A stretch of 50,723 nt of DNA from a virus. The position numbers were made by a program, and so were the translations under genes. The stretch lies in the IMG/VR virus record IMGVR_UViG_3300017749_000016, positions 1 to 50,723 of that record; one strand, 5' to 3'. The notes under the pieces are model-generated. The model was not told where the DNA came from, searched no databases, and was given only the letters and a program-made list of their open reading frames with translations. Numbering within the stretch: the stretch's first letter is position 1; the number at the start of each line of letters is the position of its first letter. Positions 1-50,723 of the stretch are shown here, piece after piece.

Positions 1-25
1 ACGTGCCATACATAGTGTATGGACT

Positions 26-45
26 TATGGGGACAACACCCCGTA
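26..45 (+). other. G4/C4 hairpin upstream of first gene
   Basis: A 7-bp stem (one G-T wobble) pairs 26-32 with 39-45 around a 6-nt loop (acaaca); its core is GGGG against CCCC. There is no T-tract after it, so it does not look like a standard intrinsic terminator. It lies just ahead of the ribosome-binding site of the gene at 73 and may be an RNA processing or stability element. Confidence 0.4.
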
Positions 46-72
46 GACCTAGAACGTCAAAGGAGAAAAAAA

Positions 73-534
73 ATGGGAAGACCACTTAACAAAAGGCTGT
101 TTACAACAGCGGCTGGCGGTGCAACTGCTGGTGCAAGCGAAATAAAAGTAAACTTTAATTCAGGCGGTGGAGTAAAAGAAGGTACTATTATCAGACAAAA
201 AGGATCTAAAAAATTCGTTGTTTCTGAAACAGGTGCCGCTGATACAGAACACACTTGTACATTAACATCTGGTGTATTACCTGCAAACTTAACATCAGGT
301 CAGATGAGTATATCTGTACAAGGTAATGATAATGAAACTTATCTAGTAAGTAAAATTGCTGGACGTAAGTTAACAGTAAATGCGCCTACAGGTTCACAAA
401 ATGCTAACGCATTAGACGGATTATCTCTTGCATGGGATTTTGCGGCGGCTAGTGCTGGTAAAGTAAAAGTTGAAGAGGCTGGTGACGATGATGTTGCTAA
501 CGCCGATGATGACGACTTTACAGAAAACGCATAA
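73..534 (+). CDS. Putative virion structural protein, 153 aa
   Basis: The protein starts MGRPLNKRLF, an opening I associate with a small virion protein of marine T4-like phages. I chose the ATG at 73 because AGGAG (61-65) sits directly upstream; an in-frame ATG at 19 would add 18 residues across the upstream hairpin and is less likely. The body is rich in Gly, Ala, Ser and Thr, consistent with a beta-rich fold, and the C-terminus is strongly acidic (two runs of Asp within the last 20 residues). There is no signal peptide or membrane segment. It is the first of the collinear fibre genes. The exact role is unknown; structural protein is inferred from context and resemblance. Confidence 0.55.
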   Translation: MGRPLNKRLFTTAAGGATAGASEIKVNFNSGGGVKEGTIIRQKGSKKFVVSETGAADTEHTCTLTSGVLPANLTSGQMSISVQGNDNETYLVSKIAGRKLTVNAPTGSQNANALDGLSLAWDFAAASAGKVKVEEAGDDDVANADDDDFTENA

Positions 535-545
535 TTAAGGCTTTT

Positions 546-567
546 GTTGTGGGGGCAACCCCACAAC
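546..567 (+). other. Perfect 9-bp hairpin with GCAA tetraloop
   Basis: Positions 546-554 pair perfectly with 559-567 around a GCAA loop (555-558), a GNRA-type tetraloop. It fills the gap between two structural genes. No U-tract follows, so it is more likely an RNA stability or processing element, or a weak attenuator, than a full terminator. Its GGGG/CCCC core resembles the hairpin at 26-45. Confidence 0.5.
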
Positions 568-587
568 ATACAAACAGGATTTTATAA

Positions 588-1613
588 ATGAGTAAATTTT
601 TAGTAGTCAACGATGGTGATTACACATTAAAAGTACAAGCAGGTGGAGAGATCCGTCTAGATACTGGAGTGTCTTCAGGCACAGTAAGAATTACTGGCGA
701 CTTGATAGTAGAAGGTGACCAGACTACAATTAATACGCAAGAACTTGACGTAGAAGATTCAATTATTAGAGTAAACAAAAATGATACAACACCAGGCGGA
801 GTTTCTTCTCCAGGTGCAGGTATAGAATTTTATAATGGACTAGGTGGCGGAGTTGCTAACGGTGGTGATGATTCCACAGCACCTATGTTTTTATTCACAA
901 AAGATTTTGGTCATTCATATTGGGTGCAAGGTGGTTCACAAATTCAAAATGGAACATTTATTTTAAGAAGCAAAAGTGCAAGTACAGATCTATTAGGATT
1001 ACGCACACACAACATTAACTCAGATACTGGAATTATTTTTGAACCAGGTGGATTAGGAACGTTGCGTGTTGTAAAAGTAAATTATGAAACTTTTCTTTCT
1101 AATGATAATGATATACCTAATAAAAAATATGTAGATGATGAAATTAATGCCATTGTGGTTGGTGCGGCGTTTCCTAGAATTACACAAGGTGATTCAGAAA
1201 TAAGAATTTACGACAACAGTGTGTCAGGAGTTGACACAATAATTGAAACAAAAATTGATGGAGTCGTTAAACATTCTATCAGTAACAATTATTTTGATGT
1301 ATCGAGTACAACTATAAATTTAAATGAAGTAAGAATAGAAAACAATGAAATTTCAACAAATGCATCCAACGAGGATTTAGTATTATCAGCACCTGGTACA
1401 GGTAGCGTCAAGATATCAGACAGCATGGTCATTACAACAAGACCAAGTGTGCTTGATCCACTTGCAGACCCAGTATACAGCACAGAAGGTACTAAATTGT
1501 ACGCTAAAGCGCCAGGTACGGGTGACTCAGGATTATTTTTTGTAAATACAACAGATAAAAGAGACGAATTGATCAGCAAACAACGTGCTTTGGTGTTCAG
1601 TCATATGTTTTAA
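588..1613 (+). CDS. Fibre-like virion structural protein, 341 aa
   Basis: The protein has the Ser/Thr/Asn/Gly-rich, beta-strand style of marine T4-like fibre proteins. Around residues 20-60 it has a short strand ladder (GGEIRLDTGVSSGTVRITGD). Around residues 255-280 it has the recurring motif of a short strand plus NEDLVLSAPGTGSVKI, also seen in the 1056- and 1448-aa proteins downstream as N-x-DL-x-L-x-x-x-GTG. The start follows AGGA at 574-577. The gene ends 9 nt before the next. Its role in the tail or fibre is inferred from composition and position; no enzymatic motif is visible. Confidence 0.55.
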   Translation: MSKFLVVNDGDYTLKVQAGGEIRLDTGVSSGTVRITGDLIVEGDQTTINTQELDVEDSIIRVNKNDTTPGGVSSPGAGIEFYNGLGGGVANGGDDSTAPMFLFTKDFGHSYWVQGGSQIQNGTFILRSKSASTDLLGLRTHNINSDTGIIFEPGGLGTLRVVKVNYETFLSNDNDIPNKKYVDDEINAIVVGAAFPRITQGDSEIRIYDNSVSGVDTIIETKIDGVVKHSISNNYFDVSSTTINLNEVRIENNEISTNASNEDLVLSAPGTGSVKISDSMVITTRPSVLDPLADPVYSTEGTKLYAKAPGTGDSGLFFVNTTDKRDELISKQRALVFSHMF

Positions 1614-1622
1614 GGAGCAAAG

Positions 1623-1976
1623 ATGGCAATAAACAATGTAGTAATTACGCAAGGTAGCAACGCTCAAGTGTTTGCATCTGGTACTGTGCCTGCAGGAAAA
1701 ACATACGGTGTATCAAATATGCTGATATGTAATAGTGCGGCAGAAGATCAAACAGGAGCCAATGACGCAATATTTAGAGTATTTGTTGTACCTAGTGGAC
1801 AATCATTCAACGCAAACGCAAACATGATTATTAACGATGCACTGTTACCAGGAGCGGAAACGTTTATTTTGGACACAGAGAAATTAATGTTGACTGCTGG
1901 CGATACAGTGGTGGTTGAAAACACAGCAGTAAACAATGTAACTTTGATTGCAACAGTCAGTTACCTAGAGGTATAA
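1623..1976 (+). CDS. Small beta-sandwich-like structural protein, 117 aa
   Basis: A short, strand-rich protein following AAGGAG (1612-1617). The pattern is VPAGKTYGVSNMLICN, then a variable stretch, then a hydrophobic strand with an LPGAET turn, then LTAGDTVVVEN and a final strand ending YLEV. The same layout (N-terminal VPA/T strand, a central CN or N turn, a late L-x-x-G(D/Q) strand) appears in the proteins at 10576-10905 and 24000-24320, so the three look like divergent members of one family. The stop shares one base with the next start (TAATG), indicating translational coupling. Function is unknown beyond a likely virion component. Confidence 0.5.
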   Translation: MAINNVVITQGSNAQVFASGTVPAGKTYGVSNMLICNSAAEDQTGANDAIFRVFVVPSGQSFNANANMIINDALLPGAETFILDTEKLMLTAGDTVVVENTAVNNVTLIATVSYLEV

Positions 1977-2839
1977 TGCGATATCTAAAAAGACAATCAA
2001 CCAACAGTAGATTAATCGCTGGAAGAGGCGTTGTGTACGATCAGTACGAACAACTTATAATTCCAGGTACAGGTGCTATTTTAGTTCCTAAAGGTGATAC
2101 AGCAAGTAGACCTAATCCTGCAGAAGTTGGACAATTAAGATATAACACAGACACAAGAAGTTTTGAATACTATGAAGGTATTCCTAACGGTGGTAATGCT
2201 TGGAAACAAGCAAGATTTAGAGAACCCGTAACAGTAACAAAACAAAATTTAGGCAACGGTGATGATCAAGAAGTAAACTTCGGTCCACTGAATGCCAATG
2301 ATGTAGATTTTTATTATCCAGCGGCTCCAGAACAAGTTTTAGTAATGGTAGAAAACGTTTTACAAATTCCAGACACAAACTATTCAATTGTACAACAACC
2401 TTGTTACTATAATACAACAAACATTGGATTTGCAAGTAATTACAATGGTTATGCGGCAATAGTTGGAAGAGATAATTCACTGGTAAATTTTGTTACAAAA
2501 GGCTTTCATGCAGGACAAACGATCACTGTATCTGGTGCGGCTAATGGCGGAAACAATGGAACATTCACTGTTGTAGATGCTGGAATCGATTTAAGTTTTC
2601 CTCTTACTCCATCTTTTCCATCACAAGTAAGTTACATACAGATTCAAGAAAGTTTAATTACAGAATCAAATGGTTCTTCACCTAACACAATTACACTAGA
2701 AGGTCTAGACTCAAATAGTGCATCATATCAATCAACGATTACTATTAATGGAGTTGCTCAACCAACCTTTTATTTGAGCTTCGGAACTCCAGTACCAACT
2801 GGGAAGCCAGTTAATGTGTTACACAACTTTGACAAATAA
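1976..2839 (+). CDS. Fibre-like structural protein, 287 aa
   Basis: Starts at the ATG overlapping the previous stop by one base. Residues 35-75 hold a motif common in marine phage fibres, PKGDTASRPNPAEVGQLRYN followed by a strand ending in an aromatic YYEG turn; similar RPG-x-x-x-x-G-x-x-RYNT segments recur in the 1448-aa protein. The rest is predicted strand-rich with Asn/Gly turns. It may be a fibre, collar or adaptor component; no catalytic motif is seen. Confidence 0.5.
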   Translation: MRYLKRQSTNSRLIAGRGVVYDQYEQLIIPGTGAILVPKGDTASRPNPAEVGQLRYNTDTRSFEYYEGIPNGGNAWKQARFREPVTVTKQNLGNGDDQEVNFGPLNANDVDFYYPAAPEQVLVMVENVLQIPDTNYSIVQQPCYYNTTNIGFASNYNGYAAIVGRDNSLVNFVTKGFHAGQTITVSGAANGGNNGTFTVVDAGIDLSFPLTPSFPSQVSYIQIQESLITESNGSSPNTITLEGLDSNSASYQSTITINGVAQPTFYLSFGTPVPTGKPVNVLHNFDK

Positions 2840-2856
2840 AGTCAAGCACCAAATTC

Positions 2857-2864
2857 AATAAATA
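2857..2864 (+). promoter_or_regulatory. Putative late promoter AATAAATA
   Basis: The octamer AATAAATA differs at one position from the T4 late box TATAAATA and matches the (A/C)TAAATA late motif of marine T4-like phages. It lies 17 nt before the start of the 1056-aa fibre gene, with AAGGAG at 2871-2876 between. Confidence 0.55.
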
Positions 2865-2881
2865 CATAAAAAGGAGAAACA

Positions 2882-5800
2882 ATGGCTCACGTTGCAGGGC
2901 ACGAAGTAGGACGTATATCAGGACCGTTATTAAAGACGAACCTACAAAGAACTAGCGATTTAGCGTTCGAAACTGACCTCCTTTACATTGCTCACACAAA
3001 TGGAAAAATAGGTATTAAAGATGATGCCCCAGCATTTGATTTGTCCATTGCAGGAACAACTTATGCATCAGCAGGCATTATTGCAACTAATTCAGCCAAC
3101 CTAGGTAATTTCACAGTCAACAGCACAGGTTTCAATGCGCCTACAGGTGATATAACAATAGGACTTGTAGATGGCAATGGAAATCCTAAAGCAGGTGACA
3201 TTGTGATGAATGAATTAAGAACTGCGTCATTAAGTTTTACAAACAGCACAATAAGTTCAAGTGACGATATCGTTATACAGCCAGGTCCTGGTACAGGTAT
3301 ATTTAGAATACCAACAGATTTAAAATCATATGGTGATATTCATGCAACTGGCGATATAACATTTGATGGAAATTTATTAATATCTGGAGACGATGCATCT
3401 GAAGATACAATTACCATAGGCGGTGAACTAGACTCTAATCTTGTGCCTGATCAAACTTTAACATATGATTTAGGAAGCAATACTCAAAGATGGGGACACA
3501 TTTACACCAACAGAATACTTGATCTAAATGATGTAGCCATACAAGGAGATTTAAGTTTTAATGGTATTGCTGTTAACTTAGGTATTGTAAACAAATGGTA
3601 TGTTAGTACAAATGGTATAGATTCATCACCAGGTGATCATCCTAACTTTGCTTTTGCAACAATTAAAAGAGCCATTCAAGCAGTTGAAGAAAGCACAGCC
3701 GGTCCACATGAAATACATATTCTTGCAGGAGAATATGAAGAAGAATTTCCGTTAGAAATTCCAATGAACACAACAATTAAAGGATTTTCTCTGAGATCTG
3801 TCACTGTAAAACCAACAGTAGCAACACAAAATAAAGATGCCTTTTTATTAAATGAAGCATCATTAGTATCTGATTTAACAGTAAAAGATTTTTATTATGA
3901 CAGTGGAAATGATACTGGTTACGCATTTAGATTTGCACCCAATGCCGCATTGATTGGTAAAAGTCCATATGTACAAAATGCCACTGTACTCACAAAAGGT
4001 TCAACAATTACAGTTGCAGATCCAAGAGGTTTTGACAGTGGTGACGCAGGTAAAGGTGTATTATTAGATGCATCAACTGTTGATCCTTCTAGTTATTCAG
4101 CAAGTATGTTATTCAATGCAGTAACATTTATTACACCAGGTGTTGATGCAGTTACAGTAAAAAATGGTTCCAGAATGGAATTCATAGATTGCTTTACTTA
4201 CTTTGCAGGTAGAGGTGTGTATATGGAACACACATTAAATCAGTACACACCATCAGCAGGCACGTATGATCCCGCTACTGGAGTGATGACTTTAACTATT
4301 GGTAATCACACAATGAGAGAGGGTGAAACAATCACTATTGCTAATGACAGTTTAACTTTCACGTGTGCTATGGATGGTCATGCAACAGATCACACTTACC
4401 CTAGATCAACAGATCCTTATTCAGGTAGAAAAGTTACAATTACTGAAACCACTGCAACAACCTTCACTTGCAACGTAGGAGTATCAAGCAACACAACAGC
4501 ACACTTATTCAAATCTGCAACTGCAAATAGTGTTACAGAAGGTTCAATGAATGAAGTGAGAAGTATTGCAAGTGCCTTTGTTTATGGAAATAAAGGAATT
4601 GAAGCAGACGGAAATGGTTGTTTAGCATATCTAATCAGTCATAACTTTGCTTATATAGGTGTAGGAAAAGATGTTACCAATGACATCAGTTTAGTAAATC
4701 AATTTGCAGAAGTTTTAGAATCTAATGGTGCAAAAGTAACTTTTGTCAGTCAAGATCAAGGCAGTGATTTTAGAGTAGGTAATAACTTTTTTGTAGATGC
4801 TTCTAAAGGAACAACATCAATTGATATTACAAATTCAGAGTTAACAGGATCTAGTTTAACTATTGGACGTAATAATATTACATTCATAGATGCAACAAAA
4901 ATAGAAACAGGAAACTTTAGAATATCTAACAACACAATTCAATCATTAGTAAATGAAATAAATGTTTCATCAGCAGGTGGCACAATAAACTTTAATAGCA
5001 ACGTGTCTATGCAAAAAAACGTAACTGTATCAAACAATGCTACAATAGGTGGTACAGGAATAAATTTTGGTAACGACAGCAATGATGTGGTTGACTTCAG
5101 TATGGACATTAATCAAGATTTAATTCCAAGCACTGACGGTGCTCACAACTTGGGTACAATTAATAGACAATGGAAAAAAATTAACAACACAAAAACAGTA
5201 ATTGAAGATGTAGAAATACACAACAATAATATTACAGCATGGAACACAAACCAAGACTTAAATTTAAGAGGTTCAGGCACAGGATTTGTAAAAGTTGCTG
5301 ACTTAAATTTTAAAACAAATATATCTACTTCAAGCAGTGATGTTGTAATCAACAGTAACACTAAATCAACTATTATTAATTCGACTGATGCATTAGGATT
5401 GCCGATTGGTACAACCGGGCAAGATCCTGCACAGGCACAATCATTACGATTTAACACATCATTAGGAAACTTTGTGTCATACACAACAGGTTCAACTATT
5501 TTAAGTGGTGTAACAGACTTTGATAAAGACACGTACATCAGCACAGCAAGTAATCAGTACACATTTTTTGCTGATGGTACACCTACTGCACAAATCACAG
5601 GTGCAGGCACATTAGATGCTATTGCTGTAAGTTCTAACAATCAAACTAAACTGGATGGTAATACAATTACAGTAGGATCAAATGGCGGTCAGGGTGGTGT
5701 TACAGCCAACGGAACAGGTAGAGTTCTTTTTGACAGTTCTGAATGGGAAATTGGCAACAGTGACTGGTATGTTACCGGCACAAACAGTGATTTTGATTTT

Positions 5801-6052
5801 GAATTTACAGGTATTAAAAGAAACACGTATCTACACTTCGATACAACTAAAGCGGCTATTATGCCTCTTGGTGCCCAAGCAGTGCGTCCTGTGACTGCTA
5901 GACAGGGTGAATTATGGTGGAATCAAACAACTAATACACTAGAAGTTTACACAGGAACAGAATGGGTAACTTCAGTGGGATCACAAGAAATCACAGTTAC
6001 CGAAGCATTTGCAGAAGAATTGAACGTACTTTACGAATTAATACTGTCTTAA
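2882..6052 (+). CDS. Large fibre-like protein with beta-helix domain, 1056 aa
   Basis: The N-terminus (VGRISGPLLKTNL, then LAFETDLLYI) is shared with the next gene and probably forms a common attachment or trimerisation part. Near residue 200 is the fibre motif Y-x-LG-x-x-x-x-RW. From about residue 238 (KWYVSTNGIDSSPG) to about 630 the sequence resembles the right-handed parallel beta-helix (pectate-lyase-like) region of marine phage fibres, with the marker turns LAGEYEEEFPLEIP and ADPRGFDSGDAGKG. The C-terminal third carries N-x-DL-x-L-x-GSGTGFVKV and RQGELWWNQTTNTLEVY modules. It is probably a tail-fibre or tailspike-like adhesin. Hydrolytic activity cannot be shown because no conserved active site is apparent. 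Confidence 0.65.
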   Translation: MAHVAGHEVGRISGPLLKTNLQRTSDLAFETDLLYIAHTNGKIGIKDDAPAFDLSIAGTTYASAGIIATNSANLGNFTVNSTGFNAPTGDITIGLVDGNGNPKAGDIVMNELRTASLSFTNSTISSSDDIVIQPGPGTGIFRIPTDLKSYGDIHATGDITFDGNLLISGDDASEDTITIGGELDSNLVPDQTLTYDLGSNTQRWGHIYTNRILDLNDVAIQGDLSFNGIAVNLGIVNKWYVSTNGIDSSPGDHPNFAFATIKRAIQAVEESTAGPHEIHILAGEYEEEFPLEIPMNTTIKGFSLRSVTVKPTVATQNKDAFLLNEASLVSDLTVKDFYYDSGNDTGYAFRFAPNAALIGKSPYVQNATVLTKGSTITVADPRGFDSGDAGKGVLLDASTVDPSSYSASMLFNAVTFITPGVDAVTVKNGSRMEFIDCFTYFAGRGVYMEHTLNQYTPSAGTYDPATGVMTLTIGNHTMREGETITIANDSLTFTCAMDGHATDHTYPRSTDPYSGRKVTITETTATTFTCNVGVSSNTTAHLFKSATANSVTEGSMNEVRSIASAFVYGNKGIEADGNGCLAYLISHNFAYIGVGKDVTNDISLVNQFAEVLESNGAKVTFVSQDQGSDFRVGNNFFVDASKGTTSIDITNSELTGSSLTIGRNNITFIDATKIETGNFRISNNTIQSLVNEINVSSAGGTINFNSNVSMQKNVTVSNNATIGGTGINFGNDSNDVVDFSMDINQDLIPSTDGAHNLGTINRQWKKINNTKTVIEDVEIHNNNITAWNTNQDLNLRGSGTGFVKVADLNFKTNISTSSSDVVINSNTKSTIINSTDALGLPIGTTGQDPAQAQSLRFNTSLGNFVSYTTGSTILSGVTDFDKDTYISTASNQYTFFADGTPTAQITGAGTLDAIAVSSNNQTKLDGNTITVGSNGGQGGVTANGTGRVLFDSSEWEIGNSDWYVTGTNSDFDFEFTGIKRNTYLHFDTTKAAIMPLGAQAVRPVTARQGELWWNQTTNTLEVYTGTEWVTSVGSQEITVTEAFAEELNVLYELILS

Positions 6053-6085
6053 TTCTAGTGTAATAGAATCAAATACCAAAACCTG

Positions 6086-6093
6086 AATAAATA
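6086..6093 (+). promoter_or_regulatory. Putative late promoter AATAAATA
   Basis: The same octamer as at 2857-2864, here 127 nt ahead of the 1448-aa gene. It would give the only long 5' leader seen in this fibre array. Confidence 0.5.
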
Positions 6094-6099
6094 CAATTA

Positions 6100-6220
6100 A
6101 TGTTTGAGTATGACCAATATTCAAACAGGACAAACCGTGGTTAACCGGCGAAGAGTCTTTAAACATCAAAGAATGAAAATTGGGTTAGTGGCACAAGATG
6201 CCCGTTTAAAGGAGAGATAA
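6100..6220 (+). promoter_or_regulatory. Structured 5' leader of the 1448-aa gene
   Basis: The leader contains an 11-bp stem (6101-6111 with 6117-6127, one G-T pair, loop gacca). A second pairing joins CTTTAAAC (6157-6164) to GTTTAAAG (6204-6211), which would cover part of the ribosome-binding site AAAGGAG (6208-6214). It also contains a 14-codon frame starting at 6100. Translational control of this large protein is inferred from the structure only. Confidence 0.35.
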
Positions 6221-9200
6221 ATGGCCGTTGGTCGAATTTCGGGTCCGCTCTTAAAAGCAAATCTAGTCCGTTCCACACTACCAGTGGATAGACGAAACCT
6301 TGCATTTGAGACAGACTTATTATACATTGATGTTAATAATTCAAGAATTGGTGTTAAAACCACTAGTCCTGCATATCCTTTAGACGTTGCAGGAACAATC
6401 AGAACTACAGATTTACAAGTTCCAAATACTGCTACAATTAATAATGTTACAATCAGTAACAACTCAATCACAACAACTGGTAATCAATTAAACCTTGCTA
6501 CGCCAGACAGTGCAGTTTACAACAATAGACTTTTAGTAGATGATTTAATAATTGATGGCAACACAATCACTGCCACAGATACTAATCAAAATTTCGAAAT
6601 TATTCCTAGTGGAACAGGGACTGTGGAAGTTCGTGGAGACACAAGAGTTGAAGGAAATATTCATGCAACAGGTAATATTAGAGCAGATGGAAACATACAA
6701 ATAGGTGACCAAGACACTGATACAATTACAATTAATGCTGATGTGGCATCCAATTTAGTTCCTGATGCTTCAAACACATACACACTAGGTTTAGCAAACA
6801 AAAGATGGGACGAAGTATTTGCTAACAACTTGACTGTTGACAACTTAACATTGACAGGAAATATAACTGTTAATGGATTAGACTTAACAGCACGTCCTGG
6901 TAAAACTTATTATGTTGCAACAAATGGTGATGATTTGCAAACAGGTACACACCAAAACGATCCATATGCAAGTTTAACAAAAGCATTATCTGTGGCAACA
7001 ACGGGTGATCATATTCACATATATCCAGGTACATATTCAGAAGTATTTCCAATGGTTGTGCCAGTTGGAGTATCATTAAAAGGTGACGGTTTAAGAGCAG
7101 TTACAATTCAACCAACTGCACCAACAAATACAAATGATGCTTTTATTTTAAACGGTGAAGTTACAATTGAAGATTTAACAGTTACAGGATTCCAATTTGA
7201 TGCAGTAAACAATACAGGATATGCATTTAGATTTAATTCTAACGGAGATAGTAGTGGGTATTCAGTAACATCAAGATCACCGTACATAAGAAACATAACA
7301 GTTTTAACTCAAGGTTCTGTAACAAGTGCAACTGATCCAAGAGGTTTTGCTTCAGGTGACGCAGGTAAAGGTGCATTTTTAGATGGTGCAATGGCAACTG
7401 CATGGAGTAGAGAAGCAGGATGTTTATTCCAAAATGTTACAATGATTACACCAGGTGTTGATGCAGTTACTTTAACAAACGGTGTAAGGGTTGAGTGGTT
7501 AAACTCATTTACATATTTTGCTAATAGATCAATTTACGCTTACGATGGTGCATCAGGACTTGCTGGACAAGGACAAACAAATTTAAGAGTAAGCAATATC
7601 AGTGGTACAATTACTGCTGGAGAAACAATATTCTACTACAATACGGGTGGACAAGTAATAAGTTCTGCAACTATTGATTCAGTGGATGGCAATAAAATTA
7701 CTATTAATGGAAAAGTAACAGGATTTGAATTGCCACCTGAATCAGGCGGAAAAACAATGGTGACAAACGGAAATGCTCAGTTGAATACCAGCATTAAAAA
7801 GTTTGGACAAAGTAGTTTACAATTAGGTGGCACAGCAGATAGTACTAACACAGCAAACAGTGTAGACTTTGGTTTTGGCACAGATGATTTCACAGTTGAA
7901 ACTTGGGTTAGATCAAACCTTGCACAGACAACAACATTGTTTGACTTCAGAGCAAATACAAGTAATGACAATGGTGTACAAGTTTCTGTTGTAAACAGCA
8001 CTCCAAGAATTTTATTAAATGGATCATATGTATTAACAGGAACAAATGGTTTCAATGATGATACATGGACACACTTTGCACTATCAAGAAAAAACAGTTA
8101 CACAAAAATATTTGTTAATGGTGTAAATTCAGGTCAAACAAGAAATCCACAAACGTTAACTTTAAATGACGGTGTTACAACTAATTCATCAACTAAAAAA
8201 TATGGCGATAAGTCAGTGCAATTTGATGGTGCAGACGATTGCATAGATGTTGCAAACACAGCCGACTTTGGATTTACAACAGCAGACTTTACAGTTGAAT
8301 CTTGGATGAACTTTACATCAACAGCACAGCAATCAATTTTTGATTTTAGAACAGTAACTATTGAAAATAAAGTTTGGTTATACGCAACACCAACTAACAA
8401 CAAAATAATTTTACACGTAAATGGTTCCAACATCGCAGAACTTACAGGAATAAATTTATCAACATGGCACCATGTTGCTTTAACAAGACAAGCAGGTGTT
8501 GGTAGACTTTTCTTAGACGGAGTGTTAAGTTCAACATTTACTTTTTCACAAAACCTCGGAGCAACAACGCCTTGCAGAATTGGTGCAAGATATGATGCAA
8601 TTGGAACAAATGAATTTTCAGGTTACATGGATGGTATAAGATTCAGTTCAACTGCCAAATACACATCTGCATTTACACCAGGCAACTTGGTTAACACAAC
8701 TGATACTGTGTTAATGATTGACGCAGAAGATGGTGTAGTTGATAACACAAACTTGTACATGAACACAAATTTATCAAGTGCTAAACCTTTGACAATAGGA
8801 AATAACTATTCAAACAACAATGGTTTCAATGGTTACCTAGATGATTTTAGAATTGTAAAAGGATTATCATTATACGATTTAAACTTTACACCACCAACAG
8901 CAGAACTTACAAGATCAACTCAAACAACATTATTGTTAAGATTTAATGGCGACAATGGTTCTACATCATTCACAGAAACATTAACACTTCCACAAGATAT
9001 TAGATTCAGTGGCGGTGCAACTGCTGAAAGATTTACATTAGTAGACTATGCAGACTTTGGTGCAGAAGTTCGTGCTATTGCATCTGCTTCGATATATGGA
9101 AATTACGGAATATGGGGAGATGGTGAAGGTGTAAGAATGTATTTGATTTCACACAACCTGGCTTATATTGGTAACGGAAAAGAAGTTTCTAATGATGCAA

Positions 9201-10567
9201 ACACTGTTGTTCAAGTAAATGAAGTTGTTAAACAAAATGACGCAAGTATTTTCTTCACGTCAGTTGACCATAAAGGTGATTTCAGAGTTGGTGATCAATT
9301 TTATGTAAACCAAGAAACAGGACAAGTTGATTTTACAACATCAACACTAAACATTGATATTGACCAAGGAGTAACTTTTACTACTGGTACAGACATTACA
9401 GTAATAAGTGGTTCAAGTGTTGAAACAGGAAATATAAAAATAAGTGGAAACACAATAGAAAGTTTAACTGGTGATGTAACATTTGATTCAAACACAGATG
9501 AAATTAATTTACAAAACAATGTTGCAATTACTGGAAATTTAGATGTTACTGGCGATATTACAATTGGTGGTAATGTTACAATTGGTGATGAAACAACAGA
9601 CTCAATCAGTATCACAGCAGGTATTGGTAGTGATCTAAAACCAGCAATAGATAACACATACGATTTAGGTACAGCAACAAAAAGATGGAATACAATATAC
9701 GCAAGAGAGTTAGAAACTGACAGTGTTAGAATAGATAACAATGTTATTCAAACAATAGATTCAAATGCAGATTTAGAATTAAGAACAAACGGTACAGGAA
9801 CTGTAAATGTAGAAAATTTCAGTTTTAGCGGTGATACAATCAGCAACACCAACGACATTACAATTAATCCTAGCACAGGAGTATTTAGAGTAGATGGTAC
9901 AGGTGCAGTAAAAGTACCAGCAGGTACAACAGCAGAAAGACCAGGAACTCCAAGTCTTGGTATGTTGCGTTACAACACTGATACCAATTTCTTTGAAGGC
10001 TATGATGGAAATTGGATACCTTTAGCAGGAGTTTCTGACATTGACCAAGACACGTATATCACAGCAGAATTAAATCCTGGTGATGACGATGACACAATAA
10101 GATTTTATGCCGCTGGAACACTAGTTGCTGATGTGAATTCAACAAGATTTGATGTTCAGAGTTTGGTTGTTGATAATTTACTTTTACAAGGAAATTCAAT
10201 ATCCACTACTGGAACTGACCAAGATTTAGTCCTAAATGCCAATGGTTTAGGTACTATCAAAGTAGAAGACTTTGTTTTTGAAGGAAATACGATAACTAAT
10301 AGTGTACCCGATAGTCCTACGGTTTTTAGAACCACTGGCGATGGTTACATCGACGTTTCACAGGCTGGTGGCTTTGTTTTACCAACTGGAACAAGTGTAG
10401 ACAGACCAGGTACAGGGGTCACTGGGATGATTAGGTACAATACAAATGACCAAAGGGTTGAGTTGTATGATGGTACAAGTTGGGGATCAATTGCTGGAAG
10501 TTCAGGCGCAGTAAGTATTCTTGACGCAACGGAAATTGCAATTAAAATTGCATTAACATATGGATAA
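6221..10567 (+). CDS. Large fibre-like protein: beta-helix plus nested LamG domains, 1448 aa
   Basis: A paralogue of the 1056-aa protein: both begin VGRISGPLLK and carry a YYVATNGDD-type entry to a beta-helix (here from about residue 228) with the turn DPRGFASGDAGKG. About residues 520-890 are concanavalin-like (LamG-3 type) sequence not present in the paralogue. One LamG starts near 520 (KKFGQSSLQLGG, DDFTVETWV, WTHFALSR, IFVNGV near 630). A second complete one occupies about 650-840 (KKYGDKSVQFDGADD, ADFTVESWM, WHHVALTR, FSGYMDGIRF). The last strands of the first then resume at about 857-890 (PLTIG, FNGYLDDFRI). The C-terminus has repeated N-x-DL-x-L-x-x-NGTGTV and RPGTPSLGMLRYNTDT modules. 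LamG domains usually bind carbohydrate or protein, so a receptor-binding fibre is likely. Confidence 0.65.
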   Translation: MAVGRISGPLLKANLVRSTLPVDRRNLAFETDLLYIDVNNSRIGVKTTSPAYPLDVAGTIRTTDLQVPNTATINNVTISNNSITTTGNQLNLATPDSAVYNNRLLVDDLIIDGNTITATDTNQNFEIIPSGTGTVEVRGDTRVEGNIHATGNIRADGNIQIGDQDTDTITINADVASNLVPDASNTYTLGLANKRWDEVFANNLTVDNLTLTGNITVNGLDLTARPGKTYYVATNGDDLQTGTHQNDPYASLTKALSVATTGDHIHIYPGTYSEVFPMVVPVGVSLKGDGLRAVTIQPTAPTNTNDAFILNGEVTIEDLTVTGFQFDAVNNTGYAFRFNSNGDSSGYSVTSRSPYIRNITVLTQGSVTSATDPRGFASGDAGKGAFLDGAMATAWSREAGCLFQNVTMITPGVDAVTLTNGVRVEWLNSFTYFANRSIYAYDGASGLAGQGQTNLRVSNISGTITAGETIFYYNTGGQVISSATIDSVDGNKITINGKVTGFELPPESGGKTMVTNGNAQLNTSIKKFGQSSLQLGGTADSTNTANSVDFGFGTDDFTVETWVRSNLAQTTTLFDFRANTSNDNGVQVSVVNSTPRILLNGSYVLTGTNGFNDDTWTHFALSRKNSYTKIFVNGVNSGQTRNPQTLTLNDGVTTNSSTKKYGDKSVQFDGADDCIDVANTADFGFTTADFTVESWMNFTSTAQQSIFDFRTVTIENKVWLYATPTNNKIILHVNGSNIAELTGINLSTWHHVALTRQAGVGRLFLDGVLSSTFTFSQNLGATTPCRIGARYDAIGTNEFSGYMDGIRFSSTAKYTSAFTPGNLVNTTDTVLMIDAEDGVVDNTNLYMNTNLSSAKPLTIGNNYSNNNGFNGYLDDFRIVKGLSLYDLNFTPPTAELTRSTQTTLLLRFNGDNGSTSFTETLTLPQDIRFSGGATAERFTLVDYADFGAEVRAIASASIYGNYGIWGDGEGVRMYLISHNLAYIGNGKEVSNDANTVVQVNEVVKQNDASIFFTSVDHKGDFRVGDQFYVNQETGQVDFTTSTLNIDIDQGVTFTTGTDITVISGSSVETGNIKISGNTIESLTGDVTFDSNTDEINLQNNVAITGNLDVTGDITIGGNVTIGDETTDSISITAGIGSDLKPAIDNTYDLGTATKRWNTIYARELETDSVRIDNNVIQTIDSNADLELRTNGTGTVNVENFSFSGDTISNTNDITINPSTGVFRVDGTGAVKVPAGTTAERPGTPSLGMLRYNTDTNFFEGYDGNWIPLAGVSDIDQDTYITAELNPGDDDDTIRFYAAGTLVADVNSTRFDVQSLVVDNLLLQGNSISTTGTDQDLVLNANGLGTIKVEDFVFEGNTITNSVPDSPTVFRTTGDGYIDVSQAGGFVLPTGTSVDRPGTGVTGMIRYNTNDQRVELYDGTSWGSIAGSSGAVSILDATEIAIKIALTYG

Positions 10568-10575
10568 GAATTAAA

Positions 10576-10905
10576 ATGGCAACAGCGTTTAAAAATACAA
10601 TTATTAAAAACATAGGAACTCAGCCTGTAGAATTGTACACAGCAGAACCAGGAACAAATACAACGTTCGTTGGTTTAAGTCTTGCTAATTTAACTGACTC
10701 TGTTGTAAGAGCAAGTGTAACATTAAAAGACACCACATCAGTTGAAGGATTTATTATTAAAGATGTTTTTATTGCACCTAATTCAAGTTTAAGAGTTTTG
10801 AATGCAGGTGAAAAATTAATTGTAGCAACACAAAATTCATTATTTTGCACAGCAAACATAAATGATTCTTTAGATGTTGTAGCAAGTTTTGTGGAGATAA
10901 CATAA
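10576..10905 (+). CDS. Small beta-sandwich-like structural protein, 109 aa
   Basis: A strand-rich protein 8 nt after the giant fibre gene. Its layout parallels the proteins at 1623-1976 and 24000-24320: an early VGLSLANLTDS strand and turn, a middle VFIAPNSSLRVL strand, then GEKLIVATQ and a final strand near the C-terminus. Sequence identity among the three is low, so the relationship is by pattern. It may be a decoration or connector piece. The stop is one base before the next ATG. Confidence 0.45.
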   Translation: MATAFKNTIIKNIGTQPVELYTAEPGTNTTFVGLSLANLTDSVVRASVTLKDTTSVEGFIIKDVFIAPNSSLRVLNAGEKLIVATQNSLFCTANINDSLDVVASFVEIT

Positions 10906-10906
10906 T

Positions 10907-11368
10907 ATGACACAGAGTGTTGGTCAAAGTGTAAATGTATATTTGAAAGAAGGTGTCAAAGACAGATACTTCTATGGATTATACCGTACTTCCGAAGGTA
11001 TGTTGTACCTAGGTAAAGTTGACCAATTGGCTCGTAATGACAGTATTCAAGTGAACAATCCTGGAGCGGCGGCAAATGATTTTGTTGATTTCGATCAAGG
11101 ATATGATTTCTTTGAAGGGCGTGATCTCAATCATGAAAATGTTTTTTTAAATTTGAGATACGAACAATTCAGATGGGACGATGTCAATCTGGATTATTTT
11201 ATAAACGATGACGGCGAATTGTGTGTGAGAATTAACAGTAAACAAGGTGAAGGTGTGGTAACATATCCAAATATTTCTGAATCAGTAGATGCAGTAGATT
11301 CACCATTTAGTTTTGACAAAGAAGCATACACATTTGACGACAGCGACATAACATTCGATAGAGGATAA
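10907..11368 (+). CDS. Conserved virion-associated protein, paralogue of 12694-13047, 153 aa
   Basis: The central block RYFYGLYRT, then KVDQLARNDSIQVNNPG, DFFEGRD, YEQFRWD and a FIN-DDGELCVRIN ending is nearly repeated in the 117-aa protein encoded at 12694. Proteins of this design occur next to fibre genes in marine T4-like phages. This copy has a 35-residue acidic C-terminal tail that the other lacks. It sits immediately before the 430-aa fibre, as the paralogue sits before the 1718-aa fibre, suggesting each serves the fibre that follows as adaptor or chaperone; that is inference. GGAG at 10892-10895 serves the start. Confidence 0.5.
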   Translation: MTQSVGQSVNVYLKEGVKDRYFYGLYRTSEGMLYLGKVDQLARNDSIQVNNPGAAANDFVDFDQGYDFFEGRDLNHENVFLNLRYEQFRWDDVNLDYFINDDGELCVRINSKQGEGVVTYPNISESVDAVDSPFSFDKEAYTFDDSDITFDRG

Positions 11369-11385
11369 AAGGAGTAGTAGGAAAA

Positions 11386-12678
11386 ATGGCACGACAACTT
11401 ATAAATGATGGTATCCTTCCTAATGACGGTCAAGGTGACACGTTAAGGCAAGGTGCATCGAAAATAAACAACAACTTCCAAGAGTTATATCAGACTTTAG
11501 GAAACGGAACACAGATTACATTAATTGAAAATAATCTTTTAAATGCAACTGGTTCTAACAAAGTAACTTTTTTATATCAAACATTGGCAGATTTGCCAAG
11601 TGCGTCAACATATCACGGTATGTTTGCTCATGTACACGGTGAGAATGCTTCCTACTACGCTCACTCAGGTGCTTGGGTAAAACTTGCAGATACAAATAAA
11701 TCTATCGGAATGTTTTCAGACGTTGATTTGGCTACTGCGGTTCCACAAGATGGACAAGCACTAGTTTGGGACAATGGAAATTCAACTTGGAAACCAGGAG
11801 ATGTACAAGCCGGCGGCGGTGGCGGTGGCGGAGGTGCAACTGCATTCTTAGGATTGTCAGACACACCTACAAGTTTTACAGGATTTTCAAATTATTTTGT
11901 AACTGTAAATGCTGGTTCAACTGGGTTAGCATTTTCACAAACTCCAGGAAGTGTAAACGTACTATCAGATGTAGACACTGTTACAACTCCACCAACAGCA
12001 GGACAAGTATTGAAATGGAATGGTTCAAATTGGGTTCCAGCCGCAGATGCAACATCAGGTGGCGGTTCTTCAGATGCAGACACACTTGATGGTTTAGACA
12101 GCACATACTTCTTAAACTACAACAACTTGTCTAACAAACCATCTATTCCTACAGAACTACAAGATTTAGGAATTGTGGACGGCAATGCAAATCAAGTTTT
12201 AACAACTGATGGTGCAGGCGGATTTACTTTTGAAGATGCGGCAGGTGGTGGCGGTGGTGCAACAGCCTTTAATGATTTAACAGACGTTACAACATCAGGT
12301 GCGGCACAAGGTGATGTAGTTTACTACAACGGAACAGAGTGGGTTTTACAAAACGGTCCAGTAATTAGATGGACTGTGACAGCCAACGGTGCAAGTGATT
12401 ACACATTTAATGGTCCAGGATTTGTATCATCAACAAATGATCCAACATTATATTTGAACAGAGGACACACATATATTTTTGTAAACAACTCTGGTGGTTC
12501 ACATCCTTTTGAAATTAGAACAAGTTTCAATGGATCTGCATATTCATCAGGAGTTACAAACAACGGTGCAAACAACGGCGCAATAGTATTCACTGTGCCT
12601 ATGAACGCACCTACAACATTGTATTACCAATGTACAGCACACAGTGGCATGGGTAACACAATAAACATTATAAGTTAA
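11386..12678 (+). CDS. Fibre protein with C-terminal cupredoxin-like domain, 430 aa
   Basis: The N-terminus (LPNDGQGDTLRQGASKINNN) is a widespread start of marine phage fibres. Residues 143-150 are an eight-glycine linker; residues 228-260 carry the fibre motif DADTLDGLDSTYFLNYNNLS; another Gly run is at 287-291. Residues about 325-430 look like a cupredoxin fold: a TLYLNRGHTYIF strand pair, SHPF (His373), and C-terminal LYYQCTAHSGMGN with Cys416, His419 and Met422. These are the residue types of a blue-copper or CuA-like site (H, C, H, M). Whether copper is bound is not known; the fold alone could be used for adhesion. The start has AAGGAG (11369-11374) and a second GTAGGA upstream. Confidence 0.6.
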   Translation: MARQLINDGILPNDGQGDTLRQGASKINNNFQELYQTLGNGTQITLIENNLLNATGSNKVTFLYQTLADLPSASTYHGMFAHVHGENASYYAHSGAWVKLADTNKSIGMFSDVDLATAVPQDGQALVWDNGNSTWKPGDVQAGGGGGGGGATAFLGLSDTPTSFTGFSNYFVTVNAGSTGLAFSQTPGSVNVLSDVDTVTTPPTAGQVLKWNGSNWVPAADATSGGGSSDADTLDGLDSTYFLNYNNLSNKPSIPTELQDLGIVDGNANQVLTTDGAGGFTFEDAAGGGGGATAFNDLTDVTTSGAAQGDVVYYNGTEWVLQNGPVIRWTVTANGASDYTFNGPGFVSSTNDPTLYLNRGHTYIFVNNSGGSHPFEIRTSFNGSAYSSGVTNNGANNGAIVFTVPMNAPTTLYYQCTAHSGMGNTINIIS

Positions 12679-12693
12679 GGAATTAAGGATTAG

Positions 12694-13047
12694 ATGTCAG
12701 AAACTTTTGGAATAGGAATAGAAGATTTACAACAGTCGCTTGGTAATGCTCGTTATTTTTACGGGTTAAGAAGAACTGATCAAGGCACGTTGTACATGGT
12801 TAAAGCCGATTTGCTAGAGTTAGAAGACGGAGTAATTGTTAACAAAGCAGGTGCTCCAAGTCAAAATTATAATGATTTTACTAGAGGACAAGACTTTTTT
12901 GAAGGCAAAGACACAGAACATAAAAAAGTTTTTGATAATTTGGTATATGAACAATTTAGATGGGATGGCAGAAATGTATTCTATTATATTAACGAACAAG
13001 GCGAATTAGTTTTAAAAGTAAACGAATCGCATACTTACGAAGAATAA
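12694..13047 (+). CDS. Conserved virion-associated protein, paralogue of 10907-11368, 117 aa
   Basis: Shares RYFYGLRRT, DFFEGKD, HKKVFDNLVYEQFRWD and a final YYINEQGELVLKVN with the 153-aa protein two genes upstream, but lacks its acidic tail. AAGGA occurs twice in the short leader. A late-promoter octamer overlaps its stop codon, so the giant gene that follows may be transcribed independently. Function unknown; see the paralogue for the adaptor hypothesis. Confidence 0.5.
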   Translation: MSETFGIGIEDLQQSLGNARYFYGLRRTDQGTLYMVKADLLELEDGVIVNKAGAPSQNYNDFTRGQDFFEGKDTEHKKVFDNLVYEQFRWDGRNVFYYINEQGELVLKVNESHTYEE

Positions 13048-13050
13048 ATA
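13043..13050 (+). promoter_or_regulatory. Putative late promoter AATAAATA
   Basis: The octamer spans the stop codon of the 117-aa gene (TAA 13045-13047) and lies 17 nt before the ATG of the 1718-aa gene, the same distance as at 2857-2864. Confidence 0.5.
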
Positions 13051-13067
13051 TAGGATAAAAGAAGTCA

Positions 13068-16000
13068 ATGGCAGAATTTAAACTAGATAGGATACGTTTT
13101 AGATACAGAGGTGATTGGACTGCGGCAACCAATTACGTAAAAGACGATGTGGTTCGTTTTGGTGCAAAAGTATACGTTTGTATAGAAGTACACCAAGGAG
13201 ACACTAATTTTTACAATGATTTAAACAATTCTACACCTAGATGGGTGCAGATGATGGATGGTCAGTCTTGGACTGGCGAATGGCAAGCGGCTACTTTCTA
13301 CAGAATAGGCGACCTTGTAAAATTAGGTGGCGTAATTTATAAATGTATTGAAGGACACACATCAAATACAAGTGCAAATGATGGTATTTTAGGTGACGAA
13401 CTTAAATGGGTTTACTTCGCAAGAGGCGAAAACTGGACAAGTATTTGGCTACCCAACACACTTTACAATGTTGATGATTCAGTTATATATGGTGGAACAG
13501 TTTACAAATGTTTAACATCACATCAAAGTAAATCAGCAGACGAAGGATTAGAATTTGATGATGACAAATGGTCAACATATTCTTCATCAGACAATTTTAG
13601 AGGCGAATGGGCACCTGCGACACACTACTACATTGACGACATTGCTAGATACGGTGGTATCCTATACAGAGCAATAGGTTCACACATCAGTACACCTGCT
13701 ATTACATACACAAATCCAGCAAACACATATGCAAATGATGTTTCTAATAATCCAACAGGTGGTTCAGATGCAACTTTTGAAGTTTACAGAGATGGTGCTA
13801 CGTACTTTGCTAAAATTTTAACTCCTGGTACTGGTTATTATCAGTCAGAAACATTTACAATTTCAGGAGCAATATTAAATGGTACAGCAGTAACCAACGA
13901 TGCTATTATCACAGTAACAACAGTTGATGGTAATGGTGGAGTAACAGCAATATCACTTTCAGGTTCAGCAGATGCAACAGTAACTTATGGACTAGAAGTA
14001 GATGCGCCTAGATGGGAAATTGCACTTGAAGGAATGGCATACAGAAATGCTTATTCACAATATTCACACTACAAGAAAAATGAAATTGTAAAATGGTCAC
14101 CAGGATTATGGAAAGTCACAACAACTCACTTTGCAAGTAATGAAAATTTAGTAGAAGCAAATTTTGAAATGTATGTTCCAGGTTTGGAATTTGAGGCTAT
14201 ATGGTCAGATACACAATACTATCAAAAAGGTGACATTGTACTTTATGGTGGTTATTCATTTGTTGCTTTACAATCTAATGTAAACAGTAAACCTGCTGTC
14301 ACAGACAGTACAGGCAATTGGGAACTTGTATTTCCTGGTTACAATTTTAAAGGTGAATGGATTGGCACACAATTTATAGACGGTGTCAATGTAGCATTCA
14401 AATACAAAACTGGAGATGTTGTTCTTGCAGGTGGTAACTTATACATTGCTGTAAGAGACAATGAAAACACAGGTCCAGACACAGAATCAATTTACGATCC
14501 AGGTTCAGATGATCCTTTCCCATGGCAGTTACTTGTAACTGGTAAACGTTGGAGAGGTCCTTGGTACGAAACAACAACTGAAGGTGTTGTTGAATACTTC
14601 CCAGGTGATGTTGTAACAGTGGCAGGAACATTATGGGCTTGTATAGACAAGCACTTGGCTAATACATCAGATGCAAAACCACCGTTAGATATAGAATCAG
14701 ACAACGTTGGTCCATACTGGGTATTGTTGGCACAAGGTGCTCCAACAAACGTATTAGAATATCCAGGTGATATAAAAACACAAAATGATGACTCAACAAG
14801 ATTAAGAATTGGAATAGGTCTTCCAGGACAAATTTCTAAAGTATCTGAAAGCGGATTTCCTGGTTGGGGAGACTTTGAATTAATTACTAATGTGTACTAC
14901 GTTGCACCAGGTGGAGCAGACACACCAGACAATGGTAAACTTCCAAGTGCACCATTTAAAACTATCAAGTATGCCTGTGAATATATTCAAGAATCTCCAG
15001 GAACAAGAACACCTGCGTCAGTAATGATACGTACAGGATTCTATGAAGAACAACTTCCAATCAAAGTGCCAAGAGATACTGCACTTATAGGAGACGAATT
15101 AAGAAGTACTAACGTAAGACCAGCGACTGGTTTTGAAACATCAAATATGTTTTATGTAAACAATGGTTCTGGAATCAGAAACATGACTTTGCAAGGTTTG
15201 ACTGGAACATTAGGTGATGTAAATGAATACGGCACAAGAAGACCTACAGCAGGTGCTTTTGTAAGTTTAGATCCAGGTACAGGAGCCACTGATGCAACTG
15301 TTTGGGTAACTAGCAAATCATGTTATGTGCAAAACGTAACAACGTTTGGATCGGGTGCTATTGGTTTAAAAGTTGATGGAGACTTGCACAACGGTGGTAA
15401 CAAATCAGTTGTTGCAAATGACTTTACACAGGTTATTGACAATGGTATTGGTTTCTGGGTGAACGGTGATGGTAAATCAGAACTTGTATCTGTGTTTACA
15501 TACTACAATCACATAGGTTATCTAGCAACAAACGGTGGTAAAGTAAGAGCAACAAACGGAAATAATTCTTATGGAGATTTTGGTTCAGTTGCAGAAGGTG
15601 TTGCAAGTACAGAAACTCCAATTACTTGTAAAATTGACAACTACACAGGTGAAGCAATAGTAAATGACGTTTACAATGATGAAAACGAAATTTATGCCTT
15701 TGCATACACTCATGGTGGTGAAAATTATACATCAGCAAATATTACAATTGAAGGTTCAGGTGAAGGTGCCGCGGCAAGTATTAGATATGAAAATACTAGA
15801 GATGGTGCTATCAAAGAATTAAGAATAAAAGGTCCTGATGATTCAAGTCCGGCAGGTGGTGCTCAGTACACTCAAATTGATGGAACAGCAAGAAGTGGTG
15901 ACACAACAAAAATAGAACTTGCGGCACAATTAGGAAGACCAGCAAGTGAATTAGTAGGTCAAAGAATTTACCTAAGAGAAGGTAGAGGTAGAGGACAATA

Positions 16001-18224
16001 CGCATACATTGAAACTTTTAACGAAGTAACAAAAGTGGCAACAGTAAAAAGAGACTGGGATAATTTACCTGGTTGGCAACACTTACTAGGAGGTTTCCCA
16101 ATTGAAACTGAACTAGATGCATCTACAAAATATGTTATAGAACCAAGAATTACATTTAGCAACCCACCATATTCTGCCAACTTAACAAGTGCAGGCAGTT
16201 CAGGTGAATTTGCTGTAGGTGAATACAGAAGAGTTGGTAACACTAATGTTACAGTTGTTGTAGGAAATGGAACAGCAAGAAGAACAGCAGATGGAACTAA
16301 CTGGACTACACACGGTGTACCATCAGGAAATTATACAGACACAGCGGCAACCGACAACTGGTTCTTTGCAGTGTCCACAGATGGAAAAGTTATACGTTCA
16401 CAAGATGGTGCAACATGGACTGACATTTCAGGCACAGTAGGTACTGATGTATTCAGAGGTGTTGCGGCATACGGAACAAATGTTGTAATTGCTTCTGAGA
16501 CAGGAGTTGTTTACACATCAACTGATGACGGTGCTAGTTGGACAAACAGTCAAGTTGTAGTTTACGATGGATCTACTCCAGTGTTTACCCAAGCGGCAGG
16601 TGGAAATGGCATGTTCTTACTTTGCAACCAAGAAGGTGAAACGTGGGAAAGTGCTGATGATGGTGCAACATGGAGACAAAGTACAAACATCGGTGCAAAC
16701 AAATATAGAGTTTCAGATTTAATGTACGGTGGTGGAAAATTTGTAGCGTCAGTACAAGATTCTCCACTAGATGATTCTACATCACCTAACAAGTTTTATG
16801 TAACAACGGCAACAAATGCATCTATCCAAGACAGTGCATTAACAAGATGGCAAGAAAGTGCAACACCTCCTCATGCAGGACCATATTATGTTGCTTACAG
16901 TCAAGGCGTTTATGTTGCTATTACAGGATCAGGCGAAATGGCTTACAGTCAAGACGCTATGGTATGGTTAGAACTAGACAATCCTTTAGGTGGAACATTC
17001 CAAGGAATCACTGCAGGTAGAGATAACGGTGCATACTTTGTACCAATCGAGTTCGGAGCCCAAACAAATTTAAATGTGATTAAGTATGGCGCAAGACCAC
17101 TTGTAAGAGTTATTACTAATGCAGGAAAAGTTTCAAGATTACAAATTTTTGAACCAGGTAGCGGTTATGCATCTGCACCAACAATTACATTAACGGATAA
17201 TAAAAATACAATAGATGTTGTCTTAGAAGCAAGAATGGCATCAGGAGTATTAACACAGCCAACATTTACAAACAGAGGAACAGGATTCCTAAACGTAAGT
17301 GCAACTATTGATGGTGATGGATTCAAAGATGAGTATCAAACTGGAAAAGTGATTCAAATAAAAGAATTATCTAGAGAACCTGGACCAGGTGACTTATTAT
17401 TCATTGCAGGAATCACAGATGAAGTTTACAGAGTAACACAGATTACAAATTTGCAAGGAAGTGAACCAAACTTAACTGCAACATTTAGAATTTCACCAAG
17501 TCTAAGAGCACAAGAATCACCTGACCATGAAACAGATTTCACTATAAGACAACTTTACAGTCAAGTACGTTTAACAGGTCATGATTTCTTAGACATAGGT
17601 ACTGGTGGAAAAACAACTACAAATTATCCTAACCTTTACACTAACAAAGGATTTACTGAAGGTTATGAAGCACAACCTAATAAAGAAGTTGCAGAAGGTG
17701 GTGGTGGAAGAGTATTTTACACTTCAACTGACCAAGATGGTAACTTCCGTGTTGGTGAATTATTTGAAGTTGAACAGGCAACTGGTATTGTAACACTAAA
17801 CGCAGATTTATTCAATCTTTCAGGTCTATCTGAATTAAGTTTAGGTGGTGTTGTACTAGGTGGAACTGAAGTTGTAGTAAGAGAATTCAGTACAGATGCA
17901 ACAATGGCGGCAAATTCCGACAATGTTGTACCAACACAAAAAGCAATAGTATCTTACATCAACTCTAGAGTATCTGGAGGTGGTTCAAATCTTAACGTTT
18001 CACGTGCAAGAGCTGGTTCAATCAGAATTGAAACGAACCAAATCTTTAACGAAGCAGACCCAGTTAACGGAACTATAACTTTCCCTGTAACTGTGTTTAT
18101 GAACAAAGGAATAAGTGGTAGTTTATTAGCACTTTCTTACTTCACAGGTGGTACAGCAAGTACCAATTTAGACGAAGGAGATGCAATATCTGCCGTGGAC
18201 AGTTCCAATGGATATGGAAATTAA
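13068..18224 (+). CDS. Giant multi-domain fibre: chitin-binding-like repeats, beta-helix, Asp-box propeller, 1718 aa
   Basis: Residues 1-535 hold eight modules of the pattern W-x4-Y-x-x-(G/D)D-x-V-x-(Y/F)GG-x-x-Y-x-C-x3-H, resembling the small CBM5/12 (chitin-binding) fold. Between modules 4 and 5 is a copy of the ATF-x-V...TPGTGY...TND module repeated in the 2326-aa protein. From about residue 608 (YYVAPGGADTPDNG) a right-handed beta-helix runs with the conserved block SYGDFGSVAEG. Residues about 1072-1292 contain five Asp-box (BNR) repeats (TADGTNW, SQDGATW, STDDGASW, SADDGATW, SQDAMVW), suggesting a sialidase-like beta-propeller. From about 1500 the marine-phage block VRLTGHDFLDIGTGG and STDQDGNFRVGELFEVEQAT follows. 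It is most likely a receptor-binding tail fibre. The propeller may only bind sugar; no sialidase catalytic set could be assigned. Confidence 0.65.
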   Translation: MAEFKLDRIRFRYRGDWTAATNYVKDDVVRFGAKVYVCIEVHQGDTNFYNDLNNSTPRWVQMMDGQSWTGEWQAATFYRIGDLVKLGGVIYKCIEGHTSNTSANDGILGDELKWVYFARGENWTSIWLPNTLYNVDDSVIYGGTVYKCLTSHQSKSADEGLEFDDDKWSTYSSSDNFRGEWAPATHYYIDDIARYGGILYRAIGSHISTPAITYTNPANTYANDVSNNPTGGSDATFEVYRDGATYFAKILTPGTGYYQSETFTISGAILNGTAVTNDAIITVTTVDGNGGVTAISLSGSADATVTYGLEVDAPRWEIALEGMAYRNAYSQYSHYKKNEIVKWSPGLWKVTTTHFASNENLVEANFEMYVPGLEFEAIWSDTQYYQKGDIVLYGGYSFVALQSNVNSKPAVTDSTGNWELVFPGYNFKGEWIGTQFIDGVNVAFKYKTGDVVLAGGNLYIAVRDNENTGPDTESIYDPGSDDPFPWQLLVTGKRWRGPWYETTTEGVVEYFPGDVVTVAGTLWACIDKHLANTSDAKPPLDIESDNVGPYWVLLAQGAPTNVLEYPGDIKTQNDDSTRLRIGIGLPGQISKVSESGFPGWGDFELITNVYYVAPGGADTPDNGKLPSAPFKTIKYACEYIQESPGTRTPASVMIRTGFYEEQLPIKVPRDTALIGDELRSTNVRPATGFETSNMFYVNNGSGIRNMTLQGLTGTLGDVNEYGTRRPTAGAFVSLDPGTGATDATVWVTSKSCYVQNVTTFGSGAIGLKVDGDLHNGGNKSVVANDFTQVIDNGIGFWVNGDGKSELVSVFTYYNHIGYLATNGGKVRATNGNNSYGDFGSVAEGVASTETPITCKIDNYTGEAIVNDVYNDENEIYAFAYTHGGENYTSANITIEGSGEGAAASIRYENTRDGAIKELRIKGPDDSSPAGGAQYTQIDGTARSGDTTKIELAAQLGRPASELVGQRIYLREGRGRGQYAYIETFNEVTKVATVKRDWDNLPGWQHLLGGFPIETELDASTKYVIEPRITFSNPPYSANLTSAGSSGEFAVGEYRRVGNTNVTVVVGNGTARRTADGTNWTTHGVPSGNYTDTAATDNWFFAVSTDGKVIRSQDGATWTDISGTVGTDVFRGVAAYGTNVVIASETGVVYTSTDDGASWTNSQVVVYDGSTPVFTQAAGGNGMFLLCNQEGETWESADDGATWRQSTNIGANKYRVSDLMYGGGKFVASVQDSPLDDSTSPNKFYVTTATNASIQDSALTRWQESATPPHAGPYYVAYSQGVYVAITGSGEMAYSQDAMVWLELDNPLGGTFQGITAGRDNGAYFVPIEFGAQTNLNVIKYGARPLVRVITNAGKVSRLQIFEPGSGYASAPTITLTDNKNTIDVVLEARMASGVLTQPTFTNRGTGFLNVSATIDGDGFKDEYQTGKVIQIKELSREPGPGDLLFIAGITDEVYRVTQITNLQGSEPNLTATFRISPSLRAQESPDHETDFTIRQLYSQVRLTGHDFLDIGTGGKTTTNYPNLYTNKGFTEGYEAQPNKEVAEGGGGRVFYTSTDQDGNFRVGELFEVEQATGIVTLNADLFNLSGLSELSLGGVVLGGTEVVVREFSTDATMAANSDNVVPTQKAIVSYINSRVSGGGSNLNVSRARAGSIRIETNQIFNEADPVNGTITFPVTVFMNKGISGSLLALSYFTGGTASTNLDEGDAISAVDSSNGYGN

Positions 18225-18230
18225 TAAAAT

Positions 18231-18238
18231 GCTAAATA
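18231..18238 (+). promoter_or_regulatory. Putative late promoter GCTAAATA
   Basis: GCTAAATA contains the CTAAATA late motif used by marine T4-like phages. It lies 24 nt before the 1907-aa gene, with AAGGA (18247-18251) between. Confidence 0.5.
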
Positions 18239-18262
18239 ACACTAATAAGGATTTAAAACACA

Positions 18263-21200
18263 ATGGCTGAGTTTAAACTAGGTAGAATTAGATTTGTATG
18301 GAAAGGTGCTTGGTTCACCGGTAACGAATATTTCATCGACGATGTTGTAAGATACGGTGGTAGAACATATATCGGTATCAAAGGACATACAGCAACTAGT
18401 GACTTTCAAGCAGATTTGACTGCTAACTATTGGGCATTGATGTCTGATGGTCAAGAATGGAAAGGTGATTGGAATGTTAACATCACTTACAAGCCAAATG
18501 ACGTTGTAAAATATGGTGGTTACATTTATCTTTGTAACACAGGACACACTTCAGCAGAATTAGTTGCAGACGGATTAGAAGCAGACCAATCTAAATGGGA
18601 TTTATTTTCAGAAGGATTTAATTACTTAGGTAATTGGGGAATTTCAACAAGATACAAAATTAATGATTTAGTAAAATACGGTGAATCAGTTTACCTATGT
18701 ACAACTCAACACACTTCATCAGCAACAACGGCTGGTGGTTTAGAAGGAGACGATGGTGCAGGTAACCAAACTGATTTAGCAAAATGGGAATTGTTTGCAA
18801 AAGGTTTCGGATGGAACAATGCGTGGACAACTGCAACAAGATACAAACCCAACGACACAATCAGATACGGTGGACAAGTTTATATTTGTATCACTGGACA
18901 CACATCGGCGGCAACAGCGTCCGATGGTTTAGAAACAGATCAAGCAAAATGGCAATATGTTCATAAAGGAATTGAATATAAAGGTGACTGGGCAGGTACA
19001 ACAAGATACAAAGTAAACGACCTTGTAAAATATGGTGGTAACATTTGGATTTGTACAACTCATCACACATCAACAACTTCTTTAGCAACAGATGAAGCAA
19101 ACTGGTCAATTTTTGTACCAGGTTTAGAATTTGAAGATTCATGGAGTTCAGCAACACAATACCAACCAGGTGACTTTAGTACATACGGTGGTTACTCTTA
19201 TGTTGCAAAAACAAATAACTTAAACAAACAACCAAGTCAATATCCTGCAGATTGGGATTTATTTGTAACTGGTTTCAGTTTAAAAGGTGACTACGACAAT
19301 GCAACTGCTTACAAAACAGGTGACGTTGTAAGAGTAGGTGGTTTCACTTACTTGAACATTGAAGATTCAACAGGCAATAGACCACCAAATGTAACTTACT
19401 GGAATAAACTTAACGAAGGTTTATACTGGAAAGGCAATTGGGCTAATGCGGCTTATTATGACAAAGGTGACATTGTAAGAGGAACAATTAACACAGATAC
19501 TTCTTACATTTGTATTCAATCACACACAGCAAACAATGTTGGTCCAAGCACAATTAACCAACCAGACTACGCACCAGGGGCTGGTGTTGATTCAGGTTCT
19601 TACTGGCAACTTTTATCAGGTGGTCCAGAAAATGATGTTATATCAGCACAAGGTGATTTATTAATTTACGGTCCGTCAGGTCCAACAAGATTGCCAATTG
19701 GTAGAGCAGGTCAATCACTTGTTGTTAACGATGCAGGTACTTTACCTGAATGGGGATACGTAGGACAAGTTGATCAAGTTTATTATGTTGCTAACAGTGG
19801 ACAAGATTTACCGGCACCAGATGCAGGTGTAACACTAGATAGACCTTGGAAAAATGTAAGATACGGATTGTACAATATTGAAAACGGTCCAAGATATCCA
19901 TTTACAACTTTCTTATTAGAAAGAAACAAACAATTTATACAAGACGAAGTTATTGCATGGATCAATGATCAAATTGCAAACAACATTACGCCTTTTACTA
20001 ATGCTTTCACATACGGCGCAGTAAAATGTAGAAGAGACATTGGTATTTTAATTGACGCAACATTGTGGGACATGAAACACGGTGGCAATGAAAGATCAAG
20101 AAAAGCGGCTTTACAATATTTCACACCAGCAGGTGCTTCATACGTAACTGGACAAACAGCAGAAACGTCGGCATCTATTGTAAGAGCAATTTATATTGCA
20201 CAGCAAGTAGTTGCAAACAACACAGGATACACAGCGGAACAAGCCACAACACCACAATTTGCTGATGCGACTTACGTTGCTGAATCAGATGGTGGAACAG
20301 TAATTGAAACATTGATGAAATATTCATCAGATGCAATCACTGCCGGTGACTCAACTGGTGTTCCAGCATTAAGAATTGCAAACACAACATTATTTGTTAA
20401 AACTGGAAGATACGAAGAAGTACTTCCGATGGTAATTGACGAATCAGTTGCACTAGTTGGCGATGAATTGAGATCAACTGGTATTGCTCCAGCAGGTTCA
20501 TTAACTCCAGCAGGTGATGTTCAATACAGTTTACAAGGTGTTGACAGAATGATTGCTATCTTGAGTGATATTGTACAAAACAATGCAGTAACACCTACAC
20601 CATCAGGTGGTGTAATTAGTATTGACAACGATTCAGGTGCAAATTTATCATTCAATGATGGTTCAGGCACTGGAGTTGCTTCAACAAGTACAGGTTCAGG
20701 AACAGGTGCAACATTTGATATTACAGTTGCTTCATTTGCCGTAACTACAATCACAGTTAACAGTCCAGGACAAAATTATGCATCAGATGATAGAATTACA
20801 ATTCCATCAGGCACAGTTATTGTTGGTGGTGGTGGAAACACAACACTTGGTGCTGATTTCAGTTTTGACGCTAACGAAGTAACAACTGGTAACGTAATTG
20901 CACAATCAGTAACTGTTCCGGCAGGTTCAGCGGCGGCGGCAACAGCGGCAGTGACTTATGCAACAGACATAAAAGAATATATTGATTTTAAAATTAACGC
21001 AGTAGGTACTGAACCAACAATGATTGGTTCAAATATTGCAGAATTAGATGCAGGATACACAGATGCACGTGGTAAAATTTTAGCAAACAAAGATTTTATT
21101 GCTAAAGAAGCCGCAGAGTTTGTGAAGAGAGCAAATCCAACAATTACATTCAGTCAAACTGCTTGTGAAAGAGACATTAAAGAGTATGTAGACGCAATTT

Positions 21201-23986
21201 TAGATGGATTACAGTACACAGGAAACTACAAAGCATTAAGATCAGCAGAATGGTATGTGAACAGTGTTCAAGGTTCTACAACAAAAGATATGTTCTACAT
21301 GAGAAACGGATCTGGTTTAAGAAATTGTTCACTAACAGGATTATCAGGAACATTAAGTACAGCAAATGCTTATGGAACAAAACGTCCAACAGCAGGAGCG
21401 TTTGTATCACTTGATCCAGGTTTTGGTCCACTTGATTACAAGGCATGGATTGCAACTACAACTGCTGGTACACAAATGTTTACACCAGGAACAGGAACAA
21501 GTTATGATCCTGCAACAGGAACAACTGTATTAGCAATCGGATCACACGCATTACAACCAGGTGATACTATAAGACTTACAACATCAAGTTTAACATTTAG
21601 TTGTACTCAAGATGGCAATGTATCTCAAATTGCATATCCAAGAACAACTGACCCAGCGGCAGGTAAAGAATTATTAATTGAAGCAATAACAACAACATCA
21701 ATCACTGTAAATGTTGGTGCAAGTCAAGTAGGACAACAATATCCACACACATTTATAAGTGCAACTGCAAATTCTGTACAAGAAGAAACAATATCTAGAG
21801 TAGGTGGTAAATCACCTTACGTACAAAACGTTTCTAACTTTGGTACAGGTGCAACAGGATTAAAAATTGATGGTGATTTACACGCAGGCGGTAACGATTC
21901 AATTGTTGCCAATGACTTTACGCAGATCATTTCAGATGGTATTGGTGCTTGGGTAACAAACTTAGGTAGATCAGAACTTGTATCTGTGTTTGCTTACTAC
22001 AATCACATTGGTTACCTTGCAGAAACAGGTGGTAAAATACGTGCAACAAACGGAAACAACTCTTACGGAGATCATGGTTCAGTTGCAGAAGGTGTTGACC
22101 CAACAGAAGTTGCTGTAACAGGTAGAGTTGACAACAGATCAACAGATGCATTAGTAGACGCTGTGTTTACAAATGGTGACCAAGTATTAGCACTTGAATA
22201 TGGAAATGCAGGTACAGAATATTCTAACGCAAATATTTCAATTGCTGGAACAGGTTATGGTTTAACAGTAAACTCTGCAACTTACAACACAGGTGGAATT
22301 TACAAACTTAGATTAACAGAAACACCAAGTTCTGATCCGTCAGATTTAGGTGGTGCAGGATATGTTTCTGCAACAAACGCCTCACAAACTGGTGATACAG
22401 TATCTATTACAATAGCAGTAACTGATACAAATCCAAGTAACGCTTACATTGGGATGGCAGTTTGGGTTGTAGAAGGTTTAGGTGCTGGACAATATGGTTA
22501 CATCGACACTTACAATGCGGCATCAAAAGTTGCAACTGTAAGAAAATATTCTGATGGTACACCAGGTTGGGATCACTTGTTAGGTGACTCTTCTGTAAGT
22601 TCATATCTAGATGCAACTTCAATTTATTCAATTGAACCAAGAGTATCAATTCCGGCTCCACAAAACGATGGATCTACTGCACCAAGACAAGCAGTTGCTA
22701 GAGTAGTTGTTACAGCAGAACAAATATCATCAATTAAAATATTAGATTGTGGTGCTTCTTACACAGATGCTCCAACAATTACTATCGTTGATCCAAGCAA
22801 CACAACAGATGCACCTATACAAGCATACGTTGGTAATGGAGTATTAGGACAACCGACATTTACATCAAGAGGTTTTGAATATGAAACTGCTGATGCAACA
22901 GTAACAGAAACAGGAACACAGGCAACTGTAAGTGGTGCAACTCAAGCCAATCCTTGTGTAATAACAACAGATGCGGCTCACGGCTTTAACGACAATGACA
23001 AAGTTGTGTTTACAGATGTTGGTGGAATGATTGAATTGAATACTGGTGTGTACTACTACATTAAAGTTTTAACAACAGACACTTTCGAAGTTTACAGTGA
23101 TTTCCAACTAACAGAAGCAATAGATTCAACTAACTTCACTGCTTACTCTGTAAGTAACGGTAAAGCAACAGCATTCGGCGGATTTAGAGATGAATATCAA
23201 TCAGGAAAATACATACAGGTTGAAAATTTAACTGCACTTCCAAGAGCAGGTTCAAACATTGAGTTCGGACATTTACCTGGACAGTTCTTCAAATTGGTTG
23301 CTGTTAATCAACAGTTAGGTACTCAAGCACCTTTCACAGGTTTATTACAAATATCACCAGATTTAAAAGTTTCAGAATCACCAGAACATGGACAAGCACT
23401 AGAAATGAGAATAAGATATTCTCAAGTTAGATTAACAGGTCATGACTTCCTAGACATAGGAACTGGTAACTTTACAAACACGAATTATCCGGGCGTACCA
23501 TTACAAGATCCTGATCCAACTAAAGAATGTGTTGAGTCAAACGGTGGAAGAGTATTCTTTACATCAACTGACCAAGACGGTAACTTTAGAGTTGGAGATT
23601 TGTTCTCAGTAGAACAGGCAACTGGTATTGCAACATTGAATGCAGATGCATTTAATATTTCTGGATTACAAGAGTTACAGTTGGGTGATTTAGCATTAGG
23701 TGGAACAAGTGCATCTATTAATGAATTCTCAACTGATGGTACAATGTCAGCGAACAGCGATGCAATCGTACCAACTCAGAGGGCAATAAGAACTTATATC
23801 GCTTCACAAATTGGTGGTGGTGCAAGTTCTTTGAACGTTAACTTAATTGTCGCAGGTTTTGTAGTAATTACTGGACAAGAAATATCAACAACAACTGATA
23901 CAGGAATAAACATGAACTCTACTGTAAACTTCAAAAAAGGAGTTAGTGGGGTACCTGTAGCAATGAATTACTTAATACATAGTTAA
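18263..23986 (+). CDS. Giant multi-domain fibre, paralogue of the 1718-aa protein, 1907 aa
   Basis: Starts MAEFKLGRIRFVWKGAW, closely matching the start of the previous gene. Residues 1-440 contain eight chitin-binding-like modules (for example NDVVKYGGYIYLCNTGHTS). From about 506 (YYVANSGQDL) the beta-helix region begins, interrupted at about 553-690 by a helical module with KCRRDIGILIDATLWDMKHGG, echoed near 975 (CERDIKEYVDAILDGL). Near 810-860 there is one copy of the Gly/Thr module repeated in the 2326-aa protein. The block SYGDHGSVAEG and the end block VRLTGHDFLDIGTGN, DQDGNFRVGDLFSVEQAT match its neighbour. It lacks the Asp-box propeller found there. Probably a second tail fibre or a partner in a hetero-oligomeric one. 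Confidence 0.65.
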   Translation: MAEFKLGRIRFVWKGAWFTGNEYFIDDVVRYGGRTYIGIKGHTATSDFQADLTANYWALMSDGQEWKGDWNVNITYKPNDVVKYGGYIYLCNTGHTSAELVADGLEADQSKWDLFSEGFNYLGNWGISTRYKINDLVKYGESVYLCTTQHTSSATTAGGLEGDDGAGNQTDLAKWELFAKGFGWNNAWTTATRYKPNDTIRYGGQVYICITGHTSAATASDGLETDQAKWQYVHKGIEYKGDWAGTTRYKVNDLVKYGGNIWICTTHHTSTTSLATDEANWSIFVPGLEFEDSWSSATQYQPGDFSTYGGYSYVAKTNNLNKQPSQYPADWDLFVTGFSLKGDYDNATAYKTGDVVRVGGFTYLNIEDSTGNRPPNVTYWNKLNEGLYWKGNWANAAYYDKGDIVRGTINTDTSYICIQSHTANNVGPSTINQPDYAPGAGVDSGSYWQLLSGGPENDVISAQGDLLIYGPSGPTRLPIGRAGQSLVVNDAGTLPEWGYVGQVDQVYYVANSGQDLPAPDAGVTLDRPWKNVRYGLYNIENGPRYPFTTFLLERNKQFIQDEVIAWINDQIANNITPFTNAFTYGAVKCRRDIGILIDATLWDMKHGGNERSRKAALQYFTPAGASYVTGQTAETSASIVRAIYIAQQVVANNTGYTAEQATTPQFADATYVAESDGGTVIETLMKYSSDAITAGDSTGVPALRIANTTLFVKTGRYEEVLPMVIDESVALVGDELRSTGIAPAGSLTPAGDVQYSLQGVDRMIAILSDIVQNNAVTPTPSGGVISIDNDSGANLSFNDGSGTGVASTSTGSGTGATFDITVASFAVTTITVNSPGQNYASDDRITIPSGTVIVGGGGNTTLGADFSFDANEVTTGNVIAQSVTVPAGSAAAATAAVTYATDIKEYIDFKINAVGTEPTMIGSNIAELDAGYTDARGKILANKDFIAKEAAEFVKRANPTITFSQTACERDIKEYVDAILDGLQYTGNYKALRSAEWYVNSVQGSTTKDMFYMRNGSGLRNCSLTGLSGTLSTANAYGTKRPTAGAFVSLDPGFGPLDYKAWIATTTAGTQMFTPGTGTSYDPATGTTVLAIGSHALQPGDTIRLTTSSLTFSCTQDGNVSQIAYPRTTDPAAGKELLIEAITTTSITVNVGASQVGQQYPHTFISATANSVQEETISRVGGKSPYVQNVSNFGTGATGLKIDGDLHAGGNDSIVANDFTQIISDGIGAWVTNLGRSELVSVFAYYNHIGYLAETGGKIRATNGNNSYGDHGSVAEGVDPTEVAVTGRVDNRSTDALVDAVFTNGDQVLALEYGNAGTEYSNANISIAGTGYGLTVNSATYNTGGIYKLRLTETPSSDPSDLGGAGYVSATNASQTGDTVSITIAVTDTNPSNAYIGMAVWVVEGLGAGQYGYIDTYNAASKVATVRKYSDGTPGWDHLLGDSSVSSYLDATSIYSIEPRVSIPAPQNDGSTAPRQAVARVVVTAEQISSIKILDCGASYTDAPTITIVDPSNTTDAPIQAYVGNGVLGQPTFTSRGFEYETADATVTETGTQATVSGATQANPCVITTDAAHGFNDNDKVVFTDVGGMIELNTGVYYYIKVLTTDTFEVYSDFQLTEAIDSTNFTAYSVSNGKATAFGGFRDEYQSGKYIQVENLTALPRAGSNIEFGHLPGQFFKLVAVNQQLGTQAPFTGLLQISPDLKVSESPEHGQALEMRIRYSQVRLTGHDFLDIGTGNFTNTNYPGVPLQDPDPTKECVESNGGRVFFTSTDQDGNFRVGDLFSVEQATGIATLNADAFNISGLQELQLGDLALGGTSASINEFSTDGTMSANSDAIVPTQRAIRTYIASQIGGGASSLNVNLIVAGFVVITGQEISTTTDTGINMNSTVNFKKGVSGVPVAMNYLIHS

Positions 23987-23999
23987 AGAGGAGGAAAAT

Positions 24000-24320
24000 A
24001 TGGCTTCAGGAAGACTTGGTACTGCAAACGTAACTGCCGCTACTAATACATCTGTATATACTGTTCCCGCTGATACATTTACTGTCGCTACGGTGAGTAT
24101 CTGTAACAGAGGAAATCAAGCAATTACAGTGCAAATGGCAGTGGCTGACTCATCAACTCCAAATTCTTCAGAATACATTGAGTATGAAACAGAGGTTTTA
24201 TCTCATGGTGTTCTTGAAAGAACGGGTGTTGTAATGAGTGCAGGTCAGATATTGGTGGTATACGCCAGTTCTGCGAACGTAAGTGCTGTCGTTATGGGCA
24301 TTGAAACGTCCACAGCGTAG
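24000..24320 (+). CDS. Small beta-sandwich-like structural protein, 106 aa
   Basis: A strong ribosome-binding site (GAGGAGG, 23989-23995) precedes the ATG. The pattern YTVPADTFTVATVSICNRGN, a YIEYETEVL strand, then VMSAGQILVVYASSANVSAVVMGIE resembles the 117-aa protein at 1623 (VPAGKTYGVSNMLICN ... LTAGDTVVVEN) and the 109-aa protein at 10576. No enzymatic motif. Likely a small virion or fibre accessory protein. Confidence 0.5.
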   Translation: MASGRLGTANVTAATNTSVYTVPADTFTVATVSICNRGNQAITVQMAVADSSTPNSSEYIEYETEVLSHGVLERTGVVMSAGQILVVYASSANVSAVVMGIETSTA

Positions 24321-24336
24321 TAAATTAACAAAAATG

Positions 24337-24344
24337 AATAAATA
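24337..24344 (+). promoter_or_regulatory. Putative late promoter AATAAATA
   Basis: The octamer lies 23 nt before the 110-aa gene and is followed by AAGGA (24354-24358). It may also serve the three cysteine-rich genes downstream. Confidence 0.5.
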
Positions 24345-24367
24345 ACATTGAAAAAGGAAACAAGACA

Positions 24368-24700
24368 ATGGGAAGATACATATCAACAACTGGAACAGCA
24401 GGAGTAGTTACTAGAGAAATCTCAACTACCTATAATGCCGTTGTAAATGATAGAATACTTGCAGACAGTTCTGTCTCAACTTTTACTATTACTTTACCAG
24501 CCAACGCAACTTTGTTAGTCAGTGATACAATACAAATCATTGATGCAACATCAAGTGCAGGCACTAACGCTATCACAATTGGTAGAAACGGTTCAAAAAT
24601 TCAAGGTAGTGCAGAAGATCTAACTTTCGATATCACAGGTGGTATTGTTACAATGATCTATACTGGAAACACTTACGGTTGGATAGTTGGTGCTGTATAA
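24368..24700 (+). CDS. Fibre-tip-like beta protein, 110 aa
   Basis: The sequence (VVTREISTTYNAVVNDRILADSS..., FTITLPANATLLVSDTIQIID, ITIGRNGSKIQGSAEDLTFD, YTGNTYGWIVGAV) matches a small beta domain often found at the C-terminus of phage fibres, where a ladder of LPA and NGSxI-x-G-x-AEDL turns is typical. Here it is a stand-alone protein. It probably caps or extends another fibre; that is inferred from how the domain is used elsewhere. Confidence 0.55.
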   Translation: MGRYISTTGTAGVVTREISTTYNAVVNDRILADSSVSTFTITLPANATLLVSDTIQIIDATSSAGTNAITIGRNGSKIQGSAEDLTFDITGGIVTMIYTGNTYGWIVGAV

Positions 24701-24748
24701 TCAGTACTAATTATTAACGTAGTAACTAATTTTGTAAAGGAAAGTAAC

Positions 24749-25714
24749 ATGGCAAGTTTAAAGTCGTTATTAGCAACTAAATCAGACGCATTCGCAACGC
24801 CTGAGTCAGAAACGAACTTGGAAAAAGGTAGAATTTATACCTACAATCCAGGAACTAACTACTCAAGACTATGGTGTTGTTTTTGTTTCCATCCTGAAGA
24901 ATCAGGAATTGCAGTCGTAGACATTTGGGGTGCTGGTGGATCAGGTGCAGAAATGTGCTGTTGTGGTTTTGGACTAGCAGGTAACTCAGGCGCATACACT
25001 AGAAAAACTATTGTAATGGCGGCTGGAGATTACATTGAAGGTCGTGTTGGAATTGCTTGCGGTAATGCAGGCTCTTTATGTTTTAGAGGTTGCTCAGAAG
25101 CAACCTGTGTAAGATACTGCGTATCAGGAATTTGTACATGTACTTGTACAGAAGGTGGAAGAGGAGGAATTTCTTACTGTTCTACTAACTCATCATTTTA
25201 TTGTTGTTTCAGAGCAAACGGTTTCTGTACAACAAGAACAGACAATGATAATTGTGGAATTATTTGTAATAAATGTGATGGATCATATGAAGGAAGATCA
25301 TTTGGTGGTGAACTAAACTGTCCAAGTAGACTTTCTTGTGTAAGTGCATTTGGATGTTATCCAACTTGTATTTGTATGTTCAACTATCACATACCTACAC
25401 CATATGGACAGTTTTCGACATGTGGTAATAAACCGGTTTTTGCAAACGAAAACAGAACTCAGTCAGCAGATTGGTCAGGTCAAGGTAGACACCAACACGT
25501 TGCAACATTAGGATCTGGTAGATGGCCAACAGGTGGAATTCCATTCACAACTTGTTGGGGTAAATCAGGTGCTTGTAACTGTTACGAGAATGAAGGTTGT
25601 GTACCAGTTATGCCTTACGGAACTGGCGGTATGGGACCTTTCCCATGTCCAGGTGTAAGGGATCACGCAACAAGAGGCGGACACGGAACTGTTAGAATTA
25701 AATTTATAAGATAA
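24749..25714 (+). CDS. Cysteine-rich, glycine-rich adhesin-like protein 1, 321 aa
   Basis: About 32 of 321 residues are cysteine (10 percent), spread along the chain with clusters such as LWCCFCF, EMCCCG and CTCTC. The frame is that of the glycine-rich phage fibre family: an N-terminal LEKGRIYTYNPGTNY, then IWGAGGSGAE, a G-x-x-GNSGAY turn, and an end of RDHATRGGHGTVRIKF, comparable to the GG-x-G-x-VRI ending of many glycine-rich fibre tips. It is the first of three tandem paralogues. Such cysteine density is very unusual in a virion protein; disulfide cross-links formed outside the cell or metal binding are possible. Virion location is inferred. Confidence 0.6.
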   Translation: MASLKSLLATKSDAFATPESETNLEKGRIYTYNPGTNYSRLWCCFCFHPEESGIAVVDIWGAGGSGAEMCCCGFGLAGNSGAYTRKTIVMAAGDYIEGRVGIACGNAGSLCFRGCSEATCVRYCVSGICTCTCTEGGRGGISYCSTNSSFYCCFRANGFCTTRTDNDNCGIICNKCDGSYEGRSFGGELNCPSRLSCVSAFGCYPTCICMFNYHIPTPYGQFSTCGNKPVFANENRTQSADWSGQGRHQHVATLGSGRWPTGGIPFTTCWGKSGACNCYENEGCVPVMPYGTGGMGPFPCPGVRDHATRGGHGTVRIKFIR

Positions 25715-25724
25715 GGATAGAAAT

Positions 25725-26759
25725 ATGGCAAGTTTGACAACATTATTAAAAGACAAATACTCGTTTTTTGTTGGTAACGAGCAAAACCTAGAAAGAGGTG
25801 AAATATATTCTTACTATCCAGGTAACCACTACACGAACTTTAGATGTCACGTGTGTTGGAAGCCACCAGCGGCTGGTTGTGCCCGAATAGAAATTTGGGG
25901 TGCAGGTGGATCAGGTGCAGAGATGTGCTGTTGCGGTGGAGGAACTCCAGGTAACCCAGGTGCATATTCAACAAAATGTATTAGAATTGAACAAGCAGAT
26001 ATAGACGCTAACACAACTTTTGTTTGTGGTGTAATTGGTTTCAGTTGCGGTAATGCAAGTGACCTATGTCACAGAGGAAGATCAGAACCAACACAGATTT
26101 GTTGGTTTGGTAACAACGGTGCAGACGGTTGTATGTGTGCAGAAGGCGGTAAAGGTGGATACTCATGGTGTTCAACAGGAACATCATTATACTGTTGTTT
26201 TGTAGCAGGCGGATATTGCGGAACAAGAGTAGGTAGTGACGGCTGTGGAGTTATTTGTAATTACAGAGGTGCTGTGGACACTGATTGGTGTGCTCAAGCA
26301 TACGGTGGAGACTTAAACTGTTATGGTGGTTTCTCTTGTGCAAGATTTGAAAGATGTCAACCAAACTGTAACTGTGGTAAAATAATGATTTTAAAAGTTC
26401 CAGCAGGAATGTGGGCAGAGCAAGGTGGAGAAATTCACTATGCAATCGACCAAGATGCAAGAAGATACAGACACTCAGGTGCAGGTGGACACCACGGAGC
26501 AACTCACCCATTGAACTTAATGGGAAGAAACCCAACACAAGGAGCGGCTTACACTGCTTGTTGGACAGGTAATACAAGTTGTGGATGTTACGAATGGAAC
26601 GGTTGTACAGCATTTATGCCGGCAGGAATGCCAGGACAAGGTGCAACACCATGTGATGGCGTAAGAGATCACGCACACAGAGGTGGACATGGAATGATCA
26701 GAATAAGATTTATAGCGGATGTGGATCCAGATCCAACTTATCCGGAATATCTACCGTAA
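25725..26759 (+). CDS. Cysteine-rich, glycine-rich adhesin-like protein 2, 344 aa
   Basis: Paralogue of the preceding protein: LERGEIYSYYPGNHY, IWGAGGSGAEMCCCGGG, SLYCCFVAGGYCG, CGCYEWNGC and RDHAHRGGHGMIRIRF line up with it. About 30 cysteines in 344 residues. It has a 14-residue C-terminal extension rich in Pro and Asp that the other two lack. AAGGA (25714-25718) serves the start, 10 nt after the previous stop. The region between about residues 205 and 300 is the most divergent among the three copies, as expected for a variable receptor-contact region. Confidence 0.6.
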   Translation: MASLTTLLKDKYSFFVGNEQNLERGEIYSYYPGNHYTNFRCHVCWKPPAAGCARIEIWGAGGSGAEMCCCGGGTPGNPGAYSTKCIRIEQADIDANTTFVCGVIGFSCGNASDLCHRGRSEPTQICWFGNNGADGCMCAEGGKGGYSWCSTGTSLYCCFVAGGYCGTRVGSDGCGVICNYRGAVDTDWCAQAYGGDLNCYGGFSCARFERCQPNCNCGKIMILKVPAGMWAEQGGEIHYAIDQDARRYRHSGAGGHHGATHPLNLMGRNPTQGAAYTACWTGNTSCGCYEWNGCTAFMPAGMPGQGATPCDGVRDHAHRGGHGMIRIRFIADVDPDPTYPEYLP

Positions 26760-26774
26760 GGAGTAAATAAAAAT

Positions 26775-27743
26775 ATGGCAACGCTTAAAGGACTATTAAT
26801 ACAAAGAAACACTGCTGTACCAGTGGAAGAAAACCTTGAAAAAGGTTACATTTATTCATGGACACCAGGCACAGATTTTTCAAATTTCTGTAACGGAATT
26901 TGTTGGACTGCTCCATCGGCTGGAGCGGCATTGATTGAAATCTGGGGTGCAGGTGGTTCAGGTTCAAGAATGTGTTGTTGTGGTGACGGATTACCAGGAA
27001 ATGCTGGTGCATACGTTAAAAAATCAATTAATGTAGAAGCAGGTGACACAGTAACAGGTTGTACAGGTATGTCTTGTTATGCTCACCCATTATGTTTTTC
27101 AGGTTGTTCAAATGCAACAGGAGTTTGTGTTGTAACAGCATCAAACGGTGACTTATGTATGTGTGCTGAAGGTGGAAGAGGTGGTACTTCTTTCTGTAAT
27201 CCAAACACACACTCATTATATTGTTGTTTCAGAGCAAATGGTTTCTGTGGTACAAAATGTTGCAATGATTATTGTGGTGTAATTTGTAATCACTGTTCAG
27301 GGGCTTGGTGTGCATATGGTTACGGCGGTGACGTTTGTTGTTGCGGTAATATAGGATGTGTAAGTTACTTTGGATGTTATCCACACTGTAAGTGTCAATT
27401 CCAAAGACACGTGCCAACACCAGCAGGTTTATTTGCTGAAGAAGGTGCATTGATCACGTTCAATACAGAATCAGATGGAACTCCAATGGCACAATGGTCA
27501 GGAAACCAATTATTTCAGTTTTATGCGGCACTTAACTCAACTTCAAGATCACCTAGAATGGGTACTCCAAACAGTTATTGTTGGAGATCAGATAGATCTT
27601 GTGGTTGTTATGAATCCCAAGGTTGTGCAAACTACCTACCAGTAGGAGTTGGTGGTATTGGTCCACAGGCTTGTCCAGGTGTAAGGGATCACGGAATCAG
27701 AGGTGGATTCGGTGGCGTAAGAATCAAGTTTTTAGCAAACTAA
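26775..27743 (+). CDS. Cysteine-rich, glycine-rich adhesin-like protein 3, 322 aa
   Basis: Third tandem copy: LEKGYIYSWTPGTDF, IWGAGGSGSRMCCCGDG, SLYCCFRANGFCG, SCGCYESQGC and RDHGIRGGFGGVRIKF. With about 34 cysteines in 322 residues it is the richest of the three; clusters include CCC twice. AAGGAG (26758-26763) precedes the start. Many Cys positions are shared by all three copies while loop sequences differ, which suggests a conserved cross-linked or metal-bound core. Confidence 0.6.
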   Translation: MATLKGLLIQRNTAVPVEENLEKGYIYSWTPGTDFSNFCNGICWTAPSAGAALIEIWGAGGSGSRMCCCGDGLPGNAGAYVKKSINVEAGDTVTGCTGMSCYAHPLCFSGCSNATGVCVVTASNGDLCMCAEGGRGGTSFCNPNTHSLYCCFRANGFCGTKCCNDYCGVICNHCSGAWCAYGYGGDVCCCGNIGCVSYFGCYPHCKCQFQRHVPTPAGLFAEEGALITFNTESDGTPMAQWSGNQLFQFYAALNSTSRSPRMGTPNSYCWRSDRSCGCYESQGCANYLPVGVGGIGPQACPGVRDHGIRGGFGGVRIKFLAN

Positions 27744-27754
27744 TTTACAATAAC

Positions 27755-27762
27755 GCTAAATA
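27755..27762 (+). promoter_or_regulatory. Putative late promoter GCTAAATA
   Basis: The same octamer as at 18231-18238, 28 nt before the 216-aa gene, with AGGAG at 27778-27782 between. Confidence 0.5.
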
Positions 27763-27790
27763 GAGTTATAGAAAAATAGGAGAACAAACA

Positions 27791-28441
27791 ATGGCAATTA
27801 CAGTAAACTTTGACATACCAATGCCAAACGAGCCATATGTGGATGATTTTAGTGCTGGAAACACTCATGCCGCTGTCTACAAAGGTGATAAATTCATCAA
27901 AGTAGAAAAAAGAGATTCAGATGGAGAATTGGGTGTAATAGTTTCTGAAGGAGCCACTGAGGCAGAGTTGGATAATTCAATCAACCCAAGAGACGGATGG
28001 TCACATCACGTCATGAATGCTGAAACGCACCCATTACAAGTAGCATACCTAAACGGAAGTTACACAACAGGTGATGTTGCTGACTATACAGAAGATTTAG
28101 GCACAACAGACACTGACGGTAATGCAGAAACATGGACATACTATTGGAACGATGGAACAGGTTGTCTAACACAAATCTATCTACACGGAACATTGAAAAT
28201 TGTAGACGGCGCATATGTAGGTCCAGAATTTAGATCTCATGCTGTTACAAGAGAATCGTTTTTACAAACGCTTCCTAATCAAAAAGTAATGATCCAAGCA
28301 GAAATTGACAGCGGAAAATACGATGCGGCTAAAATAACAGAATTTAACGCTTATATCACATGGTTAGATTCAGTTGCGGCAAAATACGCAGACGTGGCAC
28401 ACTGGAAAATTCCTTTTCCTCCGTACCCAGAAGTAGAATAA
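27791..28441 (+). CDS. Uncharacterised protein of the fibre region, 216 aa
   Basis: I do not recognise the family. The first about 130 residues are mixed strand and turn with acidic patches (YTEDLGTTDTDGNAETWTYYW); the last 60 are more helical (QTLPNQKVMIQAEIDSGKYD, ITEFNAYITWLDSVAAKYAD). It has one Cys, unlike the three genes upstream, and no signal peptide. The helical C-terminal part would suit an intramolecular chaperone or assembly factor for the preceding adhesins, but this is a guess from position. It is the last gene before the intrinsic terminator. Confidence 0.4.
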   Translation: MAITVNFDIPMPNEPYVDDFSAGNTHAAVYKGDKFIKVEKRDSDGELGVIVSEGATEAELDNSINPRDGWSHHVMNAETHPLQVAYLNGSYTTGDVADYTEDLGTTDTDGNAETWTYYWNDGTGCLTQIYLHGTLKIVDGAYVGPEFRSHAVTRESFLQTLPNQKVMIQAEIDSGKYDAAKITEFNAYITWLDSVAAKYADVAHWKIPFPPYPEVE

Positions 28442-28465
28442 TCTAAATTAGATTTACAAAATTAT

Positions 28466-28494
28466 AAGGGCGGCTTTATGTCGCCCTTTTTTTT
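28466..28494 (+). terminator. Intrinsic terminator
   Basis: A 7-bp GC-rich stem (AAGGGCG 28466-28472 with CGCCCTT 28482-28488) is followed directly by a run of T to 28494. It closes the first fibre array and separates it from the glycosyltransferase cassette. It is the only strong intrinsic terminator I see in the window. Confidence 0.8.
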
Positions 28495-28544
28495 AGGTCC
28501 AAGAATCAATCCTGCCTATGTGCGTCGTCGATAATTACTTTTAC

Positions 28545-29495
28545 ATGAACACACATAATAGATCCAAAGCAATATTTTTAAATGGTGGTATTGGGAGAAT
28601 CCTGTGCGCCATTCCAGCAATCGAAAAATACCAACAAGAATCAGGTGATGAGGATTTTATTGTTGTTATTGAAGGTAAGTGTAACATATTAGATGGTCAT
28701 CCAACGTTGGATAGCAAAACGTATGACGCAATGCACAAAAACTTGTTTCACACTCACGTTAAAAACAGAGAAATTATCAGTCCAGAGCCTTACAGAGTAT
28801 GGGAATATTTCAATCAAAAATGTAATCTGTCACAAGCATTTGATATTATTTTAAATGATAAAGGTGTAAGAGAATTAGATAAACCTAAACTATACCTATC
28901 AAAAGAAGAAAAAATATCTGCAGATAAAATTTTACAAGAATGTAAAGATAAGATAAAAGCAGACAAGTATGTAATATTTCAACCTTTTGGAAGAGCAATA
29001 CAACAAATCGATCAAAGTTTTGTTGACAAAAGCAACAGAAGTATAGACTTCTCTAATTTTAAAAGTATCATTCATAAGTTACACAAAGACAAGTATGGTG
29101 TAATTGTTATGAGCGACTTTGGAATAGAACTAGGAGAAGAAGGATACAAAATGGAAGTTGCTCAACCTGAAAAAATTGATTTACGTATTTGGGCATCTAT
29201 TATAGAAAAAGTAGATCATTTTGTAGGTTGCGATTCTGTAGGACAACACTTTGCATATTCTGTAGGTACACCGTCAACTGTAATAACAGGTGCAACATAT
29301 CCAGAAAACACATCATATCCTGACAAAGAAGGAGTAACCATAGTTGACCTTGGACAAAATGACAGACATTACGATCCAATTAGAATAACGTTTGACGAAA
29401 GAATAAGTCGACACAATGAAAACCTGATGCTTATGACTCCTGAAATAGAGGACTATGTCGTAGACACAATAATGGGAAGGCAAGAAGATGAGTAA
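28545..29495 (+). CDS. GT9-like (heptosyltransferase-family) glycosyltransferase 1, 316 aa
   Basis: A GT-B type fold is suggested by an N-terminal IFLNGGIGRILCAIPAIEKY (compare GGIGD-x-x-x-x-x-PAL of LPS heptosyltransferases), a mid-protein YVIFQPFG (compare the HPGA strand), and VDHFVGCDSVGQHFAYSVGTP with TGATYPEN (compare the D-S/G-x-x-H-x-A donor-site motif of GT9). An ATG at 28518 is also in frame, but 28545 gives the same N-terminal length as the paralogue at 31295. It would transfer a sugar from a nucleotide sugar; ADP-heptose is plausible because hldE and hldD are in this window. It overlaps the carbamoyltransferase by 8 nt. Confidence 0.65.
   Translation: MNTHNRSKAIFLNGGIGRILCAIPAIEKYQQESGDEDFIVVIEGKCNILDGHPTLDSKTYDAMHKNLFHTHVKNREIISPEPYRVWEYFNQKCNLSQAFDIILNDKGVRELDKPKLYLSKEEKISADKILQECKDKIKADKYVIFQPFGRAIQQIDQSFVDKSNRSIDFSNFKSIIHKLHKDKYGVIVMSDFGIELGEEGYKMEVAQPEKIDLRIWASIIEKVDHFVGCDSVGQHFAYSVGTPSTVITGATYPENTSYPDKEGVTIVDLGQNDRHYDPIRITFDERISRHNENLMLMTPEIEDYVVDTIMGRQEDE
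29209..29249 (+). repeat. 41-nt exact repeat, copy 1
   Basis: A 41-nt stretch in the donor-site region of the first GT9-like gene is identical to 31953-31993 in the second. It encodes VDHFVGCDSVGQH in both. Confidence 0.85.
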
Positions 29496-31302
29496 AAAAA
29501 CAGGATACATAGCCGCAATTGCCAGAGGACACAATTCAGGCGTATGTTTATTAAAAGATGGAAAAATAGTTTTTTCTATTGAAGAAGAAAGATTAAGCCG
29601 CGTAAAGTATGATGGTGGACCTTATGCTTCAATGGTAAAAATTTTAGAGTACACAGACAAAATTGATTACCTAGTAGTTGCACACACACAATCATTAAAA
29701 GATAGAAGCACTGGTAGAGTTGATTATAACGGTGATGATGTTTATACAGGACTTGCAAGAAAATTAGGACTTATAGACAAAAAAGGAACTGCAAAGTCTC
29801 CTGAACATCCACAAGTAATTGACTTATCACACATACATCACAAACTACACGCCGCATTGGCTTTTTACAGATCAGGATGGGAAGATGCCGCGGCAGTAAT
29901 TGTAGATGGTGCAGGAACTTTTATACCTGCTACTCATAGTGCAGGTCATCAAATGACTGTGTTTGAAACAGAAACTATATTTGATTGTGCATATCCAAAT
30001 GATTTTGTAACCAAATATAAACATTACGGAACAAGTGAAAATTGCCAATGTGCATATATTCCTGCATATCCATCAGACAGTATGGGTGAACCAGGAAGCA
30101 CACACGAAGCAGTATTTTCAGACAGAGCAGGTATTGTAAAAGTATATGAAGCAGTAACTCAGTATTGTGGATTTAGTGCCATTGAAGCAGGTAAGACAAT
30201 GGGATTATTTCCTTATGGAAAACCAAACAAAGAAATTCCAGAACTTTTTGTACACAACGGCAAAGGAACTTTAAGTAACAGAAACTTAATTATTCCAACA
30301 TATCCAAATGCGGCTCTTGTAAACTACGACAACTTTTATAGTTTAGAAGAAAAACTAGAAACTAATCAAAACGACTTAACTGAATTACAAAGTCGTAGAG
30401 ATTTGGCTTATGCTTGTCAAACAGATACACAAGAAGAAGTTAGAAAACTGATCTATAAAGCAGTTGAAATGACAGGTAAGAAAAAAGTTGTTATATCAGG
30501 CGGATACGGATTAAACTGTGTTGCAAACTACTATTACTTGGATACTTTACGTAAAGATGGAATTGAAATATACGTAGAGCCAGTGTCCAATGATGCAGGA
30601 ACGGCAATGGGTGCCGCTCTATTGTACTATTATTCTTTATCACAAAGCACAGACAAAGACACAACAAAAACTTTATATCTTGGACCAACATACAACTTAA
30701 AGAATGAAGAAATAATGCAATACAATGATGAAGATGGTATTGAAGTTGTAGATTGTACAGATGATGAAGTTGTAAAATTAATGACTGATAAGAACATTGT
30801 TGCACTTTTCCAAGGACAATCAGAAAACGGCCCTAGAGCATTGGGAAATAGAAGTTTACTTTTTGACCCAAGATTCAAAGATGGTAAAGACTTTGTTAAC
30901 CAAGTAAAAAGAAGAGAATATTTTAGACCATTTGCAGGTTCTATTCTGCATGAATACACACATGAATGGTTTGATTTAAGAGGTATGGAAGAAACTCCTC
31001 ACATGATGTATGCAGTAAACTGTCAGCCTGGCGTTGAAGAAAAGATTCCAAGCATTATACACGTGGACGGAACTTGTAGAATACAAAGTGTTAAGAAAGA
31101 AGATAACGAATTGTATTATAGATTGATCAAAAAATTCCATGAAGTTACACAATGTCCTATTGTTTTCAACACTTCTTTCAACTTAGGTGGTGAACCATTA
31201 GTTGAAACGTTGGATGATGCAGTAAGAACATTACAACACAGCGAAATAGAATATCTATATTTGATAGAATACGGTAAACTAGTAAAGGTAAAAAATGGTT
31301 AG
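29488..31302 (+). CDS. Carbamoyltransferase, NodU/CmcH family, 604 aa
   Basis: A full-length two-domain enzyme. The N-terminal TsaD-like ASKHA domain shows IARGHNSGVCLLKDG (about 11-25), EEERLSRVKY (32-41), the metal-site motif HHKLH (117-121), VDGAGTF (139-145) and VISGGYGLNC (335-344). The C-terminal catalytic domain shows QGQSENGPRALGNRSLL (442-458), FRPFAGSIL and NTSFNLGGEPLV. These enzymes use carbamoyl phosphate and ATP, through a carbamoyl-adenylate, to carbamoylate a hydroxyl, often on a sugar. It lies between and overlaps two GT9-like genes by 8 nt each (ATGAGTAA and ATGGTTAG), so the three are co-translated. The likely product is a carbamoylated surface sugar, on host LPS or a virion glycan. 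Confidence 0.9.
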   Translation: MSKKTGYIAAIARGHNSGVCLLKDGKIVFSIEEERLSRVKYDGGPYASMVKILEYTDKIDYLVVAHTQSLKDRSTGRVDYNGDDVYTGLARKLGLIDKKGTAKSPEHPQVIDLSHIHHKLHAALAFYRSGWEDAAAVIVDGAGTFIPATHSAGHQMTVFETETIFDCAYPNDFVTKYKHYGTSENCQCAYIPAYPSDSMGEPGSTHEAVFSDRAGIVKVYEAVTQYCGFSAIEAGKTMGLFPYGKPNKEIPELFVHNGKGTLSNRNLIIPTYPNAALVNYDNFYSLEEKLETNQNDLTELQSRRDLAYACQTDTQEEVRKLIYKAVEMTGKKKVVISGGYGLNCVANYYYLDTLRKDGIEIYVEPVSNDAGTAMGAALLYYYSLSQSTDKDTTKTLYLGPTYNLKNEEIMQYNDEDGIEVVDCTDDEVVKLMTDKNIVALFQGQSENGPRALGNRSLLFDPRFKDGKDFVNQVKRREYFRPFAGSILHEYTHEWFDLRGMEETPHMMYAVNCQPGVEEKIPSIIHVDGTCRIQSVKKEDNELYYRLIKKFHEVTQCPIVFNTSFNLGGEPLVETLDDAVRTLQHSEIEYLYLIEYGKLVKVKNG

Positions 31303-32251
31303 ACAAAGTGCTTTTTTTATGAATGGCGGTGCAGGTAGACATATAAGTTCAATACCTGCTTTAGAATTATATGCAAAAGAAAATCCTGAAGATGATTTTA
31401 TTGTTGTGTGTGAAGGAGGTACAGATGCTTACAAAGGTCATCCTTTATTACATTACAGAGCCTATGATAACTGGCATAAGAATCTATTCCAAGATTTGTT
31501 AAAAGATAGAAACTTAATTTCACCTGAGCCTTACAGAGTATGGGAGTATTACAATCAAAAATGTAGTCTATCAGAGGCGTATGATATTGCTATAAACAAA
31601 AAAGGTCTTCGTAAAATACCTAAACCTAGAATTTATTTGTCAAAAGAAGAAATCTTAATGGCTAGACAAATGATCGGTGAAGTAAAAGAAAAAACTAAAA
31701 AAAATAAAATTATTGTAATTCAGCCTTTTGGAAGAGGTGCTGAGAAAAAGTCAGAATCTGAAGTGGTAGATTTGACAGGTAGAAGCATAGAACTAGAAAA
31801 TTTATGGAGTATAATTAAAAAATTAAGCAAACAATATGGTGTAATGGTGATGAGTGAATTTGGATTAGAATTCAAAACACACGGTGGAATAAACCAACCA
31901 GTTGCACTACCACTGCAAACACACATTAGAATATGGGCGGCAATTATCAAGCAAGTAGATCATTTTGTAGGTTGCGATTCTGTAGGACAACACATTGCAT
32001 ACGCATTTGACAAAACAATTACTGTGCTAATTGGAAGTACTTTTCCTGTGAACACGTCATTTCCAGACAAAGATCATGTGGATATAATTGATCTAGGCAA
32101 AGACAGCCGTATATACAGTCCCATAAGGATCACACAAGACGAATATTCCGACCGTTTAAATGAAGGTATAATGGAAATGGACAAAAACCAAGAAGAAAAA
32201 GTGGTTAATTCCGTCAACTTCATGATCAAGCACAAACACAAAAAAAAGTAG
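31295..32251 (+). CDS. GT9-like (heptosyltransferase-family) glycosyltransferase 2, 318 aa
   Basis: Paralogue of the product encoded at 28545: FFMNGGAGRHISSIPALELY, EPYRVWEYYNQKCSLSEAYD, VIQPFGRGAEK, VDHFVGCDSVGQHIAYAF and FPVNTSFPDKD align with it. The pair shares a 41-nt identical block. The C-terminus is lysine-rich (KHKHKKK). A different acceptor or linkage from copy 1 is likely because the segment after the N-terminal Gly-rich loop and the middle 120 residues have diverged. Transcription presumably continues from the carbamoyltransferase gene. The next gene has its own late-promoter octamer. Confidence 0.65.
   Translation: MVRQSAFFMNGGAGRHISSIPALELYAKENPEDDFIVVCEGGTDAYKGHPLLHYRAYDNWHKNLFQDLLKDRNLISPEPYRVWEYYNQKCSLSEAYDIAINKKGLRKIPKPRIYLSKEEILMARQMIGEVKEKTKKNKIIVIQPFGRGAEKKSESEVVDLTGRSIELENLWSIIKKLSKQYGVMVMSEFGLEFKTHGGINQPVALPLQTHIRIWAAIIKQVDHFVGCDSVGQHIAYAFDKTITVLIGSTFPVNTSFPDKDHVDIIDLGKDSRIYSPIRITQDEYSDRLNEGIMEMDKNQEEKVVNSVNFMIKHKHKKK
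31953..31993 (+). repeat. 41-nt exact repeat, copy 2
   Basis: Identical to 29209-29249; both flanking bases differ. Confidence 0.85.
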
Positions 32252-32273
32252 TTTTTCAATTCCTATAAAAATA

Positions 32274-32281
32274 GGTAAATA
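32274..32281 (+). promoter_or_regulatory. Putative late promoter GGTAAATA
   Basis: A variant of the late octamer, 24 nt before the 164-aa gene. It partly overlaps a small hairpin (CCTAT 32262-32266 with ATAGG 32271-32275). Confidence 0.4.
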
Positions 32282-32305
32282 CACGTAAAAGAAGTATATT
32301 ACACT

Positions 32306-32800
32306 ATGTTTGACGTATCAAGACTATTTGGCAAAGGAATTAGAAACACATTATTGTTGAAAAATGGACTTCAATTGTCCTACAACGGCCCGTATGTGGT
32401 TGTTGGTACTGACACAGTAATGGATCAATTCCATGTAAACACATTCTGTACAGCAGAATATACACTGTCTGTTGACTATGATACCAACAATAAAGAGATA
32501 ATAAAGATACTTGTCAGTGCTACTCCTTCAAACAGTTCAGTGAATATATATGGTAGAAGTAACATGGGCAACGATTTAGTGCTTGTTACAACAACTGTGA
32601 ACAATTCATATGTTAGAATTGTGCTAAATCCAGCGGCAAAAACACCAACTACAACTTATGCAGGCGCTAAGGTTGTTTTTAGTGCAACATATTTTCAAAC
32701 ACAAAATTCTTTACAAGGTGGTGACGCAGAACTTATTAATTCTGGAAACAACTATGATAACACAAATGTAAACAGTGGTGGCGGAGGAAGTGGTTATTAA
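32306..32800 (+). CDS. Fibre-region structural protein, 164 aa
   Basis: Begins MFDVSRLFGKGIRNTLLLKN and continues with alternating strands (AEYTLSVDYDTNNKEIIKIL, NSSVNIYGRSN). It ends with a Gly/Ser-rich tail, GGGGSGY, which resembles a flexible attachment. Its composition fits the structural proteins around it. Exact function not recognised. A late-promoter octamer precedes it and another precedes the next gene, so it may be separately transcribed. Confidence 0.5.
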   Translation: MFDVSRLFGKGIRNTLLLKNGLQLSYNGPYVVVGTDTVMDQFHVNTFCTAEYTLSVDYDTNNKEIIKILVSATPSNSSVNIYGRSNMGNDLVLVTTTVNNSYVRIVLNPAAKTPTTTYAGAKVVFSATYFQTQNSLQGGDAELINSGNNYDNTNVNSGGGGSGY

Positions 32801-32819
32801 AATTACGAATTTAAATTTT

Positions 32820-32827
32820 AATAAATA
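32820..32827 (+). promoter_or_regulatory. Putative late promoter AATAAATA
   Basis: The octamer ends 8 nt before the ATG at 32836, which would leave almost no 5' leader if the start site is 6-7 nt downstream of the box, as in T4. Confidence 0.5.
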
Positions 32828-32835
32828 TTAAAAAG

Positions 32836-34713
32836 ATGGCAATTAATTACAAATCATTTGAAACACAATCTGGTTTTAAAAGTCCAGGCTTCACTGTAGA
32901 CACAGCGGGTAACGTAGTTGTAAGAACAATTACATCAACGTTTATACCTGAAGCGGCAACTACTCCACCAGATTTTACAATTACAGAAAATGGCGGTGCA
33001 TTTGAAGTAGCAAATTTCTCTGGACCCAATCCTACTATCGTTCTTACAAGAGGTGAAGCAAAAACTTTCAAGTTAGATTTAACAAGTTTAGGCTTTAATT
33101 TCTTTACACCATCTGACGCAAATCCAAGCATACCAGGCACAGCAATTATAAATGGTGTGAGCCATGCAAATGCTGTTACAGGTAATACTATAATTAATGA
33201 AGAATGGACATTTCAACAAACTTGGGTACAAGAAGCAGATTATGATAGAAAAGTTAAAGTTACAGTGCCAGATGTAGCAACAGTAACAAAATTAAATGGC
33301 AAAAAAATTCCAGTTGTAATTGCATTACATGATGTTTCACAAACATCAACGAGTGTGACAAATGATGTTAACTTTATTACTGATAAAGTTTTAATTGCTC
33401 CAGAAGGTTATAGAAATACTTGGAATGTAGGATACAGTGTCAGTCAAGCAGATGATCTTGCTTTAATAGACAGCATACTTACAAAACTTGAAACTTACGA
33501 TAACGTTGACACTAGAGATATATCTTTTGTAGGTTATGGAGTTGGTGGACAATTAGCACAGCAATACTTTATACAAACTACCAAAACAAATTTAAAAAAT
33601 TTAGTATTAATATCAAGTTTGATGCATTTTGATCAACACAAAGTTACCTATGACGATCAAAATAATAGAGTAGATAATTTTTATTCTTTGACTTTAAATC
33701 CATTGAATGATTTAGATTCTACACAAATGGTTTGGTCACAAACCACTCCGTTGTCAAACAGAAGAATTTTAATGTTCAATGGAACAAACAATTTAAATTG
33801 GCCATTCAATGGTGGAATAGCAAACGGTTTAGATCTAAAAAGTGCACCTGACACAATTTACGCTTGGGCAAAGGCTGAAAATGAAATTGCTGACCAATTG
33901 TCTTCAGGCTCGCTACAACCAGATGGTGAAGTATTATACAATTACAAAAGCGGAGCAATAAGATTATTTTCTTATGAAGGCGTTGGTAGTAACTTTGGAG
34001 ATTTTTTAACAGGTGTTCAAACATATATCACAGACCAAATAGATGTAACTGCTTATGAAGTTGTTCCGGTACCTACTACTTTAACTGGTGCGGCGGCAAA
34101 CAATCAACAAACTGGAACATTAACATTTACTATTCCTGTAGATACACCAGACACAATATACTATGGTGATGCAGATGGTAATCCGTTTGGTACAGTCACA
34201 GTTGCAGATCCTACTTTTACAGGTATAGGAAGTTTCAGTGCAATATTAAACACAGGTGATTTGATTAGTAATGGACAAGATGCAGAAATATCATTGCAAC
34301 CAACTGGATCATACGGTACAGTGTCAATCAATCCATCAGGCGGTGGATTTATTTCTAACATGGATATTAATGCAAACTCAATACAAAGTACAGGTCAGAC
34401 AACTTTAACACCTTCAAATGCTGATGTTGTTATAAGTCCACAAGGAACAGGTATTTTAACTGTGGGGCCTATCAATTTAGGTACCATAGACAACATGGAT
34501 TTAGGTCAAACTACACCACAAAAAGGTTCTTTTTCATTGTTAGAAACGACACAAGGAACGTTAAATAACACTACAATAGGAGCAACTGTCCCGGCAACTG
34601 CGGCATTTACCAGTGCAACTGTGACAACTGCACCTACTGATGCAAACGATGTAAGTAATAAAAATTATGTAGACAGCACTAGTACAGTGTTGGCTATCGC
34701 GTTAGGAGTATAA
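32836..34713 (+). CDS. Fibre protein with embedded, apparently inactive esterase-type alpha/beta-hydrolase domain, 625 aa
   Basis: Residues about 135-400 follow the plan of PHB-depolymerase/feruloyl-esterase type hydrolases: KIPVVIALHDVSQ (oxyanion region), VLIAPEGYRNTWN, ADDLALIDSILTKLE, the nucleophile elbow VGYGVGGQLAQQYF, LMFNGTNNLNWPFNGG, SAPDTIYAWAKAENE and LFSYEGVGSNFGDF. The elbow should be G-x-S-x-G but reads G-Y-G-V-G, so the nucleophile serine is Gly235. The usual GTADP aspartate aligns with Asn319, and the usual GGH histidine with Ser385/Asn386. The domain therefore looks catalytically dead and may be a binding module. Residues 45-120 may be a small beta-sandwich. Residues 420-625 are fibre-type (TIGATVPATAAFTSATV, DANDVSNKNYVDS). 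A phage fibre is inferred. Confidence 0.6.
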   Translation: MAINYKSFETQSGFKSPGFTVDTAGNVVVRTITSTFIPEAATTPPDFTITENGGAFEVANFSGPNPTIVLTRGEAKTFKLDLTSLGFNFFTPSDANPSIPGTAIINGVSHANAVTGNTIINEEWTFQQTWVQEADYDRKVKVTVPDVATVTKLNGKKIPVVIALHDVSQTSTSVTNDVNFITDKVLIAPEGYRNTWNVGYSVSQADDLALIDSILTKLETYDNVDTRDISFVGYGVGGQLAQQYFIQTTKTNLKNLVLISSLMHFDQHKVTYDDQNNRVDNFYSLTLNPLNDLDSTQMVWSQTTPLSNRRILMFNGTNNLNWPFNGGIANGLDLKSAPDTIYAWAKAENEIADQLSSGSLQPDGEVLYNYKSGAIRLFSYEGVGSNFGDFLTGVQTYITDQIDVTAYEVVPVPTTLTGAAANNQQTGTLTFTIPVDTPDTIYYGDADGNPFGTVTVADPTFTGIGSFSAILNTGDLISNGQDAEISLQPTGSYGTVSINPSGGGFISNMDINANSIQSTGQTTLTPSNADVVISPQGTGILTVGPINLGTIDNMDLGQTTPQKGSFSLLETTQGTLNNTTIGATVPATAAFTSATVTTAPTDANDVSNKNYVDSTSTVLAIALGV

Positions 34714-34716
34714 TAA

Positions 34717-37700
34717 ATGGCAAAACGTAAAGTAGTAAATTATATATTTCAACCAGGAATTCCTAAGTCTGGAAACCTGTTTCCTAATGCTTATGATTTA
34801 ATACTTAATAACCTAGAATTTTTAAAAGACGAGTCAGTTGGCTATGTTGCAGATAGAGTTGCAACAGATACAGCGGCAAACAATTTTCCTAACGCAGTCA
34901 ATAGATTAGATAACAACATTGAATATATCAAAGATGAAGTAGCGGCTTATGTGCTTCAACAAAAGAATGCGGCTGTGGCTCCTTATGCAGGATATTCATA
35001 TGATGTTTTACAATTAGAAACAAGAATTGATACTTTCTTAACAGGATTAAGAAATGATTTAAGATATGGTGGAAATGAAAATTCAAGAAACTATGCACAA
35101 ACATTTTACACAGATGGCTCATTAAACATTGCAGGTGACGGTGAACCAGAAGTAACATATTTTGAGTACGCAAGAAATTTAGTCACAGGCAATATTTTGC
35201 CAGGTGTTAATTTTAGTTCATTACAAAGTGTAACGTCCCAAGATTCATCAGGAGGAACAGGTGAAGCAAATGGTACAACTACATTTACAACACTTGCAAA
35301 TGGTTTTATCACAACACTAGATAACGGAATTATCAACTTGCCAACATTGGTAAGCAGTCCTTACATATTTGCAGGTTACACTTATGATTCATATAAATGT
35401 GAAAGAGACATGGGTTACAACATAAATGGTTTCTTAAATGATTTACGATACGCAGGTAACAAAGAATCAAGATTCAATGCTTCTAAATATTGGATAGGTT
35501 CAACACCACAGATTGACGGTGACAGACAACCTGAGATACTTGTTAAAAATCATATTAGAGATGTCATTAACAATTACATTTTAACAAGAACTGCACACAC
35601 TTCACAACAATCACCAGTAGTAACAACTCAATACTTTGGAACTGCGGCAGGCGAAGCAGGTGCAAGTGCTAGAATCACTGCATTAACTTTTATTATTACA
35701 GATGTAATTGAAAATGGTTTAGATAACTTACCAGCATTAGAAAGAAACGAAATAAGTTCTATTAAAGCACCAACAAAAATTGGTTTAGAAGATGTATTGT
35801 TGATTACAAACACTACACGTAATAAAGTTTTATATAATTTTGCAGACGCTACGCTGGGTGCAGAAGTTTCTTATGAACAAGAAGCAGATCCTGATTATCC
35901 AACATTTTTACAAGTTACAGACACAATTACTACTATATTTTTAAACTTTGATACAAGTACATTTTTAGCAACAGACACAATTCAAATGTTTGTTGAAGAT
36001 AAAGTTATTAGAACAAGACCATTTGATTTTGGAACAGATGCTATTGAAAGAATGAGAGTAGCACCTTCTCAATCAATGCTTGATGCTGACTTTGAGTATG
36101 GATTACAGCCTACAAAATGGCAAGCGATTGGAACACAAAGAGGGTATCCATCAATTTATGAAATACCAGGAACTGATCTAGATGTAGACACAGTTACATC
36201 TGATGCATCTGCAGGAACAAACGGAATAGGTTCATCCTTGATAACAGTGACAACTGTTGGACCACACGGCTTTGAACCTGGTCAAGCATTTACAATTATT
36301 GGATTCACAAATGGTGTTGCAGGTACTGGTAGAGCACAAGGTTCATTTGTGGTAAACACAGTGCCAGGTAATTTGTCATTCACATATTACTCTAAAGCAA
36401 AAGTAGGAACAACTAATGGTGTAGAGATACAAACAACGTTCACTCAATTAAGAAAAGCAGGATTTTATTCAGGTGCAACAATAGGAAGACCAACTTTCAG
36501 TGTGTCATCTAATGGAGCAAATGGAAACTTTGTTTTGCCAATTGGTGGATTAAGTGGAGCAACAATTATTCCATTCCAAGATGCAACTTTGCCTGAGATA
36601 GGTGCACCACTTTCAGGTGGCGGACTGTCTACAGGAACACAGATTACAGCAGTTACAGGTACAGGTAGCACACTAGCAACTCCAGACGTACAAGGTGACT
36701 ACACAGCGGGTGCAACAGAAATAAATGTTGTTGATGCCTCAGGTATTTTACAAAACAGTATCATTGACAGAGGAGATGGATTTGGTGTGGCAATTACCAA
36801 CGTATCAGGTAATGCTTTAACATTGAGTTCTGGTCTTACATCAAACTTAATAGGTGATGTAACAAGTTATTCAAACATAGGTGGCTTTAATATCAGTCCT
36901 GCAGGACAAAATTTTGCTTGTGATGTATTCAACAACGCAGGTGTTTACAGCATAACAGTTTCTAACTCAGGCGAAAACTATGCAATAGGTGATGCAATAG
37001 TGATTACAGGAGATTTAATTGGAGGAGCCACTCCAGCAAACGATTTAACAATAAGTGTTGCCTCTGTAGATACAGGTGGTGAAATTTTAACTACAACATT
37101 AGATGGTGAAGCATTTACTGGTTCAGGTTCTAAAGCAAATATTTCTGGAACATTTAACAATGGTACAGGTACAGGCGGAGGTTGGGACATTACAAAAACT
37201 AACAACTCTTATTCAGCAAGTTTAAGAAATCCAACTTACACATCCGTTGAAGGAACTGTTACAGGTGGTGCTGGTTCTGGATTACAACTGGACGTAACAA
37301 TCAACGCAAACAGTTATTCAGCAGTGCTAGGTAGCAGTGATGCAAGTGCAGGCTATGTGATAGATGATGTTGTTAATTTCACAGGCGGTACTTTTGGTGG
37401 TACAACAAACGAAAATTTATATGTAAGAATCACTGGTGTTGATGGCACTGGTGCAGTAACAAACTTTACAACATCAGGAACGGCTCCAGATGCACAAGAA
37501 GCCTATGCTGTTAATGTAAGTGATTACACAGCAAGTGCCTCAGGTGCAGGTGCAACTTTTTCAGTAACAAGAACAGGTACAACGTATTCTGCAACAACAA
37601 CTGGTTTAGGTTCAGGATTCATTCAAACGGAAACTGTTACAGTGTTAGGAACATTTTTAGGTGGAACAAGTCCTGCAAACGATTGTACAATAACAGTTGA

Positions 37701-40700
37701 CAGTGTAGATGGTGGTGGTGGAATTCTTACAACCACTGTAACAGGAACAGCACTTAACAGTAAAACTTTTATAGATGTAGCATCAGGATCAAATTTACTT
37801 GGTACAGGTGCGTCTTTTGATGTGGTATTAAACGGCACATCTTACAATACAATTACAGTTAACAACGCAGGTTCAAACTATGGCGTTGGACAAAACTTGG
37901 TAATTCCAGGAACAAGTTTAGGTGGAGTAACACCAACACACGATTTAACTATTCAAATTACTGCTTTAACATCTCCTGCAAGAGGTGTAAACACTTTTAG
38001 TAACAGTGGCTCAGCGGCAAACGGTGGAACATCAGGTTACACTGTAGGTGATTTAATAAAAATTGAAGGTTCAAATTTAAACGGAATTACTGGTACTAAT
38101 GATGCAATTATAAAAGTTGCAAGTGTTAATGGTGATACATCATTGAACACATTTACAGTTTCGGGTACAGCCTCAGATGCGGCAGTAGATTATTCTACAC
38201 CTGCTTTCACAGGTGGTGATGGTGTTGGAGCAAACTTCACAGTAACAAGAACTGGTGCAGTTTACAGTGCCACAATAGATGCGGCAGGTACAGGCTACAA
38301 TGCAACAAACACAATTACCATTGCTGGTACAGAAGTTGGTGGATTATCACCAGCAAATGATGTTACAATCACAGTTGATTCTGTAGATGGTGGCGGTGGT
38401 ATTGCTACAACAACTGTAAGTGGTACAGCAGTCAATGTACAAAATTACACAGATGTTAATGCAACCAATCTAGTAGGACAACTTGCAACATTTGACATTG
38501 TGTTGGCGGCAGGTAATTATTCAATTGCAGTAAACAACGCAGGACAAAGTTATGGTGCTGATCAAACATTCACTGTACTAGGACCAAATTTATTTGGTAC
38601 TTCACCAACTAACGATGCAACAATTACTATCACTAGTGTGAATGCATCTGGTGGAATTACAGGAGCAAACATTTCAGGAACGGCAAACACAGGAAGTGCA
38701 AGTACACTAGGAGTGTCAGGCTCAAACAGAGTACCACAAGGTGTTGGTGCAACGTTCAGTGTGACAAGATCAAATCAAACTGATTCTTCTACAACATATT
38801 TAGAAGTGATTGGAAGTGCAACAGGATCTAACTATGCAGTAGGTGACAGGATTACACTACAAGGTCAAAGTTTAGGTGGTAATTCACCAGCAAATGATAT
38901 TGTTGTTACAGTACAAGGTATTAACACAACAGGTGGAGTGTTAACAAATACACACACAGGTGTAGCGGCATCAGGAACTGGAATATCAGTTTACTCTAGT
39001 GTAACAATTTCAGAACCAACTGGATCAAGTATCGCTAACGGCACAACATTAACATACGCGGCATTGGCAACCATACAGATTGATTTTGAAACTCCTCATG
39101 GACTTGTTCCAGGAGATGCTTTCTTGGTCACAATACAATCAGATGATGGTGCAAACAATCACTTGTTGGCATCAGGACCGTTTTTAGCAACTTCGATTCC
39201 ATCATTACAACAATTACAATATCAAGTAAGAGCACCAGGTACAATTACAGACAGTGCTTGGCAAGGATTTATATATGTACGTCCAGATTCATTCTTTATA
39301 CACAGACCATTTGATGGTGGTGTTCAATTAGGAACAGGTGGACCACAACACGGTGCACAGGCTATACGTCAATCTAAAAAATATATTAGATACCAATCAG
39401 GTAAAGGTATTATGTACACAACTGGTGCCTTGTTTGCACCAAGTTATGATTTATTAAATGTAACAGCAGATGCAACATCTGTTGGATCAACGATTACAGT
39501 TGAAACAGATGATACAGATCATGGATTACAAGTAGGTTCAACAGTTAGATTAATTGGTATTGGAACTTCGGGATACAATGGTTACTACACAGTAGCAAGT
39601 GTAACAAGTGAAAGAAGATTCACAGTACTTGCAGTACAATCACTAGGTGGAACAGTAGCAGAATTTGAAGATCAACCGCAAGTAACATTATCAAATTGGA
39701 ATGGTGCAACTGTACGTTCAGGAACATTTGATGATCAAAACGGAATTTTCTGGCAGTTTGATGGACAGAATTTAGCCTTTGTACAAAGAACTTCAACAAG
39801 ACAGGTAACAGGTACAATTACAGCAATACCTGATTCAAACTCAATTACAGGTGTAGGAACAAGATTTAGAGAACAATTAAAAGCAGGTGACAGAATTGTA
39901 ATAAGAGGAATGACACACGTTGTTTCACAAGTAAATTCAAACACACAGATGTTTGTAACTCCAGATTACAGAGGTGTTAACACATCAGAAGGTGTTAAGG
40001 CTTGTTTGGTTTTAGATAAAATTGTTAAACAAAGTCAATTTAATTTAGACAAAATTGACGGCACAGGTCCAAGTGGATACAATTTTGATCCAGGCAAGAT
40101 GCAGATGATCGGGATACAGTTTTCATGGTACGGGGCTGGATTTATTGACTTCATGACAAGAGGATCAAATGGTGACTTTGTGTTTGCACACAGAATGAGA
40201 AATTCAAACGTGAACACAGAAGCATTTATGAGAACTGGTAACCAACCAGTGCGTTACGAAGTAGCCAATGAAGGACCTAGTGGCAAATTAGAAGCGAATG
40301 TAAGTACAACAGCAACTGAATTACCGTTGATTGATGCATCATTCTTCCCAACAACAGGTGGAACAGTTTATGTTGACAATGAAATTGTTACATTTACAGG
40401 AGTATCAGGAGACAAACTAACAGGTTGTACACGTTCAGCACAGTTAACAAACTTTGCTTCAGGTGCCACAAGATCATACTCAGCAGGTAATGCCGCAGAA
40501 CACTTTAGGAACACAGGTGTTGTTTTAATATCTAACACAACATCACCGATTATATCACACTGGGGATCAGCATTTATTACAGATGGTAACTTTGATGAAG
40601 ATAGAGGATACTTGTTCAGTTACTCAGCATCAGGATTAGATATCACAACAACAAGACAAACTGTATTCCTATTAAGACTAGCACCGTCAGTATCAAATGC

Positions 40701-41697
40701 ATTGACAGGTGACTTAGGTGACAGAGACCTGTTGAACAGAGCCCAATTACTTTTAGATGGACTAGAAGTTACTTCAGACACACCGGCTACGGGTACTAAT
40801 GGACAGATTGTAATCAATGGAATTTTAAATCCACAAAATTATCCAGTTGATCCAAGTGACATTGGTTGGACTGACTTGACTGGTGTTGCACAGGGTGGAC
40901 AACCATCATTTGCTCAAATTGCACCAGGTGGTTCAGTTACTTGGAACTCAGGTACAACAACTACAACAGCAACAGCATTAACAACTAACGCAATGACGTC
41001 AACAGCAAATCACTGGTTTAATTTAAGTGGAAACAGAAACTATGCATACTTCTTACAAGCAGATTGGGAAAACAAAGGTCACGTAGTTGGTATGGAAGTT
41101 ACATCTGCACAATTCCCATCAGGTACAACTGTAACACAAATTCAAGACAGAGGTTCATATTACTTGGTTTACTTCTCACAAAGACACACAGGTATAAGTG
41201 GCGGACAAGCAGTAGATTTTAGTTATGGTGGAAATATTACAAACTCTAACTACTTGTTCTTCCAAGAAGCATCTTGGTTGGCACTTGGTGCGGGAACAGG
41301 AACAGAAGTAGACTTTGCTACAAGTACAGAATTTCCAGCAGGTTCATCAGTTGTATCAATTGCATCAGTATTAACATTTGGTGCAACAAACTATTATCGT
41401 GTAACATTTAACCAATCGTTCCAAGGAACTATTGCAGGCGGTACAGCCATATCATTCTCATTTGGTCAACCACCATATGCACAACCTGGTCAGAGTATTT
41501 TCTCATTTGTTGCCCAACCTGGAGAAAGATCAACATTGGCTCTTAATGCAATCCAAGAACTTACAAATACAACATTGGGTGGCAGAGGAACGTTCCCGAA
41601 TGGTCCTGACGTGTTAGCAATTAACATATCAAGAACAGCAGGTACAGGTGGTGTTCCAGCAACAGTTACGTTGCGTTGGTCAGAAGCACAAGCGTAA
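34717..41697 (+). CDS. Very large repeat-containing virion protein, 2326 aa
   Basis: The start (MAKRKVVNYIFQPGIPKSGN) and a C-terminal block (ISHWGSAFITDGNFDEDRGY) are hallmarks of a large structural protein of marine T4-like phages. Residues 1-360 contain helical modules, including two related segments (LETRIDTFLTGLRNDLRYGGN and CERDMGYNINGFLNDLRYAGN) also seen in the 1907-aa protein. Residues about 730-1420 are about seven degenerate repeats of 85-95 aa (GATFSVTR..., NNAGSNYGVG, GG-x-SPANDL-x-I-x-V, SVDGGGGI, SGTA). The C-terminal third includes YQSGKGIMYTTGALFAP and EIVTFTGVSGDKLTGCTR. It ends 14 nt from the convergent minus-strand operon. It may be a long tail-fibre shaft or a peripheral baseplate protein; no catalytic motif was recognised. 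Confidence 0.6.
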   Translation: MAKRKVVNYIFQPGIPKSGNLFPNAYDLILNNLEFLKDESVGYVADRVATDTAANNFPNAVNRLDNNIEYIKDEVAAYVLQQKNAAVAPYAGYSYDVLQLETRIDTFLTGLRNDLRYGGNENSRNYAQTFYTDGSLNIAGDGEPEVTYFEYARNLVTGNILPGVNFSSLQSVTSQDSSGGTGEANGTTTFTTLANGFITTLDNGIINLPTLVSSPYIFAGYTYDSYKCERDMGYNINGFLNDLRYAGNKESRFNASKYWIGSTPQIDGDRQPEILVKNHIRDVINNYILTRTAHTSQQSPVVTTQYFGTAAGEAGASARITALTFIITDVIENGLDNLPALERNEISSIKAPTKIGLEDVLLITNTTRNKVLYNFADATLGAEVSYEQEADPDYPTFLQVTDTITTIFLNFDTSTFLATDTIQMFVEDKVIRTRPFDFGTDAIERMRVAPSQSMLDADFEYGLQPTKWQAIGTQRGYPSIYEIPGTDLDVDTVTSDASAGTNGIGSSLITVTTVGPHGFEPGQAFTIIGFTNGVAGTGRAQGSFVVNTVPGNLSFTYYSKAKVGTTNGVEIQTTFTQLRKAGFYSGATIGRPTFSVSSNGANGNFVLPIGGLSGATIIPFQDATLPEIGAPLSGGGLSTGTQITAVTGTGSTLATPDVQGDYTAGATEINVVDASGILQNSIIDRGDGFGVAITNVSGNALTLSSGLTSNLIGDVTSYSNIGGFNISPAGQNFACDVFNNAGVYSITVSNSGENYAIGDAIVITGDLIGGATPANDLTISVASVDTGGEILTTTLDGEAFTGSGSKANISGTFNNGTGTGGGWDITKTNNSYSASLRNPTYTSVEGTVTGGAGSGLQLDVTINANSYSAVLGSSDASAGYVIDDVVNFTGGTFGGTTNENLYVRITGVDGTGAVTNFTTSGTAPDAQEAYAVNVSDYTASASGAGATFSVTRTGTTYSATTTGLGSGFIQTETVTVLGTFLGGTSPANDCTITVDSVDGGGGILTTTVTGTALNSKTFIDVASGSNLLGTGASFDVVLNGTSYNTITVNNAGSNYGVGQNLVIPGTSLGGVTPTHDLTIQITALTSPARGVNTFSNSGSAANGGTSGYTVGDLIKIEGSNLNGITGTNDAIIKVASVNGDTSLNTFTVSGTASDAAVDYSTPAFTGGDGVGANFTVTRTGAVYSATIDAAGTGYNATNTITIAGTEVGGLSPANDVTITVDSVDGGGGIATTTVSGTAVNVQNYTDVNATNLVGQLATFDIVLAAGNYSIAVNNAGQSYGADQTFTVLGPNLFGTSPTNDATITITSVNASGGITGANISGTANTGSASTLGVSGSNRVPQGVGATFSVTRSNQTDSSTTYLEVIGSATGSNYAVGDRITLQGQSLGGNSPANDIVVTVQGINTTGGVLTNTHTGVAASGTGISVYSSVTISEPTGSSIANGTTLTYAALATIQIDFETPHGLVPGDAFLVTIQSDDGANNHLLASGPFLATSIPSLQQLQYQVRAPGTITDSAWQGFIYVRPDSFFIHRPFDGGVQLGTGGPQHGAQAIRQSKKYIRYQSGKGIMYTTGALFAPSYDLLNVTADATSVGSTITVETDDTDHGLQVGSTVRLIGIGTSGYNGYYTVASVTSERRFTVLAVQSLGGTVAEFEDQPQVTLSNWNGATVRSGTFDDQNGIFWQFDGQNLAFVQRTSTRQVTGTITAIPDSNSITGVGTRFREQLKAGDRIVIRGMTHVVSQVNSNTQMFVTPDYRGVNTSEGVKACLVLDKIVKQSQFNLDKIDGTGPSGYNFDPGKMQMIGIQFSWYGAGFIDFMTRGSNGDFVFAHRMRNSNVNTEAFMRTGNQPVRYEVANEGPSGKLEANVSTTATELPLIDASFFPTTGGTVYVDNEIVTFTGVSGDKLTGCTRSAQLTNFASGATRSYSAGNAAEHFRNTGVVLISNTTSPIISHWGSAFITDGNFDEDRGYLFSYSASGLDITTTRQTVFLLRLAPSVSNALTGDLGDRDLLNRAQLLLDGLEVTSDTPATGTNGQIVINGILNPQNYPVDPSDIGWTDLTGVAQGGQPSFAQIAPGGSVTWNSGTTTTTATALTTNAMTSTANHWFNLSGNRNYAYFLQADWENKGHVVGMEVTSAQFPSGTTVTQIQDRGSYYLVYFSQRHTGISGGQAVDFSYGGNITNSNYLFFQEASWLALGAGTGTEVDFATSTEFPAGSSVVSIASVLTFGATNYYRVTFNQSFQGTIAGGTAISFSFGQPPYAQPGQSIFSFVAQPGERSTLALNAIQELTNTTLGGRGTFPNGPDVLAINISRTAGTGGVPATVTLRWSEAQA
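36910..38970 (+). repeat. About seven tandem 85-95-aa protein repeats
   Basis: The repeat unit has a GATF-x-V strand, a Y-x-A/I-x-V-x-NAG-x-x-Y turn, GD/GQ-x-x-x-I-x-G, LGG-x-(S/T)P-x-ND-x-T-I-x-V and a closing DGGGGI-x-T-x-x-x-SGTA. The repeats are recognisable in protein but degenerate in DNA, so they are not recent copies. Single units also occur in the 1718- and 1907-aa proteins. Confidence 0.65.
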
Positions 41698-41711
41698 TTT
41701 TTATCTATTTT

Positions 41712-42131
41712 TTAAAGTATTTTTTTTGCTAGACTTTGTGGGTCAGCACCAGGAGTTTTTTGTCCATCACCAGGTATAACTCTATAGTTGTCATCTGGAT
41801 CATCCATTGTACTAACTTCTGTGACACTGCCTGTGTCAGTTGTACAAATTAATTGGTGAGGCATCAATGGAGGATTGTGCCACGTTTCACCAGTCTTTAA
41901 TGGTTTTTCGTAAAGTGTTGCAGTTTTTGTATCAATATATCTTAATTTAAACTCACCGTCATTAACAAACCAAGTTTCGTCTTTATTTTTATGAAAGTGC
42001 ATAGAAAATTTTGCATCTTTTTTAGTAAAAACTAGAAACTTTCCACAGTAGTGTTCGTTGGATGCCCATATAACTTCGTATCCCCAACCTTTTGTAATTT
42101 TATCACCTTGTTTATTAAAATTTTTCGACAT
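41712..42131 (-). CDS. Cupin-fold protein, possible sugar isomerase or epimerase, 139 aa
   Basis: A small single-domain cupin. Cupin motif 1 is MHFHKNKDETWFVNDGEF, with the H-x-H and Glu metal ligands; motif 2 includes NPPLMPHQLI with the third His. The opening GWGYEVIWASNEHYCGK resembles the cupin domain of type II mannose-6-phosphate isomerases. I take the ATG at 42131; a TTG three codons upstream is less likely. The start lies 17 nt inside the end of hldD, so the two are coupled, and the protein presumably acts on the same sugar pathway. It could be a sugar-phosphate isomerase or a sugar-binding cupin; the substrate is not evident. Confidence 0.65.
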   Translation of the reverse strand: MSKNFNKQGDKITKGWGYEVIWASNEHYCGKFLVFTKKDAKFSMHFHKNKDETWFVNDGEFKLRYIDTKTATLYEKPLKTGETWHNPPLMPHQLICTTDTGSVTEVSTMDDPDDNYRVIPGDGQKTPGADPQSLAKKIL

Positions 42132-42927
42132 ATTGTTCAATTGTGCTCCAATCTACGTTAACAAATTTATTTACTTTAGAATTGTCTGCCCTAGTGTAAC
42201 TTTGATAGTGCTTTCTAATGTTTTCTGGCATTGGTATTTCTTCAATTTTGGCATCATATTTCTTTGCAATCACTTCAGCAACGTGTTTAAAACTTACATT
42301 GGTACCTGTGCCAACATTGAACACACCAGAAGTATCTGCTTCCAACATTTGACTGTGAACTTCACATACGTCATGCACACTCACAAAGTCTCTGGTGTAC
42401 TTGTCACTATCTTGAAAAATTTTAATAATGCCATTATCTTTTGCTTGTTGTATAAACTTACTTACAGGACTCATTTGATTGCCTTTGTGTTCTTCCATAG
42501 GCCCGTACACATTAAAATATCTAAAACCTTGCACTAACACATTAAATTGTCCTGCCTGTTGTATAAATCTATCAAACAGATATTTGCTCCAACTATATGG
42601 AGATTGTGGAGATACAGGCGAATCTTCGTTGAAGTCTTTTACATTTCCATACACACTTGCGGAACTGGCATACTGAAAGTTTGTGCCCATCTGTTCACAC
42701 ATTTGTAACAACCGCATACTGTATTCATAATTTTGTGTAAGAATTTTATCTACATTAGTTTCAGTTGTTGAACTTATTGCACCTAGATGGATTACCCAAT
42801 CATACTTTGAAGCATCAGGATATACATTTGGTGTATACTCAAAGCCTTCTACCTCATGGTTATTTTCAAGATGTTGTATTAAGTTTTGTCCTATAAAACC
42901 TGCACCACCTGTAACTAATATTCTCAT
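42115..42927 (-). CDS. hldD: ADP-L-glycero-D-manno-heptose 6-epimerase-like SDR enzyme, 270 aa
   Basis: An extended short-chain dehydrogenase. The NAD(P)-binding loop TGGAGFIG is at 6-13 and the catalytic pair Y-x3-K is YSWSK at 111-115. Features specific to HldD include HLGAISSTTET (47-57), YASSASVYG (86-94), GFRYFNVYGPMEEHKG (134-149) with Lys148 matching the second catalytic lysine of HldD, RDFVSVHDV (179-187) and FNVGTG (203-208). HldD converts ADP-D-glycero- to ADP-L-glycero-D-manno-heptose, the donor for LPS core heptose. At 270 aa it is shorter than bacterial HldD (about 310). With hldE in the same operon the assignment is strong; another nucleotide-sugar epimerase activity is the alternative. 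Confidence 0.8.
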   Translation of the reverse strand: MRILVTGGAGFIGQNLIQHLENNHEVEGFEYTPNVYPDASKYDWVIHLGAISSTTETNVDKILTQNYEYSMRLLQMCEQMGTNFQYASSASVYGNVKDFNEDSPVSPQSPYSWSKYLFDRFIQQAGQFNVLVQGFRYFNVYGPMEEHKGNQMSPVSKFIQQAKDNGIIKIFQDSDKYTRDFVSVHDVCEVHSQMLEADTSGVFNVGTGTNVSFKHVAEVIAKKYDAKIEEIPMPENIRKHYQSYTRADNSKVNKFVNVDWSTIEQYVEKF

Positions 42928-43716
42928 TTAAAATCCAAAGTATTGAAACTTGCCATCCCACTTATATTTTGTGTAAAACAAGTTATTTTTATCTACCATA
43001 TTAACATCTAATTCTTCATTTGTCAAATAATGTTGTAAAAATTCATTTTTATCTATATTGATGTCTAAAGCAGGAGCCAAACAATTTTTTATCCAGTTTG
43101 CGTGTGTGCTAATAGATGGATGTTTATCTTGTTCAACTTTTTTACGTTTCGAAAAAAAACTAATGGGATCTTGGTCTTTGTACGTAACATTAATCTCTGG
43201 CGATTTTACATCATCTGAATAACTTTGAATTGGAGTTACCCAATTGTCATAAATCTCTTTGTTGTGTACAAACGGTTGTTCTTTTATCAGTGCTGGTACA
43301 TCTACACTACTTGTGATTGCCCACTTGCACTCTAAACTTTTCAAAAAGTTTATTGTCATGCTGATATAATTATGATTCATGTACATATAACTTTCTTCAT
43401 TCCAGGTTTGTTGGATCCAAGGCTCTTCAACGCCTCCCTTCATCCAAATATTTCCTCCTGCTCTCCAATTGCCAAAAGGCAAAATACCCATTGAGTGAAT
43501 GTCTATTCTGTTGAAGTCTGTAAACTGCACAACAACATAATCGTCTTTTGTAATTGTGTTTTTTGTTAATGCTTCATGTACTCTTTGCATTATTGCGTTG
43601 TTGCCTAGTCCACTGATTGCCCAGTTTTGAAAATCATCAAATTGATATCCAAGCAAGTCACTCCAACAGGGCCAATAATAATTTGTGTAACTACAACCAA
43701 ACGTAAACAATTTCAT
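42928..43716 (-). CDS. SGNH/GDSL-like hydrolase, 262 aa
   Basis: SGNH blocks can be traced: block I FTFGCSYTNYYW with nucleophile Ser9, block II SGLGNNA (35-41), block III around VVVQFTDFNR (61-70), and block V DKHPSISTHANW with Asp197 and His199. This architecture occurs in small phage and bacterial proteins that add or remove acyl groups on glycans. The gene stop abuts the hldD ATG with no gap. It probably tailors the sugar made by this operon, as an O-acetyl esterase or transferase, but substrate and direction are not deducible. Confidence 0.6.
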   Translation of the reverse strand: MKLFTFGCSYTNYYWPCWSDLLGYQFDDFQNWAISGLGNNAIMQRVHEALTKNTITKDDYVVVQFTDFNRIDIHSMGILPFGNWRAGGNIWMKGGVEEPWIQQTWNEESYMYMNHNYISMTINFLKSLECKWAITSSVDVPALIKEQPFVHNKEIYDNWVTPIQSYSDDVKSPEINVTYKDQDPISFFSKRKKVEQDKHPSISTHANWIKNCLAPALDINIDKNEFLQHYLTNEELDVNMVDKNNLFYTKYKWDGKFQYFGF

Positions 43717-43717
43717 T

Positions 43718-44335
43718 TTAATCTATCTTATCACACCATTTAACAATTTCATTCCATTGTGCTTCAGTGAATATATCTTTGTACATTGATTTTTCTGTAA
43801 ATCTTGGAATAAAATTGATATTAAGTGCTACTCTTGAATTTGCATTGGTGCAAGTTGAGCCCGAGTGTTTCATGTTGCTAGGGAATAAAACTATTCTATT
43901 AGCAACGCTTTCAACTTTGTCACCATCTTCAAACGCAGTGTATCCATTGTTTGTATTCATGTAGTAAATGCCGGTAATACTTAAAGGTACTAGGCAATCA
44001 CAATGGTATCCATGCACATAAACTTTGTCTGCTCTTGGCACTAGATTAGCCTTAATTCTTATAAAAGTGTTTGGATGAATTCTATTGAAAATAGGAAACA
44101 GCATTTGCCAATTGTCTTGTTCAGTCACAACACTTCCATCTTCTCTCAACACATGATGAGTAAACTGATACTGGTGTTTTTGACTTTCAGTTTCAATTTG
44201 AGATTCACTTACGACATAATTTTTAAAATACCAAGGAAAGTGCTCTCCAGCATAACGTTCCAAAACTGGTTTTGCTTCATTGTCTGGTAAAAAATTATCA
44301 ATAATTATTTTGTTATTCTGTATTTTTTTTTGCAT
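43718..44335 (-). CDS. 2-oxoglutarate/Fe(II)-dependent oxygenase, 205 aa
   Basis: A double-stranded beta-helix oxygenase like prolyl 4-hydroxylase. The iron ligands are H-x-D at 111-113 (YHCDC) and distal His157 (FPSNMKHSG); Arg168 ([10 protein letters not shown]) would bind 2-oxoglutarate. [12 protein letters not shown] between them is typical. Its ATG lies 23 nt inside the end of hldE. Phages of this type often carry several such oxygenases with unknown targets. Possible roles are hydroxylation of a sugar, a nucleotide or a virion protein; the operon context favours a tailoring step on the glycan. Confidence 0.75.
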
Positions 44336-45578
44336 TTTCTTTTACCTTGTTCATAATATCTGTGGTCGAAAATCCTTGCACAGTTGGAAAAATTTTCACT
44401 TCTGCTAGTTCGTTACCTACAGTTGTTTCAACTGTGTAATCACCACCTTTAATAATAACATTTGGTTTGTGCTGTTGGATTGCTTCTAATGGAGTATCTT
44501 GATCAAATACAACAACGTCATCTACCCACGGTAATTGTAGTAGTTGTTGCTCGCGGTCATGAGCAGTGTTAAATGGTCTACCTTCGCCTTTAAGTCTTTT
44601 TACACTCTCATCAGAATTGATACCTACTATAAGTTTGTCGCCTTGCTGACTTGCAAACTTTAAAAGTTCAAAATGTCCTTTGTGTAAAATATCAAACACG
44701 CCATTGGTCCATACAACTGTGTCTTCAATATCTTTAATATCAATTATAGAAACACCTCTTTTTTGAATTATTTTTTGAGCACCTTTTACTGCAAGTTCAC
44801 AACAATTAAGCATATCTTTAAATGGAAAATAATGTGCAATTACAGCCAACACAGAATCACCTGCACCACTGACGTCTGCAATTTCTACTGTTGTGCCTTT
44901 TACTTGTTCATAAGTATTTTTAGTTACTACGTGAATTCCGTTAGAGCCATCAGTTACAATTAACCAAGTCCATAAATTTTTTACACAATGCTCTTGGGCT
45001 CTTTTGTAATCAAATGAACCAAACCATGATTCATATTCTTTCATATTTGGCTTTACCAAATACGCTCCTTTGTAAGTGCTAAAGTCTTGTTTTGGATCAA
45101 CAAAAACTCTTTTACATTTTTCTATAATTTTTTGCACTGTGTCTTTTTTAATAACGCCTTTTGCGTAGTCGCTTATGATCACAGTATCATTTGGTTCTAA
45201 ATCTTTTAACAGTGTTTCAACAGGTGTATTTTTTGAATAATTTTCTTCCTTGTCTATACGTATCAAGTGTTGTCCGTTCTGTCCTATAATTCTAGTTTTG
45301 GTAGTTGTGCAATCACTGTCTTCTGATACGTAAGATTTCACAGCATTTTGCATTAATATTTCTTGTATTTTATGCCCTGGGGTGTCGCTACCCACTGATC
45401 CATATAAAGACGTGTGTGTGCCCAAATTTGACAGGTTTAAAGACAGATTTCCTGCGCCTCCTACGTTATATTCTTTGTCAGATTCTTTAACAACAAGTAC
45501 AGGTGCTTCTGGGCTGACTTTTTGGCAGTCACCGTTTACCCATACATCTAACATTATGTCGCCAATAATTTTAATCAT
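44313..45578 (-). CDS. hldE: Bifunctional heptose-7-phosphate kinase / heptose-1-phosphate adenylyltransferase, 421 aa
   Basis: Both halves of HldE are present. The N-terminal ribokinase-like kinase (1-280) has [16 protein letters not shown] (38-53), DPKQDF (161-166), KPNMKEY and the catalytic VSGAGDS (236-242, Asp241). The C-terminal nucleotidyltransferase (from 289) has [12 protein letters not shown] (291-302, the H-x-G-H ATP site), [18 protein letters not shown] (318-335), IKGGDY (376-381) and the terminal [10 protein letters not shown]. It phosphorylates D-glycero-D-manno-heptose 7-phosphate at C1 and, after GmhB dephosphorylation, adenylates heptose 1-phosphate. It is shorter than the E. 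coli enzyme (477 aa) but lacks no core motif. No gmhA or gmhB is in the window, so those steps must come from the host or elsewhere in the phage. It overlaps the Nudix gene by 8 nt. Confidence 0.9.
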
Positions 45579-46005
45579 CTAAAAATTTTAATATTTTGAA
45601 TACAGTTTCTAATTTTGTTTGATTTATTTTTGATTGCAATGTTTTTCTTAATCCTTGGTGTAAAGGTTTCGGCCAATGATTAAATGTACACCACGCAAAG
45701 CCGTCATGTTCTTTGTTGAGTTTAGGTAAAAATTCAGGACCTACAACACAAAGATATGTGTGATATAAAAATGCTTCATCGTTGCTGATGAACGTTTCCA
45801 TAGGTATAGTTTTGAGTATTTTAACACTACCAATTTCTTCTTTGATTTCTCTTTGAAGTCCAGTCCAAGCAAGTTCGTTAGTAGTCGTACCTCCTACTAA
45901 TCCCCATACCCTGTTTTGTTTGCTCTGTGTTCTGTGTAGCAGTAAAAATCTATTTGTTTCTTTAGAATAGAATAATGCACCGCAACCAATAATCTTCTCG
46001 GTCAT
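45571..46005 (-). CDS. Nudix hydrolase, 144 aa
   Basis: A complete Nudix box G-x5-E-x7-REIKEEIG lies at residues 38-59, with the catalytic glutamates at 53, 56 and 57. The N-terminus [21 protein letters not shown] is typical of the family. It hydrolyses a nucleoside diphosphate linked to another moiety. As first gene of the heptose operon it may act on a nucleotide sugar (GDP-mannose- or ADP-sugar-type), or it may be a general house-cleaning enzyme. A late-promoter octamer lies 9 nt ahead of its ATG. Confidence 0.8.
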
Positions 46006-46014
46006 ACAGTTAAT

Positions 46015-46022
46015 TATTTAGA
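46015..46022 (-). promoter_or_regulatory. Putative late promoter TCTAAATA (minus strand)
   Basis: Read on the minus strand, TCTAAATA spans the gp15 stop codon (46018-46020) and ends 9 nt before the Nudix ATG. It would let the heptose operon be expressed as a late unit independent of the neck genes. The same stop-codon arrangement occurs at 13043-13050. Confidence 0.45.
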
Positions 46023-47460
46023 GTTGAATTTGCCAGGTTCCTTTACGATATTCACCTTCAAACGATAACAGCCATTGTTCGCCTGTCCATTTGTATTGTA
46101 TTCCGGTATTCAGGTTTGAGATAAATTTGGTACTAAAATTATCACTGCTAGTTGTATTTGCACTGGCATCAAATAGTACTGTCCATGCTGATCCATTCCA
46201 TTCAATAATATCATTTTCATTTAGATCAGTCAAAGTGGTGTCAGTGTTTTTCCAAGCATCTGCGTCATTGTTTACATCTGCAAGTAATAACAATCTTACA
46301 CCTGTTTGTTTTATATCTGTAGGATTAAATTTTGTTGGATCGATTATGTAGTCAACTGTGCCTCTAGAATTTACTCCTGTAAACACAGTGTCTGTTGGAA
46401 TAGTATCTTCATCCCAATTTATAATCAGTTGGGTTTCATTTAATTCATTAACTGCAAAAGTTCCACTTACTCTTGTATCAATATCTTGTCTGTTGAGTAA
46501 AATTTTACTTAAACCTGCACTGTATTTGCCTGGCAAAGTTTGTAAAATTTTATTCCAATTTACAGCGCCTGCAATACCTTTGTCAATTATTTGTGCAACA
46601 TTATTCATTACCAATACATCATATCCAATAGCAGTTGTGGCAATCACAGCATCAGCATCTTCTTTAGTTGTTGCACTTGTATCAATACTACCATCTGCAT
46701 TTGTTGTAATTGTTGACTTGACACTTTTTGCATAATCATCTGAATATGCTTGAAGTTCTGGCATTGATTCTCCCAAATCAATATTGCCTGTTTTTTCATT
46801 GTATATACTTGCAATAATCTGTGTAACAACACCTAACTTTTTAACTTTAGTTGGTGGAGAAATATATATAGGTGTTGAAAAATTTAATGTCGCAACATCT
46901 ATTTCCGATTCTGTGCCAGTTGGAATACTTCTATTACTAAAATTAATATTTGCAATTTCAACCACACTTAAACTTGTCCAATCCACATAGTTGTCAGTGG
47001 TTTGTATTTCTAAACTAGGGTTAAACAACATTAATATTTGTTCCATTATTTGTAATTTTTGTTCTGTGTTTGTTGTCCATAAATCTACAGCAACACTCAA
47101 TGTATATGGCGTAGGCATTAATCTTTCCACAGTGAAATTTTTACCTTGAGTATTCAAATATTCATTATTGTCCTTATCATATGCACGTTCTCTTAAATGT
47201 ACTTTACTAACGTAGGTAGCATCTGCTAATCTATTTCTGTCTAATTCAAGATTAGTAATGTATACACCCATTCTAGGTGCACTCATAATTTTATTTTCTG
47301 AGTTGTCTCTCATAATGTGAGCAACCTGTCTTGTGATATCACCATACATCACAGGTATGGTACGCAAAGCACCATCACCGTCTTGATAATTAAAATTGCT
47401 CATTAATCTCACTATTTGAGTGATGTATCTTCTTATTTGTCCATCGTAAAAAAATTGCAT
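46018..47460 (-). CDS. gp15: T4 gp15-like tail sheath stabilisation/completion protein, long form, 480 aa
   Basis: The N-terminal half follows T4 gp15: MQFFYDGQIRRYITQIVRLMSN (compare FYN-x-x-FRRY of T4), a VMYGDITRQ strand, MPTPYTLSVAVDLWT, a Q-x-MEQIL-x-x-FNPSLE helix and a final TPIYISPP near residue 210. In T4 gp15 caps the contracted-sheath end of the tail and joins it to the neck. Here 480 residues compare with about 270 in T4: about residues 215-480 are extra, with strand-rich sequence and a WNGSAWTVL, YKWTGEQWLL ending that looks like a surface-exposed decoration. The start overlaps the 63-aa gene by one base. Confidence 0.7.
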   Translation of the reverse strand: MQFFYDGQIRRYITQIVRLMSNFNYQDGDGALRTIPVMYGDITRQVAHIMRDNSENKIMSAPRMGVYITNLELDRNRLADATYVSKVHLRERAYDKDNNEYLNTQGKNFTVERLMPTPYTLSVAVDLWTTNTEQKLQIMEQILMLFNPSLEIQTTDNYVDWTSLSVVEIANINFSNRSIPTGTESEIDVATLNFSTPIYISPPTKVKKLGVVTQIIASIYNEKTGNIDLGESMPELQAYSDDYAKSVKSTITTNADGSIDTSATTKEDADAVIATTAIGYDVLVMNNVAQIIDKGIAGAVNWNKILQTLPGKYSAGLSKILLNRQDIDTRVSGTFAVNELNETQLIINWDEDTIPTDTVFTGVNSRGTVDYIIDPTKFNPTDIKQTGVRLLLLADVNNDADAWKNTDTTLTDLNENDIIEWNGSAWTVLFDASANTTSSDNFSTKFISNLNTGIQYKWTGEQWLLSFEGEYRKGTWQIQL

Positions 47461-47651
47461 TAATCTTTACCTTCTATTGCTGTACCTTTAAACGGATCAG
47501 CATTTGTATCTCTATTGTTCTCGTTGAACCTGTTGCTAGTTGGTTCGTAATATATCCTTGTTTTACCCATATACTTTTTTGTGACCTTCCTCAGACCAAC
47601 TGCTTTTTCTGTACCTGGTATAGGTATTCCCCAAAGTTCTCTTATTTTCAT
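47460..47651 (-). CDS. Small conserved neck-region protein, 63 aa
   Basis: A basic then polar small protein (MKIRELWGIPIPGTEKAVGL..., DPFKGTAIEGKD) coupled by single-base overlaps to gp14 upstream (TAATG) and gp15 downstream. Such tight coupling supports it being a real gene and part of neck assembly. I recognise no domain. There is no equivalent gene between 14 and 15 in T4. Confidence 0.6.
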   Translation of the reverse strand: MKIRELWGIPIPGTEKAVGLRKVTKKYMGKTRIYYEPTSNRFNENNRDTNADPFKGTAIEGKD

Positions 47652-49051
47652 TAATTATCCGCCTGTGGTCGTAGTGCTTTAGATAAACTTTGTCTTTCTG
47701 CTTGTTTATCTGTGTAAAACTCAACTGTCCATTTACCATCAAAAGGTATTTTTTCTTGTACATCACTTATCACTGGCAATGTAATAAAGACTTTGCTGTT
47801 AGATGATGTTAGTAACCCTGTATGATCTGCTATTGTGTATGTAATTTCTCTTGTATCCAGTTTCAACAACAAGTAGTTTGCTGTTACAGGAAAAGATATT
47901 GTAGTTGTAATTGTTGTTGCATCTTTGACCAATGTAACTACATCTGTAGCAACCTTGCCTGAGAACACAGCATTTTTATTGTTTATAAATTTAGTTTTCA
48001 TAGTATTTCTTGTATCTGTATTTGTCAAAGTCATACGTAGTGAGTCTTCCATCTTGACCCAACGTCCACCATCATATCTAAACAATCTATTAGGCATAAA
48101 GTCTGTACGTAAAAAATAATCACCTTTTACAGAACCTGTCGGGAATGAAATACCATGACCAAATACTTCGCCATTTGGTGCAAGTCCATCACCTAATAGG
48201 TAACCGTCATATCCTGTTCTTTCTGGAGTTTGCTCAACTCTGTCTGCTAATTCATTCAGTGTGGTTGTGTCTAATTCGGTAGTATCTGTTGTTACAAGTT
48301 CACGTTTGCCTTGCTCATCTACTTGCAACGTATACAAATGACTTGTATCATAACCCGACTTACCAGCATCTGCTTCTGCTTGTTGCACAACAGCATTATT
48401 GATATTCATCTCTGTTTCGTATGTTGATAACACGTCTCTTAATGTTTTACCATCACCGTTGCCTGCGTCTTGTTTAAGAATATCTTTGAATTCTTGTGAG
48501 TCGTAAATCTGTTTTAATTTAACTCTGAATAGATGAGGCCACCATGTTTGACTGAAACCTTCACTTGCTCTGTTAACATCTTCAACAACATAGAATCTTT
48601 TCAGTGCTACATTGAAATCGTTCAATGCATATTCATCTTTTAGGTGTGGTAATTCAAAAACATCACCTGGCATGACTTTTCTGCCCAATGTTTTTACACT
48701 GTATGAAATTGGGATGGTCATAAACAAAGTGTCATTTTGTAAAAACAATCCAAATTGACTCATATCGAAGTCAACATCTTGCACATTGTATATGCCTCTC
48801 ATTCGGTATATATTTTCGTCGTATTTTCGATCTCTATTTTCTAAAAATAGTAGGTCTTGTATGTTTGTTTCTTTGACTGCATCATACCGTGGTCTATCCG
48901 CAGTGGCATCTGCACTGTCTGGATTACGTGGTCCTAGGTATTTGTGAACAAAAACATCGGTGCCACCCACGGTGAACATTTCGTTGATATTTTTGTCTAA
49001 AAAAGTGTAATCTGGACCTTTTTCTGGTTTATATAAACTGATTCTCGGCAT
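47651..49051 (-). CDS. gp14: T4 gp14-like neck protein, long form, 466 aa
   Basis: The start MPRISLYKPEKGPDYTFLDK, then MFTVGGTDVFVHKYLG, NIQDLLFLENRDRKYDENIY, MRGIYNVQDVDFDMSQFGLF and the segment GDVFELPHLKDEYALNDFNV with ASEGFSQTWWPHLFRVK, match gp14 neck proteins of marine T4-like phages. gp14 with gp13 forms the neck that closes the filled head and receives the tail. It is clearly longer than T4 gp14 (256 aa). Residues about 290-340 (LLGDGLAPNGEVFGHGISFP, FRYDGGRWVKMED) and a beta-rich C-terminal domain (350-450) are the added parts. Transcribed divergently from gp13 through a 42-nt gap. Confidence 0.75.
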   Translation of the reverse strand: MPRISLYKPEKGPDYTFLDKNINEMFTVGGTDVFVHKYLGPRNPDSADATADRPRYDAVKETNIQDLLFLENRDRKYDENIYRMRGIYNVQDVDFDMSQFGLFLQNDTLFMTIPISYSVKTLGRKVMPGDVFELPHLKDEYALNDFNVALKRFYVVEDVNRASEGFSQTWWPHLFRVKLKQIYDSQEFKDILKQDAGNGDGKTLRDVLSTYETEMNINNAVVQQAEADAGKSGYDTSHLYTLQVDEQGKRELVTTDTTELDTTTLNELADRVEQTPERTGYDGYLLGDGLAPNGEVFGHGISFPTGSVKGDYFLRTDFMPNRLFRYDGGRWVKMEDSLRMTLTNTDTRNTMKTKFINNKNAVFSGKVATDVVTLVKDATTITTTISFPVTANYLLLKLDTREITYTIADHTGLLTSSNSKVFITLPVISDVQEKIPFDGKWTVEFYTDKQAERQSLSKALRPQADN

Positions 49052-49057
49052 ACATCA

Positions 49058-49065
49058 TATTTATT
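49058..49065 (-). promoter_or_regulatory. Putative late promoter AATAAATA (minus strand)
   Basis: Read on the minus strand the octamer ends 6 nt before the gp14 ATG (49051). Confidence 0.5.
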
Positions 49066-49079
49066 AATAGTTCAAGGCA

Positions 49080-49087
49080 TATAAATA
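49080..49087 (+). promoter_or_regulatory. Putative late promoter TATAAATA
   Basis: An exact match to the T4 late box, ending 6 nt before the gp13 ATG (49094). It faces away from the gp14 box. Confidence 0.6.
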
Positions 49088-49093
49088 TAAGAA

Positions 49094-49855
49094 ATGAGTA
49101 CGCAATTTAACACACAAAAACAAGAAATATTCGACTACGTATTCCGTATGTTGGGTGGTGGTATGATTGATGTTGAGTTGGATCCAGACCACTACGAGAC
49201 AGCACTTAAAGACGCTTTTGACAGATATAGACAGAGATCTGATCATTCTGTTGAAGAATCATACCTTTTTATGCCTACTGTGATTGATCAGAACACATAC
49301 ACATTGCCTAATGAGGTAATTGAGATTAGAAAAATATTTAGAAGATCAATTGGTTCAAGAACTGGTGGTGGAGATGGTGGTACACTGTTTGAACCATTCA
49401 ATATGGCTTACACAAACTCATATCTTTTAGCCAGTACCAACATGGGTGGCTTGGCAACGTACAATGCTTTTGCTCAATACCAAGAATTGGTGGGAAGAAT
49501 GTTTGGTTCTTTCATAGAGTTTAAATGGAATAACACAACTAAAGAATTGACAATATTACAAAGACCAAGAGCAGAAGAAGAACTGCTGTTGTATGCTTAC
49601 AATTTCAGACCAGATTCAGAATTATTGAATGATTATTTGGCAAACAAATGGATCAAAAACTACACACTATCGATATCAAAATATATGCTAGGCGAAGCAA
49701 GAAGTAAATTCAATACCATTGCTGGTCCACAGGGTGGTAGCACATTAAACGGTGATGCTTTAAAACAAGAAGCATCTGCAGAACTAGAAAAACTAGACCA
49801 AGAACTGGCACTCCAAATTCCGGGCGGAGTAGGTTACAGTTTCACAATTGGTTAA
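49094..49855 (+). CDS. gp13: T4 gp13-like neck protein, 253 aa
   Basis: Recognisable gp13 features of marine T4-like phages: QKQEIFDYVFRMLGGGMIDV, LDPDHYETALKDAFDRYRQR, LPNEVIEIRKIFRRSIGS, the QYQELVGRMFG helix, WNNTTKELTILQRPR, WIKNYTLSISKYMLGEAR and the ending AGPQGGSTLNGDALKQEA with a final YSFTIG. gp13 and gp14 close the packaged head and make the joining surface for the tail. It is somewhat shorter than T4 gp13 (309 aa). The start lies 6 nt after the late box; no clear Shine-Dalgarno fits in that gap. Confidence 0.8.
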   Translation: MSTQFNTQKQEIFDYVFRMLGGGMIDVELDPDHYETALKDAFDRYRQRSDHSVEESYLFMPTVIDQNTYTLPNEVIEIRKIFRRSIGSRTGGGDGGTLFEPFNMAYTNSYLLASTNMGGLATYNAFAQYQELVGRMFGSFIEFKWNNTTKELTILQRPRAEEELLLYAYNFRPDSELLNDYLANKWIKNYTLSISKYMLGEARSKFNTIAGPQGGSTLNGDALKQEASAELEKLDQELALQIPGGVGYSFTIG

Positions 49856-49862
49856 TTCTTTA

Positions 49863-49891
49863 TTGACATTATAGTAATTTTGTTGTAATAT
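49863..49891 (+). promoter_or_regulatory. Putative sigma70-type (early) promoter
   Basis: A perfect -35 TTGACA (49863-49868), a 17-nt spacer and a -10-like TAATAT (49886-49891) lie between gp13 and the oxygenase gene. A start near 49898 would put the ATG at 49900 almost at the 5' end; the ATG at 49912 is an alternative start. Confidence 0.45.
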
Positions 49892-49899
49892 CATTAGAT

Positions 49900-50541
49900 A
49901 TGCAACACAAAATGATTCCGTTATTTTCCGTGCCTCTGTTTAAAACAAACATTGGTCCATTAGATTCCATTGAAAGAACTTGGATAGATGGTTTAGAATA
50001 TCCAGATAAAGCAGTAGCAAGGGACAATTCAGATGATCATATGGAACCTGTGAATAGAGGAATGCACATTCTAGATAGTGGACAATTAAAAAATACAAAA
50101 ATTAAAATTCAAAATGCATTGAACTACTTTACAAAAACGATCATGGGCGTTGAACAAGATTTTAGACTTACAACAAGTTGGATAAACAAAATTCCTGAAA
50201 CAGAATGGATACAACAACACTCACACGCAAACAGTGTGATAAGCGGAGTGTATTATATTCAAACCACACCACAATGTTCTCCCATTGTTTTCAACAAACC
50301 ATTCCTGTACACAAATTTTGTGCATCAAACAGTGCAAATTACATTTGATGAAAATGTTAGTAATCAGTACAATACAGAACACATAGGAGTACAACCAGAG
50401 ACAGGAGATCTTTTGTTGTTCCCATCATGGTTAGAACACACAGTAAGACCACAACAACCAAATGTTGATAGAATAGGATTGGCGTTCAATTGTTTCCCTA
50501 CAGGCAAATTTGGAAAAGGAACGTATCAATTAACATTATGA
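49900..50541 (+). CDS. 2-oxoglutarate/Fe(II) oxygenase of the small phage type, 213 aa
   Basis: The sequence fits the 2OG-FeII_Oxy_5-type family: IPLFSVPLFKTN near the start, WIQQHSHANSVISGVYYIQ (102-121; His107 and His109 in the metal-site region), then GDLLLFPSWLEHTVRP (169-183; His180) and DRIGLAFNCFP (190-200; Arg191). These proteins are common in marine T4-like phages and their substrate is unknown. It is unlike the 205-aa oxygenase on the minus strand except in fold and motif order. The stop overlaps the next ATG by 4 nt (ATGA). An early-type promoter precedes it. Confidence 0.7.
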   Translation: MQHKMIPLFSVPLFKTNIGPLDSIERTWIDGLEYPDKAVARDNSDDHMEPVNRGMHILDSGQLKNTKIKIQNALNYFTKTIMGVEQDFRLTTSWINKIPETEWIQQHSHANSVISGVYYIQTTPQCSPIVFNKPFLYTNFVHQTVQITFDENVSNQYNTEHIGVQPETGDLLLFPSWLEHTVRPQQPNVDRIGLAFNCFPTGKFGKGTYQLTL

Positions 50542-50723
50542 TTATAGGAATATGTGGCTTGATTGGTTCAGGCAAAGATACTATCGCTGATTACTTGGTA
50601 ACAAATTATAAATTTAAAAAACTATCATTTGCAGATAAACTTAAAGACAGTGTAGGCACAATGTTTGACTGGGATAGAGAATTACTAGATGGTAAAACAG
50701 ATGAGAGTCGTGCATGGAGAGAA
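50538..50723 (+). CDS. gp1: Deoxynucleoside monophosphate kinase, T4 gp1-like (5' part only)
   Basis: Only the first 62 codons are inside the window. The P-loop GLIGSGKD (7-14) follows the starting strand MIIGIC, and a later FADKLKDSVGTMF (31-43), WDRELLDGKTDESRAWRE matches the LID-proximal region of dNMP kinases of marine T4-like phages. The enzyme phosphorylates dNMPs to dNDPs for phage DNA synthesis. It starts inside the stop of the oxygenase gene and shares its transcript. It continues beyond 50723. Confidence 0.75.
   Translation, partial: MIIGICGLIGSGKDTIADYLVTNYKFKKLSFADKLKDSVGTMFDWDRELLDGKTDESRAWRE

Follow-up and report, generated by a model that had tools for sequence, protein, structure and literature searches.

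A predicted ADP-heptose gene module in the tail-fibre region of a virus related to jumbo phages

Gene content and layout of the locus

The window analyzed here is the whole of a 50,723-nucleotide stretch of viral DNA (IMG/VR record IMGVR_UViG_3300017749_000016), from a marine phage of the T4-like kind. Its minus strand carries a run of six genes, which an earlier note on this DNA described as compact, and its plus strand carries a second group in the tail-fibre locus (Table 1).

Table 1. Features of the minus-strand run and of the tail-fibre locus, in order of position in the window
Feature	Position	Strand	Remarks
Three paralogous Cys/Gly-rich proteins	24749-27743	+	phrog_4205; tail-fibre locus
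GT9 heptosyltransferase-like (GT), copy a	28518-29495	+	PF01075, 19.1 bits (cut-off 22)
NolO-like O-carbamoyltransferase	29488-31302	+	PF16861, PF02543; between both GT copies
GT9 heptosyltransferase-like (GT), copy b	31295-32251	+	phrog_8954
2326-aa virion structural protein	34717-41697	+	homologues called virion structural; alternative candidate acceptor
Cupin	41712-42140	-	phrog_7851; TTG start, in-frame ATG at 42131
hldD-like	42115-42927	-	270 aa
SGNH-hydrolase-like	42928-43716	-	
2OG-Fe(II) oxygenase	43718-44335	-	phrog_274
hldE-like	44313-45578	-	single ORF, 421 aa
Nudix hydrolase	45571-46005	-	
gp15 tail sheath stabiliser	46018-47460	-	PF16724, phrog_11196; upstream in same run as heptose genes

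The compactness of the run is borne out by the coordinates. The Nudix and hldE-like genes overlap by 8 nt and the hldE-like and 2OG genes by 23 nt, the gap between the 2OG and SGNH-like genes is 1 nt and that between the SGNH-like and hldD-like genes is 0, while the cupin overlaps hldD by 26 nt, or by 17 nt if it starts at its ATG. The boundary had been set slightly too far, at 46022; the Nudix gene starts at 46005, so that the run spans 41712-46005. Since gp15 lies 12 nt beyond that start, the six genes continue its structural transcription unit. The position of gp15 upstream of the heptose genes suggests that these are expressed late. A search for the T4 late promoter TATAAATA gave one exact match (at 49080 on the plus strand, before gp13), which is fewer than expected by chance, and none for the minus-strand heptose arm. 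Every gene tested is under purifying selection (pN/pS 0.05-0.24) and the block was found again in 77 IMG/VR loci, so that it is not a chance assembly.

The members of the run differ in their attachment to it. The Nudix gene was considered as a cassette member and rejected: a homologue (39.7% identity) follows gp15 in Pseudomonas phage Paride, a jumbo phage without hldE, so that the gene is older than the heptose cassette and probably not part of it. The 2OG oxygenase was detected in 42 of the 77 hldE loci and the SGNH-like gene in 16 of them; of the 80 GT loci, 23 have the latter in the neighborhood of the GT, usually between it and NolO. The SGNH-like protein was placed in its class from sequence motifs (block residues S9, G38, N39 and H199), of which GCS, G38-N39 and H199 are invariant among 18 homologues; a Pfam search returned no match, and a profile search for solved relatives found none. 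The conserved heptose core is hldE-hldD-cupin, with 2OG and SGNH gained or lost among loci. The earlier description of four tailoring genes is thus not supported in that form, as the Nudix gene is a neighbor of gp15 in Paride, the cupin belongs to the core, and only the 2OG and SGNH genes look like optional decorations.

Predicted ADP-heptose enzymes

The HldE-like protein combines a PfkB kinase and a nucleotidyltransferase domain in one chain and keeps both the GAGD (238-241, with Asp241) and HxGH (HKGH, 299-302) motifs, the former aligning with the GAGD of B. cenocepacia HldA. The HldD-like protein has the Rossmann GGxGFIG motif, and its Y111, K115 and K148 align with the YxxxK and the conserved HKG lysine of E. 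coli HldD (1eq2), its best solved match. The catalytic residues named in the earlier note are all present. The HldE-like protein scores 321.7 bits against the NCBIfam HldE model (curated cut-off 521), with the next unrelated model at 62 bits; its domains reach 228.7 bits for rfaE domain I (cut-off 345) and 149 bits for domain II (cut-off 181.5). The HldD-like protein, about 40 aa shorter, scores 242.7 bits against TIGR02197 (cut-off 274.6), the next model standing at 83 bits. As the curated cut-offs are missed, the names HldE-like and HldD-like are used. The earlier assignment to ADP-heptose synthesis therefore stands with regard to model ranking, motifs and selection, yet falls short of the curated cut-offs, and the pair is supported as predicted makers of ADP-heptose.

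The cupin and the remaining pathway steps

Neither gmhA nor gmhB lies in the window, as had been stated, and this is correct for the known families. A wider search for SIS-type GmhA (SIS_2 domain) was likewise empty, with hits in 0 of 34 contigs, none in a 335 kb phage contig, and 0 of 26 records above cut-off. Judged by gene content, the cupin acts like a core gene of the heptose pathway: the HldE domain and the cupin occur together in 30 of 37 GT-bearing records, and the remaining 7 have neither. Its metal-site residues (H48, H50, E55 and H95) are invariant across the jumbo-phage and cyanophage members and make up the site of three histidines and one glutamate that is common to many cupins. 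Fold searches place D-lyxose isomerases (Foldseek) or CapF, KdgF and PMI (VIA) at the top, and the Lyx_isomer match is sub-threshold in 15 of 16 family members. The cupin is a candidate sugar-phosphate isomerase, and the absent pathway steps might be supplied by it and by a HAD phosphatase. A search for the HAD family of cyanophages, run without a positive control, gave no match in 23 records, among them the 335 kb contig. When genomes were scanned with the cupin, all matches came from a single MAG, on two contigs that are both phage, so that no bacterial gene context was gained.

The glycosyltransferase-like pair and the tail-locus proteins

The tail-fibre locus contains, about 10-13 kb from the heptose run, the GT pair and the carbamoyltransferase (28518-32251) and, further upstream, the Cys/Gly-rich triplet, none of which figured in the earlier note. 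The two GT copies belong to a family without annotation and are 50% identical, and NolO accompanies the GT in 79 of 80 GT loci. A PDB sequence search with the GT gave chance matches only, and a fold search was needed. An AF2 model of copy b (pLDDT 89.9, pTM 0.90) was compared using VIA, giving Z 24.5 for the GT9 protein 3tov (rmsd 3.5, 282 aligned), 21.8 for WaaF, 20.2 for TibC and 19.2 for WaaC, with other GT-B folds at about 13; both copies are thus predicted to fold like GT9 heptosyltransferases. The hhalign probability against the WaaC/WaaF profile is 15%, with weak statistics, so the family link is drawn from the fold and the aligned motifs. D228 and H233 align with the donor-pocket residues D261 and H266 of WaaC. 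Where the catalytic Asp aligns (WaaC D13, TibC D110), the phage proteins have an Arg15 that is invariant in 40 sequences, for which reason GT activity is not assured.

The proteins of the triplet contain 9-11% Cys and 15-16% Gly. A tblastn search with one of them gave no match, probably because of low-complexity filtering, and a profile search succeeded: all 10 GT-positive records tested score at least 77 bits with the family profile, although six of them did not contribute to it, and the 16 GT-negative records tested reach at most 36 bits. The triplet is thus a candidate for the acceptor. The 2326-aa protein is matched at 67-75% coverage, among the matches listed, only in the GT-positive S-CAM1, S-CAM3 and AG-345-P14.

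Distribution in other phages

The same block is present in cultured cyanophages. In INPHARED, a GT of at least 36% identity and a NolO of at least 45% occur in exactly the same 23 records, each of which also has the HldE adenylyltransferase, although gene linkage and kinship among the phages inflate such counts. The recurring order is tail fibre, Cys/Gly-rich proteins, GT, NolO, RfaE, PfkB, HAD and cupin, with HldD reversed and gp13-15 nearby; this arrangement was seen, with small insertions, in S-CAM1, S-CAM3, S-SSM7 and Sf-FS3, and in P-SSM2 the gene set adjoins a tail-fibre gene. Where heptose cassettes lack this GT, their neighbors are ordinary glycosyltransferases (P-TIM68, S-SM2, Sf-CH5 and S-T4), so that the link between ADP-heptose and tail genes does not hold in every phage.

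Proposed mechanism and alternatives

The reading that we favor, with a probability near one half (about 0.48), is that the tail-fibre region contains a two-arm module which makes ADP-heptose late in infection for the glycosylation of tail proteins belonging to the phage itself. Its minus-strand arm (HldE, HldD and cupin, with optional 2OG and SGNH), read together with gp15, would make the ADP-heptose. Sedoheptulose 7-phosphate may be converted to heptose 7-phosphate by the cupin, replacing GmhA without being homologous to it, or by the GmhA of the host; the 7-phosphatase would be the host's in this lineage and the HAD phosphatase in cyanophages. The plus-strand arm, with its two GT9-like proteins around the NolO-like protein, would transfer the heptose and carbamoylate it. 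The likeliest acceptors would be phage proteins of the same locus, above all the triplet just upstream of the GT, followed by the long structural protein. In a fuller version, protein heptosylation in jumbo phages and marine T4-like phages is a self-contained system, in which the cupin stands in for GmhA, ADP-heptose is produced by the phage HldE and HldD, and the GT9 with Arg for Asp and the carbamoyltransferase place carbamoyl-heptose on a dedicated Cys/Gly-rich tail adhesin, possibly via cysteine; we consider this version unlikely.

The earlier note had left the choice between host LPS remodelling and a phage-specific glycan, and the evidence now leans toward a glycan of the virion, with LPS as the rival. 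Carbamoylated heptose could be added to LPS or another envelope glycan of the host, altering receptors and blocking superinfection. The literature has read the genes in this way (PMC7029224; PMC7824862), and the idea agrees with the inclusion of WaaC and WaaF in GT9, with the L,D-heptose that HldD yields, the form used by LPS transferases, and with the cyanophage cassettes that lie among ordinary glycosyltransferases. We consider it somewhat unlikely, as GT and NolO lie within the tail-fibre locus in all lineages examined, the GT is co-inherited with the Cys/Gly-rich tail-locus proteins, the heptose genes belong to a structural run in which they come after gp15, and lipid A, Kdo and O-antigen genes were not seen among the genes profiled. 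The missed cut-offs and the GT without its usual Asp would also suit enzymes acting on a related sugar phosphate to form another ADP-sugar. This appears improbable, however, given that the second-best models are far behind, that the kinase, adenylyltransferase, epimerase and heptosyltransferase-like protein all indicate one sugar, and that the cupin and HAD also occur alongside HddA- and HddC-like enzymes of GDP-heptose. By analogy with what has been proposed for the S-SSM6a cluster (PMC7824862), the sugar, carbamoyl and oxygenase genes might instead yield a diffusible secondary metabolite. This would suit the S-SSM7 run, which also includes a halogenase, 2OG enzymes and two carbamoyltransferases, yet the core common to all lineages consists of heptose activation, GT9-like and NolO genes and tail-locus proteins, and a halogenase is neither annotated in the P-SSM2, S-CAM1, S-CAM3 and Sf-FS3 runs nor was found in the window's cassette, which makes this reading very improbable.

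Marine-phage heptose genes have so far been read as host LPS remodelling, and also as possible stuffer DNA (PMC3037559). A virion role, if true, would constitute a phage glycosylation route using ADP-heptose, in which sugar may be put on the phage tail as well as on the host. It would explain long-annotated cyanophage clusters and provide a defined enzyme-substrate pair testable in the cultured phages S-CAM1 and P-SSM2; the missing step of the pathway would be filled by the cupin if this acts as a phosphoheptose isomerase.

Comparison with known systems

The locus shares with the ADP-heptose pathway (GmhA-HldE-GmhB-HldE-HldD) both HldE domains and HldD with intact motifs, but differs in lacking SIS-type GmhA and, in the window, GmhB, in having a cupin as a fixed part of the cassette, and in being surrounded by phage structural genes. 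The bacterial autotransporter heptosyltransferases (BAHT) TibC and AAH resemble the phage GT in their GT-B/GT9 fold and in being dedicated transferases beside candidate protein acceptors. They are defined by a four-Cys iron finger, and in TibC residues 1-97 form a barrel (PMC4358343). Membership of the phage GT in this class was rejected: the iron finger is lacking, near-invariant cysteines being limited to C90 and C227; there is no N-terminal beta-barrel, as all of the model aligns to TibC from residue 92 onward; and the catalytic Asp is replaced by Arg. WaaC and WaaF share the fold and the donor-pocket Asp and His, yet differ in Asp13, in sequence (11-14% identity) and in gene context, which in the phage is not that of LPS. 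Mycobacteriophage glycosyltransferases are reported to decorate virion proteins (Freeman 2023, via PMC12619734), with no known tie to heptose. A parallel in gene content is provided by the cyanophage "LPS" cassettes of P-SSM2, S-SSM7, S-SM2 and S-CAM1 (T4-GC 302-308), with homologous GT, NolO, adenylyltransferase, kinase, cupin and epimerase, the GT being absent in S-SM2. In the window, by comparison, HldE is encoded by one ORF, the GT occurs in two copies and the HAD was not found; the virus itself is a relative of jumbo phages such as Atu_ph07 and is not close to Kyanoviridae. Heptose genes in cyanophages have been known since PMC3037559; the new part is the module.

Results

Heptose genes

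The virus record is a 50,723-base fragment, the same as the window. ORF calling recovered the six genes of the operon described in the earlier note, with the run ending at 46005 rather than 46022. By a wide margin, the top NCBIfam models for the two heptose proteins are HldE and HldD, and neither protein reaches the curated NCBIfam cut-offs; the catalytic motifs, reported as intact, can indeed be aligned with the solved HldA and HldD structures. Against the relative L009 (protein identity 79-97%), pN/pS is 0.05-0.24 across the six genes. The surroundings are those of a phage, with the gp15 tail sheath stabiliser upstream and baseplate and tail-fibre families over 2.9-24.7 kb. The genes of the run are real and look functional.

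Content was counted over 77 IMG/VR loci found by HldE, many of them truncated: Nudix occurs in every one, gp15 in 76, HldD in 66, cupin in 58, 2OG oxygenase in 42 and SGNH in 16. Pseudomonas phage Paride carries a Nudix homologue after gp15 without any heptose gene, and Nudix is therefore an older neighbour. The stable core is HldE, HldD and cupin; of the four supposed tailoring genes, only 2OG and SGNH keep that place, as optional members.

Features of the window (nucleotide positions)
Feature	Position	Strand	Remarks
Tandem long baseplate-wedge-like genes	2882-6052, 6221-10567		PHROG families in common
Cys/Gly-rich triplet	24749-27743	+	9-11% Cys, by composition; directly upstream of GT
phrog_8954 paralogue pair (GT)	28518-32251	+	50% identical, around NolO-like carbamoyltransferase
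Six-gene run	41712-46005	-	
Cupin	41712-42140	-	phrog_7851, misleadingly named "cysteine dioxygenase"; sugar-pathway cupin
2OG oxygenase	43718-44335	-	covered by phrog_274, misleadingly named "DNA endonuclease V"
Second 2OG-Fe(II) oxygenase	49900-50541		PF13759, phrog_81; adjoins gp13, near the block in many relatives

Missing pathway steps

The suggested search for gmhA-like genes was widened, and no SIS-type GmhA was found in 34 contigs or in a 335 kb phage contig, and none over cut-off in 26 records, some of them complete cyanophage genomes that carry the heptose genes; SynMITS9220M01 gives a weak match. The cyanophage family phrog_1238 (L079:14312-14656), misleadingly named "phosphoheptose isomerase" in PHROGs, consists of HAD-type proteins some 102-115 aa long with the motif DIDGTIC, and is a candidate GmhB; the window lineage must either rely on a host GmhB or use an unrecognised phosphatase. 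Of the 35 phage records with the cupin, 31 hold the HldE adenylyltransferase or kinase, and in Bellamy and SynMITS9220M01 the cupin lies beside HddA- and HddC-like GDP-heptose enzymes. Because it thus accompanies both the ADP- and the GDP-heptose routes, whose common steps are GmhA and GmhB, it is a candidate isomerase; the fold evidence is mixed, and the isomerase role is a hypothesis. Some cyanophage heptose clusters also hold a class II aldolase, and that of S-SM2 also a transketolase-like gene (L174:7423-8321; L184:1422-2630, 8748-9730), as if the heptulose precursor were also made.

Predicted glycosyltransferase and candidate acceptor

PF01075 is below cut-off in both window GT copies (best E in the family 6.5e-7), so that kinship to GT9 is barely visible by sequence alone. 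A structure model built from 40 homologues (pLDDT 89.9) matches GT9 heptosyltransferases in predicted fold (Veillonella GT9, Z 24.5; WaaF, 21.8; TibC, 20.2; WaaC, 19.2), with other GT-B folds trailing from Z 13 in the fold search. Identity as a bacterial autotransporter heptosyltransferase was rejected, the iron finger and N-terminal barrel being absent. The donor-pocket Asp and His are retained, and the position of WaaC D13 (TibC D110) is Arg15, invariant in 40 sequences. Another residue may serve as base, the acceptor may need none, or the reaction may differ; speculatively, a base-free acceptor might be a thiol, which would fit the Cys-rich neighbours.

NolO stands alongside GT in 79 of 80 loci. 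In raw counts that ignore relatedness and linkage, GT (at least 36% identity) and NolO (at least 45%) mark an identical set of 23 phage records, all with HldE adenylyltransferase; among 37 GT-bearing records, 30 hold both HldE domain II and cupin and seven neither, some of these absences reflecting contig ends. Relatives of the Cys/Gly-rich proteins were found by profile search in all ten GT-positive records tested (best match at least 77 bits), whereas 16 GT-negative records gave at most 36 bits; for records outside the profile, this is 6/6 vs 0/16 (Fisher, P = 1.3e-5, phylogeny ignored).

Discussion

The system is larger than the six genes first noted. S-CAM1, S-CAM3, S-SSM7 and Sf-FS3 share the order tail fibre, Cys/Gly-rich, GT, NolO, RfaE-II, PfkB, HAD, cupin, HldD, of which HldD is reversed, with small insertions and with gp13-15 close beyond HldD, and P-SSM2 has an equal gene set adjoining a tail-fibre gene. 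The window gp15 is nearest (about 30-33%) to the jumbo phages Atu_ph07, Phosso and PA5oct relatives; by this measure the phage is not a close cyanophage, which makes it probable that the module moved between phage lineages along with tail genes. The same block, with identical similarity, lies on two contigs of the Ca. Neomarinimicrobiota MAG RS350 (L166, PBPT01000016.1, 335 kb; L167, PBPT01000082.1, 153 kb), either as phage contamination of the bin or as a hint of the host.

The earlier note had left LPS remodelling and a phage-specific glycan side by side. We favour glycosylation of the virion, at a probability of roughly one half, and their position suggests that the Cys/Gly-rich proteins, the candidate acceptors, may be virion proteins and glycosylated. 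Remodelling of the host envelope, the lower-ranked alternative, is in line with published readings of such genes and appears less likely. The literature searched, with subscription journals mostly outside it, held no proposal of heptosylation of phage proteins. Cyanophage heptose genes have been described as LPS genes with no known function (PMC3037559), pelagimyophage rfaE as LPS remodelling (PMC7029224), and the S-SSM6a cluster, with the cupin placed among sugar isomerases, as capsule decoration or secondary metabolite (PMC7824862).
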